A stretch of 64,000 nucleotides of DNA from Massospora cicadina (lineage: Eukaryota > Entomophthoromycota > Entomophthoromycetes > Entomophthorales > Entomophthoraceae): positions 1 to 64,000 of the forward strand of contig JAKSZP010009558.1 in assembly GCA_022478985.1 (NCBI GenBank), read 5' to 3'. Below, piece by piece: positions 1 through 64,000 of the stretch (position 1 is its first letter; each line of letters begins with the position of its first letter). Made by a program: the position numbers and the translations under genes. The notes under the pieces were generated by a model. It saw only the letters and a list, made by a program, of their open reading frames with translations, did no database searches and was not told the DNA's origin.

Positions 1-394
1 TTATAAGGTAAGATGAAGTTTCAAACATCTATTGTATGAAGACAACAGACCAGATGGTGACTATAATTAAGATATAACTCCTTGGTAATTCTACTGGAAT
101 TTGTATTATCCTGTCATTACTTAGATGATGGCATACTGCCCTGATCTTCCTTTTTAATTTATTGCGGGGAAGGCTGACCATGGGACGGACACTTCTGAAT
201 ATGACTCAGAAGAGACAAAACTTAGTACCAGGGGAGGCACCCCAGAGAAGCGATGCTATCTCTTGTTGCCAGCGGGAACACCACTTATGGGGAGGGGAGG
301 AAACGTGTGAAGGGGCCATAGCCACAATTGAGCACGTGTGAAGGAAGGGGTCTGATTTGATGAACCATACTGGGAACCAGGAAGAGACCAGCTG

Positions 395-3300
395 TCAGCG
401 ACGCGGTGGGAGGTATCCAAACATCCATGCTTGAAAGTGGTCCACCAAATGGGACTGGAATCTGTGTACCGCTTCTGGGAGGGTGGGGGTAAAGCCTGCG
501 ATGGCATCTAAGACAATCGTGTGGATGGTCCACATGGTGATTGCAACCACCAAAGCACGAAGGGAGGGAAGAAGGGGGGAGGCCATTGATAGAGCGAACA
601 TATCTCTTGACAGACTGAAGGGATGCGTTTGATCCTGGACCAGAAGACGTTGAACTTCGCGCCATATCACTTTAGAGGTAGGGCACTTCTCCAGGCGGTA
701 TAACAGAGTTCCATACTGGCCACACACAACACAGGATGAGTGTAAAGCATTAGAGCGCTCAGCTGTACGATACACCTGCCTCAGGCAGCGCCACACATGG
801 GAGCGGACTTGAGGTTGCAACAGAGGATGGTGTACTTATTTCCAGATATTTTTTTGGGTCTCAATGGAGTAAGGGATGTCCATCATGTCCAGGTAGTCCA
901 CCCTGGATAGGACATGGGGTCAAATGGGGATCACGCCATCATGGATGGGTAGCCCCTGTACCTCTTGTGTGAACTGAGGAGAGGGGCGGCCTCTTTGGGT
1001 TGTATGTCCCCTAATACGAATTCTCCACTCAGCGCTCCGCATGGAGAGGAGGATTCGTTTGTAGTGGGTTTTAGTCCCGTGAGGACCTGTGGCCGATGTA
1101 TGTGAAGCGAGGTATTTCATCAGGGAGTGGGGGTTCGATGGATTGTTGAGGCCCAAGGCGCGGGAGAAGTTGGAGAAGGCTGCTCGGGACCAGTGTTGGG
1201 AGGGGAGTGTAGGGGTGGTGATGGCCGCAATCCAGGTACCCAGGATCTTGGTGGCATGGGCTTTGAAGTCAAGCAGGCCCATGCCACTATGATGTTTAGG
1301 GCCAGACATGACCTCTAACCGCACTGGTGGAAGGCGGCCCAATATAAGCCATCCTTGCAGCAAGGCGTACAAGGATTTGTAGAAGCTTGGGGAGAAGGGG
1401 ATGGCATGGGCTCCAAACCAGACTTTGGAGAGGAGCATGGAGTTGGCTAAAACAATCCTGCCAGTAAGGGAAGTAGGGTGGGCTCTGAGAGAGGCGATTT
1501 GCTTTGTCACGTTATCCAGAATACGGCACTCCATTACTGCTGACGCATATCCGCCTGCCTCTATCCACACGCCCAGATGGCGTACTGGTCCTATGGTAGG
1601 ACGTGGCACGAAGGGGAGCACCAGTGGGGCGGTGTGTTTTGAATTAGTAGGGCGAGGACGTGGGCGAGCAGATGGGCCAGGTTGGGAACTAATTGCTGGG
1701 GTCCAGCAGTTCTGAAACTGACTAAGGAGGATGATTTCAGTTTTGGAAGCGTTCAGTGCCGCGTTGCTTACCCGGGAATACTCCTGGATGAGAGCTTCAA
1801 GCGCGCGTGCATCTTGATTATTAGACACCCCCACCACACAATCATCTGCGAACGCCATTATCTTGACTGGGGCTTGGCCTGGCACGTGGACCCCAGTGAG
1901 TTGGGCATTCACATTTCGCAGTAGTGGGTCAAGGCTGAAGTTGTATAAGAGTGGGCTGGGGGTCCCCTTGTCGCAAGCCCCTTTGAGGGCAGACTACTTC
2001 CGTTAGGAAGCCAGGGCCACGCACTGCCATTATTGCCAATTCTGTGAGCAGCATTACCCAGTTGATGAAGCGAGGGGGTAGGCGGAATTGATGGAGGCAG
2101 GCCCTGAGGTATTCCCAGTTTACTCTATCATAGGCCTTTTGTTGGTCCAAGAATACAAGTGCCCCAGAGGCTGTGGACTGACATACATTAGCCACAGAGT
2201 GCACGTTATCCCAAATCGACCTTCTGTGGATGAAACTGAATTGTTCTGGGGAGATGGTGGCAGATGCTACAGTCCCTAAATGGTTAGCCATGATTTTTGT
2301 TAAAATTTTGGTGTCTGTGTTTGTTAGAGAAATGGGGCGCCAGTTGGCTAAGTCTAGCTTATCCCCTTTCTTGAAGAGTGTGACAGTGAAGGCCTCATGT
2401 CCTCCTGGTAGGAGGCGCGTTTCCATCAGGCTTTGGTTAAGTGAGGCGAGCAGCAATGGGGATATATATTTGAAATAGTTTTTGTAGAATTCATATGGAA
2501 TGCCATCTGGGCCTGGGCATTTTCGGTTTGGTGCACTGCGAATGGCTGTCCATAATTCATTCAGAGTAATCAAATTCATTATTTCTGGGTATTGGAAAAT
2601 AAAGCGGATGTGGGCTCAGTCAAGAAATTCCGCCACTTTGGCTGGCTGAATTGGGTCAGAGCGGTACAACTTGGAGTAATACTGTTGCGTTTCAATTGCC
2701 ATTTCAGCCAGTGTATCCGCAATGAAATTATCCAATATTTGCACCTGTGTGCAGGCCATGCTCTGGCATGGTGCGAAATTTTTTTTAAAGAAATGTGCGG
2801 TGCACTTGTCACCTTTTGTGATGCGTGTGGCCCTGTACTGAACACAAACCTGATGTTTGTGTTGTCTTTCAAGTGCATTGAGGTGGGCAGCTGCCTCCAC
2901 ACACTTCCATCCCCATGCAGAGCTGTATCCTGTAACTGTGATGTTGGACTCTAAGTGTGCCAATTCTTCCAGAGCACATAAGATAAACGCTGATGTGGCT
3001 CATGAGCGTCTGGAGGAGAGATGGCGAGAGTGGCAGATGGTGTCATCTTTGAAAGTTGCCCATGTGGAAATGGGGTCCGCACAAAATGGTGCAACAAACT
3101 TTTTTGCCAAAGTTGCCGCTTCCACCCACGTGGAAAATCCTGGTGACGCGAGCTCGGAGGGGCGGATTTTGCACCAATGTGAGGCCTTAGCAGCTGTGAC
3201 AGGTAGGTGGTAGGTTAGCGAGACCAGTCAATGGTCAGAAAATTCCATTTTTGTTTTTTTGAAGTGGGAGATGTGGGGTTGGAATTTCGCCGGTGTTAGG

Positions 3301-3911
3301 ATAAGGTCAATGCAGGTCATGGACCTTAGTTAGCCATTGTGGATGTGGGGACGCATCATGTTTTCGAGCAGCAGGGCATGTCATGGCAGCGCATCCATTA
3401 ACCCAAGGGTGGCCTTTAGAACGTGTAGTTCTATGTGACCCTGGGGGGCGTGGGGTGAGGAAGGCCACCAGTCCGTTGGTGTGTTTAGCCAACAGTTCAT
3501 GTTGCCGACTATGAAGGAGTTTGGGGGTAGCAGGAGGGATTTGACTGATGAGAAAAATTCCCAATGCTCACGTGCACCGTTTGGGGCATAGATGTTGACA
3601 ATTGCGTGTGCTACGTCAGCCCACAAGAAGGTGACAACAAGCACTCGGCCATTTAGGAATGTTTCTGAGGATAAAAATTTGAAAAACTTATTTTTCTGTA
3701 TTAGCACCCCACAGTGCATCGACCAAAAGGATAGGGATGGGAGGAGCATTGTTTTCCAAGCTTCCTCGGAACCACATAGACAGTGGGACTCCTGGATGGC
3801 CAGGATATCCATGGGTAAATTGTGTTGTAAAAAACTCAGTTTCCTAGCCTGGGATGGGGAGGCCTTGAGTCCGGCGATATTCAACATCCCTATGGTGAAG
3901 GTTTCCCCCAT
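395..3911 (-). pseudogene. LINE-A ORF2: APE endonuclease, reverse transcriptase, zf-RVT knuckle (broken)
   Basis: Starts at the ATG at 3911. The N-terminal APE-type endonuclease has IGMLNIAGLK, ILAIQESHC and VNIYAPN. The usual catalytic GDMN reads GNMN (3495-3506), a G-to-A change. The central RT has GPDGIPYEFYK, NWRPISLTN, a SIWDN block, FLDQQKAYDRVNW and GLRQGDP, then the catalytic FADD at 1841-1852. A one-base frameshift in the G-run near 1955-1970 separates GLRQGDP from the FADD part. Another break separates the endonuclease part from the RT (about 2580-3380). The C-terminus (395-820) carries a zf-RVT-like CxxC...C knuckle whose His is Arg. RT style suggests the L1/Tx1 group; this is from memory, not a search. 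Confidence 0.93.
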
Positions 3912-3917
3912 TGCACC

Positions 3918-5332
3918 TTAGGTGTGAGGGGGTGGGCCCCCGGTCCCACCAGCCTCTTCTAGATCCCCATGGGCCTTCACAGCAGTGCAGGTGTTAGCAG
4001 CAACGCTATTGGAATTTTTGTTAATTTTTGTGGAAAGAGTTGCATTGGCTTTAGCCTTTGCTTTTTGTTTTCCTGACGTTGGACAAATTTTTTGCAGTGC
4101 GGATGAGTTTGGTGCACCTTGAGCGGGTCAAAATTTTTTTTTTGGTTGGGATGGGTCCCAAGTCAGTTTTGATCAGAGCTTGGGTGCAACAATTGGGTGA
4201 GATTGAATCTCCCATCAGATCCTTGGATTAAGTGGCCCGCTTGGCATGGGCTTCCCAATCTGATTGTTGATGGATTCCCAAGTTGCTTCCACCGCAAATG
4301 TTTTGATGTCCTCCTGGCATTGGGAGTGTGGGATAACAGTGGTGGCTTTGGCCACTTCCTTGGCTGCAGCCCTATGGGCCTGCTTGGCCTTCTTCCTCTC
4401 TTGTGGGGAGATAGGCTTTACCAGTAGGTAGCAGCCTTGTGCTCCCCACAGGAAGGCCTCCTAGGTGCTTGCGGTTGGTTTGTAGTGCACCTCTCCGCTG
4501 GCCATGGCTGCCAAGGGGTGCTCTTGGAATGTGACGCCCTCCTTGATGGGGCATGCGTGTGCCTTATGGCTGAATGCATCACAGTGGGTGCAAATGGGGG
4601 GCGTGCTGTCCACGGTCACCCAGAATGGGTGGGTGGTATGCCCTGTGATATCAGTAAAAGTGGAGTGCAGGATCTGGGTTAGGTCCTTCACGATCTCCTC
4701 AGTTGGGGTCAGAACTGAGATGGCTTTGCCGGTGCACAGGTGTGGCATCAGCGTGAAGCGTTACATTTCAAAAGATTGTATTTCGCCATATATGGCGAGA
4801 CCATCTTTCAGGTGTTGTTCCAAATTTGTCACGTTTTACCATAGTAGGCAAAAAGTCAAACGTGAGGAAAATTTTGTTTGATTTTGTCCATCTGGTGCAT
4901 TTAGTTTCAACGACCTGTTACCCTTCGGGGAGGTCGACCACTACATGCACTGCTGCAGCCTCATCTGCTGCCGTTTTGCTTTCAAAAACTTAGGTCCAGC
5001 CACCCACATGACATGGAGTGAGGTGCAACGTACATCACAGTCAGGAAAATTGTGTGTACATCTTCACAAAATTTTTCCCATAAGGCCGTTTTTTGGATGT
5101 CCAGAAACATGCGGACTCTGAATTCCACTGATAAAAGTGGCTGGGAGTGTGGCGTGTTGATGTACTGGTTGCATCATGCTTGCCATGCGAGTATCTCTGG
5201 GGAAATAGTGACCGCCAGTTTTTTAGTATTTTTGTCAATTCCGCTGGATTCTCCGGGGCGTTTTCAAATGTTGGAGGCCATGGGCCTTCCACCTGCTCCT
5301 CTTACCTTGCTTGCCCAACTGCTCCCTGACAT
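3918..5332 (-). pseudogene. LINE-A ORF1: RNA-binding protein with RRM-like region and CCHC knuckle (broken)
   Basis: Chosen start is the ATG at 5332 (MSGSSWASKV), because LINE-B has a matching SWANAV shortly after its 5' end. The middle has GWLDLSFES followed by an Ala-rich stretch, matching GWVDLKFETEEEANEAA in LINE-B and GYFDVGFQSEEDAEAAA in HAL-1; this is the usual look of an RRM-like ORF1 core. A clean zinc knuckle C-x2-C-x4-H-x4-C (CTHCDAFSHKAHAC) lies at about 4620. The C-terminal part is Lys/Ala-rich. Several stops and frame changes break it. The stop TAA at 3918-3920 is six bases from the ORF2 ATG and in the same frame. Confidence 0.88.
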
Positions 5333-6076
5333 GGGCGCAGACTAATCTCCTCTGTGAGATTATCAAACTAGATTCAGTCTTGAATTGAATAGGTTGCAAT
5401 AGTGATTGCAACGAGAAAGAAAAGTTTGCTGCCCTGATCTTCCTGATCCTAAGTAAATCCACGACATAACACAATGTAAAGTATTAATAATGAAAGTTTA
5501 TAAATTAAATTATAGAACTGTAGGAATATTTGTTGTTTTTTATAAACAACTTGGGATAATTTATAGGTTTGATGTTCACCACATCTTACCCATGACACCT
5601 CAATTTCAATGGCACTTGGCCAGAGAAAGTAACAAGTTCATTTGAGGGTCTACAATCCATTCAACTCAAAACATCCCAATTGTCTCAGAGTTGGTCTCAA
5701 ACTCAGAAATATATTCAAGACAACACATCTAATGCGTCTGTAAATAGCTGAACCAATACTCATCTCAAGCAATTGGCAGCACATACCAAGGCGATTTGTA
5801 CCACTAATTAATAATTAATTTGATTGAAAACTCGATCAACATTAAAAACTAAATATGACATAGATTAACAAAGCCCACGTGCCCAGGTTATTTAGTCAGC
5901 TATTATTATAGGTCTTACTAAACCAACAAAGCCCCCGTGCCTGTGTCATCATATTTGAATATTAAGTAGAATCGCTAGGCCACAAATCTTAAGCTGTACA
6001 TAAGCTTAAAATATTCCTGACTACTGATATCTGATATGTTTATAATGAATCAAGCTTGTTAACATTATTATGTCCC

Positions 6077-7979
6077 AATTAATACTTTACTTTCTTTTAC
6101 CGCTCAAAGTCAATTTTGAGCGATTTTAAATCTAAAGTTTTATTTATCCACAGCCATCTTCCCAAACCTATTCTTTGATGTCCTTGGCTCCACCGCCTGC
6201 CACCCCAGTGTGGGGCAGCAGTGCACCCCCACCTAGCATTTTCTGCCCCACGGGCAAGCGAGTTCAGATGGGCTCAAACAGCCCGCCCACTGCTTCCAAC
6301 TGTTTTGTCCCCCCACGGGACTTAGCGCTCCACCTGGCGCGCGTCCACCCTTCTCGCCCCCATCCTCTCACCCTCCCTCACTCTGCCATTCACTATTGCC
6401 TCAGAGTGGACTATGGGCGTTTGTTCCCATATGCTGATAAGGCAATTATTGAGCTAGCCACTGCAGCCTTTGCGTCAGCTGGCTTTATAGACTTCTGCCC
6501 TTTTAAGGGCTACTTTGACGTTGGGTTCCAATCTGAGGAGGATGCTGAAGCGGCAGCACAAACTCCTCTAATTTATAAAAAAACCCCATTCCCACAATCC
6601 ATACTTGCCTCCCTTCAGAAAACGCGCTGGTGGTATCCTTTGCAAATCTCCCATCTCACCTTCCACCCCAGGTTTTGTATGACCAGTTGGTCGCGGGGCT
6701 CATGGCTTATGGCACTCAACCCAACCTCATCTTTGCCATTCCATCTGGTGCAGAGCACCTTGCTGCTCCTCGGGCAACAGCCACCATCATACCACACCAC
6801 CCTACCATAGCCCAACAAATCCCACCCCGTGCTAGTGTGGCTGCAGCGCCTGATCATTTCTTTTGGGCTCAGGTCAATAATGGTAGGCAGATTTGTTCCC
6901 TATTCTGTGGCCTCGAAAATGCAAAAAGAGCGTGCCCTCAGGCCAAAGCTCACTGCTGCGGCTTCTGAGTTTCCCTCTGGAGGTTCAGTATGGGGCGCTT
7001 TGCTGCCCCCTCCCACCCTCCAATCTCGTTCAGTGGGCCCACATGGAAAATCAGCCCCCCCAAAACCTCCAGCCTCACTCTCCCACCTAAATCTACCCCA
7101 GCCAATCAGAGCAATGCTTGGACCACCATTGGCACCCAAGCAGCTGCCCATTCGCCCAATCCCACCCACCCAAATTTGAACGCCACTATTCCAGTGAACC
7201 AAAATCCATGGGATCTATTGACTGAAACTGATGAATCAGGTAATGTCCTCATTAGTAAGCATACAGGTCAACCTCTCTGCCGAGGCGATTATGGTCAGGC
7301 GGAATTTTTCCTTCCTGACTTTGATGAAACCCCTACCCCTCACCATTTCGCTCCTCTGCCCAATACAGCCCCCTTCCAAAGTGATCACCAGCTCGCCTTA
7401 GCTACAGTGGCCTCTCCTCATTGCCCAAAACTACGCACCGTGGTGGCCCAATCAGTGGCTCAGCTCCAGCATGGCCTGCCCACCCTCTTCTTCCCCCCGA
7501 CTTCCCTGAATCTCCCTGCAGTGACATCTCAAAACTATTTGATGATGCTGAAGTTGCTGTTATGAATGTCGCAACAATTGCTTCATTCAACCCCTCAGCC
7601 AAAATCACCCGCCACAGTATCTCCCTTTTCACCCAACTTCCTGAAGCCCGTAAAAAAGCTGAAGTTCTCCTCACAGCTTTTGTTGAAACACTTTCCTATC
7701 ATTATCTTGATGCAGAAGAGGAAAACTCCTACTACACTGACCTTAACCCCACTATGCGGATGCCCCAACGCCCTGGCTCTCTGCTCTGATCTGGTACTGT
7801 AACCAACATCCCTTGATTGAGGTGGGTCTTTCTGAAAACCAACCCCCCAACCCTCCTCACCCTCTGCCATGGTGGTTTGGCAGTTTCTGCTTCCCACCTG
7901 GTTAGTAGTTTGTTTTGTCGTTTTGAGTGTTGTGTTTGGTACTGTCCATCCCCTGGTCGGCTTACCTCAGATAAATTGA
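6077..7979 (+). mobile_element. HAL-1, ORF1-only LINE-related retroposon
   Basis: A 1903 bp insertion flanked by a perfect 16-base target duplication AACATTATTATGTCCC (6061-6076 and 7980-7995). The same 16 bases occur once, unfilled, in X copy 2 at 36062-36077. It holds one ORF1-like gene and no RT. The 3' end (CCCTGGTCGGCTTACCTCAGATAAA) is close to that of LINE-B (CCCTGGTCGACCTTCCTCAGAATAAA). Such ORF1-only elements are analogous to the mammalian half-LINEs (HAL1); movement by a LINE RT acting in trans is inferred from the shared tail and the target duplication. A second copy is HAL-2 at 20776-22709. Confidence 0.87.
6175..7789 (+). pseudogene. HAL-1 ORF1-like protein (frameshifted)
   Basis: About 530 codons spread over three frames with breaks near 6600, 6900-7000 and 7540. 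The first part is Pro/Ser-rich, then FVPPRDLAL, then RVDYGRLFPYADKAIIEL and GFIDFCPFKGYFDVGFQSEE (RRM-like), and after a frame change ALVVSFANLPSHLPPQVLYD. The middle is Pro-rich (7000-7500). The C-terminal part (7421-7789) is acidic and may be helical, with DDAEVAVMNVATIASFNPSA. It shares the RRM-like core with LINE-A and LINE-B ORF1 but is otherwise divergent, so it derives from another LINE family. I see no clear zinc knuckle; a Cys-rich patch near 6940-6965 may be its remnant. Confidence 0.82.
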
Positions 7980-8036
7980 AACATTATTATGTCCCTATCC
8001 AATATCCAACAATTAGATTCAGTCAACAACTCAACA

Positions 8037-8481
8037 CCGGCAGCCATTGGTGGAACTCCTTTCCAGTTTCATATCTGTCATACCAGCAGCAGTGCCTCTG
8101 GCATTCTGGCTTGCCTTTTGGGTGCTCTGGCACCTATGCTGGCAGGCTGGTCTAATTATTACTTGCTGATTGCTAACAGAATGCCACTAATGTCTGGCTT
8201 TACCCTGACATTCACATTAATATATTAGCTTACCTTGTAATTCAAATTATATAATACCACCAAAGGATCTTGTTATATATGGCGTAATCTCACCCATGGT
8301 TTTCAGTTAGCTCCAATTTATCTGCCATTGAGTGCCCCAGAAAAAGCAATAAAATGGCTATGAAAATCCCCATAACTAGAAATCTATAGATGATATCTCA
8401 TTTATTGTAGCCAAGAAGTGGATAGTAGCCCAGCCACTGGCCAAAATTAAAGAAAAAGCTATTGAGGAAAAGGCAAAGTAG
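8037..8481. other. unassigned DNA right of repeat X
   Basis: Beyond the ACTCAACA end of X the sequence no longer matches X copy 2. A frame at 7989-8228 runs through the X boundary and is not convincing. I see no domain, repeat or RNA gene here. Confidence 0.5.
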
Positions 8482-8631
8482 TGAGGAGTGAATAACATAG
8501 CGGGGTGGTTCCTGCTCCACTCTGGGTCAGGTTTTGATTGAAACAGGTTCTAAAGCAGCACAGTCTAAAATAACTTGGCGTAGTATATTTGTCCCAAGGT
8601 TGACCCACCTTGTTTATTTTTTTCTTTTTTA
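8482..8631 (+). mobile_element. SINE-S copy 1 (degraded, tRNA-headed)
   Basis: From GGGGTGGTTCCTG (8502) to GTCCCAAGGTTGACCCACCTT (8591-8611) it follows the SINE-S copy at 16233-16366, including the GTATATTTGTCCCAAGGT block. The flanks AAAAGGCAAAGTAG (8468-8481) and AAAAGGTAAATTAG (8632-8645) look like a worn target duplication with two mismatches. The tRNA-like head is weaker than in the other copy. Confidence 0.62.
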
Positions 8632-11600
8632 AAAAGGTAAATTAGCAAAAGGTAAAATATCCAAGGCCCTATTAAGATGAAATCTTAAATATGTCATCCT
8701 CAAAATGATTAAAATTTGTAATCCAAGATCAAAGTTAAATTATAAAAGTTTTTAAGGTTCAAATCCAAAAATTTTTACCCTGTTTGCTTACACCCCTCAA
8801 TCGCCTCCTATAAATTATGATCATATATTGCTTTTCCTTGTTTTAAAGATATTTATAAAAATATTAATAGTTTTTTTAAATACCAAGTACTAAAATCTTT
8901 GATTAGACTCTACTATATTGTTAATATGGAAAAACTGGTAAGATAGACATGTTTTCTGCCATAGTTTATTCCTCATCAGCAAAATTTAAGGATGGCATTT
9001 GGCATTTTTGCCAATTGTATGGGGTCTGCACCACACCATCCTTCTTAGGTTTCTCCCAAAGTTACCAAAACTTTGGGTTCTTGGTACATACTTCTCAAGC
9101 TTTTGGACCACTTTGTACATAACTTTACTCCTACAAAAATTACAAAAATATAAAGGGCTTCATGTGATGCCATATTCTATTTAGTTTTTATGCCCCATAT
9201 TTCTATTCCTCATCATCCTTATTTTTCTTGTCAGGACCTCCAGAAAGATTCAGTTTCCATAACACTATCCATCAAGGTCTTTAATTTTTGTTGAACTCCT
9301 TTTTCTGTTGGATCTCTAGTACCAGAAAATTACTTTATAAACTGGTTTGAGTGTTTACTCCACCTTTTTCTGGCCAACGCCCTCTTATATATAGCCTTCT
9401 CTCTCTTCCTTGGTACAGCTGAATAAACAAGGTAACTCCTATCACTTGAATATCAATAAGCGAGCAGCTCCTGCAGCCCCTCTCTGCAACTTTTACCACT
9501 GATGACTCACCCTTGGGACAAACTACATCTAGTCCAAAGCCTACCCATTGAGCACATAACAGCCCTGAGACCACTGGAGGTAAAGGTTATTGCATTTATC
9601 ATAGGTAGAGGTCAGATCATCCCTGGGATCTTACTGCCATGTAATATAGAGTGCACCTCACTTTTGTCTTTAGATTGAAAGGGGTTAGTAAGTCCCTCAA
9701 CTTCAACCTGATCATTTATGTCCTCTTAGCCTCCACACTAGATACTATCTAGAGCAACCCTGGGACAGATCTACCAGGGCATGGGACTCAGACCCAAACT
9801 ATTGTTCACCATGCTCCCCCATGATCCCAGGATCAATTTACCTATTTAAGGATGTGTGGATGTTGGGATTTTTGTATGCCCATACTATCCAGCTATCTAT
9901 CCATTCTGTCTTGTCCTATCTTGAAAAGCTTATGAAGGAATAGCCTTGATGGATATCGAAGTTATCTATATAAAACAAACTTAATGTTTGGAGTTATTCT
10001 CTGGTTAAACATTGGTAAAATGTTATTAATGAGATTTTATTCTGATAATAACTCAAATTAATGGTTTGTCATGGTGATCCCCAACAGTGGTAAGTTAATT
10101 TTTTTATTAGTGTATTAATTAACAACAGAATTCCATATATATATCTATCAGGTAAAATAACCAATTGATAAGGGTGAAGTTACTAAAGCATCAATAGCGC
10201 TTGTTTTAGTAGTAACTAGCAGATAAGCCCAGGTGAAACAGCCTACCATAAAGGGTAATAGTTTCATTACCTAAGTATGATTTTCAACTTGTAGTGGCTA
10301 ATATACTGATGTTGGTTAAAGAAAATGAAGCGCGTTATTTCGAAAACTGATCTAATATTATAGTATAGTTGATAATGAACGTTGACTAGATGGATATATA
10401 ACTGAAGAAGTTAATTCATCATTGATATAATACTTTGGGGTAAGATCATTGGTAATAAATATCATAGGTAATAATGTTAACCAAATGGTTGAGTGCAAAC
10501 TTACATATAAACAACCTTGATTAATTAAACAATGGCAGATTGAGGATTGTTAACTTCTAAAATTTAATATATATTTATCTCTATTGAAGCTAAATGGAAG
10601 GATCAATTAACCTTATCTATTCTCTCAAGGATTCAGTAATAGTATACCTGTTTGAGGTTGGAACCATTTATAAAGAATTGACTGGTAAATTGTCTACTTA
10701 CAATTAGCAACCTTCTTCATTATTATGTTAGGGCCAGAACATGTGCAGTTAAGTTAACTAGAAAGTTTACAGTGGACACACTAGAAACACATTAGACTAT
10801 AACTAGCTAGATATTGCTACAACAATATAGAACTTGTAGGTCTTTTTATAGCTAAAAACGCAAAAAACTAAAATAGAAACTAAATTATTTTATAAAAAAA
10901 TTTGCATTAAACGGGCCAAAGCATATCATAGCGTACTAAGATGAGGATTCTCTTAGTAAAAGGGAAGTTAATGTACTAAGCGCCAGGGAAAAACTATGTA
11001 TGGAAGAGGTAAACGCTCCAAGGTGTCATAAAAGTTCTTTGCGGCCATCAGATTAAAACTTTAAAATCTGACAAACTAAAAATGCATGACCAAGTCTCAG
11101 ACATTGCTCATCAAAAAAAGGTTTTGCTGATCTCCAAAAATCAAAGTGCTCACTAAAGTCACATTAAAATTGCAAATAGCATGACTGGCGTTGTACTAAT
11201 TATGAAAAGACTAGGCCCTGTCTCTGCTTAGCATGGCAATAAGTTTATCCGTTCATTTATTGGTAACAAGAAAGTGATAAAACCCTCACACCAGCATCAT
11301 CCAGCACCGCTACCTAATTATATATTTATAAAAGCTGTGATTAAAGGACAAATTGTGAAGTATGGAACTCCTCTTCTGTGAGTAATCCTAAAGCCCTAAC
11401 CAATTATTGTGGGGTTGACCTGCTCACTCATGGTGTGCTGATGAAAGAGGTTGCGCCAAATGCAAAAAAAATCATGTATTTGTTTGCTGGGTGAAGCACC
11501 AGATCAGATGAATCTAGTTTTTACGTACATAGGACTTTTCTTTCAAGGTTCCAAGCGTGTCCAACAATGTTGTAGCCTTTTAATTATACATATGGAGCTG

Positions 11601-11802
11601 CTCTCAAGCACACAAGAGCTCTTTCAACCTCTGCTTATGACAAGAAGGCTAAGTCCAAACCTTATAGTGATAATGCTATATTTGGAGTTATCAGCACCAA
11701 AAAAACAATAATAAAGAAAGATAATATGAAAGATGTTAATTTTTACTTATATAGAAAGAATATAGTATCTAAGAATTTAAAATATTAAAGTAAGACTTGA
11801 TT
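8632..11802. other. AT-rich unassigned region, possibly host DNA or a decayed LTR
   Basis: About 3.2 kb without a supportable gene. Around 9380-9440 a TATATATA box is followed about 40 bases on by GAATAAAC, which would fit an LTR promoter and polyadenylation end, but no partner LTR is in the window. 9900-10980 is very AT-rich with no clear structure. Weak semi-open frames lie at 11166-11710 (separate entry). No tRNA, rRNA or CRISPR seen. Confidence 0.45.
11166..11710 (+). pseudogene. weak coding-like remnants, unidentified
   Basis: Two neighbouring stretches are more open than their surroundings: 11166-11381, about 70 codons with one internal stop, and 11386-11710, about 108 codons with two internal stops. 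Neither shows a motif I recognise. A GTGAGT near 11378 between them could be a splice donor, so they might be exons of one decayed host gene, or chance frames in AT-rich DNA. A third frame (11451-11711) has an ATG but overlaps the second stretch. Reported only because it is the best coding candidate in the low-repeat part of the window. Confidence 0.15.
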
Positions 11803-12086
11803 AGGGGAGGATACCCAAGTGGTAGAGTAGGGACCTCTACTGCTGCCTCCCCGAGTTCAGTTCTGGTACTGGAACTTTGGGTAGGGGACAATTATGACTG
11901 GGTTGGCATTGTGCACAAATGTCCCAAATCAAGATAGTGAATAACAAAGGCGGTCCATGGAGTTCCTGGCCTATCATATGCCTCACGTGGAGGTTTTCCA
12001 GATTTTATCCTCCTTTCCCATTCATTCAATTTCCCTTAATTGGTGCGGTATCATCCCCCAGGTCAGCCCACCTCAAATAAAATATA
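11803..12086 (+). mobile_element. SINE-L copy 1, tRNA-headed SINE with LINE-type tail
   Basis: A 284 bp element between perfect 16-base duplications AAAGTAAGACTTGATT (11787-11802 and 12087-12102). The head has an A-box-like TACCCAAGTGG and a B-box-like GAGTTCAGTTC, spaced as in a tRNA gene, so RNA polymerase III transcription is likely. A unique body follows, then the tail CAGGTCAGCCCACCTCAAAT with an A-rich end. The tail resembles those of LINE-A, LINE-B, HAL-1 and SINE-S, as expected if the LINE RT recognises it. No coding capacity. The second copy is 17496-17796. Confidence 0.92.
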
Positions 12087-12871
12087 AAAGTAAGACTTGA
12101 TTTTTATCAAATCAAGTTTAACTTATAAGATGATTGTGCATTTGCTGCTTAGTTTTAGGGCCAGCGGAGTCCAATTCTTTGATCTTATGGAATCTTTTGG
12201 GCCTCTTTATTAAATTATACTTGGAGCTCTGGACTGCTTGTGAATGCATGGCTGCTTCTCTGAATGCTATTTTTGTTCTTGTGAACCTGTTGCTTTTGCA
12301 GCTGCATGGACACATGAGTAGTCTAAATTGATAAAATTAATTTGATCCCCATTTTTGTAATATTTGCATTGCTAAGCTTCTTACAAATAGGAAAACTCCC
12401 TAAACAAAGTCCAAGTAGTTTACTCATCATCTGCAGTCAAACCCAAGGGTATAAACGGGTTTTTCTGAGGCATCATCTGAAATTTTGAGCGCATTATCAT
12501 TTGGACTAGTTTTTATACTTGCGTGTTCTCTAACGGCATGCTGGCCATCTGTTAAATTACTTTGGTGGCCAAGGGGGTATATAAGAGCCTCCATCAACAA
12601 ATTTTAGACCTCACAAATCCTATAAAAGGGGCCCAGATTTTTAAAAATCTTTGAAATTTCTGGTCATGTCACTTCAGACTCAAACTTCATTATGACCATC
12701 TAATTAATTAGTAACTATTAGTCATCTTGAAATGGGGTTTTTTGAGGGGGTTTCCACAGGTCAAGGAATTACCTTATAGCTGAGCGTTTCTCAACATTAT
12801 TTTCCCAAGATGAGACCTAGGGAAAGACATCAAGTGCCGTGCGTGGACTCTTTTATATGTGATATGGGTGG
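12087..12871. other. unassigned DNA left of element D
   Basis: The stretch 12118-12331 is open on both strands (about 65 codons each) but shows no domain, so I do not call a gene. The rest is AT-rich and unremarkable. It abuts the 5' LTR of element D. Confidence 0.4.
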
Positions 12872-13284
12872 TGTTGGATAATTGTTGACTTAATATCTGG
12901 TTCACAAATCAAAGTCATAATATAATCCACCCATTTTTATAGCTACCCTAAACTGTTTTGCATTGTATTTGACCTCGTGACTTCCCAACTGGCCCCAGTT
13001 TAACAAATAAACTTCTTATCTCACTTTTTAAAATTAAAGATGATCCAAATTATGAGAGATCTGTTGAATTTTTAATTATTTTATTAGACTAAATAATCTT
13101 GTCTACTCTAAATAAGTGATTGTCATAATTATCAAACTTGAGTTTAGATGTTCAAGTCCTTGGCGTGTTTACCTTAATAAAGATTAGTTATCTTACTGAA
13201 AAGGTTTATATACAATAAGCTAAGAGTTGGATTAAGCCAACTATAACCTGTGCAAATAGCGCATATAGAGGACCTCACGTTACA
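12872..13284 (+). repeat. element D 5' LTR
   Basis: 413 bp, TGTTGG...TTACA. Aligns along its length with 19810-20227 (418 bp, TGTTTA...CTACA); shared landmarks include CAAATCAAAGTCATAAT, AAAGATTAGTTA and TATAACCTGTGCA. Substitutions and small gaps are common, so the insertion is old. Confidence 0.9.
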
Positions 13285-13288
13285 CAAT

Positions 13289-13303
13289 TGGTGCTTACTA
13301 CAG
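13289..13303 (+). other. element D primer-binding site
   Basis: TGGTGCTTACTACAG, four bases after the 5' LTR. It differs by one base from the site of H1 (60954-60968) and H2 (48043-48057). It starts with TGG, complementary to the CCA end of a tRNA; the primer tRNA would end ...GTAAGCACCA or similar. Confidence 0.8.
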
Positions 13304-15420
13304 GGGGGCTGTGGTAGCAAAAAAGAAGAACCTTTATATCATACAATGCGCCTGACTCAGGAAGGGGAAGATGGCAATATTAACCAATCAGTCATCATAT
13401 ATGTCAATCCTCCTACTCCTCATTGAATGGCAATAAAGGAAGTTGAAATCTAATATTCCCCTCATTTTTCGAGCTTTGAGACTTATATGTTCACTGAAGA
13501 GCATCTGTGACAGATTTACAAATTTCACTTCAAGGTTTATGGCTCTTAGACCACAAAAATTTGATCTAGTATACATCTTATTTAATTGTCAGCAGAATCA
13601 AGAACAGCTAATTCAGCAACATGAGATTTGTTGGTCTATGAGACATGTCTGAGTACTACAACAAGCTAATAATATAGCCAAGTTGGGGCAATATCTCATT
13701 AGTATCTCCGATTTACTGTATAAAATTCACAATTGACTATCTCTTGCCAACATATCCTGATTATGTATTTTTTCAAAAGAGGTCAGAAAAAGTGGAAACT
13801 ATTCTGGACTTTAACAGATATATAGAACAAGCCTCAGGGTGGTCGTCAAGTGGTTAATGACAAAGATAACCTTATTGAACAGATATTGCAACGGTTGGAT
13901 AAACTTATTGATCAATTGGACTGGAATGAGATAGCCATAAGATATCAAACCATAGACAACCGCGGAGTCACAAATGAATGATTTCAATGGACAACTCATT
14001 TCAGAGAGGAAGTTGAACGCAACTATGTCACTTAGGGGTACGTTACTTGTCAGGATGAGGCAGTTAAGGATTACAACCAATACACCCAGCATGAAATAGA
14101 GGTAGCTGAACAGCATTTGGGAAGAAACAATGGGACCACTAACCACCTCCTGTATGAGTGACAACAGAACAGAAATCAAAAAGTAACAATGCAGTGGGAT
14201 ATGAAGGGTTGATAGGATTAGTTCAAGCTCTTCAACAGGATAGCAATGATCTCCTCCAGTCAAAAAACTATTTATATCGTTGAGTTCATAAACTTTGAAG
14301 CATGGAACATGCCCACAAATACAAGTTAGATGATTATCATAGTAATGTACATGAAATTCTGAGAGACATAATGTAGTTATAACAATTTAAGCAGCAATGT
14401 CTTCAGAATCAGGAAAATTTAATTATTTAGAAGCAACAAATTTAGAGACAGTTTACAGATTGGTGGATGACAATGCTCTGATCAAACAATGCACCTGCTA
14501 AACAGAGATTTTTGTAGAAGAACCCCAGAAGAGGAGTCTAACCATGAGACGTTGCATCAATCTACCCTATCAGTACAAACTTCATTGTTTGCTTTGCACC
14601 TTTTCTGTGGAGACGCCAAACCCCAAACAGTCAACCCAGTTCTAGTAACCCAGGGCCTCAGGCTAGTTCTGCGCCATTGTCATCCATATCAGGAAGTGTT
14701 TTACCAGGTTTTTCTAATGATCTAATCCAATTAATTTTCCTAAATTTGACAAAAATGGAAATGTGCAATCATAAGCATAATGTTTAAAGTGACCCATGAA
14801 TATGGCCAATGACTTTTTAAAGCCATTACCATGGTTAAATGTTTAGATGACCAGAGAGTGATCTGATCATGCCCTACTTGAATTAGGAAAATTGGAATTT
14901 TGGATGTGGAAAATTCAGTTCTACAAGAGTTTGAAAGCCCTGAACGCATGGCCACCAAGAAGGAAGAATTTGTAACTATAAAGTCAAAAAATAGAACCAT
15001 TACCAAGTTTATTGACCAATAATATTATTAGGCTAGGTACTGTTGGGTACCAAAGCCATGGTGGACTTTAATATAAACTGCGCTCAAGAATGCCACAAAG
15101 AATTATATCAAGTTAAACTGGTCCTTTCTTATGGCGTTTTTGAAGAGTTTGGATAATTTATCTAAGATTGAATTCCTGAAGTGGTGTGAAGCTATGTTTA
15201 AACTACCCAACATGGAAGTCTAAATCATTCAGACTCCAAAAGATAATGAAGATAATAGAGGGACCATGGAGAGCTTACTTAAATGTTAAGGAAATTTTGG
15301 AAATTGCCGCAGCCTAGCTAAAATATTGTTGGGTCAGTGAATATAAGGGGCATTATGCGATCTTATGTCCTAAATGGCGCTCTGAGGTAAACCTTGTGAT
15401 CGTTAAAAGAATACAGGATC
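13304..15420 (+). pseudogene. element D gag (decayed)
   Basis: Placed between the primer-binding site and the protease. The only firm landmark is a zinc knuckle at 15327-15368: C-x2-S-x4-H-x4-C, i.e. CCHC with the second Cys changed to Ser (TGT to AGT), followed by PKW. Upstream the frame is broken many times. Gag normally forms the virus-like particle and the knuckle packages the RNA. The longer open frames at 13811-14263 and 14740-15006 are on the opposite strand and I treat them as chance. Confidence 0.7.
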
Positions 15421-16232
15421 CAGGGAAAAGTACCTCACAGTAGAAGGAGGACGATCAACTGCTGGTCATCATCCAGCCTTGTCCCAGAGTCATTAGAAAG
15501 ATGCGAGCCATCCACATATCAAAGAAAACAATAGTGATACCACTACAGTGTCAGCCATCACCAGATGTCAGCGAGTGGTTTGGAATGAAAGGGATAAAAG
15601 TTTTCTCCAAACTTTATGTCACCCAAATATCCGGGTACAACAAATTTGGAGAAACTAAGGAATCCCAAGCCTTACCTCCTCTAGAAGGATTTAAGGTTGC
15701 ATTACCAATTGAGACCATGAATACTCACTTCCTCCAACGTAGGAGAGAAGATCAAGACTATGATTAATCAAGTCAATTCTTTTATCTTTAAAAAGTGGGA
15801 ATACACACTATTTTCTGATTGTACTTATATAGAAATTCAAGTAAACAAAGTTTGGTTTTTAAAGCCATTGTCAACAGCGGAACTCCCATAAATGTTAAAT
15901 CCAGTCAGTTTGCAAAATGAATGAGGATAACTCACAATGTGGCTTTATCAACATTAAGGAACATCTGGGCCTATGAGAACTACGAGTGAGGAAGCATATA
16001 GCACGTTACCAATGAGATTCAGCTCATTGCAGGTTAGTACTCCTGTTATAATGCCTTCCAATGATAACTACTAATTTTCTCGTTTGTACTAGCTTTCTTA
16101 GGTTTTATGGTTCTTTTTTAAATAAAGAGTAGAAAACTTTTAGTATCATAAACCAAACATTACCCGTTTAATAGTCAAGGGATAATTGGATTTATCTAAC
16201 ACATATGAATAGCTTCATGAATGTGTTTACAA

Positions 16233-16366
16233 AGGGTGGTTATCCTGGCAGGTAAAACTGCTTCCACCCTAGTGCTGGTTTTGAGTTCAAAACCTGTACC
16301 AACTAGAAAATTCTTGGTGTGGTATATTTGTCCCAAGGTCAACCCACCTCAAATGATTTAAAAAAG
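16233..16366 (+). mobile_element. SINE-S copy 2, short tRNA-headed SINE
   Basis: A 134 bp element between perfect 15-base duplications TGAATGTGTTTACAA (16218-16232 and 16367-16381). The head has an A-box-like TATCCTGGCAGG and a B-box-like GAGTTCAAAAC about 45 bases apart. The end is GTCCCAAGGTCAACCCACCTCAAAT, related to the LINE and SINE-L tails. Inserted between the protease and RT of element D. The other copy is at 8482-8631. Confidence 0.9.
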
Positions 16367-17455
16367 TGAATGTGTTTACAATGATGGTATAGTCCCTATC
16401 CAATATCAAAAATATGCCACAGAAGTTCCCCCCACCAGCCACCATTCCTAAGAACAATAATATCCCCTTTAAAGCATATAAGGACTTTGTATTATATTTT
16501 TGATAGCAACGTGTGGTGTCCACCAGAATTAGCTTGGAGCTACCTGAAAGTCACTAGATAATCTTACCCCCTTGGTAACAATTAAAAATTGAACCTTTCG
16601 CTGATACTGGAATAATCTATCTGGTTACCAGGGGATATGTGTTACTTGGCAACCTAACTGCCTCCAACATCTCGGTCAGAAGAGGGCATAAAGTTGCATT
16701 TGTACATTTTACTTCACTGGAAGAGAATCAAGAGGTACATGAGTTTGGAAATATGGCAAAGTTTGGCTTACCCAAGTCGCCCTTACTAAACTGTGAAATC
16801 GTTTTTTGTGTAGATTGGGACCAACTAGTGCTAAAAAAGAAGTCATTTTTTGTGAACAGCTTGAAGGACTAACTGAGAGCCAGAAAGAACAAGCAATGGC
16901 CCTCTACAAAAGTACGCCCAAGTTTTATGACAGATGACTATGGCATTGGATGCAATGTGGGGGATTTAGCATTACATTGATAAAGGGATGTAAGGCTGTT
17001 CAATAACGGCCAATATGGAGAATCAGGGTCAGTAGCAAGGAGGTGTAGAAGGAATTGAATATCGTATACATCAAGGAATGCTGTTCACTCACGCAGCCCA
17101 TGGGCCAGTCTGGTACTCATAGTTAAGAAGAAAGATGGACTTATCAAGTTGTTATTGATTAACAATGAGTGAATATTATACTAAAAAGGATTCTTATTCT
17201 TTACTCAAGTAGATGATGCCTGAGACCAATTTATGAGAATCCAAATATTTTACAGCTCTAGACCTCTTTGGTGTATTCTGGAAGACAAACCTGACTCCTG
17301 AAGAAAAAGAAAATTGTGAAATTATACTTCTCAAGGATTGTTACAACTGACTTGAATTCCCAAAGGATTGTGCAACTTACCAGCCACATTCCAGCAGGTG
17401 ATGGACAATATCTTGGGAGATTTGAAAATGAGTTGCGTTTTAGTTTACCTCAACA

Positions 17456-17477
17456 ATATATATATATATATATATAT
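17456..17477. repeat. AT dinucleotide microsatellite
   Basis: Eleven AT units directly after the mutated YLNN codons of element D, 18 bases before SINE-L copy 2. It expanded or arose inside a former RT codon run (AACAATATA). Confidence 0.9.
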
Positions 17478-17495
17478 GTTCTTAAAATGTTCACC

Positions 17496-17796
17496 AAGAG
17501 GGGAGGATACCCCAGTGGTAGAATATGGACCTTCTGCCACTGCCTCCCTGAGTTTAATCCCGCTAGATGAACTTTGGGTAGGGGAAAATTATGATAGTGT
17601 TGGCGTTGCCCCTTATTGCCCCAAACTGAGATAGCAAATAGCAAGGCGGTCCATGAAGTTCCTGGCCTACCATATGCCACACATGTATGTTTTCCAGATT
17701 TTATCCTCTTTTCTCATTAATTCAAATCCCCTTAATTGGTGTGGTATCATCCTCAGGTTGGCCCACATCAAATATAATATAAATTATAAAATATTG
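17496..17796 (+). mobile_element. SINE-L copy 2 inside element D RT
   Basis: Follows SINE-L copy 1 (11803-12086) from GAGGGGAGGATACCC to GCCCACATCAAAT, with substitutions. The B-box region reads GAGTTTAATCCC, closer to a canonical tRNA B box than copy 1. The flanks AAAATGTTCACC (17484-17495) and AAAACGTTCACC (17797-17808) are a target duplication with one mismatch. It splits the RT thumb of element D. Confidence 0.9.
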
Positions 17797-18129
17797 AAAA
17801 CGTTCACCCAACATTTAGCGCGCTTGGAAGAGGTAATTTGGAGGTCAATCTGAGCTCAGTAAAAAAATAAAGTCTAGCAAGTGTCAGTTCATCAAGTCCC
17901 AAATGAAAAATTTGGGTCAAATTTCAACACTTGAGAAATATGGCAACAGCCTCAAAAACTTGATTCTATCAACCATATGAAGGAACCTGAAAGTAAGCGA
18001 GATATCTAATTATTTCTTGGAATGATCATATACTACCGCTGATTAGACCCAAGATTTTTGCTAATTTATGAACTTCTATTACTTCTGCTTCACCGTGGAG
18101 TGTCTTTCCAATGGTCTAAAGGATGTAAA

Positions 18130-19560
18130 GCCTCTTCTAAACAGTTACAGAAAGCTTTGATTGAAGGCCCAATTTAGATCTCCCAACTTCAACCAGCTTT
18201 TTATATTCCAATCTGACGCATCTCATGGCTAAAGAGCTGTACTCTCTCATGTAGGGGATGCCGGAAAAGAGCAGCCAGTAGTCTTCTGCAGTTGTGTCTT
18301 GGACAAGCATGTATGAAAGTAAACTGTAAGCAAGTGAAAATTCTTAGTCAAAATATACATTTGTAAACAATTTCAAGTCTATATACACGGGTGCAGGTTC
18401 AAGATTGTCACCAACCATGCTTCCTTGCAATGTTTATATAATCCTAAGGTACAAGAAGTCCAATTAACACGATGGGAATTTATCTACAAACCTACTATAT
18501 GAGATAGTACATTGCTAAGGATTTATTATAAAAATGCCTATGGACTTTTGAAGATGCCTGTTGCAAAAGTTCTATCCCATTGCAGAATAACTATTCAAAA
18601 ATTGAAAGTGAATAAATATGCTAATAAAAAACCCACTATTTTCCGCACCTTGGACTGAATAATGAAATAAACTGCAATTTGGGATGGAAAACTCTATAAT
18701 TTTGTGGAGAACAACCAAAGTTTATACCTCCTTAAGCTCATTTAAAAATATCTACTAAAGCTCCTTGTGCAGATGGACATAAAGGTCTACTTAAATTTTA
18801 AAATTAATCCAATAAGGATTTTATTAGAAATCATTTATATTTTTTCAGGTGCTGTTAAAGTTTCACAGTTGTCAAGCTAATTAGCCTTATAAGCCTACAA
18901 CTATATACAGGTTGGTTAAGTCTAATTAGGCATGGTATACCGTGTTTATAGATTTTATAGGACCTTTACCAACCAGTGTCCTCAATTACAAAAATATGTT
19001 ATAGTTGCCATTAATAACCTCACTAAGTTAGTTGAAGCTTGATCCATTATTGATCTTAGCGTGATATCAACTGCAAAATTTATAATGGAACTGTTAATTC
19101 ACCAGCATGGTTGTATTCAAGTTATTCTATTGGACAATGTCACTAATTATAAAACTTGAGTTAATCCCAAGCTGAATGTGCTAATGAGAATCCGCAGGGT
19201 TCTTACCATCCCTTACCATCCAGAAACCAATATGATGGTGGAACGTATCAACAGTACCTTAGTAAAAGCTCTTCAGAGGTTTGCCAACAATTAGTCTTCT
19301 CATTAAGTTATATACATGGAATCAAATGTTTTCTTAAAAATCAATTAACACATTGGTACAGGATATTCACTTTCTAAGCTCTTATACATATGACAACTTT
19401 TACTACTGCCCTTATTACATATGATCATTACCAATAGGATGACATTTGATCATCTAAGTACTTTGACCAACGGGCAAAATTTATGATCAGAATCAAATTA
19501 AGCCTACGGAAAAGCTTTAACTAGAAGAATTAATCAGAAAGAAAGAGAATCTATAGGTTC
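18130..19560 (+). pseudogene. element D RNase H and integrase (broken)
   Basis: RNase H remnants lie at about 18130-18460 (FQSDASHG-like region near 18210, THASLQ near 18410). The integrase core follows: VIVAINNLTKLVEA near 19000, where the first catalytic Asp (AID) is Asn; LLDNVTNYK near 19130 keeps the second Asp; VERINSTL near 19240 keeps the Glu. A C-terminal remnant extends to about 19790, just before the purine tract. The integrase would insert the cDNA into the genome. Many stops; inactive. Confidence 0.83.
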
Positions 19561-19797
19561 ACAATAGCAAGCTTTTCAGCCTGCGATCAAGTTGCTTATT
19601 GCAATACTTGTGGATTTGATAGGATGCATAAGTAGCTACTTTATAAAAAAGGACCTCACGCTGTGCTTTAATGGGTCACTTCTAAAGCCTATATATAAGC
19701 TTAGTTGGCAGGAGATTAGTTAATTGCATTCAATCCAGGTTTCTAATTTATCACGAACTTAATGACCATCCATTGATGGTTGAGTGGTAAATCAAGT

Positions 19798-19809
19798 TGA
19801 GAGGGGAAG
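19798..19809 (+). other. element D polypurine tract
   Basis: GAGAGGGGAAG immediately before the 3' LTR. In LTR elements this is the plus-strand DNA primer. Confidence 0.85.
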
Positions 19810-20227
19810 TGTTTATAATCATTGACTTGATTTATGGTTTGCAAATCAAAGTCATAATTTGATTCTACCCCCATTATCTGATTTTACCCTAGATTAGATA
19901 CCATTTGTATTTGATCTAATGTATTCCCATTCAAATTATTCTTTTACAAATTAACTTCTTACTATAATCACTTTTTTAATAGTTAATGATCATCATGTGA
20001 GATCTGATAAATTAGAATAAAGTATTTGTCTTTGAAATATTTGTTTACTATAAATAAAGTATTGTTTCTATAGTCAAACCTAAGTTTGTATGTGTAATCA
20101 TTGGCTTAGTTTACCTATACTAAAGATTAGTTAGGTTACTATGTAGTTTTGCTATACAATAAAATAAGACTTGATTTAATACAATTATAACCTGTGCATG
20201 TAGCACGTAAAGGGACCTTGCGCTACA
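19810..20227 (+). repeat. element D 3' LTR
   Basis: 418 bp, partner of 12872-13284. It is followed by about 260 bases (20228-20486) of sequence without a recognisable feature before element G begins. Confidence 0.9.
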
Positions 20228-20775
20228 GATGGTATCATCCTTATTGAAATAATCAGGTTTCTGAAACGACAGTCGAAGTTCCTATCTAGAAGGCCTGTAA
20301 CATCTCAGGCTGTCCTCCAATATAATGATAGAACATTACTTTCTGTACCACCTCAAATATGGGCAACTTGAAAATTTGGTCACTCTCTTTGTTAACTCAT
20401 TCATGATTTAATAACATTGCTTCTGGAATCCAGCTAACCTTGACTAAGGTTAGAAATTTATGTGCCAAAAATAGACTAGGTTTCATTGGGGGTATTCCAA
20501 TACCCATTAAAGAATCTATAGTCCACAGGGCATCGCCATTCTGATGATATGGAAATAAGAACCATGGGGAGACAAGTGTGGAAAGTAATGGTCTATGATC
20601 ATCATTCCCACTCCAATCAGTAAGTTGATTGCTGGAAGTAATCTTGACCATTCTTTGAAAATAGGTCAATCTGCCAAGTTCAGCAGGAGGGGATTGCTCC
20701 TTCCATTAGTATTTTCCATTTGGGTGGGATTTCTGACTCAGCGGAATATTCCCCTGATAACGTGAAGTAAAAAGG

Positions 20776-22709
20776 ACTTTTTGAGAGATTTTAATAAAAA
20801 GTAACCATTAATTTTCCACCGCCACCTAAACTGCATCAGTTTTCCATTTATATCCGAGGATCCACCACCTGCTTCCCTAGTGTGGGGCAGCGGTGCTCCA
20901 TCTTCTAGCATTTACCGCCCAGCAGGCAAATGGATGTGGATGAGCTCATCAAGTCCGCCTAATACAACTAGCCAATTTGTCCCTCCAAGGGACTTAGCAC
21001 TGAACCTTGCATGAGTCCACCCAACCTGCCCCCACCCCTAGCCCTACCTCAATCCAATATCCGCTTTTGCCTCTGTGTCAATTATGGATGTCTCTTTCCA
21101 TATGCCAACAATGCAATTATTGAACTGGAAACAGCCACCTTCACTCCAGAAGGTTTTATCGACTTCTGCTCTTATAAGGGCTATTTTGATATTGGCTTCC
21201 CTATGGAAGGATATGTGGCCGCTGCAGCAGCAACACCCTTAATTTACAAAAACACACCCATTACCACCACTCAAACTAGTCTCCCCATTGATACCACACT
21301 CGTGGTGACCTTTAAAAACCTTCCCTCCCACCTTCCCCTTCAAACTCTATATGAGGAGTTGATGTCAGGGCTGTCCACTTATGGCACAAACCCCATTCTT
21401 CAATTTCTTGTCTAAAACGGTGCTGAGAGCCAAGAAGAGCCTCAGGCAATGGCCACCATTACCCTCCACCAGCTAAACATGGCCCATCACATCCCATCAC
21501 GTGCCTATATTCCATCTGCACCTTACCATTTCTCTGTGCTTAAACCAACAATGGTTGCACAATTTACCCCTATGCCACAAATTTGACCTTATGAGGAAAG
21601 TATGTCGTTACATTTAAACCATGTGAACACTGCCAACCCCACCCATGAGGCCACACCAACAGAGTTCAAATGGGGATTTTGGCTGCCCCCACCCTGCAGG
21701 TTGAGCGCTTATTAAATCTGAAGCAAAAATTAGTAAACCATGCCCAAGACGGCCAATTTACACACATGCCAACCAATCAGGCGCAGGGGTTGGACCCGAA
21801 TTCAATCCAACCAATTTAATGCCCCAAAACCTACCCAACCCAAGCCACATATCACTGAATCAATCCTACTTAACCAAAATCTTTGGAACTTATTGGATGA
21901 AGCGGATAAATATGGTGAAATTGTCACACCACTGAACTCTCCAATCAATTTAAACCCTTATCTTAAATAAACTTTGATGCCCCTTTCCTGCCCAAAAAAT
22001 TATCCCCCAAACCAATGATACCCCTTTCCTGAGCGACCATCAGCTAGCTGAGGCAACAGTGGCTTCACCCAGAGTTGCCATTTCCACGAAGCCATGGCAG
22101 CCTCTGTCACTGAATTTAAAGAAGGGCTGCATATCACTGAATTCCCTCTCAATTTCCTGCTGCTGCAGAAGAAGAAATCACCCAACTCAGAGAAGCAGCC
22201 ATCACCGCTGTCAAGCATGTCACAGAATTGACTGATTTTTCCACATCCACATGCATCACAAGAGCCAACATTGCAAAATTTGACCAGCTTCCCGATGCCC
22301 ACATCCAAGCGGAACTCCAGTATGTGAGCTCATTGAGGCTTTGATCTAGGCCCAAATTGTTGATCTCAACGCCTATCTACTTCACCTTGACCCTCATCCC
22401 ATGGATGCCCCAAACCCCTTGCTCTCAGCATTGATCCAACTCTTCAATGCTGAAACTGAAATAAGAGCTGAAAGGGATAATCCGCCTGATCCCCCCTCCC
22501 ACTCCGCCATGGTGGGATAAGCGTCTCGCCGCTGTGCCACCTGGTAGGTTATTTTTTGTTTTTTTGTGTGTTTTGCTGCTCATTTCGAGTGGTTGATTCA
22601 TACCTTTGGTTTGTTTTGTTGGAATTTCTGTTTTGGTAAGTCCATACCCTGGTCAACATACCACAAATAAAATTTAGAATTTAAAATTTCAAAAACTTTA
22701 AACATGCAT
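20776..22709 (+). mobile_element. HAL-2, second ORF1-only LINE-related retroposon
   Basis: About 1.93 kb inserted in the 3' LTR of G. The short flanks TAAAAAGG (20768-20775 and 22710-22717) are a likely target duplication; the matching unfilled place in the G 5' LTR is TAATAAGG at 31922-31929. It shares the gene and 3' UTR of HAL-1 (CCATGGTGG block, ACCTGGT block) and ends CCCTGGTCAACATACCACAAATAAA, again the LINE-type tail. No RT. Confidence 0.85.
20860..22470 (+). pseudogene. HAL-2 ORF1-like protein (broken)
   Basis: Matches HAL-1 through PPASLVWGSGAP, FVPPRDLALNLA, VNYGCLFPYANNAIIEL, GFIDFCSYKGYFDIGF and TLVVTFKNLPSHLPLQ (21011-21415 is the longest clean frame). A possible zinc-knuckle remnant CEHC lies near 21630. 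The C-terminal part (to about 22470) is decayed but keeps a few helical stretches seen in HAL-1. That two copies in different hosts carry the same gene plus tail shows this is a family, not a single truncation. Confidence 0.8.
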
Positions 22710-24167
22710 TAAAAAGGGTCTCGTTGGGTTTGATCCCAGCCATTTTGTCAAGTAGCGACTGCCAAAAAATTCATTCCCATTCCGCCATAATTGGGGTGAA
22801 TTGGACAAAATAATGGGCCTATCAGCCCTCCTTGAGTTACTTTCAGGCCATAAACCTGTATTTTTGAGCCCATACTTGTTACTGAGGATTAGCCATAGAT
22901 TTATTAGGTTTAAAACCACTAGAGTCTTTCTGAGATGAGACCACTGCATCATCATTTGCATTTTCTTCATATTTTGGACGAACTAAGTTAAGCATTTGGT
23001 TGTTCCATTCAGTTTAAAATTCTCAATAGTCATTTTGCTGGATTGGCCCATCGTAAAAAACTTGTAGGATATTACTCCTGATGCTTTACACGCTGAAAGA
23101 GGCAATAGATGAGATAACAATGTGACAGCCACCATCATCACTGATACAAATGAGTGTGGACACTCCATTTGTTGGATTGGTTCCTTAGGGATCACCCAAT
23201 TAAATGAAACTTATAAAATTCTCAAAGAAAAGTTTGTCAAAATTAAAGGTTTATTAAGGGTAATACAAAATAATCAAATACTCTACCATCATCAGAGCTC
23301 TGGGTTTTTAAAACTGAAGAGAAGTGAGGGGCAGGAACTTGGAAACATTTCTTACAGCTGGGCGCGTAAATAGTCTTAAAACGCTGAGAATTTTTGTGTC
23401 ATGGGTCAGCTTGCATATTGCGGGTGCCTCAATCTGTGGTTCCTGTTGATAAATTTTTCACTTCCATCAGGGGTTTCAGCATGCCTATGTATCTTGCAAA
23501 ATTGCTAACAAATTTTTTTTCCTGTTGGAAGGATAATTGTGGGATCAATTTTAGCGTTGACCTTCATGTTGGGACTTTGTTCTCAAACTGCCCAATAATG
23601 CTTAGATTTCAATGCAGATTGTTGAAATTTTCATGACATAGGCTTGGCCAAATCAAATATTCTGGCGAAAACCTTCTTCTTTGTTCTTCAACTTTTTGCA
23701 AAATTGAGTCATGAGATTTCAGAATAAACCTACCGCTCATCAAGGGTGTGCCCTATACATGCCAATTTTTCTTATCAAAAGGCTTGGGGATGTTCCCCCT
23801 TTTCTTATCAAAAAGGGGTGAATCAACCAATTTAATTTTATGGGGCATCTGGGATCCTTAAACTACCATTTACTAAAAGGACAGGGTCTTCTCCTCCCTC
23901 TAGAGCCCATATCAGAGCATAATTCTTTTTAGGTGAGGGCAACTTAATGGCTGCAAGGGTCTGGGGGTTCATTGCAGCAGGCATCAAGGAAGTAGGATTT
24001 TTCTCATGGAACTCAGTGATTAGAGCATGACAATTGGTAAAACTGCATGCCAGAAACCAACTGTTTTCATAGGAAAACCCTTTTTGACGCCACCATGTAT
24101 TAAATCCTCCGTTTACAATTCCTTAAACCCATGATTTCCTCCACTTCAAATTCCAGCATTCCTTCCA

Positions 24168-25250
24168 TCAATAAGGGTTCAATATCCATAGTTTGGTTCC
24201 CTTTGAACAGTGACAGCACTGAAGCGTGGAAGGACTTATAAATCTTCTAGTGTATGGGCAAGTCCATATAAAAGGACCAATTATACAAGACTTTAATGAA
24301 GGAAACGGTCCTTTCCTATTGTAAGCCAGTTTGTGGCAGGATACCTTTAGGTTAAGAATTTTTGTGTCCACCAACACAGGTCTCCCAACTGGTACTCAGA
24401 AGCTGCTCTTCATTTTTGTTAGGTTTTTTGGCATTCAAAGAGGCTTTTGTTAATTGCCTCTGCACCTTCTGGTGTATTTTTGAATTTGTTTTGCAAAGCT
24501 ATCTGGTATGAACATAATTGTTTGAATTTGGGGCTGATTGTAATTTCTGGGTTGTAAACTAAGTTGGCATACAGCTGCGACATTCCAGTAGAGGCGTGCA
24601 TGGAATTATTATATGAGAATTGGGCTAAGACCAGATCTCCCAACCAAGTATCTTGAGCAGCTGAGGTGCAACACCGGAGATACTGCTTTAGGGACTGGTT
24701 AGTTTGCTTGGTTTGTCCATTGGACTAGGGGTGATAAGCCAATGATTGACATGGCATGATGTGAAGTATTAACACAGGGATTACCAGAATTTTGACATGA
24801 ACTGTTGTCCTCTGTCACTAATTATCTTCTGTGGTATCCCAAACATGGTGAAGACATGGGTCACAAACAAGTGGGCCATATATTCCGCTGTGGTTGTAGT
24901 TAAGCATGGGATGGACAGACTATATTTGGTGATTATGTCCATTACTCCAATGATTGCGTTGAACCTCTTTATATTGGGTAGACTGACTATGAAGTAGACT
25001 GATACTGATGTCTGCGGTCTCACTGCTTGTTGTAGTGGATACAAGAGCACATTTCGCCCAGTTCTGTCAGATTTGGATTATGAACAGGTCAGGCAGCATT
25101 TTATACTATCTGGAACAACCTTTGTCACTCCATTCCAGTCATACCTTCTTTATTAGGTTGGTAGTCTTCGTCCTCCAGGGTGTCCCATTGCTGGCGAATC
25201 ATGATGTTCCTTTATGACTCAGGGCCATAAACTTTTGGGCACCCATATGT
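24168..25250 (-). pseudogene. element G integrase (broken)
   Basis: Minus strand. The core has GVMDIITKYS (first Asp present) and IISDRGQQF (second Asp present), with FGIPQKI between them. The position of the catalytic Glu reads Lys (NGQTKQTNQS, codon 24707-24709); G3 also has Lys there (NGQTKKTNQS). The C-terminal part extends down to about 24170 with a few stops. It would join cDNA to the target. Confidence 0.87.
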
Positions 25251-25555
25251 GATCCTGAAATAAATCACCATATCCTTTTTTGAATATTAACTTGAGGGGC
25301 TTAAACCTAACTTTATCTGATCAAGCGCTTGTCCTTTGTAGTTTCTGCTTGCGCATCCAGTACTGCGACCTGGAGTACCAATCAGTACTGGATGGTGGGC
25401 TTGGTCCAGGAGTGTCCTGCTGCGCAAGCCCCTTTCCGTTGTTTGAGGTCTCAAGTGTTGTTGTCAGGGATAAGATTGATGGTGTTGCGGGGATTGCAAT
25501 GGCAGCAATTGATGCAGGTCCCACTGGTTCTCAGACAGCACATGTTTGAGGGAAA

Positions 25556-26940
25556 TCACCATAACCTAGTTGGCTCTTCCATGAGGTCAGCATATAATGC
25601 CAAGCTTCTACTTAGTATGTCCAGCAATATGTGCATAGGCCCCTTTAAAAACTCATATCTGAAGCTGTAGTTGAGCAGGTCTTGGTGGCTTCTAGTTTGT
25701 CTGTGCGCCAACTTATGCAGCTTGCAATAGTAGATAAGTGATTTATGATCCATGCACACCGTCACCGTGTGCTTTGCTTCCTGAAGTAAATACGACCAGT
25801 GCATCATTTCCCATGCTATTGCAATCAGCTCTTTATTGTAAAATTCCCATGACCGTTTGGCGCCTGTAAAATTCCTAGAGAAGTATGATACTGGGTGTTT
25901 GCGACCTCATGCTCCTGTAGCAATACTTCTCCCACAGCTGTACCAGAAGCATCACATGCTATAATAAAATGCTTATCTTTATCAGAGTGTCTTAGAACTG
26001 GCGCTGAAGAGAAAACTTCTTTTACAGCCTCAAAGGCCCGTTAGCTTTCCGCCGACCATGTAAATGGCACATTCTTTCATGTCAGTGGGAAGAGGGGGTT
26101 TAAGGTTTCAAAATTGCTGGTGAGAATTTCTTCAGAAAAGTAAGGATTACAAGAAGTTGCGGAGCTGCTTCTTTGTAGTGGGCGTTGCCCTTTTCTGTAT
26201 CACTTCCAGCTTGGAGGGAGCAATATCATGCCCATCTTTAAGCACTACATTTACCAGGAACTTCGCCTCATCTTTGAAAAGGTCAAACTCTAACGGCTTT
26301 GCATGCAGGCCTGCCAATTGTAAGATGGCCGCCACCGCCACTTGATTTTTCTCATGTTGCTCAGGAGCAGGGGAATGGACCATAATGTCATCATATACGC
26401 CACTGTGCATGTAAAGCGGAGGTCACCCAAAGCATTATTGATAACCCTCAGAAAGTGGCAGGGACATTTTTCAACCTGGGTGGTATGACTGGGAACTGGA
26501 ATATGATTTGTCAGGTCATATCGCCATCAGCCATTCTTGTCCCTCCTTTACTCAGACTTGGTGGAAGGCGTTGACTAGGTCCAGTTTTAAGATACTTTGG
26601 ACTTGGTTTTGATTGGGAGATTACAGCCTCTAGTGGGAGGGGTTTTTTTCAGTACAATAACGTTGTTTAAGTGGCCATAATCCACACATGGTCGAAAGGT
26701 CACATAATGTTTTTAGGCAAACACCACAGGGATGACACAAGTGAGGTTCCTTATTAGCTACCCTTTAACCATCATCTCATCAATCCAATCTTCATTGTAT
26801 GGTCCTTAGCTACTGTATACGGGTATATTGGGAAATTAATCTTAATAAGATACACCATTACAAAAAATTAATGTTAAACTTAGACTGGGGTGGCAATAGG
26901 TCACTTTGTGCACGTCAAATATTTTTTTGTTTAGCCAGTA
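25556..26940 (-). pseudogene. element G reverse transcriptase and RNase H (broken)
   Basis: Minus strand. RT occupies about 26940 to 26100. The catalytic box VAYIDDIMVHS, intact in G3, has lost one base here, leaving VAY then DDIMVHSPAPEQHE in another frame (26410 downwards). RNase H follows: HFIIACDASGTAV near 25960 keeps an active-site Asp, and HTVTVCMDHKSLIYYCKL lies near 25740. Several in-frame stops. Confidence 0.87.
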
Positions 26941-27601
26941 TTGCAGGAATTTTGGGGAGGTTGGCGACTGCACCCATGGCGAAGTATTCCACTGTGGCTG
27001 CCAGGGTTTTTCCTTACTTCAATTTGGGGATCATGGGAATCTCGCTGGAGTGATAGTATATTAAGAAAACAAGCACATTTCGTTTAATACTATTGTGACC
27101 AACTGTTGGCGCCACCATCCTACCCTCAGAATCATGGGGTAGTTTAGGTCCAGAATTGCTGAGAGGTTGGTATGGAACTGGTGTCCATTGGCTGAGAAGT
27201 GTAGTGGCTCTCTTTTTTAGCACTAGTGGTGCTTAACCTAAAAGGGGGAGATGCCACACATTTTTTTTGCAACTGGGCTAAACAAAGGGATTATCATATA
27301 AAAAATTTTCCAATATGACACCTCAGCTAACAGCCTAGGAAGCCATATCAAAAGGTGAGGAAGCTTTGTGGGAACTTTTTTTGGCGCCCGCTTTAGCTGG
27401 CGGACCATGGCAGACAGCATTGGGGTGTGAGCATCAGCGACATGGGGCATAAGGAGATATAGTTGGGGGTTTTCTTCATTTATGAGGCCAGCGGTGTCCA
27501 TCGCCTCAACGCATTGAGCAAATTGATGCTCAGCAAAAGTAATGAGAGCTGGCACACAAATGAAATACTTGATGCACCAGTGGGTTTCAGGGTAAGCAGG
27601 G

Positions 27602-28622
27602 TGTCGGAATTTTAACCAGATGGAATCCTCCAATGATTTAGCATTATTTGGGATGAAATGGCCAATCCTTGCGGAATGGCTTATTGACTGAATTTCATAT
27701 GATTTAATGTGTTTGCTGGTTAGTTGCACCTCAATTCGGGTTGAAACAAAATTAGTATTCCGCCAAGTTTGGAATTAGGTTTGTGTGGGGCCAATTGGTG
27801 TCCCAAATTAGTATAAGGATTACCAGTGACTAATAGCCGAGGATGATCCAATTGGTATGAGTCAGCAGAATCAGTGTTTGACGCCAACTGCCATTTGTGG
27901 TCTGTTGTGGGGTTTCTGGTGGAAAGCTGAAGTATTTGCTTCAATTGTTCTTCTATGAATTTGCTGCCTATACTGATTATCTGAGGTCAGTGGATCTGAC
28001 AATTATGAGTTTGAGGTGGCCAAAGTTGTTTCTGGTGCCTCATTTATAATCAAGATAAGATGAGAAGAGATGTTGGCAAGATGCCAAAATATTATGAGTT
28101 AAAAGCAAGCGACCAAAGTTGTTTCTGGTGCATTTATATCAACTTGAAGGTTGAAACCAAATTTGACGTTTAATTAGATTAAAAATTTATAAGGCTCAAT
28201 GGCAACTTAAGGCCAAGGATGAGCCAAAACTAATTTGGACATCTGGAAGGATGGAGTGAGAGGGTCGACGCCAGGGAAGCAAATAGTGTAGAAGAAGAAT
28301 AAGAAGAGTGGTTGGCTGGAAGAATGAGTGGAAGAGCCGATAGGTTAGCGGTGGGCGTACTAGTCCTTTTGTAAATAGTATAAATAACTGGCGCTTCCCT
28401 TTAAATAAATATCTCCCTTTGCTCATTCTCTTTTATGATTTAAGTTTATATTTATTTCGTTGTTTAGGGAATGAGGATAGGGGATCCCTGAATGGCGAGG
28501 GTGACATGCCAAGGGGTTAGCCAGCGCTGCTGGCCCCAACTTAAGGTGAAATGGCAAGGGCTGACCAGTCTTTATACTGGTTGGCCTGCCAACTAGCAGA
28601 GCCTATAGTCAATTTTATGACA
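27602..28622 (+). repeat. element E 5' LTR
   Basis: 1021 bp. Partner of 28816-29838. Contains an internal imperfect repeat: GTGGCCAAAGTTGTTTCTGG near 28017 and CGACCAAAGTTGTTTCTGG near 28109. TATA and polyadenylation signals lie about 780 and 800 bases into the LTR. Confidence 0.92.
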
Positions 28623-28815
28623 TTAATGCTCACTAAAGGGGGACTCTGATGGTTGGTGCTGAAGTAGCTAAAGGTTGGTGAAGAGGTGGCAGGGATGTGC
28701 CACTGTGGTTCAGTTCCAGCGGTTGTTGGTGGCAGGGAAGGGCAAGCCCTGGACGCCCGCCCCACATGCTGAGGTTGGAAGTAGGAGGATTACCATCTGG
28801 TTAAGTGGAGGGAAA

Positions 28816-29838
28816 TGTCGGAATTTTAACCAGATGGAATCCTCCAATGACTTAGCGTTATTTGGGATGGAATGGCTGATCCCAGCAGAATGGCTTATTG
28901 ACTGAATTTTGTTTGATTTAATGTGATTGCCAGTTATTTGCACCCCAATTTGGGTTGAGACGAAATTAGTATTCTGCCAAGTTTGGAATTAGGTTTGTGT
29001 GGGGCCAATTGGTGTCCCCAAATTAGTATAAGGATTACCAGTGACTAGTATCTGAGGATGATCCAATTGGTATCAGTCAGCAGAATTAGTGTTTGGCGCC
29101 AACTGCCATTCATGTCCATTGTGGGATTTCCTGTGGAAATCCAATGTAATTTGATTCAATTTTTCTTCTATAAATTCAATGCCTATACTGGTTATCTGAG
29201 GTCAGTGGATCTGACAATTATGAGTTTGAGGTGGCCAAAGTTTATTCTGGTGCCTCATTTATAATCAATATAAGACAAGAAGAGATGTTGGCAAGATGCC
29301 GAAGTATCCCAAGTCAAAAGCGAGTGACTGTGGTTGTTTCCAGTGCATTTGTATCAACGCAAAGGTCAAAACCAAATTTGACGTTTAATTAGATTAATTA
29401 TTTATATGGCTCACCAGCAACTAAAGGCCAAGGATGAGCCAAAACTAATTCAAACATTGGGAAGGACGGAGTGAGAGGGTTGACGCCAGGGAAGAGAATA
29501 GTGTAGAAGAAGAATAAGGAGAGTAGTTGGCTGGAAGAACCTTCAGAAGAGCTGATAGGTCAGCGGTGGGTGCAGTAGCTTTTCTGTAAATAGTATAAAT
29601 AACTGGTGCTTCCCTTTTAATAAATATCTCCCTTTGCTCATTCTTTTTTATAATTTAAGTTTATATATTTTTTGTTGTTTAGGGAATGAGGATAGGGGAT
29701 CCCTGAATGGCGCGGGTGAAACACCAAGGGGTTAGCTGGCGCTGCTGGCCCCAAGCCTAAGGTGAAATGGCAAGGGCTGACCAGTCTTCATACTGGTTGG
29801 CTTGCCAACTAGCAGAGCCCATAGTCGATTTTCTGACA
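28816..29838 (+). repeat. element E 3' LTR
   Basis: 1023 bp, preceded directly by the purine tract. It differs from the 5' LTR by scattered substitutions and little length change, so the insertion is not recent but is better preserved than element D. Confidence 0.92.
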
Positions 29839-30059
29839 CAGGGTTAAAAAGGGAAGTTTTCACCATGTCAATGAAAGTGTGGCTCACATAAAACGCAAGC
29901 TCCTCAATTTCATATTTAGCAACCTCCTCAAAATTATGAGGAAAATTTGGGATAGGGATGCCCTCAACAAAGAGCTCCATCGCCGCATGAAGTTGCTGGC
30001 AGAAGTGTAGTTGCTCTCATAGAGGCAGGGTGACCATTGGTAATTTAGAAGCCCCCATG

Positions 30060-31612
30060 ATGGGCGGCCCAGTGGTAACCACCAAATCTATTACCTATGC
30101 CATCTTGAGGTTGATAAAGTTTCCTGAGGCTCCCGTGTCCACTAGTGCATTAATAACTGCCCTTCTGGAGTCACTATAATGTCCATGGCAAACAGAAGAT
30201 AGTCATTATCAAATTTTATTAATGCTGTACAACGCTCATACTTCTGCGGTAGTGGATGCAATTGTTGATTGATCCTGTGATTGATTGAATGATTGGGAAA
30301 GCATTGCTATCGTTCAAGTTTATGAGAGTGGGGCCAATGTGGGGTTCAACGGATCCATCAGGGGACGTACTTGGCTAAGGTCCTTAATGATAGGATTACA
30401 CTGGCATTATTCCCCATTTTCTCCATTGTTTCCATCTGGTAGGGGACAGCGGGGACCTCTGGATCCACTGGCATGAATATGGTGCTTGGGGCTCTGTCTG
30501 ATACATCCCTGACCAAGTTAGTGAGTCTGAGTGGTTTGTCAAATCACTAAAATCAATGAGGCCTCAAGCTGTGAGGTGCATTATCTGTGTGATAAGGGGC
30601 GGGAAGGTCACGTTGTGTAATGTCAGAGGGGTGTGCTTCTTCCTCCTGAATCTTCTAGGTGACTTTTTGGGTGAGGATTAATACCTCTAGCATATTAGGT
30701 GGGACATCTTGCTGATTTATTTCCGCCTAGAGTATTTCAGATACACTGCCCAATACTGGAACTCGTTCCAATTCATTATTCACTTTTCCCTCCTTGTTGA
30801 ATATCACGATTACCTCATTCTTGGGGGTAGAGGGGACTGGTTTAGTTTACCAGACGTGTGGATTTACAGTGGCTGATTTTAGGGTGGATAATATTCCAGG
30901 GCTGCCTCAATTTGCATGGCTAGCTTGTATGCCCCCTCCAGGGTTTAGGGCCTGTTGGATCATTTCATATGTGATTCTGATCCTTGGTTGAGAGTAGCCT
31001 TGAATGAATCAATGGCTATATCCACTTGTAGTTGTAGTGACTCCGCAAGCTGGTGGATAATCTTAATATGGTCCTCCAAATTCGTGGTCATTCCCTGATG
31101 TTGAAATAATTGGTACAGGAGTTGCGGCCTCAATGCCAGTATGGCACCTAGGACAAATCTATCATTAACAATGATTGAGGCGACTCGCCAAGGTATAAAT
31201 TTGGTCAAGAGAGTGTAAGCCCAGATTTTTCCTTCACTATATAAAGCGTCAAATAGTGCCAAGGACTGTTAGTCCTCTGAAGCATCCATAGTTCCGTTTA
31301 AAGTGATCTCATAATTTGAGCTCTACAAGAAATCTTAACACCTGGCGGGCCACTTCATCTGAGGGACATGAGGTCAGTCCTATCATCGTTACGTTGCAAG
31401 CTTAAGTACTTGAGGGGGTGAAATTGGATGGGCTGCTCAAATGAGCAGCAATTAAATGATGGCCCCTGATTAACGCCACCCATGACCAGCAAGTCAGGAG
31501 AGAGCGCATGAGTTAATACAAGCTTTTTTTTGGCTGTTGGAAAGCCCAGGTTCAGAAGATCCTGGACCAAAGATATGACAGCAGTGTCAATTTGCTGGGA
31601 TTTTCTAGACAA
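30060..31612 (-). pseudogene. element G gag and protease (broken)
   Basis: Minus strand, starting just after the primer site. The gag N-terminus has AVISLVQDLLNLGFPTAKK, also found in G3, followed by a helical part 31262-30960. The protease active site is intact, ALVDTGAS, with DTGAS at 30125-30139. Gag forms the particle; the protease cleaves gag and pol. Between them (30200-30950) the frame is broken and I could not find a clear zinc knuckle. Confidence 0.8.
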
Positions 31613-31635
31613 CTAAAGAACAAAAGAAAAGATGA

Positions 31636-31642
31636 GATTCCA
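31636..31642 (-). other. element G primer-binding site
   Basis: On the minus strand TGGAATCTCATC starts one base after the LTR end (ACCCTCA). G3 has TGGAAGACCAG at the same place (38766). It differs from the TGGTGCTCAC site of D, H and E, so the G family uses another primer tRNA. Confidence 0.65.
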
Positions 31643-31643
31643 T

Positions 31644-33066
31644 TGAGGGTATTTAATACCTACAAAAAATATAGTGCGCACAGCATCGCCATTCTGATGA
31701 TATGTGAATAAGAACCGCATGGGACCAAGTGCAGAAAGCACTGGTTTATTAACATTATTCACGCACCAATTAGTTAGCTGATCAATGGAAGTAAGCTTGA
31801 CGACGTTTAAAATATGGGGTCACACTGCCAATGTTGGTGGTAGGGGATTGTGCCATCCATTAATGTTTTCTATTTGGGTAGGATTCCTGACTCAGCTTAA
31901 TATGCCCCTAATAACGTGAGGTAATAAGGGTCACGTCAGGTTTAATCCCAGCCATTTTGCTTTGAGTAGTGTCTGCTGATTTTTCAACCCCATTTTTCCA
32001 TGATTGGGGTTAATTGGATTAAGAAATAGATCAATCAGCCCTCCTTAAGTTAATTTTGGGCCATACTCCAAAGACACTTGAGAGCGTACTTTTTACTGAG
32101 GAGTAGCCATCGTTTTGTTGGGTTAATCCACTAATTTCTCCCCAAGGTAAGACCACCGCATCACCATCTCCATTTTCTTCATAGTTTGAACGAACTAAGT
32201 TGAGAATTTGGTTGTTCCATTCACTTTGAGATTCTCAATAGTATTTTTTCTAGATTTATATCATGAAAAACTTGTAGGGTATGACACCTGAGGTTTTTTA
32301 GGCTGAAAGAGGCAATAGCTGAGATAACCAATGTGACAGCCACCATCATTACCGATAAAAATGAGTGTGACACTCCATTTGTTGAAGTGGTTACTCAGGG
32401 ATCACAAGGCTAGATCAAACTTAAAATGCTCAAAATGTTTTGGCTAAAATAAAGGTTTATTAAGGATAGTACTAAATACCCCGTCACTCTGCCATTAGCA
32501 GAGCACTGGTTTTTTATAATTGGAGGGAAGTGAAGGGTGGGGACATGAGAACATATAATTACAACTAAGTGCACAAATCTTTTTAAAACGCTAAAAATTT
32601 TTGTGTCATGGGTCAGCTTGCATATTGCGGGTGCCTCAATCTGTGGTTCATGTTGACAAATTTTTCACCTCCGTCAGGGGTTTCAGCATGCCTATATATC
32701 TTGAAAAATTCCTAACAATTTTTTTTTCCTGTTGGAAGGATAATGCTGGATCAATTTCAGGGACAAACTTCCTTTCAGGACTTTGGTATCAATATTCTAA
32801 TCATACTCTAATTTCGTTGCAGATTGTTGCAATTTTATGACATGAGCTTTGGCCAAATCGTATTTTCTAGTGAGATCCTCCCCCTTTGTTCTTCAACTTT
32901 TTATAAAATAGAGTCAAGGTGGCTCAGCAGAAACTTACTGCTCATCAAGGGTGGGCCCTAAATCCGCCAATTATATAATGGAAGGGCCTGAGGACTTTCC
33001 CCTTTTTTAATCAAAAGGGGTGACTTAACTGATTCAAACTTATGGGGCATCCGAGATACCTAAAAA
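31644..33066 (-). repeat. element G 5' LTR
   Basis: 1423 bp. It has no HAL insertion and so shows what the 3' LTR looked like before HAL-2 arrived (around 31922). The boundary on the right, against gypsy F integrase, was set by comparison with G3 (37340) and its 3' LTR (50447). Confidence 0.85.
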
Positions 33067-33960
33067 TTCCACTACTAACTCTTTCTGGTATTTTCTGGGA
33101 GAAATATTCTTCCTATTTCCGTCCATCAATGGTGCTAATAAGCTCAGTAATGCGGCCTCTATTACATATAATGCTTTAGATGGAGACATGGCATTAGTCC
33201 TGTGGTAGCTTAACTGGTAAGAAAATAAGGCTGATGTCAACATAATGTTTCATTTGTATATGTGATTGACCTCAATTTTCTTTAGGATTGATGCAAGGGT
33301 CTGATAATTCTTTCCACTCTTCCATTGGTAATTTTATATGTGGCTTGCTGAAATTCCGCTTGACTCCTATTAAGTCTATCAGATGTCTCAAAACATCTTT
33401 AACAAAGTTCTTTCCATTATCAGATAAGAGTATCTGAGAGCATCCATGGCGTGTAATGATCCAGTTGTGCAGAAATCTATAGTAACTTTTATGGTAAACG
33501 CCTTGACTTCAATTTCTTCTATCAACTTGGTGCAGTAAACTAATATAACAATAACAAACTGATTCTTAATTGATAGAATCATTAATAGTCTGACAAAGTT
33601 GACGTTTTGGTGAGAAAGGGAGTTCTTAATTTTCAGGCTTAAACACAAACTACTTTGGGAGAAGCTTGTATTGAGCACATTTAATACAGAGATCCAGATC
33701 CTTAATGATATTGTCCAACATGCTCTAATAAAATATCTCTTGAGCTTCTGGTACATCTTCTGAAACTTTAATGACCTACTTGGCTGTGTCTTCCTTAATT
33801 AGCACCATCTGTTTGCTTTTCTTCACATATTTTCCTAATTCTACTGTATTCATTTCTCCAGCTGTATGTCTCTGCACCTTATCGCTCTGGAACAGCTCTT
33901 CAGTATCTTCTTTACTGCATCATCATCACCTTCCCATTCATCCTTAAGGTTTACTATAAT
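33067..33960 (-). pseudogene. gypsy F integrase (broken)
   Basis: Minus strand. The Cys pair of the HHCC zinc domain reads CIKCAQYKLLPK near 33640-33690. A core part with NWIITRHGC-like sequence lies near 33440. Its end is cut by the 5' LTR of element G at 33066, so G inserted beside or into it. Confidence 0.78.
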
Positions 33961-33973
33961 CTCATAGTTACTA

Positions 33974-35273
33974 TCACTCTATGCTCTTGAAAAGGAAGAG
34001 AGGCAACTGAGACAAGCCATCCACATTTGAATGCTTCTCTCCTGCCTCGTGCAGGGTCTCAAAGTCGCAGCCTTGAGGCTGAACAGACCATCTTGCTAGT
34101 TTTCCGTCTAGATCTTTTATGTTTATCAACCATCTCAGAGAGGCATGGTCAGTAATTCTTTTCAAGTTTACGCCATAAACGTAGGGTAGGAAGTGGCATA
34201 TTGCTCTGATCATTGATAGGTTTTCGCGCTCTGTAACTGTGTAGTTGCGCTCTGATTGTGAATGTCTTCAAATAGAATTCTAACTGACAATATACTCCTT
34301 ATTTATACAACTGTGCTAAGGTCATCTCATACCCACGTCGCTGGTGTCTGTATAATTGTAGAAGGTAATTGTAAAACTTTGGATATCAAGATTAGATTCT
34401 ATTAAACTTCTTATTGCTGGTTTAAGTCATCTTCTTGCCTTTGTTCCCAAAAATGGTACTCCTTTGTTGAGTATGTGTGTATGAAGATTGGCAATGTCCG
34501 TGAAGTTTGGCACAAAATTAATGGTACTAACCCACCATACTCAGGAACACCCTGCCATTATTTATGCACTTGGAGAACTCATTTTGGCAATAACTTTTCT
34601 CCTTCCCTTGATAGACTCAAGCCTCTTTTGTTTACTTCTTGGTTGAGGAAATACAAATTCTCTTCAAAAAAGGCACTTGTTTCTCATAAACTTGGGGCTC
34701 TTCTCGATTAACCATGTAAAAACCTCCTTCAGGTGTGCCAGAAGATCCTTGAACATTCTTTTGATTACCTTGACGTCATATAAGTAATTAGTAAACTTTA
34801 CATCCTCAGATCGCTGAAAATATGATCTATTACTTGTTTTACCGCAATTAGGGTTATTTCAAAAAGCCCAATGGCGTACATGTTAGTTAATACAGGCCTT
34901 GAATGGTAAACATCAAACACTTTCCCTGGTCTTCTGTTGACAGAACTATCTGTCAATATACACTTGCTAGGACCATTGCTAATAGTTAGTGCATTTCTCC
35001 GTATTGTTTCATGGCATTACTAATTTTCTGAGGGATAATTAACTTTCTTTATAAGTGTATCTTCTTTGGTAATTCCTGATTATGCGGTGAGTCCTATCTT
35101 CTTTCTCATTAGCAGAAGAGGTGATGATCAAGGGTTTATTGGAAGGCGTATCAAGCCTACATTCATACGTTTCTGCTTTGACTTCAATTAATTTCCTCTT
35201 TGCTCCTGGAATGGCATCAAGGCTAAAATTAAAAGTGTTAAATTTTTGGTCTACTTAGGATAGCTGGTTCTTC
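33974..35273 (-). pseudogene. gypsy F reverse transcriptase and RNase H (broken)
   Basis: Minus strand. RT palm remnants run from about 34860; the catalytic box reads YLYD (34775-34786) instead of YLDD, followed by DLLAHLKEVFTWL. RNase H has a YTDTSDVG-like start near 34340, then NYTVTERENLSMI and LKRITDHASLRWLINI (33974-34213). Upstream of about 34900 towards 35273 the frame is poorly defined. Separated from the protease part by repeat X copy 2. Confidence 0.82.
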
Positions 35274-36118
35274 TGTGGTATGGTGAAGTTTTGAATGTCT
35301 ATTGTATGGCGACAATAGACTAGATGGTGACTATAGTTCAAGATATAAAACCTTGATAATAGCAATTAAAAGTTTTATTCTCCTGTCGTTACTTGGACAA
35401 TGGCATGCTGCCTTGATCTTACTGATACCAAGTAAATTCTTGACTAATACAATGCAAAGAATTAAAAACAAAATTTTTATAAGTTAAACTATAAACTAGT
35501 GGTAATAGTTAATTGTATTTTATTAGTATCAACTTGGAGATAATTTATAGGGTTTGATGTTCATCACATCTTACCCATGACATCTCATCTTCAATGGCAC
35601 TTGGCCAGATGAACACGTAAAATGTTTGTTTGAAGTCTACGTGTCTTCAACTCAGTGCATCTTGCACGTCCTCAGGGTTGTTGTAAATTTCGTCAATATT
35701 ATCAAGACAGCATTTCAGTCACATCTGAAAATAGCTGAACTAATTCTCTTTCTCAAGCAATTGGAAGCACATACCAAGGCGATTTGTACCACTAATTAGT
35801 ATTAATTCAATCAAAAACTCAATAGACAATAAAAGCTTATTTTGACATAGACTAATAAAGCCCACATGCCCAAGTCATTAAGTAGACACCTTTAATGTCA
35901 AGTCCAACCTAACAAACAAAGCCCTCAAGACCATGTCATCATAGTCGAATATTGTTAAGTAAAATTGCTAGGCCGCGGATCCCAAGCTTCACATAAGCTT
36001 AGGATATTACTGGTCTATAATCGCTGATATCCAATATGATCCATAATAAATTTTGCACGTTAACATTATTATGTCCCTATCGAATATCTGAAAATTAGGT
36101 CCAGTCAATTACTCAACA
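35274..36118. repeat. LTR-like repeat X, copy 2 (uninterrupted)
   Basis: About 845 bp from TGTGGTATGG to ACTCAACA, between the RT and protease remains of gypsy F. It carries the unfilled sites of LINE-A (near 35409) and HAL-1 (36062-36077). Its flanks (TCTTC left, GGAAG right) are not a target duplication, so a simple solo-LTR insertion is not proven and the ends may be off by some bases. Confidence 0.6.
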
Positions 36119-37339
36119 GGAAGGATATGGATCTTCCAGTGTCAATCCTGTGAACTCCTCCCTTGCAAAAGCCATAATCATTAAGTCACTGCTAAAATAT
36201 CTGATTCCAAACAAATTCATTGAGTTCACGCTCTTCATGTGTAAATGTCTCACAAATACTGATCTCTTTGATGCCAGTAGTGGCATGAACTATATCAATG
36301 TTAGCATAGTGGTAAAACTTCACTTTTTGCAATAATACGACCCTTTTTTTCACAGGGTGAATGACTATGTTTCCAAGGAGAACTTTTAATTTTCATTAGT
36401 AGTCAGAATCGTAGAATTCAGGCATCACTCTATGTAACTGTTCTCTAACTCCTTTGGAGCATTAAATATGGAATATTGTCTGTTCTAGAATATTAAATTT
36501 GATTTTGATCAGCATGACCTTCTGCTCTCCAAGAAGTAGATCCATATCTTTGCTTGCATACAAAGACAAACCAAAATATGCTTCTATGGTTGGTAGTAGA
36601 TGCTTTGTTTCCTTTGTATCAAAATATAGCTGACCTAAAAATGAATTGCTCAGTTTTTACAGGCATACTCACTTCTTTCACTCCTTTTTTTCTTTGTCTG
36701 TGAAACAAGTGGCATTTGGTAGTTATAAAGGCAGAATAAACTCATTTTAAAATTAATAAATCCTCCTAACTCAACTAGGAACTGCAAGCATTGTAAATCA
36801 TAATAATTTTATCTCAAGTATCACAGCCAAAGAAGGCAAGATAATGCATCCATATTGAAAGGTTAATGCGGAATAGGCTTTATTGATTTAGTTGACTCAA
36901 GCCTTGCAGTTTTAGATTTGGCTTGATAATGAAGTCAGGTGTAAACTTTAATAATCATTAGCTTTGGTTAGATGATGTTAACTGGAGCGCCAATATCTAG
37001 TACTGCTAATACTTTGACTTTATTTATAGTAAATTCTATTTTTGTAATGCTCTTGTCAAAAATCATTCACGCAAAAAGTGTTAAACTAACTGTCTGACTG
37101 AATCTTCCTATCACTTTAGGGAGGAAAACTCCTTGCAAGCATCAGATAACTCACAATCTTCAATTGCAATCTTCTCAGATGTAGTTTCCATAAGATTCTC
37201 ACCAACCAAGATAATGTTAACAATCTGCACAGGCTTGGAAGTTAAAGAAAAGTATTACTGCTTGGCAGCTCAAGCTTTAAGTGGTTGGGTCTGAGGCAGG
37301 CGAGCACAACTCTTTCAATTATAGCTCCAATGTCATAGC
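36119..37339 (-). pseudogene. gypsy F protease region (broken)
   Basis: Minus strand. VLAVLDIGAPVNII carries an aspartic protease site with DIGAP at 36983-36997; the usual Thr is Ile, a C-to-T change. Downstream sequence towards 36119 (EEFTGLTLEDPYP) is a protease-RT linker of unknown fold. Cut on the right by the LTR of G3 at 37340, so gag of F is missing here. Confidence 0.72.
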
Positions 37340-38765
37340 TGTAATGATCCTGGCTTCCCTATAAAATTGAACCAGTTGATTTACCATTTTTGATGTAAGA
37401 AGGGGAATGTCCCAAAGCCCTTCCATTGGAGAAATTGTTGGATTTAGGGCACATCCTTGACGAGCATGGGTTTCTGCCAAGGCCCCTCAACTTAAAGTTA
37501 TGAAAAGTTAAAAACGAATGGGTAGATTTTACTGGGTAAAATGATTCAGCTGAAGAAAAAGTAATAAAAATCACAACTCTCCGTCATGAAATCTGGGCAC
37601 AATTGGGCGGACTGAGGGTGAATTCTGACAGAGAAATCATTCCCCAAAACTATCTGGCAATGATCCTTCCAAAGGAAAATAAAAATTTTGTTAAAGAATT
37701 TGCAAGATATGCTTCCACAATAGAACCCCAATGGAATCAAAAAATATGGCAACAAGAACTGCAGATTAAGGCACCCGCAATGTGCAAGACAAGCTATGAT
37801 GCAAAAAATTCTGGCCTTTTAGGAAGATTCACGCGTACAGTTTTCATAAATGTTTTAAGTCCCTGCCCCTCAATTCCCTTCAATTATATAAGAAAAGTGT
37901 TCTGCTGATGGCAGTGTGCTGGGTTATTTTGTACATCCGTAATAAACCCTTTATTTTGCCAACTTTTTAAGCATTTTATAAGTTTACAACTAGTCTGGAG
38001 ATCCCCCAAGGAACAACCTCAGACAATGCATGATCCACACACATTTGTATCATTAAATCATGGTGGCTGTCATATTGGTTATCTCAGCTATTGCCTCTTA
38101 CAGCGTGGAAAACCTCAGGAGTCATACCCTTCATGGTTTTCATGATGGGCCAATCCAAATAAATGACTATCAAGAATTAAAGCGAACAGAGCAACCAAAC
38201 ACTCAGTCTAATCCAATTAAATTATGAAAAAATGGATATGACAACTTATAAGTCACTTTTTGGTGAGACTTTGCTGGAATCAAATCTGATAAAACGATTA
38301 CCACCCCCTCAGTACCAAGTAAACGCATAAAAGTATTAGGATTACGGCCTGAACACAACTCAAGGAGATCTGATTGACCCATTATCTAATCCAATTTCCC
38401 CAATCATGGGGAAAACGGGTGTAATAATTTGGTGGACACTACTTGAAGCTAAACGGCAGGAAAAAACCTGATGAGACCCTTTTTACCTCGCGTTATCAGG
38501 TGCATATTCAGCTGAGTTGGGCATCCCACCCATATGGAAACCACCAATGGATGGGCCAATCCCCTCATACCAACCTTGAAGGTTCAACCCCATACTCAAA
38601 GCATGCTCATGTTTATCTTCCACGTCATTTTACTGGCTGGAGTCTTTATAATGTTCTTAGACTAGTACTTTCTGCACTTGTCCCCACATGGTTCTTATTT
38701 ACATATTATTAGAATGGCGATGGCTTGTGGATTATGGATTTTTTAATTAGTATTGGATATCCTCA
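37340..38765 (+). repeat. G3 5' LTR
   Basis: 1426 bp, TGTAATGATCC...GATATCCTCA. TATA-like ATTATATAAGAA near 37880 and AATAAA near 37941 give a promoter and polyadenylation layout. The primer site TGGAAGACCAG follows directly at 38766. Confidence 0.88.
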
Positions 38766-38779
38766 TGGAAGACCAGTCT

Positions 38780-39720
38780 TTCTTTGACACAAAATTGTCT
38801 GACATAGTAATCCAGCCAATTAACAATGCTATCATATCTTTGGTCCAGGATCTACTGAACCTGGGCTTTCCAACAGCCAAACAAAGCTTATATTATCTCA
38901 TGAGCTCCCTCCTAACCTGCTGGTCATGGGTGGAGATAATCAAGACCATAAAACAATTACTGCTTTTATAATAAGTGCAATAAATTTCACCCCCCTGTCA
39001 CAAAGTTCATCCACCTCACAGCTGAAGGCCCCTGGGATTTTAGTAATTTGACATGCCACTCAGACTCATGAACTTGGTTAGAGATGTATAAGACAGAGCC
39101 CCAGGAACCATAATCATACCAGTGGATCCAGAGGACCCCGCACTGTCCCACTACTAGATGGAAATAATGGAGCAAATTGAGAAAGAACGTCATTGTAATC
39201 ACCTTATTGAGGACCTTAGCCACGTACGTCTCCTGATGGATCCGTTGGACCCCACATTGGCCCCAATCTTATATTCTTGAACGGTAGCAATGCCTTCCCA
39301 ATCATTCAATCAATCACAGGATCAATCAAAAAATTGCAGCCAAAACTCATGGAAGTATGTGCGTTGAACAGCTTCAATAAATTAAATCTTGCTTATTTCT
39401 AGTTCATTGTGGACATTATAGCGGGCTCCAGAAGGGCAGTGATATATGCACTAGTGGACACAGGAGCCTCAGAAAAACTTTATCAACCCCAAGATGGCAC
39501 AGGTCTTAGACTTAGTGGTCACCACGTGGCCGCCCATCATGGGAATTTTTAAGATACCAATGGTCACCCTGCCTCTATGAGAGCCACTACACTTCTCATC
39601 CAATGGACACCAGTTCCACGCCAACTTCTCAGCGATTCTAGACCTAAACTGCCCCATGATTCTGAGGGTAGGATGGTGGCACTAATAGCTGGTTACAATA
39701 AATCTTAAACGAAATGTGCT
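38780..39720 (+). pseudogene. G3 gag remnant and protease
   Basis: The gag N-terminus NAIISLVQDLLNLGFPTAKQ matches element G, then most of gag is lost. The protease is ALVDTGAS with DTGAS at 39457-39471; the frame breaks after it (LYQPQDGTG). The following stretch, to about 39720, matches the protease C-terminal part of G on the other strand. Confidence 0.8.
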
Positions 39721-39939
39721 TGCTTTCTTGAAATACTATCACTCCAGAGAGATTCCCATGATCCCCAAATTGGCAAAAAGAAACATCCTGGCAGCCACAG
39801 TGAAATACTCCGCCTTGGGTGCAGTCGCCTACCTCCTCATGATTGCTGCAATACTGGATATACAAAGACATATTTAACTTGTACAAAGCGAACATATTTT
39901 CACCCCACTCTAAGTTTGACATCAATTTTCCATAATGAT

Positions 39940-41220
39940 GGATCTCATTAAGGTTAATTGCCCATTATACCCATATACGGCGACCAAGGATCAGGCACTG
40001 AAGATTTGAATTGATGAAAGGATGGTTAAGGGATGACTGATAAAGAAAACCTCGCTGCTGTCATCCCCTGTGGTGTTTACTCAAAAACCCGATGGGACCT
40101 TGTGACAATGTGTTGATTACAGCCACCTAAACAATGTACAGTACCAGACCAATACCCCCTCCCACTGGAGGCTGTAATCTCTCAAGCGATTGCCAAGTCA
40201 CAGTATTTTCAAATCTGGACCTAGTGACTGCTTCCATCAAGCTGAGTAAAGGAGGGACAAGAATGGCTGATGGCGATATGCACCCACCACAGAATATACC
40301 AATTCTGGGTCATGCCATATAAGCGGAAAATGCCTCGCAGTTTACTAGAGGGTTATTGATCACATGTTGGGTGACATCCGCTTTACATGTGCAGTGGCGT
40401 ATATTGATGACATTATGGTCCATTCACCTGCTCCTGAGTAACATGAGAAAAATTAAGTGATTGTGGAGGCCATCTTACAATAGCAGGTCTGCACGCAAAG
40501 TCATTAAAACGAGATTTTTTTAAAGATGAGGTGCATTTCCTGTGAAATTGTGATTCTTAAAGATGGGAAGTTATTGCTCCCTCCAAGCTGGAAGCGAAAC
40601 AGACAAAGGCAACACCCACTACCCAGAAGCATCTCCATAACTTTCTGGGATCTGTCACTTTTCTGAAGAAACTCTCTCCAGCAATTTTGGAACTTGCCGC
40701 CCTCTCCACCCATGTATGGGAAAGAACGTGCCATTCATGTAAATGGTGGAATGCCAATGGGCCTTTGAAGCTGTCAAATATGTTTTCACTTCAGCGCCAA
40801 ATTTAAGACACTTTTGATAAATATAAACCTTTTTTCATGGCTTGTGATGCTTCTGGCACAGCTGTGAGAGCAGTATTGCTACAAGAGATGACAGCCGCAA
40901 ACATCTGATGTCAGAATTCTCTTGGAAATTTATGACGGCAAATGGTCTTGGGCAATATAAAATAAAGAGCTGACTGCGGTAACATGGACAATGATGCACT
41001 GGTGGTATTTGCTGCAGGGAGCAAAGCACACAGTGGCGGTGCACCTGGATCACAATTTTAGATAACTGCTATCACAAACTGCAGAAGTTGGCTCACAGAA
41101 AAACCAAAGCTCACCGAGATTTGCTCAACTTTAACTTCAAATATGTTTTTGTAAAGGAACCTACGCACACTTTGCTGGACATACTAAGCAGAAGCTAAGA
41201 AATCAAGACTAACCCCATGG
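39940..41220 (+). pseudogene. G3 reverse transcriptase and RNase H (broken)
   Basis: The RT catalytic box is intact: VAYIDDIMVHSPAPE, with YIDD at 40400-40411. Around it are several stops and a frame change near 40110. RNase H has FMACDASGTAV near 40840 and a VAVHLDHNF stretch near 41040. This copy shows the reading frame that element G lost by a one-base deletion. Confidence 0.88.
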
Positions 41221-41716
41221 AGTTGCTGAATTGGTTACAGTGAGTTCACCTGACCAAGTGCTGTCCAAGCCATCAACAGAACCAGCAACTATTGTGCCAT
41301 TGTAATCCCCACAACACCCTCAATATCACCCCAACGACCACATCTGAATCCCTCAATAATGCCATGGGGCCCACGCAATAAGACCCTCATGAACCAAGCC
41401 CACAAACAACGCTAATGGGTTTCTCTTGGACGCAGTACTGAATGCGTAAACAGAAACCATCAAAGGCCAAGCGCTTGGGTATCAGATACACTTGAGGAAA
41501 CCACATTAAGTTGGTACTCAAAATAGGATAGGGTGATTTACTTTTGGGATTGCATATGGGTGCCCAAAGTTATGCCCAAGGTATAAAGAAACATCATGAC
41601 CTGCCAATAATGTGTTACCCTGGAGGAAAGAAGACTATCAACCTAATAAAAAGAACATACGACTTGAATGGACTTATAAGGGGATGTCAGCTTGGATAGA
41701 ATGCTGCCAGACCTGT

Positions 41717-42882
41717 TGTAAAAATTTATGGGATTGATTATTTTTGGCCAATAACCCCTATAAACTTATTACTTGCACAGGTTAAGATTTTGTGAAATTT
41801 GTCCACGTTGTATGAAAGTTGATATAATCAGTTGGTAATAGTATGATGACTATTATCCATAGTTGAATGGAAGTCCTATATCTCAGCCCAACACTTGGCC
41901 AGTATAGCCGCCCAAAATACTTGTGATGTCTTGGAATAAGGATTCGTTTCCTCATAACATCTAACACGATCTTATATTAATTTCCTGTTGATGGATTCTC
42001 CAACTTTGACACACAGTTTGCAGAAATCCCCAATTTGATTCCACTTATTCTCTGGATCTCCTCTCAGATCCTTAGTCTTTTCCTTAAAGAGTTTCCCAAT
42101 TATAGTACACAGCTATAATATCCCTGAAAAAGAATAGAACAAATGAATGCTGATAAAGCGTAAAGAGCTGGTATATCTACTTTATACTCTTTACTAAAAT
42201 CTGTTAAATTCTGTACCCTTTTCTAAAATGTCATGTATCTTATTATAAGTGAATTCTAGGGAATATATAGTGGGGGATTCAGCGCCCAACCCTTGGTTGA
42301 CACCTCTTCGATAAAACAGCAGCTGTTGCCATTGAATCACCCATCCTCGTCTCATCAGCAATGGTCTTCCCCATCCTGCTAGGATTCCATCATTGGACAT
42401 CCTCAAGACCTAAAACGGAAAGAATTAGTAAACGTGTCCCTAACATTTTCCTCTCAATCCAATCAAACCAACCATATTTGGCAAGCGACCTGCTTAGGTA
42501 ATGGGACTTGTTACCCATTAAGGCAGGTAATGAACCAACTGATCAATTTGCTAATTGCAGGTGGCATCACTCTCCTCACAACTTACTCCATAAAATTCCT
42601 GATCAGTTGGTGATGAAACCTGACCAATACCAATCATTACATCTGGTAGTTAATCAACTATCAGATGTCCCTATTTCGTCAGCAATTCTGCCTGATGAGA
42701 TCTTAAGCATCTGTCCAGATCGATCCCTGATGGATCTGACCAGGCGAATAACCTAAAATCCCCAAAACATAGTTACTGCAAAATCAGGGTCAAATAATTT
42801 CCACTTCACCTTGCATTAGGAAATGATCCCCTAGCGCCCCTGGTAATCTAGTCAGCTGGGAATATGGTCAAAAATCCCAACA
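41717..42882 (-). repeat. H2 3' LTR
   Basis: 1166 bp; on the minus strand TGTTGGGATTTTTGACC...TTACA. Matches 48061-49221 and the H1 LTR 59748-60950 throughout. The purine tract AGGAAAGAGGGGGGATC directly precedes it on the minus strand (42883-42899). Confidence 0.93.
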
Positions 42883-42924
42883 GATCCCCCCTCTTTCCTA
42901 GATTTCCAGCAAGAAAAGGACTAG

Positions 42925-44530
42925 GCCAAGAGAACCCGCTTCAGACACTCAGTTGAATACTTCATTTGTTCAAGCGGAGTAAAATCATCAGTACTCAACG
43001 CTTCTTGGGACGACCTTTGGCATGCAGCTCTCTTCCTCTTCCTCCTTGCCACCGCCTACTCAGAGCGCAGTCCCCACGATCTACTGTCATGCTGGGCTGA
43101 TCAATTCACTCATGACAATATTAATCCTGAGATCCGGTTTTCCCGCATCAGGGCTTATGACTCACTGACATATTCAGGATTCTTGGTCTGGCATCCTCGA
43201 TTTTCTGATTTTCTCCTTGTCCTTAACAGGAGACTCTTGCTGTTGATGTTCATTTCATGGCCTAATTAAGAATGCTCATTTATGTACATCCTTGTTATTT
43301 TCTTCTCATAACCTCTAGGCCCATATCATTCTCAATTCTTCTCTGGAGAGCTTATCCCCTTAATTTTGAGATTAATTTCTCCGAATTTGGAGCTTAATTG
43401 ATTGTAGAGTGCATAATGTCAACTATCATATAAGTCTGACATCCCCCTTTTGTCCAGCTCATATGTCAAATTCCGAGTCATGGTACCAACAGCTGCTCAA
43501 CAGCTTGTCTGATCAAGATCTTTGGCTCTTCTAGCAGATAAGTAGAGCTGAGCGATGGAACCTCTTCTTCGGACCTTCAGGACTCATACGCCTAGTCTGG
43601 CATCAGTGGCTAGTCCTTCCATGGAATTACTGAAAATGAAACCAGCCCTTATGGAACCAGGCTAGCAATCATCTCAAACAACTCTAAGCTGATTCTTCCT
43701 CTGTCGTCTATTCCAGAGTTAGATTTCAAAACTCTCCTGGATTTGTCTCCTTTTACAGATGCGCCAAACATCATCATTGATGCTCCTAAAATAATGCCCT
43801 TCACACTTGATTGTTTCTTTCTCGCCAGGTCAAACTTGCTTCCAGAGTTCCTTTTCTGACTCAGTCAACACTACAAGCCAGCTGTCTTGGCCACCAAACT
43901 CACCATTAGCAACAGCATATATTTCAAACTCCCCTACGCAGAATTAAGGGACCAAGCTACTGAGGCTTTATCCATAGCACTGAATCTTTCTGATCTTGAG
44001 AACATCCTATATCGGGAAATTACACTTATGCTCTTCACTTTGGCAGCCAAGTTCTTCTAAGTTGGGCCTTGAATCTTCCAGCCTCTCCCAGCTTCCATTG
44101 CTCCTTCTGCTTCAGCTTACTAGAAGCTTGTGGTCATCACTTGCAGGATGACATTCATTCCTTGCATGACTATCTCATTTCTGGCGCATCCCATCGGTAT
44201 CTTCTGCTGATGGCGTTAGTAGGGGGCATGATTTAGCAACCCCCGTCAAGCATCCCTTGTTTGCTGTTGGCCCATATGTCTGGTGTTCTTGATGAAGCCT
44301 ATCGCCAAGCACTCAATATTAATCTTCCAGCTCTGGTACCATATTGGGATTACTCAGGGTTATTCACCAACTGCATATTCCTGTACTGTTGCTTCCCTCC
44401 CTGCTCCAGGGTTTCACGTTTGACTTCTTCTGACATATCAATTTCCCTTCCTCTAGTTGCTTTCTCGCAGGGATCTGTGTCCACTCATCTCACTTGGTTT
44501 TGTATAGGTTTAGCCCTTGCTAGCATCTGA
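42925..44530 (+). pseudogene. antisense accessory ORF of H2, unknown family (broken)
   Basis: Plus-strand frames run opposite to H2 gag-pol, between its integrase and 3' LTR. Block 1, 42925-43269: 114 codons without a stop (LWHAALFLFLLATAYSE inside). Block 2, 43463-43633: from an ATG, one internal TAG. Block 3, 43614-44060: 148 codons with a single TGA at 43857 (ILPLSSIPELDFKTLLDL; LRDQATEALSIALNLSDLE). Block 4, 44063-44530: one TAG at 44234 (LLAHMSGVLDEAYRQALNI). In the parts I translated on the minus strand (blocks 1 and 3) every frame has several stops. The residue mix looks like a soluble helical protein with hydrophobic stretches. The 43270-43462 gap may be an intron or decay. I recognise no family. 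Confidence 0.6.
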
Positions 44531-44744
44531 TCTCACATAGATTTCAATGGGTTGTTCACTCCTACTGCGATCCATCCTCCCTCCCCAAGAAGTGACATAG
44601 GAGTAATCATCCCTAAATTTAGTATAGTCATAAGAAGGAAAATTATAAAAATATATTATTTTTTTCTATGTGGGTTTATAATCTTTTTTACCAATGTCTT
44701 TATCAATCTTTTATTTTTTCTTCTTTTTTTCCTTAGGGCTTGAC

Positions 44745-44905
44745 TTTGGTTCAGTTCAGAGGTCCATCTCTTTTATTTTTACCCAAACTGAATCCTAAGT
44801 ATTCTTAGACCTACCAGTTCTTCATGGTCCAGAAGTCCTTTTTTGGACCTGTTCAATCATTAGGACATAGCCAACTTAATGGTTCAGCGTTCCTTCAGGA
44901 AGTCC
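44745..44905 (-). repeat. GGTTCAG-rich segment, second copy in H2
   Basis: About 160 bp related to 46905-47100 of the same element and to 61800-62010 of H1. Repeated short words on the plus strand: GGTTCAGAGGTCC, GGTTCAGCGTTCC, GGTCCAGAAGTCC, plus ACCTACCAGTT and CAAACTGA.CC. In H2 it lies next to the antisense ORF, outside its normal place between gag and RT. Confidence 0.7.
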
Positions 44906-44919
44906 TTTTTTGTTATTTT

Positions 44920-45870
44920 TTCATTAATCCATCGCTTCAAATACTTAGCATTAACTCTTTTTACTACTCTTCTATCCAAGAGGTTCTTGGTGGAGTAGGC
45001 ATCCGTCGCTGTCTTGGCAATAATCTCAAACAGACCTGACCACAATGCATCCAGTTCGTTTCTTCTCCTGAAACTATGCGTATTGCAATAGGCAACTCTT
45101 GCACCTATTCAATATTCTGATAAGGCCAGTTAGTTCATATCGTCCATCATTTTTGCTCATATCCTTTTCTTCAAAGTAGTATCAAATGCTTGCAATTGCA
45201 TATTGATCAGGATATTCAACAATTGGTTTATGTACTTCTTGGCACTCATCCCCAATGTTGGTTCTACCACCAAATATAAAATCGGTGACAATGCAGCCTT
45301 CCTCCCATATAGCAATTCAAATGGCCTTTTCCACGTTACTGTATAATGACTGATATTGTAGGCAAATGTCGCCAAACTCTGGTCTATTCCTCACGTGGAA
45401 GGTCTTCCTGTGACCAGCTTCCTCAGCGTCATGGCCAGCATTCCATTAACTTGTTCCACAAGTCCATTCATCTCCAGCTGGTAGGGTACAAACATTACTC
45501 CTCAGATACCCATTATCTCATTTAACTGTGGTATCACATGAGACGTGAAGTTTGTCCCATTGTTGCTAAGCAGGACCTACGGGCATCATGTCAGTATACT
45601 ACTTGATCCAGGATAAACTTTGTGGTACTGGTAGCATTCACTTTAGCCAGTTACCTTCATTTTGACCCATCTCTTCAGATGGTCAATTGCAACTATTATG
45701 TACTTGATCCCCCTGTGCTCATCGTCACTGGTCCCATCATGTCAATGGACACCATATGCCAAGCAAATCCAGAGCAGACCAGTCATTTTCCATTTGTATT
45801 CTCATGTGGCTTGTGCAACTGGCACTCCACACAACAAGCTAAATAGTTAGCGACATCATAGTCGATTGAC
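44920..45870 (-). pseudogene. H2 integrase (broken)
   Basis: Minus strand. Zinc-domain Cys pair CVECQLHKPHE near 45820; core YIIVAIDHLKRWVKM near 45680 keeps the first catalytic Asp; FAYNISHYTVTWKRPFELLYGRKA at 45300-45375 is the typical downstream part. A GPY/F-like stretch GLFEIIAKTATDAY near 45000 marks the C-terminal domain. Gypsy-type. Confidence 0.85.
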
Positions 45871-46228
45871 TCCCAGTAGTAGTACTAGCAAATATGGTAA
45901 GTTGTTTTTCTCAGGCCTCCATGCCCAACAACCTTATGAGCGGCTTGATCAATAGCTGCTCTTTCCAACAGCTTTGGGAATAGTAACTGCTTCCCATTAA
46001 TCGTCTTAAATACTTGTCCATCCATGGTCTCAGTGTTTTCCATCACTTTTCAAAGTGCACCTTGGATTTCTTGGAGCTCATTTTCAATTTCTCCGTCGAC
46101 CATTCTCTGGAATAACTCATCTGCCTGCTGGTAAATCATCTGGACCATTGGTAACTGCAAGAAGCCATCCTCATTCTGGTGAGAATCCCCCACTCAGTGG
46201 ACAATCATATAACCATAAGCCTGTAGCT

Positions 46229-46810
46229 TCAATGCCCATTTAACCACCCTTCTAGTTTTCTAAAATTGTGGAGCCAACTCAACAAGGAGTGGTCCATCAC
46301 CACTTTAAAGTGCATTCTGTGGATGTATATCAAAAACTGTTTACAAATGTAAAAGACCGCAAGGCATTCATGCTCAGTTACAGCGTAGTTCCTCTCAGTG
46401 GCTGAGATTGTCTGTCTCACATATGCACTGGATGTTCATCCCCAAGTTCATCTACTTGGCTTAATATGACGCCGATTGCCATCAATGAAGCATCAGTTTG
46501 TTTAATTAATTCTTGATTGAAATTCAGATATTTCAAAATTGGAGAATCTATTAGGCACTGGCATAACTCTTTGAAGGATTTCTACGCTTTTTTCATTCCA
46601 TATGAATCCTTTCTTCAGATTCTTCAACAGATGGAATAAGGGCTCGGTAATTCTGGCAAAATACCAAACAAATCTTCTGTAGTATCTGACCAAAACCAAA
46701 AACCACTTGGATATCTCAGACACTCTTCAGCACAGCCATTCGTTCTATGGCCTTGATCTTCCGGTAGATTGATACTTTAGCATTCCATGCCAGCAAATAT
46801 ATTTTATCAT
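46229..46810 (-). pseudogene. H2 RT thumb and RNase H (RT palm deleted)
   Basis: Minus strand. About 46810-46502 matches the H1 part after the RT palm (KIKAIERMAV; then VRYYRRFVWYFARITEPLFHLLKNLKKG). RNase H has ATERNYAVTEHECLAVFYICKQF and FKVVMDHSLLSWLHNF. The catalytic YLDD region present in H1 is absent: the sequence passes straight from the gag-side segment (46860) to the thumb. Confidence 0.85.
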
Positions 46811-46904
46811 AAGTCCAAAAATCATGGACCATAAAATTGATATTTAACATTTTGCATATTTTATCATTTTTTTGTATATTCTTTATGCAATGAGACTTTT
46901 AACC

Positions 46905-47100
46905 TACAAAAAGGTTCAGAGGTCCTTTTTCCCCTTCATCCAAACTGAGCCCTAGGTCTACTCTGACCTACCAGTTATCATGTTTCAAAATCTTATCCTC
47001 TTAAGATTTAACCATCCATTTGGTTCAGTAATCCTCTTCTAAGACTTGACCAAATTCTCAGGACATAACTTTTAATGGTTCAGAGGTTCTCTGGTAACAT
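46905..47100 (-). repeat. GGTTCAG-rich segment, gag-RT copy in H2
   Basis: Plus-strand words AGGTTCAGAGGTCC, TTGGTTCAGTAATCC and TGGTTCAGAGGTTC occur within 190 bp. It matches H1 61800-62010 in reverse orientation and in the same position between gag and RT. It may be gag/protease coding sequence with internal repeats, or a cis-acting element. Confidence 0.7.
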
Positions 47101-47109
47101 TGCAACAAT

Positions 47110-48030
47110 TTTCTCTTAGGTCCAATACTTCCAATTTTTTTTATTATCGACCTTCATCACTATATGACCAGAAGCGCTGTTTTTTCATATATATGCTACA
47201 CTTGCTGATTTTTAGCAATACTTTTGAATATATTAGGCCTTTAATTCTAACTGGTTATTCTTCCAACAGGCCCTAATTTCATCTCATATTTCGTCAACTG
47301 ATTCTTGAATATTCTTATCTCAATAGCCAACACTTTTTGTTCGAATGTTTAGATTGTTTTCTATTGAAAACGATTTTTGGCATTCATTGCCATTCTAAAC
47401 GTTGGAAGTAATTCCACTGGTGGATCTGTAAACGAACCCTCAATAACAAAGATCGTTCTGGCCTTATTAGCTTCATGCAATTTCGTTTGAATTATGGAAC
47501 TCATCTCCAGCAAATTCTGATCATTTATTGAGTGTTATTGATTTATATGATTTTCTCCACTACCTTGGATTAATCATTTCTGTTTTGACTTCATATCTTC
47601 GTTGGTGTGGAAATTTTTACTCTTAAATGATTGCTTCCTATTTCATCCAATGCCTCATCTAAACACTCACTCCACAGTACTATTTAAAGCGGACCCAATT
47701 TCAACCTGAGTTGATCCTACTGTTCCTTGGGACATTTTAAGATTACCCAAGTCAACCTAGTTGGCGCTGCTGATCCTCTTCATCTAAAGTACGTGTCCGG
47801 TGGAACAGGCTTCCTTACAGCACTAGATAGTTCCAAATCTAGGCTACAATTTTTTCCCTGGTAATGAGTATCTTCAATTTGCTTCACTTGGAGCTCCACT
47901 TCTGAGCTGGGTGAACGCCAATGCACGTGATCCACTTCATGTTCTGTCTTCAATAAAGTTACTTCCTTAGTAACTTATTTACAGAATTAGAAAATATCTT
48001 CATAGGACATCATGTTCTAAGTTCTTCTAC
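47110..48030 (-). pseudogene. H2 gag (broken)
   Basis: Minus strand, after the primer site. The frame EVDHVHWRSPSSEVELQVK, then DTHYQGKNCSLDLELSSAV, is open and matches H1 61075-61200, where a frameshift follows DTHYQGK. Further downstream an E/K/Q-rich part runs to 47110. No zinc knuckle seen. It takes the gag position; capsid function is inferred from place only. Confidence 0.7.
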
Positions 48031-48042
48031 TCAACTACACCT

Positions 48043-48057
48043 CTGTAGTGAGCACCA
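48043..48057 (-). other. H2 primer-binding site
   Basis: On the minus strand TGGTGCTCACTACAG, three bases after the 5' LTR. Identical to H1 (60954-60968), one base different from D. Confidence 0.85.
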
Positions 48058-48060
48058 CTT

Positions 48061-49221
48061 TGTAATAATTTATTGGGATTAATTATTTCTGGCCAATAAA
48101 CCCTATGAACTTACTACTTGCACAGGTTCAGATTTTGTGCAAATTGTCCATTTTGTATGATAGTTGATATATTCAATTTATAATAATATGATGACTATTA
48201 TCCATAGTTGAATGGAAGTCCTATATCTCAGCCCAACGCTTGGCCAGTATAGCCGCCCAAAATACTTGTGATGTCTTGGAATAGGGATTCGTTCCCTCAT
48301 ACCATATAACCCGATCTTCTCTTAGATTCCCATTGAAAGTTTATCCAGTTTTGACACACAGTTGGAAGCAATCCCCTGATTTATTTCCGCTTCTTCACAG
48401 GATCTCCACTCAGATCCTTACTCTTTTCCTTGAAGAGTCTCTCAATTATTGCACACTGCAATAATATCCCTGAGAAAAATAGAACAAATGAATGCTGATA
48501 AAGCGTAAAGAGCTGGTATATCTGCTGTATTTAATAAACTCTGTTAAACTCTGTACTACTGTCTAAACTATCATGTATCTTATTATAAGTGAATTCTAGG
48601 GAATTTATAGTGGGGGATTTGGCACCCAACCCTTGGCTGACATCTCTTTGATGAAAATGCAGCCTTTGCCATTGAATCACCCATCCTTGTCTCAGCAGCA
48701 ATGGTCTTTCCCATCCTGGCTAGGATTTCATCTTTGGACATCCTTGAGACCTAAAGAGGAAAGAGTCAGAAAACGTGTCCCTAACATTTTCCTCTCAATC
48801 CAAGCGAACCAACCATATTTGGCAAGCTACCTGCTTAGGTAATGGGACTTGTTACCCATTAAGGCACATAACGAACCAACTGATCAATTTATTAATTGCA
48901 GGTGGCATCACTTGCCTTGCAACTTACTCTGTAAAATTTTTGATCAGTTGGTAATGAAACCTGATTAATCCCAATCAGTACATCTGGTAGTTAATCAACT
49001 ATCAGATGTCCTTATTTTGCCAGCAATTCTGCCTGATGAGATCTTAAGCATCTGTGTGGATCCATACCTGATGGATCTGACCAGGAGAATAACCTAAAAT
49101 TCTCCAAACATAGTAGCCCAAAATCAGAGTCAAATGATTTCCACTTCACCTCGCATTAATAATGATTCCCTAGCGCCCCTGGTAATCTAGTCGGCTGGGA
49201 ATATGGTCAAAAATCCCAACA
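48061..49221 (-). repeat. H2 5' LTR
   Basis: 1161 bp. Pairs with 41717-42882. Differences are scattered substitutions and a few short gaps. Confidence 0.93.
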
Positions 49222-50446
49222 CCTGTGCATGATCCAAATATGACCAAACTTGGTGAAATGGGCTCTTGCATCAACTACAACAAGAAGTGGGACCGGAGAC
49301 ATCAGTATCAGTCTACTTCATAGTTAGTCTACCCAATTAAAGGGCTCAACGCGATCATTGTAGTAATGGGCATATACAACAAATATGGTCTGTCCATCCC
49401 ATGCTTAATTAGAACCACGGAGGAAGACATGGACCACTTGTTTGTGACCCATGTCTTCACCATGTTTGGGATACCACAGAAGATAATTAGTGACAGGGGG
49501 CAACAGTTCATGTCTAAATTCTGGGAGGCCCTGTGCTAATACTTCTCATCGTGCCATGTCAATCATTGGCTTATCACCCCTAGTCCAATGGACAAACCAA
49601 GAAAACTAACCAGTCCCTAAAGCAGTATCTCCGGTGTTGCACCTCAGCTGCTCAAGATACTTGGTTGGGAGATCTGGCCTTAGCTTAATTCTCATGTAAT
49701 GATTCCATGCACGCCTCTACTGGAATGTCGCAGCTGTATGCCAACTTAGTCTACAACCCAGAAATTACAATTGGCCCCAAATTCAAACAATTATGTTCAT
49801 ACCAGACAGATTTGCAAAACAAATTCAGAAAATACACCAGAAGGTGCAGAGGCAATTAACAAAAGCCTCTTTGAATGCCAAAAAGCCGACCAAGAATGGA
49901 GAGCAGCTTCTGAGTACCAGATGGGGGACCTGTGATGGTGGGCACAAAAATTCTTAACCTAAAGGAACACTGCCACAAACTTGCTTACAAGAGGGAAAGG
50001 TTCATATCACATCAGTAAAGTCTTGAATAATTGGTCCTTTTATATAAACTTGCCCCCACACTAGAAGATTCATAAGTCCTTCCACGCTTCAGTGATTTCA
50101 CCGTTCAAAGGGAACCGACCTTTGGACTTTGAACCCTTGTTGATGGAAGTAATGCTGGAATTTGAAGTGGAGGAAATCTTGAGTTTGAGGAATTGTAAAC
50201 GTGGTATCCATTAATAGATGACGTGAAAAGGGTTTTCCCATGACACAGTTGGTTTCAGGCCCGCAGTTGTACCAATTGTCATAATCTAATTCACTGAGTT
50301 TTATGCGCAAAGTCCTACTGCACTGACGCCTGCTGTAATGAAACCCCAGACCCTCTCAGCCACAAGCTGTCCATACCTCACAAACATTATGCTGTGGTAC
50401 AGGCTCTGGACGGAGGAGTAAACCCTGTCCTTTTAGGAAAGGGTAA

Positions 50447-51613
50447 TGTAAAGATCCCAGCTTCCCATTTACTAGAAGTGATTGAGTCATCCCGTTTGTA
50501 GCACTAGGTTTTAATTCACTCCTTTTAATCTAAGAAGGTGGAAGGACAAAAGAGCCCTTTTTATTAGAAAGATTGTCAGATTTAAGCATACTTTTGATGA
50601 GCAGTGGATTTCTTCAAAAGCCCCTCTGATTTATGTTAAGAAATGTCAAAAACTAGGGAAAGGGGTTTTCCAAGAAATTCAATTTTGGCAAAACCTATGT
50701 AATAAAATTGCAACAATCTGCGACGAAATCAGAGCATGATTGAGGATATTGATACCAAAGTCCTGAAGGGAATTTCGGCCCTGAAAATGATACAGAATTA
50801 TGCTTCAAACTGGAAGGAAAATTTCTGTTGAAAATTGCTAGATACACAGGCATGGTGAAACCCTGATGGAAGTGAAAGTATCGTCAACAGGAATCGCAGA
50901 TTGAGGCGACTGAAATGTGCAAGCTGACCCATGACGCAAAAAGTCTCAATATTTTAGAAATATTTGTGCGCCCAGTTGTCAGAAATGTTCCCAAGTCCCA
51001 GCTCCTCACTTTCTTCAATTATAAAAGCACAGTGCTCTGCCAATGGCAAAGTTCTGGGTTAATTTGTACTATCTTAATAAACTCTTTAATTTTTCCAATA
51101 TTCTTTGAACAATTTATAATTTTTCAAATAGTCTGGCGATCCCCAAGGAACCACCTCAGCTTATATAGGGTCCACATTTATTTGTATACATAATGATGGT
51201 GGCCGTCACATTGGTTATCTCTGCTATTGCCTCTTCAATTCGGAAACCCTTGGGATTCATACCCTATGAGTTTTGCAAGGAGTCTTAATCCTACAAAACA
51301 ACTATTGAGAATCTCAAAGTGAACATTTTAATCACTCAATCTAATCTATCTGAACTATGAAGAAAATGGAAATGACGATTCCTTGTTCACATCTTAGGTA
51401 GACACTGCTTGAATTAAACCTGACAAAAAGATTGTCACTCCCTCAGTACCAAGTACATGCTTAAAAGTATTGGAAGTACGGCCCAAAAATAGCTCAAGGA
51501 GAGCTGATTGACCCATTACTTAATCCAATTCGCCCTAATTATGGGGAAAATAGGAATGATGATTCAGCAGACTGCTCAAAGCAAAATGGAGATCAAACCT
51601 GATGAGGTCTTTT
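50447..51613 (+). repeat. G3 3' LTR, incomplete
   Basis: Begins TGTAAAGATCCCAG after AGGAAAGGG. It has TATAAAAG at 51020-51027 and AATAAA at 51076-51081, the expected promoter and polyadenylation layout. Similarity to the 5' LTR fades after GATGAGGTCTTTTT (51613), so about 280 bp are lost or replaced. Confidence 0.82.
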
Positions 51614-52152
51614 TGTCAAACATTCATAATTTAGGCGACATACTTGAGATACGCCTTAAGAGTTGCACAGGGTCAAGCCCACTGAGCAATGGATGAACAA
51701 TATGAAAATCGTTGGTCTGTCAAATATACTTAATAAACTTTAATTATGAGGCAATCACCTCAACCACACTACTTTATTTATATTAATATGACTAGTAGAC
51801 TCTTTCTGCTTGCAATTCCCTTCTTTCCACTACCCTTTTTTTCTTCCAAAAGACCTCCCCCTCTTTCTTCGCTTCCCACTCATATCTTCAACGCTTTGGT
51901 CAGTTTCACCCTTAGATTAGCTATTAATTATTCTCTAGAACTTATCTGATTCTGCCTCATCATTGAGGCTTTGTTGGAATTCATTCTATTCGCTGAACTA
52001 ATATTAACTCTACCAACTTGCTTTGAGTTGACATAATTTATCAAATCTCAAAGCTCCCTTCAGCAATTAAACTACAATTCTCTGAACTAATTAGGCTTCA
52101 ATCAATTTGCTTCCAGTCAACATAATTTACCACCCAAATCTTGAGGCTCATC
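51614..52152. other. unassigned AT-rich spacer with a degenerate tandem repeat
   Basis: Between the G3 3' LTR and gypsy I. About 52022-52190 holds two imperfect units: AGTTGACATAATTTATCA...CTCTGAACTAA and AGTCAACATAATTTACCA...CCACTGAACATA. They may be part of an LTR of gypsy I, but I found no LTR ends. Confidence 0.45.
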
Positions 52153-52658
52153 TCAAAATATAAAATACAATCCACTGAACATATGGCTTTTCGTCCAGTA
52201 ATACCAGTTTCTCAATAATACCCCCTTGACTGGACAATAAGTCTTATATTGATTATACAGATGAAGGTACTTTGTGTGCTTGGTTGATATTCTGACCACC
52301 TGCGGGTTCCTTAATGGTGTAGGCATCAATACCAGACTTCTCAATTATCTCAAATGGTCTGGTCCATATGGTAGCAAGCCTATTCCTTCTTCCAAACCAT
52401 GTTGGTCATGAAATAGTACATGATCTCCTACAGCAAACTGTGAAGTCTGCTATATCTAATTTGGTCAACTGCCTGATTGTGAATCTTCTTAGCTAAACTA
52501 GTGGAATACATTTCTGTTTGAAGTTTTATCAGTGTTTCCATTAAGTTAGTCAAATATCGCTTAAGCTATACTTCTCCTGCATCCTCAACAAAGGAATAAG
52601 AGATGCCAGCAAAGCTGTATGTCTTCCATAGAGTAATTGGAAGGGATTTTTTCCTGTC
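52153..52658 (-). pseudogene. gypsy I integrase C-terminal part
   Basis: Minus strand. Directly beyond LINE-B the frame continues TGKNPFQLLYGRH from FAYNISYH on the other side (57950). A GPY/F-like RPFEIIEKSGIDAY lies near 52310-52350, with VVRISTKHTKYLH after it. Broken by stops and frame changes. Confidence 0.78.
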
Positions 52659-52753
52659 AACAAATGATAGCTAACTTTTCTTTCCAAATACTATCACTTT
52701 TAGTAATATGATTTGATTCAAACAGCACAATTTGATAATCAATACCAGGTGAG

Positions 52754-54079
52754 ATGAGTATGAGTATAAAACAAAGAGCTGGGCGAACGCAGTAAAACGC
52801 AGCGGACCCAGACCTGCACCACCCAAAGGTACAAAGCGCACAGTTACAAATGAAAATCTTAGTAAAAATAAAAAACCCAAGGTGATGCCCCCGGGGATTT
52901 TGTTATTTTTTTGGTAAAATACTGCAGCTATATGGAATTATTCAAATTGCAACCACTGTCATTGGTGGAACACAGGATATGAGTTTTCCTGGGTGTAGAA
53001 ACACCAACAATGTGGGAAAAGTTTGGCAAAGCCAACATAAATTTTTCCTGCATGCAGTGTACTTAACAACCCATAATATCCGCAAAGGTTGGGTAGATCT
53101 TAAGTTTGAAACTGAGGAAGAAGCGAATGAAGCAGCAAAGGTCATAGTAGTACTCAACCTTCCCGATGGACAGCATTTAGTACTGACCAAACGCACCCAT
53201 TGGACAGAATCCAAAGATATTTGTATATTTTTTGATTATCTTCTGACCACACTGGTGTGCACAGTAGTTGAAGGACATTTCCAAGAAGTCTTGAAAGCCT
53301 ACAGAGAAATCAAACAATTCGAGATGCAAAGATTCCAGCTGATGCCAACCCTTAGCACTGGGAAGGCAATAGCAATTATTTCCCCAAACCAGGATGTAGT
53401 ATAGGATATTACAAAAATCCCTCACATAGCATCCTTCACCATTGATGGGAAAAAACCCAGCTGTTCTGCTCAACAGTGGAAAGCACACCCCCCATATGTA
53501 ACCACTGCCAGGCCTTTGGGCACAAGATTCATGCTTGCCCCATAAAAGAAGGCCTGAGAGAAATGTAATTCTGTGAGGAGGAAATGGGAGAAGATGACTC
53601 AGAATATGCCAAAATCATGGATACAACACAAGCTTTCAACTGGGGAGAACATGGGCAATATAAATAGTTGACCCAATTTCCCTGAAAAAATGAAAAATGG
53701 CCAAACAAGCTCACAAGCTGGCCGCGGCCAAGGCAAAGGCCTTGGAGGAATCATTCATATCGCCGGAACAGATCCAGGAAGACATGGATGAATTTGAGTC
53801 AATAAACCAATCAAATCCCATGGAAAACCAAACACCCAATTTGACTAGATTGAATTTGGTGAACCTGATTAGTAAATGAATGCAGCAAAACTGAGGTTCA
53901 GTGCACCCCCCAAAATTGCAGAATTTAACCCAATTGGGAAGGAAAATCAACAATGGAATGCGCAAGAAAATTATGCAGCCAATAAAAGCACACAATTGCA
54001 CTGCAATGATAAGTTGAAACCAACCAAAGCCAAGAGAGGAGTAAAAGCAGCGGCGACAAAAGGGGCAGAATACACCTAA
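52754..54079 (+). pseudogene. LINE-B ORF1: RRM-like core and CCHC knuckle (broken)
   Basis: First ATG after the 5' end is at 52754; the frame with SWANAVKRSG is shifted relative to it. The best frame is 52979-53404: GWVDLKFETEEEANEAA, then DICIFFDYLLTT. After a TAG the knuckle C-x2-C-x4-H-x4-C (CNHCQAFGHKIHAC) lies at about 53496-53540, then an E/K/Q-rich tail. Ends TAA at 54077-54079. Binds the element RNA in LINEs of this type (family knowledge). Confidence 0.87.
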
Positions 54080-54179
54080 CTCCTACTAATGGCTATGCTC
54101 TCCATGGCAGAGGTGCATTGGAGAGTAATGTGAGCGAGGGAGTAGGGCCAGGGGCCCTGCCAACCGCTCCTGAGGCGCA

Positions 54180-57100
54180 TCGGGCATCTCAGTAGAGATA
54201 GGGACGCTGAACATAGTGGGACTCAAGGCCTTAATGTCCTGGGCCAAGAAATTGAGTCTCATAAGAAACCCACCTGTGTATATTCTGGCGGTGCAGGAAA
54301 TCCACTGTCCACAGGGAGAGGAGGAGGCATGGGAAACAATGCTCCTGCCAACAATATTGTTTTGGTCGCAACACTGTGGAGTGATAGTACACGCGAACCA
54401 AAGCTTTAAATTTATCAAATAAAAATTCATTCCTGGACAGCCGTGTACTCACCATAACCTTCTAATGGCACACCAAAGTGCACACAATAGTCAGTGTGTA
54501 CGCCCTGAACAGTGCACGTGACTGAAGAGAATTTCTCACAGCCCTAACACAACTAAATCTACCAGCAAATATTTTCATTATGGGAGACATGAACTGCTGG
54601 ATTAACCCAGAATTGGATCGATGGACATACACAATGGAGATACCACAAGGACAAGTGAAACTCCGCGTACTAAAGGCCACCCTGGGACTATATGATCCAC
54701 TACCAAAAGGCTACACCTGCTACAAAACATGACACGCCCAAATGTACACAATGGTACACTTGTCTCTATGTCAAGGATAGACCTAATACTTGCACCAATA
54801 ATTTTCCAACACCAAATTCAAAATTTAAAACTACAAAAATCAAATTTTCCGACCATTAGCTTGTTTCAGTGTCCTACAAACCGGCTGAACCAAGTACTCA
54901 AGCACCCAGATGGTGCAGAATATGCCCAGAAAGTTTAGCCGACTTGGAATTTCAATCCTGGATGGAGGAAATATCCTCAACCCAGGTCAATCACCTTTTT
55001 GCTCAGACCCACTAACCACCTGGGAAAACTTCAAAAAATCAACAACCCAACAAATTAAACATACATCGTCTAGAAGACACAGGGCAGCTTCAGCCATTAT
55101 CAAGCACACCTTGGCAGAAGATTGACCATCTAGAAAACAGCGTACTATGCACAGGATACAGCCCTGGATGGGGTCACAAATGGGTGGAGGTTTCTTCTCA
55201 GCTAAGCACCTTGATCTGTGAACACCAACACTGAGTTGGAGTACAATATAAAGGCAAAAACATAAGAGATGGAGAAACTTGCTTGAGCTAATTTTTCCGC
55301 TGATTCCACGCCTGTAAAATATGATAGCTTGCACACAGGTCTGTCAAATGGAGAAATCCATAGCAAAAACACCCAAAGAATTTGCGACCAAAGTGCACAA
55401 GTTAAATAAAAATTTGTAAAAATCTGAGCTGGTCAAACCAGAGAAAATTGAAAATTCCTTAGAAGCGCATATATTGACACCACGGCCCAGAATAACACTT
55501 TAATCAATTTAATATCGCGTGAGGAATTATGGGAAGTAGTACGCGGTGCACCAAGAGGGAAATGATTGGACCTGATGGGATTCCCTATGAATTTTATATA
55601 AAGTATTTTACCAACATCGTTAATACCCTTTTAGCCTCAATGAACAAGTGTATTATGTAAACATGCCTCTTACCTGGAGGTAAAGAAGCCTACACGGTCA
55701 CTTTATTAAAAAAAGGAGACAGATTTGACCTCTTCAACTGGCGCCCAATTTCCCTAACCAACACAGATACAAACCTTTCACAAGAATTATGGCCAAAAGA
55801 CTAGGAGAAATTGGAACTGACGCGATATCCCCCATCACATTATGGATTTGTTTCAAGAAGATCCATATGGGACAACATCCACACAGTTGCAGATGTCAGC
55901 CAGTCCAAAACCTCTGGAGCACTTTTCTTTTTAGACCATAAAAAGGCATACGACATAGTGAACTGGACTTATCTTAGGGCCTGCCTTCAAAAACTCAAGC
56001 GCCCAAATAGATTCATAAACTGGGTGATGTTTTTCACAGAGTCTGCTACCATGGATGTGCGGGGAGCAGGCTTCTTAACCAGCCTAGTCATCCCACAGAA
56101 AGGACGCAAACAAGGAGACCCCTTAAGCCTATACTCTACAATTTTAGCTTAGACCCCCTAATCCGGAATACAAACACACTTCTCAAAGGAATCAATGTCA
56201 AGGGCCAGCCACCAGTCAAAATGATGGCCTTCGCTGATGATTGTGTGGTGGGAGTATCCAACAATAAGACGCTTGCAGGATTGATAAGATAATACAAGAT
56301 TATTCATCCATAAGTAATGCATCACTTAACACTGAGAAAACGGAAATTATACTCCTGGGAAAATATCAGACCAAGAGGATGCCATCTACCCTGGGCCAAC
56401 AAACAAATACAACATCAAGACTTTTTACAGGCATAGGAGCAAAAATTAGCAACAACCTCACTGAAACTTCCATTCACCACCAAGCCAACAGCTGGCCCTG
56501 TTCGTCACTTGGGAGTATGGTTGGAAGCAGGAGGTTACTCCAACTCCATGATGGAAAATCAACTTCTAGACAAAATAAAAAAACGCATTGTCTCCTTATA
56601 TGGACTCCAAACAGGTCTAACAGGAAGGGTCACGGTAGCCAGCTCTATGATCCTATCAATCATATGATTCACGGCCCATGCAATCGCTTTCTCACCATCC
56701 TTCTTCAACACAATTCACTCCATATTACAAAGATGGCTATGGTCCAACCACAACCCCCCTGTACACCTCAAAACCCTATTTGGTGCTAGAAGGAATGGAG
56801 GTATGGGGCTTACTAATCACGTAGAGCAAGCGACCCATATACTAGGATCTTGGATAGCTCAGTTGACTAGCCCAGATCTTCCAGATACACACTGGGACAG
56901 AACAGCAAGTTATAACTTCACACGTGCACTCCAATTAAGAAACCCAAAACACCCAACCACATTAATCAAGTATCTGGCATCCCATCCTACAGCGGCAGGT
57001 CCACACGGCACTCCTGCACATTTCAAACGAATACTCTTAGCCATGAGAAGAGAGACATGGCGGATCCACACTAATTGACCAAACCAGTCACCAAGGACGC

Positions 57101-57690
57101 CCAAGGCTATCCCATAGACAGGAAAACAATGCCCAAATAGTCACAGACAATATAATAAGCAAAAACCCAAGCACCATAGCCAGGATAGATTACCTGGACC
57201 ATATGGACATACCCTACAACCTGGAGACTCAAAGAAGAGTATGGAGATACACCATAACCATTTACACTAACCCAGGATAAGAGCACATGTATGGAGGTGT
57301 ATGAGGAGAGTATATCACACAGCTGAACGGTCAAATGCCACTCACACCTCATGTACAATATGTGGTCAGTTTGGAAGCCTAGCCCACCGTTTAGAACAAT
57401 GACCAACATCAGTGGTTGTATGGAAAAAGGCCATGCGCCTATTCCTTAAGAAAACGGACAATCATTCAGCCTAGCAAGGAACATATTTGCTATATACATG
57501 GACTCTCCTTTCTACCCATCTCTCAGGGCGTTAATAGTAGCAATAGCACTATGGACGATACATACAATGGTACTGTAATCGCTCACAAGAGCAGCGACTA
57601 CAATCCAAGAAGCCATCCATCACTTCCACAGCCATATATTGAAACTTTTCCAGTGAATGGCTGTTTGGACACATGACCCCTCATAACAGA
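54180..57690 (+). pseudogene. LINE-B ORF2: APE endonuclease, reverse transcriptase, zf-RVT knuckle (broken)
   Basis: Endonuclease start IGTLNIVGLKALMSW, ILAVQEIHC, and intact GDMN at 54583-54594 (IMGDMNCW). RT: SRRSIWDNIHTVADVSQ, FLDHKKAYDIVNW, then FADD at 56230-56241 in VKMMAFADDCVVGVSNN. zf-RVT-like knuckle TICGQFGSLAHRLEQ near 57357-57402 keeps the His that LINE-A lost. Ends near WLFGHMTP at about 57690. Breaks include the start region, 55500-55810 and 56270-56380. Confidence 0.92.
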
Positions 57691-57945
57691 AGGACAATTA
57701 ACACATGGTTCCCCATATGGTTCCTAAAGGTTGATCCTTTCCTTCACACATGCTGCATCCAAGAATAAGCCAGCATAAACCCCCTCCCTACCGTCCTAAT
57801 CTTGGTGATCCTGGAGACAACAATAGGGGCTTTGAACCCTCTGGGGTGTCTTTAAATTTCGAATTTCATTAGTTCCCTCACTATATCAGAAGTACTTGTC
57901 CCCTGGTCGACCTTCCTCAGAATAAATATAACAAATGATAGCTAA

Positions 57946-58640
57946 TATTATATGCAAATATGGTGGTGAATAGCTTGGTACTCCAGTTGGCAGGCCAATC
58001 ATTTACCATTTTACAGAGAATGTTCATCAAAATGCCATTGACTTGTTTAAGAATTCCATTGGATTTAGGGTGGTATGGGGTAATTAAGACCCCACGGATG
58101 GCCATCAACTCATTTAACTTAGGAATAACATGTGATGTGAAATTTATTGCGTTGTCCATGAAAATAAACTGCAGACAGCCATGTCGCTGTAGGACGCACT
58201 CCATAATTAACTTAATGGTGGTTACAGCCCCTAAATCCATGATTGCTCTTGCTTCCACCCACCTGATAAAATGATCATGGCTACAAGCTATATTTGGAGC
58301 GATTTTCCCTTGTCAACAGAGGGCCCACCACATCAAAGGAAACAGTGTGCCATGCAAAACAGAATTTTACCAGCTGATATGTACTTTCCTATGGAAAGGT
58401 TTCTCCACTTGACACTGGTGACAACAAGCAACCTTTTCAAGCACATCATAGTGCATGCTCTCCCAATAGCAGCAGGGTTGCAAGAACCACAGCGTTTTCT
58501 GAAACCCTTCATGATCTACCGCCCTATATGCATCCAAGATAATTGCTGTAGGGCAGAGGGCTTTGGGAATCTCAGCATCAATTCTCTGATTCTCTTATAG
58601 AATTTCCATCGTGCAAGGAGGTGTTGCAGCGAAGTCCATA
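57946..58640 (-). pseudogene. gypsy I integrase core and zinc domain
   Basis: Minus strand. Zinc-domain Cys pair CCHCQVEK-like near 58430; core RWVEARAIMDLGAVTTIKLI, FIFMDNAINFTS (second Asp present), and GILKQVNGIL, where the catalytic Glu is Lys (58046-58048, G to A). Ends in FAYNISYH at the LINE-B target site. Confidence 0.85.
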
Positions 58641-58699
58641 TAACGCTTTGATCACTTGAGGCCACTCATCGCGATACTTGCCAATAATCATCTTCTAAT

Positions 58700-59747
58700 G
58701 CATTAGTCAGCCAGATATGATGTGATGGCGACTGTTTTTATTTTCAAGAGATATTCCGCATGATTCATTACCACTTTGAAATTTACCCCAGGGAGGTATA
58801 CCCAGAACTTAAATATGATATATCACCACTAAGCACTCCCACTCAGTCATGATGTAATTATTTTCATGACAGTTTAGGCTTTGGCTACAAATGTGACATG
58901 GTGCTCCACACCATCATCCTTTAGGGACAACACATCCCCTATGGCGGAAAGTGAAGCATCTATTTGCACTATGAATTTCTTTTAGAAATTAGGGTATTAC
59001 AAAACTGTTGCACTAGCCAATGTGATCTGCATGACATCGAAATCATGTTGACAATGTTCAGTATAGTCAAAGGTGGCGTTTTTCTTTAATAACTCGAAGT
59101 GAGGCACCCCAATACGGCTGAAGTTAGGACTGAACCTCCAGTAGTAAGTGTCCATCCCCAAAAACACCTGGATATCCCGCTTATTACCTGGATGAGTCAT
59201 TTTAAGTTTAGCTTCCACCTTTGCCAGCTAAGGTTTAAGTCCTTTTGATTCTGCCACAAACCCAAAGTATTCCAATTGCTCCTTAAAAAAGTTACAACTT
59301 TAGAGGCTTATTTTTTTTAGCTTCATTGAGTTGGTGAAACAATTGTTCCAAGTGGTTGAGATGCTTTTTAAAAATCCACGAGAACACAATGATATCATAA
59401 AAGTAAACTTGAATGCATGATAGCTTCAGGTCACCTAAGATTGTGTCCATAGCCCGCTGGAACATATCTGGGAAATTGCACAACCCTTGGGCCATATGCA
59501 TGGTCTGAAACAAACACTTTGAGGTGATTATATAGCATTTTTCCCGTTCCACCTCTGGAAACTTAACTTGCTAGAATCTCAATATCGAGTCCATGGCAGA
59601 AAATATTACACCCATCTTAGCTATCTAAAGCGTCATTAATCCATGGGAGCAAATATGAATCTTTCTTTGTGACGCTATTAAGCTTTCTGTAATCAATGAT
59701 CACCAGTTAGTGCCATCTTTCTCCTTAACAATCTGCACCAGCTTTGG
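58700..59747 (-). pseudogene. gypsy I reverse transcriptase and RNase H (broken)
   Basis: Minus strand. RT has LVQIVKEKDG near 59730, TMHMAQGLCNFPDMFQRAMDTI, and a catalytic box reading YFYD (59394-59405) instead of YLDD. Thumb: FLGMDTYYWRFSPNFSRIG. RNase H remnants run to about 58700 (GDVLSLKDDGVEHHVTFVA near 58900; KVVMNH near 58770). Cut at 59747 by the H1 LTR. Confidence 0.85.
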
Positions 59748-60950
59748 TGTTGGGATTTCTGACCATTTTCCCAGCTGACTAGATTACCAGGGGCGCTAGG
59801 GGATGATTCCCTAAGGCGAAGTGAATTGGAAATTGGTTGGCCTGAAATTTGGTGTAACTATGTTTGGGGGATTTTTGGGATATTCGCCTGGTCATATCTG
59901 TTGGGATCAATCCAGATGGATACTTAAGATCTTGTCAGGCGGAGTTGCTGAAAAAATAGGGGCATCTGATAGTTGATTAACTATCAGGTGTACTGATTGG
60001 GATTGGTTGGGTTTCATCACCAATTGATTGGGAATTTTATGGAGTAAGTTGTGAGGAGAGTGATGCCACCTGCAATTAGCAAATTGATCAGTTGGTTCAT
60101 TACCTGCCTTAATGGGTAAAAAGTCCCATTACCTAAGCGGGTCAATAGCCAAATATGGTTGGTTCACTTGGATCGAGAGGAAAATGTTAGGGACACGTTT
60201 TATGACTCTTTATGTTTAGGTCTCAAGGATGTCCAATGATGGAAACCTAACCAGGATGGGGAAGACCATCGCTGCCAAGATGAGGATGGGTGATTCAATG
60301 GCAACAGCTGCCATTTCATTGAAGAGGTGTCACCCGAGGGTTAGATGACCAAATACCCACTATAAATTCCCTAGAAATCACTCATAATAAAAAACAGCAT
60401 TTAGTAAAACAGATTTTACAATAGTATCTTATCAATATAGTTTTCATCTGATATATATAGTTTAAGTAGTAAACTATTATCTTTTTTTTATTACTAGATG
60501 GTAGTAAACTATTATTAGCTTTCCATTGTTCTATTCTTCTCAAGGATATTATTACTGTGTGCGATAATTGGGAGACTATTAAGGGAAAAGAGTAAAGATC
60601 TGAGTGGGGATCTAGAGAAGAAGGAGATTAAACAGGGATTGCTGCCTACTGTGTGTTGGACAGAAGAGACTGTCACCAGGGAATCTTAGAGAAGATCAGG
60701 TTGGACAGAATGAGGGAATGACTCCCTAGATCAAGACATCTCAAATATTTCAATTGGGAATACTAGCCGAGTGTTGGGTTAAGATATAAGAATTTACACT
60801 CAACTACAGATGATAGTCAGCATACTATTATTAATCAATAATCTAATATACTATACAATGCAGATGAAGTGCACAAGAAACTGAACCTGTGCAGTAATAA
60901 TTTTACTGGGGTTGTTTTCTGATAATAACCTGAAACTGTAAATATTTACA
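59748..60950 (+). repeat. H1 5' LTR
   Basis: 1203 bp, TGTTGGGATTTCTGACC...AATATTTACA. Matches both H2 LTRs; slightly longer because of extra AT-rich sequence near 60430-60530. Confidence 0.92.
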
Positions 60951-60953
60951 AGT

Positions 60954-60968
60954 TGGTGCTCACTACAG
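60954..60968 (+). other. H1 primer-binding site
   Basis: TGGTGCTCACTACAG, three bases after the LTR, identical to H2. Confidence 0.85.
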
Positions 60969-61019
60969 AGGTGTAGTTGAGTAGAAGAACTTAGAACATG
61001 ATGTCCTATGAAGATATTT

Positions 61020-62060
61020 TCTAATTCTTTAAATAAGTTACTAGGGAAAGTAACTTTAATGAAGATAGAACGTGAAGTGGATCACATTCATTGGCGTTCA
61101 CCCAGCTCAGAAGTGGAGCTCCGAGTGAAACAAATGGAAGATACTCATTACCAGGGAAAAGGACTTGCAGCCTAGATTTGGAACTATCTAGGGCCGTAAG
61201 GAAACCTGTTCTACCGGACATATACATGAGATGAAGAGGATCAGCAGGGCCAACTTGGGTTGATATTGGGTCCGCTTTAAATAGTACTGGGGAGTGAGTG
61301 TTAAGATGAGGCATTGGATGAAATAGGAAGCAATCAACTTGGAGAATTGGATTGCTATACCAATGAAGATATAAAGTCAAAGCAGAAATAGTTAATCCAA
61401 GATAGTGGAGAAAATCATTTGAATTAATAACACTCAATCAATGATCAGAAGTTTCTGGAGATGAGCTTATTAATTCAAGAGAAATTGGATGAAGCTAACG
61501 AGGCCAGAATAACCTGTGTAATTAAAGATGGAAATGAATGCCAAAAATCGTTTTCAGGAGAAAAACAACTTTAAAAATTAGACAGAATTGTTGGCTAATG
61601 AGATACAATGATCCAAAGCATCAGTTGTCGAAATATGAGATGAAATTAGAACCTGTTAGATGAATAACCATTCTGTATTAAAGGACTAATACTTAAGAGT
61701 ATTGCCAGATTCGGCAAGAGTAGCCTATATATAAAGTGACAGCGCTGCTGGTCATATAGGGAAGAAGGTCAATACTAATCAGAATTATTGAGCCTGAGAG
61801 AAAATAGTTGCAATGTTCCCAGAGGACCTCTGAACCATTAAATGATTATGTCCTGAGATTTTGGTCAAGTCCAAGAAGAGGACCACTGAACCAAATGGTT
61901 GGTTAAATCTTAAGAGGATAAGATTTAGAATCATGATAACTTGTAGGTTTAAGTACTTAGGACCCAGTTTGGATGAAGGGGAAAAGAAGGACCTCTGAAC
62001 CTTTTTGTAGGTTGCAAGTCCCATTGCAAAAGAAAAATACAAAAAATATATAAAGGATAT
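61020..62060 (+). pseudogene. H1 gag region (broken)
   Basis: EVDHIHWRSPSSEVELRVK then DTHYQGK matches H2 gag and is followed by a frameshift. The E/K/N-rich middle runs to about 61600. The GGTTCAG-rich segment (in reverse, GAGGACCTCTGAACC and GAAGGACCTCTGAACC) lies at 61800-62010. No protease site recognised. Confidence 0.65.
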
Positions 62061-62309
62061 AAAAGATATTAAATATCGAAAATTATGGTCTATGAGTTTT
62101 GGACCTAAGTGAAGAGAAATCCTGATGGCTAAACTGAGGAGATTCCATCCTCAATGAGATGGAATTATTGGCTGGGTAACCAAGAGTATCAACCTATTAG
62201 TTAATTGAGAGCAACTCGCTGATCTATCAGAAGGCCAGCAAGAGGAGGTGCACAAATTATTTGAAAAGCTTTGGTAAGTATTTTCTTAGGATGACCATGA
62301 TTTGGGATG

Positions 62310-62950
62310 CACAAAAAATGTGATCCACAAGGTCGACACTAAGAAAATTTGCTGATCAGGATGAGACTGATACAATAATCAAAAGCAACTGAAGCGGTAG
62401 TGGAAGATGAAAGCAGCAAACTAGTGAAGCATGGGCTTCTAGTTCTGTTGTTGAGTCCCTGGGTGAGTCTGATTCTAATCATGAAGAAAAAGGATGGCTC
62501 CAACCAGGTGGTGATCAACTACCAAAAGCTGAATAAGATTACAAAAAAGGATTTGTATCCCTTACAAAGAATTGACGATGCGCTAGACTAATTGGAAAAA
62601 GCAAAGTAATTCTCCATGATGGTTTTGATATCGTGGTATTGGCAAATTGACTTGCCAAAAGAAGACCAAAAAAAAGCAATTATTACTGCGCAGGGGCTAT
62701 TTCAACTGACGAGGATGCCCCAAAGTCTATGTAATGCGCCTGCAACGTTTCAGAGGGCCATGGACGCTATACTGAGCGACTTGAAGTTGTCATGCATCCC
62801 GGTATACTTGGACGATATTAATGTGTTCAGTAGGACGTTTACTGATCTCCTACACCACTTGGAAGAAGTATTCAAGTGACTGTCCATGGCTAACCTGAAG
62901 ATTAAGCAAAAGAAGTGCAACTTTTTTAAAAAAAGAGTTGGAATATCTGG
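62310..62950 (+). pseudogene. H1 reverse transcriptase (broken)
   Basis: Start NVIHKVDTKK near 62320, LIMKKKDGSNQVVINYQKLNK, PLQRIDDALD, a stop, YWQIDLPKEDQKKAIITA, PQSLCNAPATFQRAMDAIL, and the intact catalytic box YLDD at 62805-62816 (VYLDDINVFS). Then TDLLHHLEEVFK and a stop. This is the best preserved RT palm of the gypsy elements here. Confidence 0.92.
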
Positions 62951-63640
62951 GATTCATGATCAACTCTAGTGGATTGCAATCGCAATCCCAGAAAATAGAA
63001 GCCTTAGAACAGATGTCTGTGCAGAAGTGTGTCCGAGACATTCAAGTGTTCCTTGGGATGGTCAGATATTACATAAGATTTATTTGGGACTTTTCCTGAA
63101 TAGCTGAGCCCTTATTCCATCTTTTGAAGGATCTAAAAAAGGAACATATGGAATGAAGAAGTCCAGGAATCCTTTGATGAGCTACGCCAGTATCTAATAG
63201 ATTTACCAATCTTGAAATATCCAAATTTCAATTGAGAGTTTATTATACAAACTGATGCTTCATTGACAGCAATCAGCGCTATACTAAGCTAAGTAGACGA
63301 ACTTGGGGATGAACATCTGGTGTTATATGTGAGCTGGACACTCTCAGCCACTGAGAGGAACTACACCATAACTGAGAGTTAATGCCTTGTGGTCATTTAC
63401 GCCTGTAAGCAGTTTTGGGTGTATATCCATGGAATGCACTATAAAGTGGTGATGGACCACTCCTCATTGCTGTGACAGATTGTGGTCAGCCTGATCCGCA
63501 CATTGACCTCGTGAATATTGGTTTGAATTTGCATACAAATTTGGAGGTCGAATTGGGAGAATCAGACAAATTTGGAAAATCTTTAGAAAAAGGCAATCAT
63601 AGGTAAGGATTTGAGGATCCACAAACAAGGACTGATCTGG
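62950..63640 (+). pseudogene. H1 RT thumb and RNase H (broken)
   Basis: CVRDIQVFLGMVRYYIRFIWDFS and LFHLLKDLKK (thumb), then IIQTDASLTAISAIL near 63250 (active-site Asp present), SATERNYTIT near 63350, ACKQFWVYIHGMHYKVVMDHSS. Decays after 63480. Homologous to H2 46229-46810 on the minus strand. Confidence 0.88.
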
Positions 63641-63649
63641 CATATTGAA

Positions 63650-64000
63650 TGACCGGTGTCCCAAATCCTACAAATGATCATTATGTGAGATACTGGACTT
63701 TCCTGAGCCACAATTTGGATGTCTCTTAAAAGCCAAATTTAGGGTTTTTAGCAATACTATAAATTATTGAAAATGCCTTAAAACAAGGAGATGGTAACTA
63801 CAAATACAGGTTCATTTTCTCAAAGAAGAAAATCATAATAAAACAATCACATTGCTTGCTTTGAAATTTTATTTAAAGTTAGTTTAATCAGAAAACCAGA
63901 GCAATGAGCTCAGCAAGTGAATTAGTCCAGGCTTTGGTCTCATTCACGGCCCTAACATGGAATCATACCATGCTGCTTGATTGTAGCATTGCCAGAACCT
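63650..64000. other. unassigned right edge
   Basis: Downstream of the H1 RNase H. Very AT-rich, no clear integrase motif; may be decayed H1 sequence or another insertion. Nothing else supportable. Confidence 0.4.

What the first reader, a model, noticed from the sequence alone, without database searches (positions are those of the whole stretch)
42925..44530. Antisense gene carried by a gypsy-type element (H2)
Seen: four plus-strand blocks with very few stops (114 codons with none; 148 codons with one; about 156 with one; a 57-codon block with one) fill most of the stretch between the H2 integrase and its 3' LTR, opposite to gag-pol. The minus-strand frames I translated (blocks 1 and 3) are full of stops, so this is not a shadow of a sense gene. 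Known: some plant Tat-lineage gypsy elements carry an extra antisense ORF between pol and the 3' LTR. Inferred: H2 descends from an element with its own antisense accessory gene, perhaps spliced (gap 43270-43462). I recognise no family, so this may be an undescribed accessory protein.
Basis: partly seen in the sequence, partly recalled or inferred. Interest (0 to 1): 0.86.

Follow-up and report, generated by a model that had tools for sequence, protein, structure and literature searches.

The report
Antisense accessory gene in fungal retrotransposon
A very common, worn-out jumping element in a huge, probably fungal, genome carries an extra gene on its opposite strand; copies across the genome show that this gene once made a selected protein of no recognised family, a kind of extra gene already known from some plant and fungal elements.

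Summary
The window copy alone does not prove the claim: its longest plus-strand open block (114 codons, 42925-43269) is matched by 180 of 500 dinucleotide shuffles, and that block shows no coding signal in 51 copies. Comparison of copies nevertheless shows a real antisense gene beside it. It starts at an ATG at 43463 (26 of 31 copies; about 44 of 51) and runs, without need of an intron, to about 44641, about 390 codons. Of 251 shared variable sites 131 are third codon positions (52/131/68, p = 9e-10). Median dN/dS is 0.33, against 0.40 for the element's integrase and 0.55-0.69 for LTR in arbitrary frames. A TATAAG motif 28 bases before the ATG is kept in 40 of 51 copies. The host is a decayed Ty3/gypsy-type LTR element, 41717-49221, minus strand. 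The protein has no significant match in Pfam, PDB sequences or the protein database. [quoted passage not shown] fungal Boty), so this is a new, orphan member.

The parts
41712..41716 (.). target-site duplication CCTGT, left (repeated at 49222-49226)
   Evidence: read; an uninterrupted homologue of the flanks lies at window 22771-27212, whose two matches overlap by 7 bases at 25083-25089
41717..42882 (-). 3' LTR of H2
   Evidence: direct repeat of 48060-49221, 88.5% identical over 1159 aligned bases, K2P 0.125
42885..42899 (-). polypurine tract next to the 3' LTR, on the element strand
   Evidence: read by eye (pyrimidine run on plus); pairwise identity 0.896 in the 40-bp bin from 42860
   Evidence: no codon-phase signal in 51 copies (27/29/36, p=0.48); dN/dS 0.47-0.75, about the LTR baseline
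43280..43462 (+). stop-rich leader upstream of the ATG; candidate antisense promoter / 5' UTR
   Evidence: all plus frames closed at 43340-43459; pairwise identity 0.82-0.87 in the 40-bp bins from 43300 to 43459, as in 43140-43219 and above most other bins of the stretch
43429..43434 (+). TATAAG motif, candidate TATA box of the antisense gene
   Evidence: present at the site in 40 of 51 copies; shown per copy
43463..44641 (+). antisense accessory gene (broken in this copy), about 390 codons, no intron needed
   Evidence: ATG in 26 of 31 copies; one register in 17-29 of 31 copies per interval; codon phase p=8.8e-10; dN/dS 0.33; TAA at 44639 in 50% of the 24 copies with letters there
44860..46200 (-). 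integrase of H2 (zinc-binding and core domains recognised in other copies)
   Evidence: stop map; Pfam Integrase_H2C2 in L043 and, below its cut-off, rve in L042; the C-terminal limit is read by eye
46200..48059 (-). remainder of gag-pol of H2, with an internal loss near 46771-46810 relative to the element at 59748-63464
48060..49221 (-). 5' LTR of H2
49222..49226 (.). target-site duplication CCTGT, right

Best explanation
H2 belongs to a high-copy Ty3/gypsy-type LTR family whose working ancestors carried, between integrase and the 3' LTR and on the opposite strand, a single-exon accessory gene (43463 to about 44641). Shown: a conserved start, one register in the majority of copies at each interval, and purifying selection about as strong as on integrase. 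Inferred: the gene is transcribed from its own core promoter (TATAAG at 43429) in the leader between the 3' LTR and the ATG, not from the 5' LTR, and the protein acts as a trans-acting accessory factor of the element's life cycle, most likely regulatory or nuclear, as proposed for Grande gene23 and Retand. The window copy is an old, broken insertion and makes no such protein.
For: 31 copies (window plus 30): one plus frame stays at 0.6-2.7 stops per 100 codons over 43518-44419, while each other frame rises to 8-12 somewhere. Shared variants there fall 30/22/50 by codon position against 58/67/53 for singletons (p=0.0025). 51 copies: shared sites 52/131/68 by phase, p=8.8e-10; the first and middle thirds agree at all three cut-offs. 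Controls: integrase 44980-45760 p=0.0023; LTR (29 copies) 0.9, spacer 0.75, stop-rich gap 0.41. 15 stop-free stretches in other copies: 99 pairs, median dN/dS 0.37, range 0.22-0.71; by frame 0.33 against LTR 0.55-0.69 and integrase 0.40. Strand: 0 stops in the coding frame against 139-240 in each of the other five over 3239 codons (stretches were chosen stop-free). ATG 26 of 31. TATAAG 40 of 51. Own-genome protein search: 150 matches listed out of 23,984 first-look candidates. 22 of 30 copies align in one piece from LTR to beyond 46000.
Against: Every copy examined is broken somewhere. The window's own openness is not beyond chance, and two copies (L010, L035) have a minus-strand run that none of 60 shuffles reaches. 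With 31 copies only the first third is significant by itself (p=0.0004; middle 0.89, last 0.25); with 51 the last third loses significance at the strictest cut-off (p=0.41), and 44540-44640 never has it (p 0.28-0.55), so the C-terminal end is uncertain. One integrase stretch, 45820-46200, is not significant either (p=0.099). The mirror minus frame has dN/dS 0.37 because it shares the wobble columns; strand assignment rests on stops. 12 of 31 copies are one base shorter at 43990-44070 and 12 of 31 at 44220-44300, which I take as recurrent loss without proof. The copies were fetched with the region itself; of 5 picked by integrase, 3 have it at the expected place and 2 do not. No transcript or protein was seen; promoter and function are inferred.
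Confidence: 0.8

Rival explanations
1. No gene: the plus strand is pyrimidine-rich and so poor in stops, and the open blocks are chance.
For: In the window alone 180 of 500 shuffles reach the longest open block; several copies are no more open than their shuffles, for example L014, L026, L028, L037.
Against: Composition does not give a fixed register across copies, a third-position bias (p=8.8e-10), or dN/dS well below the LTR baseline. LTR, spacer and block 1 show none of this.
Confidence: 0.04
2. A two-exon antisense gene with block 1 as first exon, spliced over the stop-rich stretch 43284-43457.
For: A branch-site-like CTGAC, a pyrimidine run and an AG at 43456 (0.92 of 51) lie just before the ATG; a GT at 43284 would keep the frame. 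Block 1 is stop-poor in one frame.
Against: GT at 43284 in 4 of 20 divergent copies; block 1 has uniform codon phase (p 0.39-0.84 over the whole block) and baseline dN/dS. A short 5' UTR intron with another donor (for example the GT at 43409, 0.94 of 51) is not excluded.
Confidence: 0.1
3. The selected unit is an antisense RNA (for example a silencing decoy or regulator) and the frame is a by-product.
For: Antisense transcripts without coding capacity exist in other retroelements (PMC7264820, passages).
Against: An RNA role does not predict third-position bias, a conserved in-frame start and low dN/dS. It may come on top of the protein.
Confidence: 0.05
4. A captured host gene, or the relic of another element nested in the H family, not an element function.
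For: No relative was found that would tell.
Against: The region is collinear with LTR and integrase in 22 of 30 copies, in elements that mostly still have pol (15 of 20), and selection matches that on integrase. In the window and L043 three seed stretches match only H2 and the element in L043.
Confidence: 0.06

Closest known systems
Antisense additional ORFs between pol and 3' LTR (aORF-3R) of plant Ty3/gypsy elements: Grande gene23, RIRE2, Retand ORF4, PvRetro13
   Same: same place and orientation; in many copies; own promoter reported for Grande gene23; function not established (PMC7264820 and PMC11963269, passages)
   Different: no TRP28 (PF04195) match; the only Pfam listings at E<=1 are TetR_C_45 (0.098) and Ppx_C (0.21), each in 1 of 12 fragments. 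Host probably an entomophthoralean fungus. Region between integrase and 3' LTR about 2 kb (by eye) against 2.9-6.6 kb in Retand
Boty / BcGypsy1 antisense gene brtn of Botrytis cinerea
   Same: a fungal Ty3/gypsy element with an extra antisense gene (PMC7264820 and PMC8365987, passages; the primary paper, Zhao et al. 2011, was not seen)
   Different: the BRTN sequence was not at hand, so kinship is untested
Retroviral antisense genes (HTLV-1 HBZ, HTLV-2 APH-2)
   Same: a protein gene antisense to gag-pol (PMC11963269, passage)
   Different: HTLV uses an antisense promoter inside the 3' LTR (PMC7264820, passage); here the candidate promoter lies inside the element

Membership tests
aORF-3R (antisense ORF between pol and 3' LTR) | lies between pol and 3' LTR, antisense to gag-pol | tested here: met
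aORF-3R (antisense ORF between pol and 3' LTR) | present in all or most copies of the family | tested here: inconclusive
   copies fetched with the region itself have it by construction; of 5 picked by integrase 3 have it in place and 2 do not
aORF-3R (antisense ORF between pol and 3' LTR) | conserved about as well as other element proteins | tested here: met
   dN/dS 0.33 against integrase 0.40
aORF-3R (antisense ORF between pol and 3' LTR) | antisense transcription | not testable with these tools
   no RNA data; only a TATAAG motif in 40 of 51 copies
Retand/Tat TRP28 proteins | Transposase_28 domain PF04195 | tested here: not met
   12 fragments scanned, no PF04195 at E<=1
Boty BRTN | sequence kinship with BRTN | not tested
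   sequence not held; the protein-database search gave nothing at E<=0.01 among the 8000 candidates scored
env-like ORF | sense orientation | tested here: not met
   antisense
env-like ORF | transmembrane segments | tested here: inconclusive
   highest 19-residue hydropathy in stretches I take as in register 1.53; 1.74-2.37 in L015, L036, L046, L050, L051, where the peak lies in a frame-shifted part or past the usual stop
Ty3/gypsy LTR element | LTRs with TG..CA, 5-bp target duplication, RT-RNase H-integrase order | tested here: met
   RT (E=0.0043) and rve (3e-6) below the curated cut-off, RNase H and H2C2 above it

The most novel reading that the evidence does not exclude
An orphan family of antisense accessory proteins, unrelated to the plant TRP28 proteins and to BRTN, with its own internal promoter, arose independently in a Ty3 lineage of early-diverging fungi, was kept under selection as strong as on integrase, and took part in the Ty3 expansion that fills such giant genomes.
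Probability: 0.35. Interest if true: 0.6.

Novelty: new member of a known kind. Interest (0 to 1): 0.45.

Why it matters
Antisense accessory genes of LTR elements have no established function (PMC7264820, passages). This is a case with very many copies in one genome, so selection on the gene can be measured against integrase and LTR in the same elements. If the protein is unrelated to the plant and Boty ones, such genes arose repeatedly, which would point to a recurring need of Ty3 elements. It also shows how a stop-poor strand can mislead: the most open block is not the gene.

Tried and rejected
Chance or composition: rejected for 43560-44480, accepted for block 1. Splice of block 1 to the ORF through GT 43284: rejected. 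The alternative tail ending near 44208 seen in L015, L018, L030 and L044-L051: taken as separate one-base losses into a stop-poor overlapping frame, because the protein query itself contained that tail; inheritance of such a loss was not tested. Env-like protein: rejected on orientation. Search of relatives in viral contigs could not run because the alignment had no conserved stretch to search with. Organism check by 18S (Rfam RF01960) did not complete. The M. cicadina protein P0005 finds pieces at 79-93% in the listed matches but no exact one (capped list), so the organism is close to, but not shown to be, that assembly. Structure prediction was not run: the tool admits window sequences and loci from some other tools, not those of the genome search, and the window pieces (81 and 97 aa) without relatives would give a poor model.

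Kept by RT-less derivatives? Of 24 copies looked at upstream, 4 share one RT deletion junction (L040-L042, L087). Of the 20, 15 are collinear with pol over at least 800 bases, 1 has the shared deletion, 1 (L090) another deletion, and 3 (L095, L096, L098) break off earlier. No special tie was found.

Full report
Setting. The window is the first 64 kb of contig C8287 (93 kb) of a 1.47-Gb assembly in 16,968 contigs. The source is not named. A LINE protein from the flank of copy L022 has one hit at E<=1e-5, a hypothetical protein of Massospora cicadina (66% identity over half the query). The genome paper of that fungus reports 1.488 Gb, 41.1% GC and 92% transposable elements, 73% of them Ty3 (PMC9584336, part 1 of 3 of the text read). 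An exact match to that protein was not among the listed matches (pieces 79-93% identical). I therefore write 'probably an entomophthoralean fungus close to M. cicadina', as an inference.

The element. A 1.16-kb direct repeat, 41717-42882 and 48060-49221, is 88.5% identical (K2P 0.125). It is bounded by CCTGT on both sides. The flanks match, without the insert, another stretch of the window (22771-27212) whose two matches overlap by 7 bases at 25083-25089, so H2 is one insertion with a 5-bp duplication. A purine tract on the minus strand precedes 42883 and integrase reads on the minus strand, so 41717-42882 is the 3' LTR. RNase H (4e-31) and integrase zinc-binding (8e-12) are recognised in fragments of sister copies, rve (3e-6) and RVT_1 (0.004) below their cut-offs. 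H2 lacks part of pol near 46771-46810 relative to the element at 59748-63464.

The observation. The open blocks are there, but the strand is pyrimidine-rich. In the window alone the longest block is not unusual: 180 of 500 dinucleotide shuffles reach 114 codons. Of 30 other copies, read at 43463-44640, some exceed their shuffles (L011, L015, L027, L030: 0 of 60 reach the observed run) and some do not (L028: 56 of 60 reach it); the median longest run is 124.5 codons against 100 for shuffles on plus, and 74 against 73.5 on minus, where L010 and L035 also exceed all 60. So openness alone is weak evidence, and other tests were needed.

Copies. DNA searches of the own genome gave 40 scored matches each from about 12,000 candidates. 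I used 30 other copies (L006, L010-L038) plus the window, and later 20 more, chosen from the protein matches for being stop-free or divergent (L044-L063 with upstream pieces L064-L083). That protein search, with a 218-residue stretch, listed 150 matches, down to 59% identity, out of 23,984 candidates.

The gene. Counting stops per frame across copies without any consensus, one plus frame stays at 0.6-2.7 stops per 100 codons over 43518-44419 on the coordinates of copy L011, similar to integrase on the other strand. 43340-43459 is closed in all plus frames. An ATG at 43463 is kept in 26 of 31 copies and about 44 of 51 (0.86), followed in most by the same peptide start. In 13 of 15 intervals from 43463 to 44600 most copies (17 to 29 of 31) have the same length modulo 3 as L011, and L011 itself is the odd one in the other two (43510-43560 and 44480-44540, 25 of 31 differ from it). 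Twelve of 31 copies are one base shorter at 43990-44070 and twelve at 44220-44300; I take these as recurrent losses, which is not proved. A TAA at 44639 occurs in half of the 24 copies with letters there.

Selection. In 31 copies, sites with a shared variant are third positions in 50 of 102 cases over 43520-44419, against 53 of 178 for singletons (p=0.0025); by thirds only the first is significant (0.0004, 0.89, 0.25). Controls: integrase 44980-45760 p=0.0023 and 45820-46200 p=0.099; LTR 0.9; spacer 0.75; stop-rich gap 0.41; block 1 0.31. With 51 copies the shared sites of 43560-44480 split 52/131/68 (p=8.8e-10; minor allele 8 or more), against 27/29/36 (p=0.48) for block 1 under the same rule. 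At the strictest rule (12 or more) the last third alone is not significant (p=0.41), and 44540-44640 never is. Pairwise dN/dS over 400 random pairs is 0.33 in the coding frame, 0.40 in the integrase frame (351 pairs), 0.55-0.69 for LTR in six arbitrary frames, and 0.47-0.75 for block 1. The baseline below 1 shows why a control is needed. In 15 stop-free stretches the median is 0.37 over 99 pairs, all below 1; some of these include the shifted tail. The mirror minus frame of the gene also gives 0.37, since it shares the wobble columns, but it carries 1.7 to 9 stops per 100 codons.

Promoter and splice. The leader 43300-43459 has pairwise identity 0.82-0.87, above most neighbouring bins but equalled by 43140-43219 inside block 1. 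TATAAG ends 28 bases before the ATG and is kept in 40 of 51 copies. AG at 43456 is kept too, but the in-frame donor considered, GT at 43284, is in 4 of 20 divergent copies. A short 5' UTR intron remains possible. That the TATAAG drives transcription is an inference.

The protein. Fragments of the first two thirds are acidic (pI 4.6-6.1), those of the last third neutral to basic (pI 6.8-9.6); the in-register parts show no clear membrane segment (my reading of register). Pfam lists only TetR_C_45 (0.098) and Ppx_C (0.21), each in 1 of 12 fragments, under the cut-offs; no PDB sequence matches the profile at E<=1, and no protein at E<=0.01 (310 candidates, 8000 scored). The protein database does hold at least one M. 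cicadina protein, but the genome paper masked repeats before gene calling, so absence there means little.

Presence. Because copies were fetched with the region itself, I took the 5 best other integrase matches and read 451 bases at the expected place: 3 have the gene region, 2 do not. 22 of the 30 copies align in one piece from LTR to beyond 46000. Of twenty stretches upstream of known copies 15 are collinear with pol, so the gene belongs to elements with pol; one RT-deletion derivative also carries it (4 of 24 copies looked at).

Comparison. Antisense ORFs between pol and the 3' LTR are known from plant Grande, RIRE2, Retand and PvRetro13 and from the fungal Boty element (PMC7264820, passages); Retand ORFs mostly carry TRP28 (PMC11963269, passages), which was not found here. 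A library search for Entomophthorales with 'LTR retrotransposon' and 'antisense' found 0 papers, and a search on fungal antisense ORFs listed 3 papers, of which I saw titles and abstract openings only, naming no such gene. I therefore call it a new, orphan member of a known kind. Its role (regulatory or nuclear) is by analogy only.

Noticed in passing
L040:5301-5305, L041, L042, L087: An RT-less derivative of the H family: by eye the start of RT is fused to the end of RNase H, at one shared junction, in 4 of 24 copies looked at.
   Followed up: partly
window 45160-45740 and L105: Copy C6072 is 93% identical to H2 in integrase but only 80% in the antisense region, which suggests mosaic descent by recombination or conversion.
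   Followed up: no
window 22771-27212: An uninterrupted homologue of the sequence into which H2 inserted, i.e. a pre-insertion version of the flanks in the same contig.
   Followed up: partly
43463-44540 across 31 copies: One-base losses far outnumber one-base gains relative to the majority register (about 77 to 10, my hand count); decay or homopolymer errors of a long-read assembly cannot be told apart.
   Followed up: no
L107, L109: Two copies found by integrase lack the antisense region at the expected place.
   Followed up: no
window 398-2615 (minus) and 55501-57075 (plus): LINE elements with long open frames; relatives of this kind of LINE protein are abundant in the genome and most listed pieces are stop-free, so they may be much younger than the H elements.
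   Followed up: no
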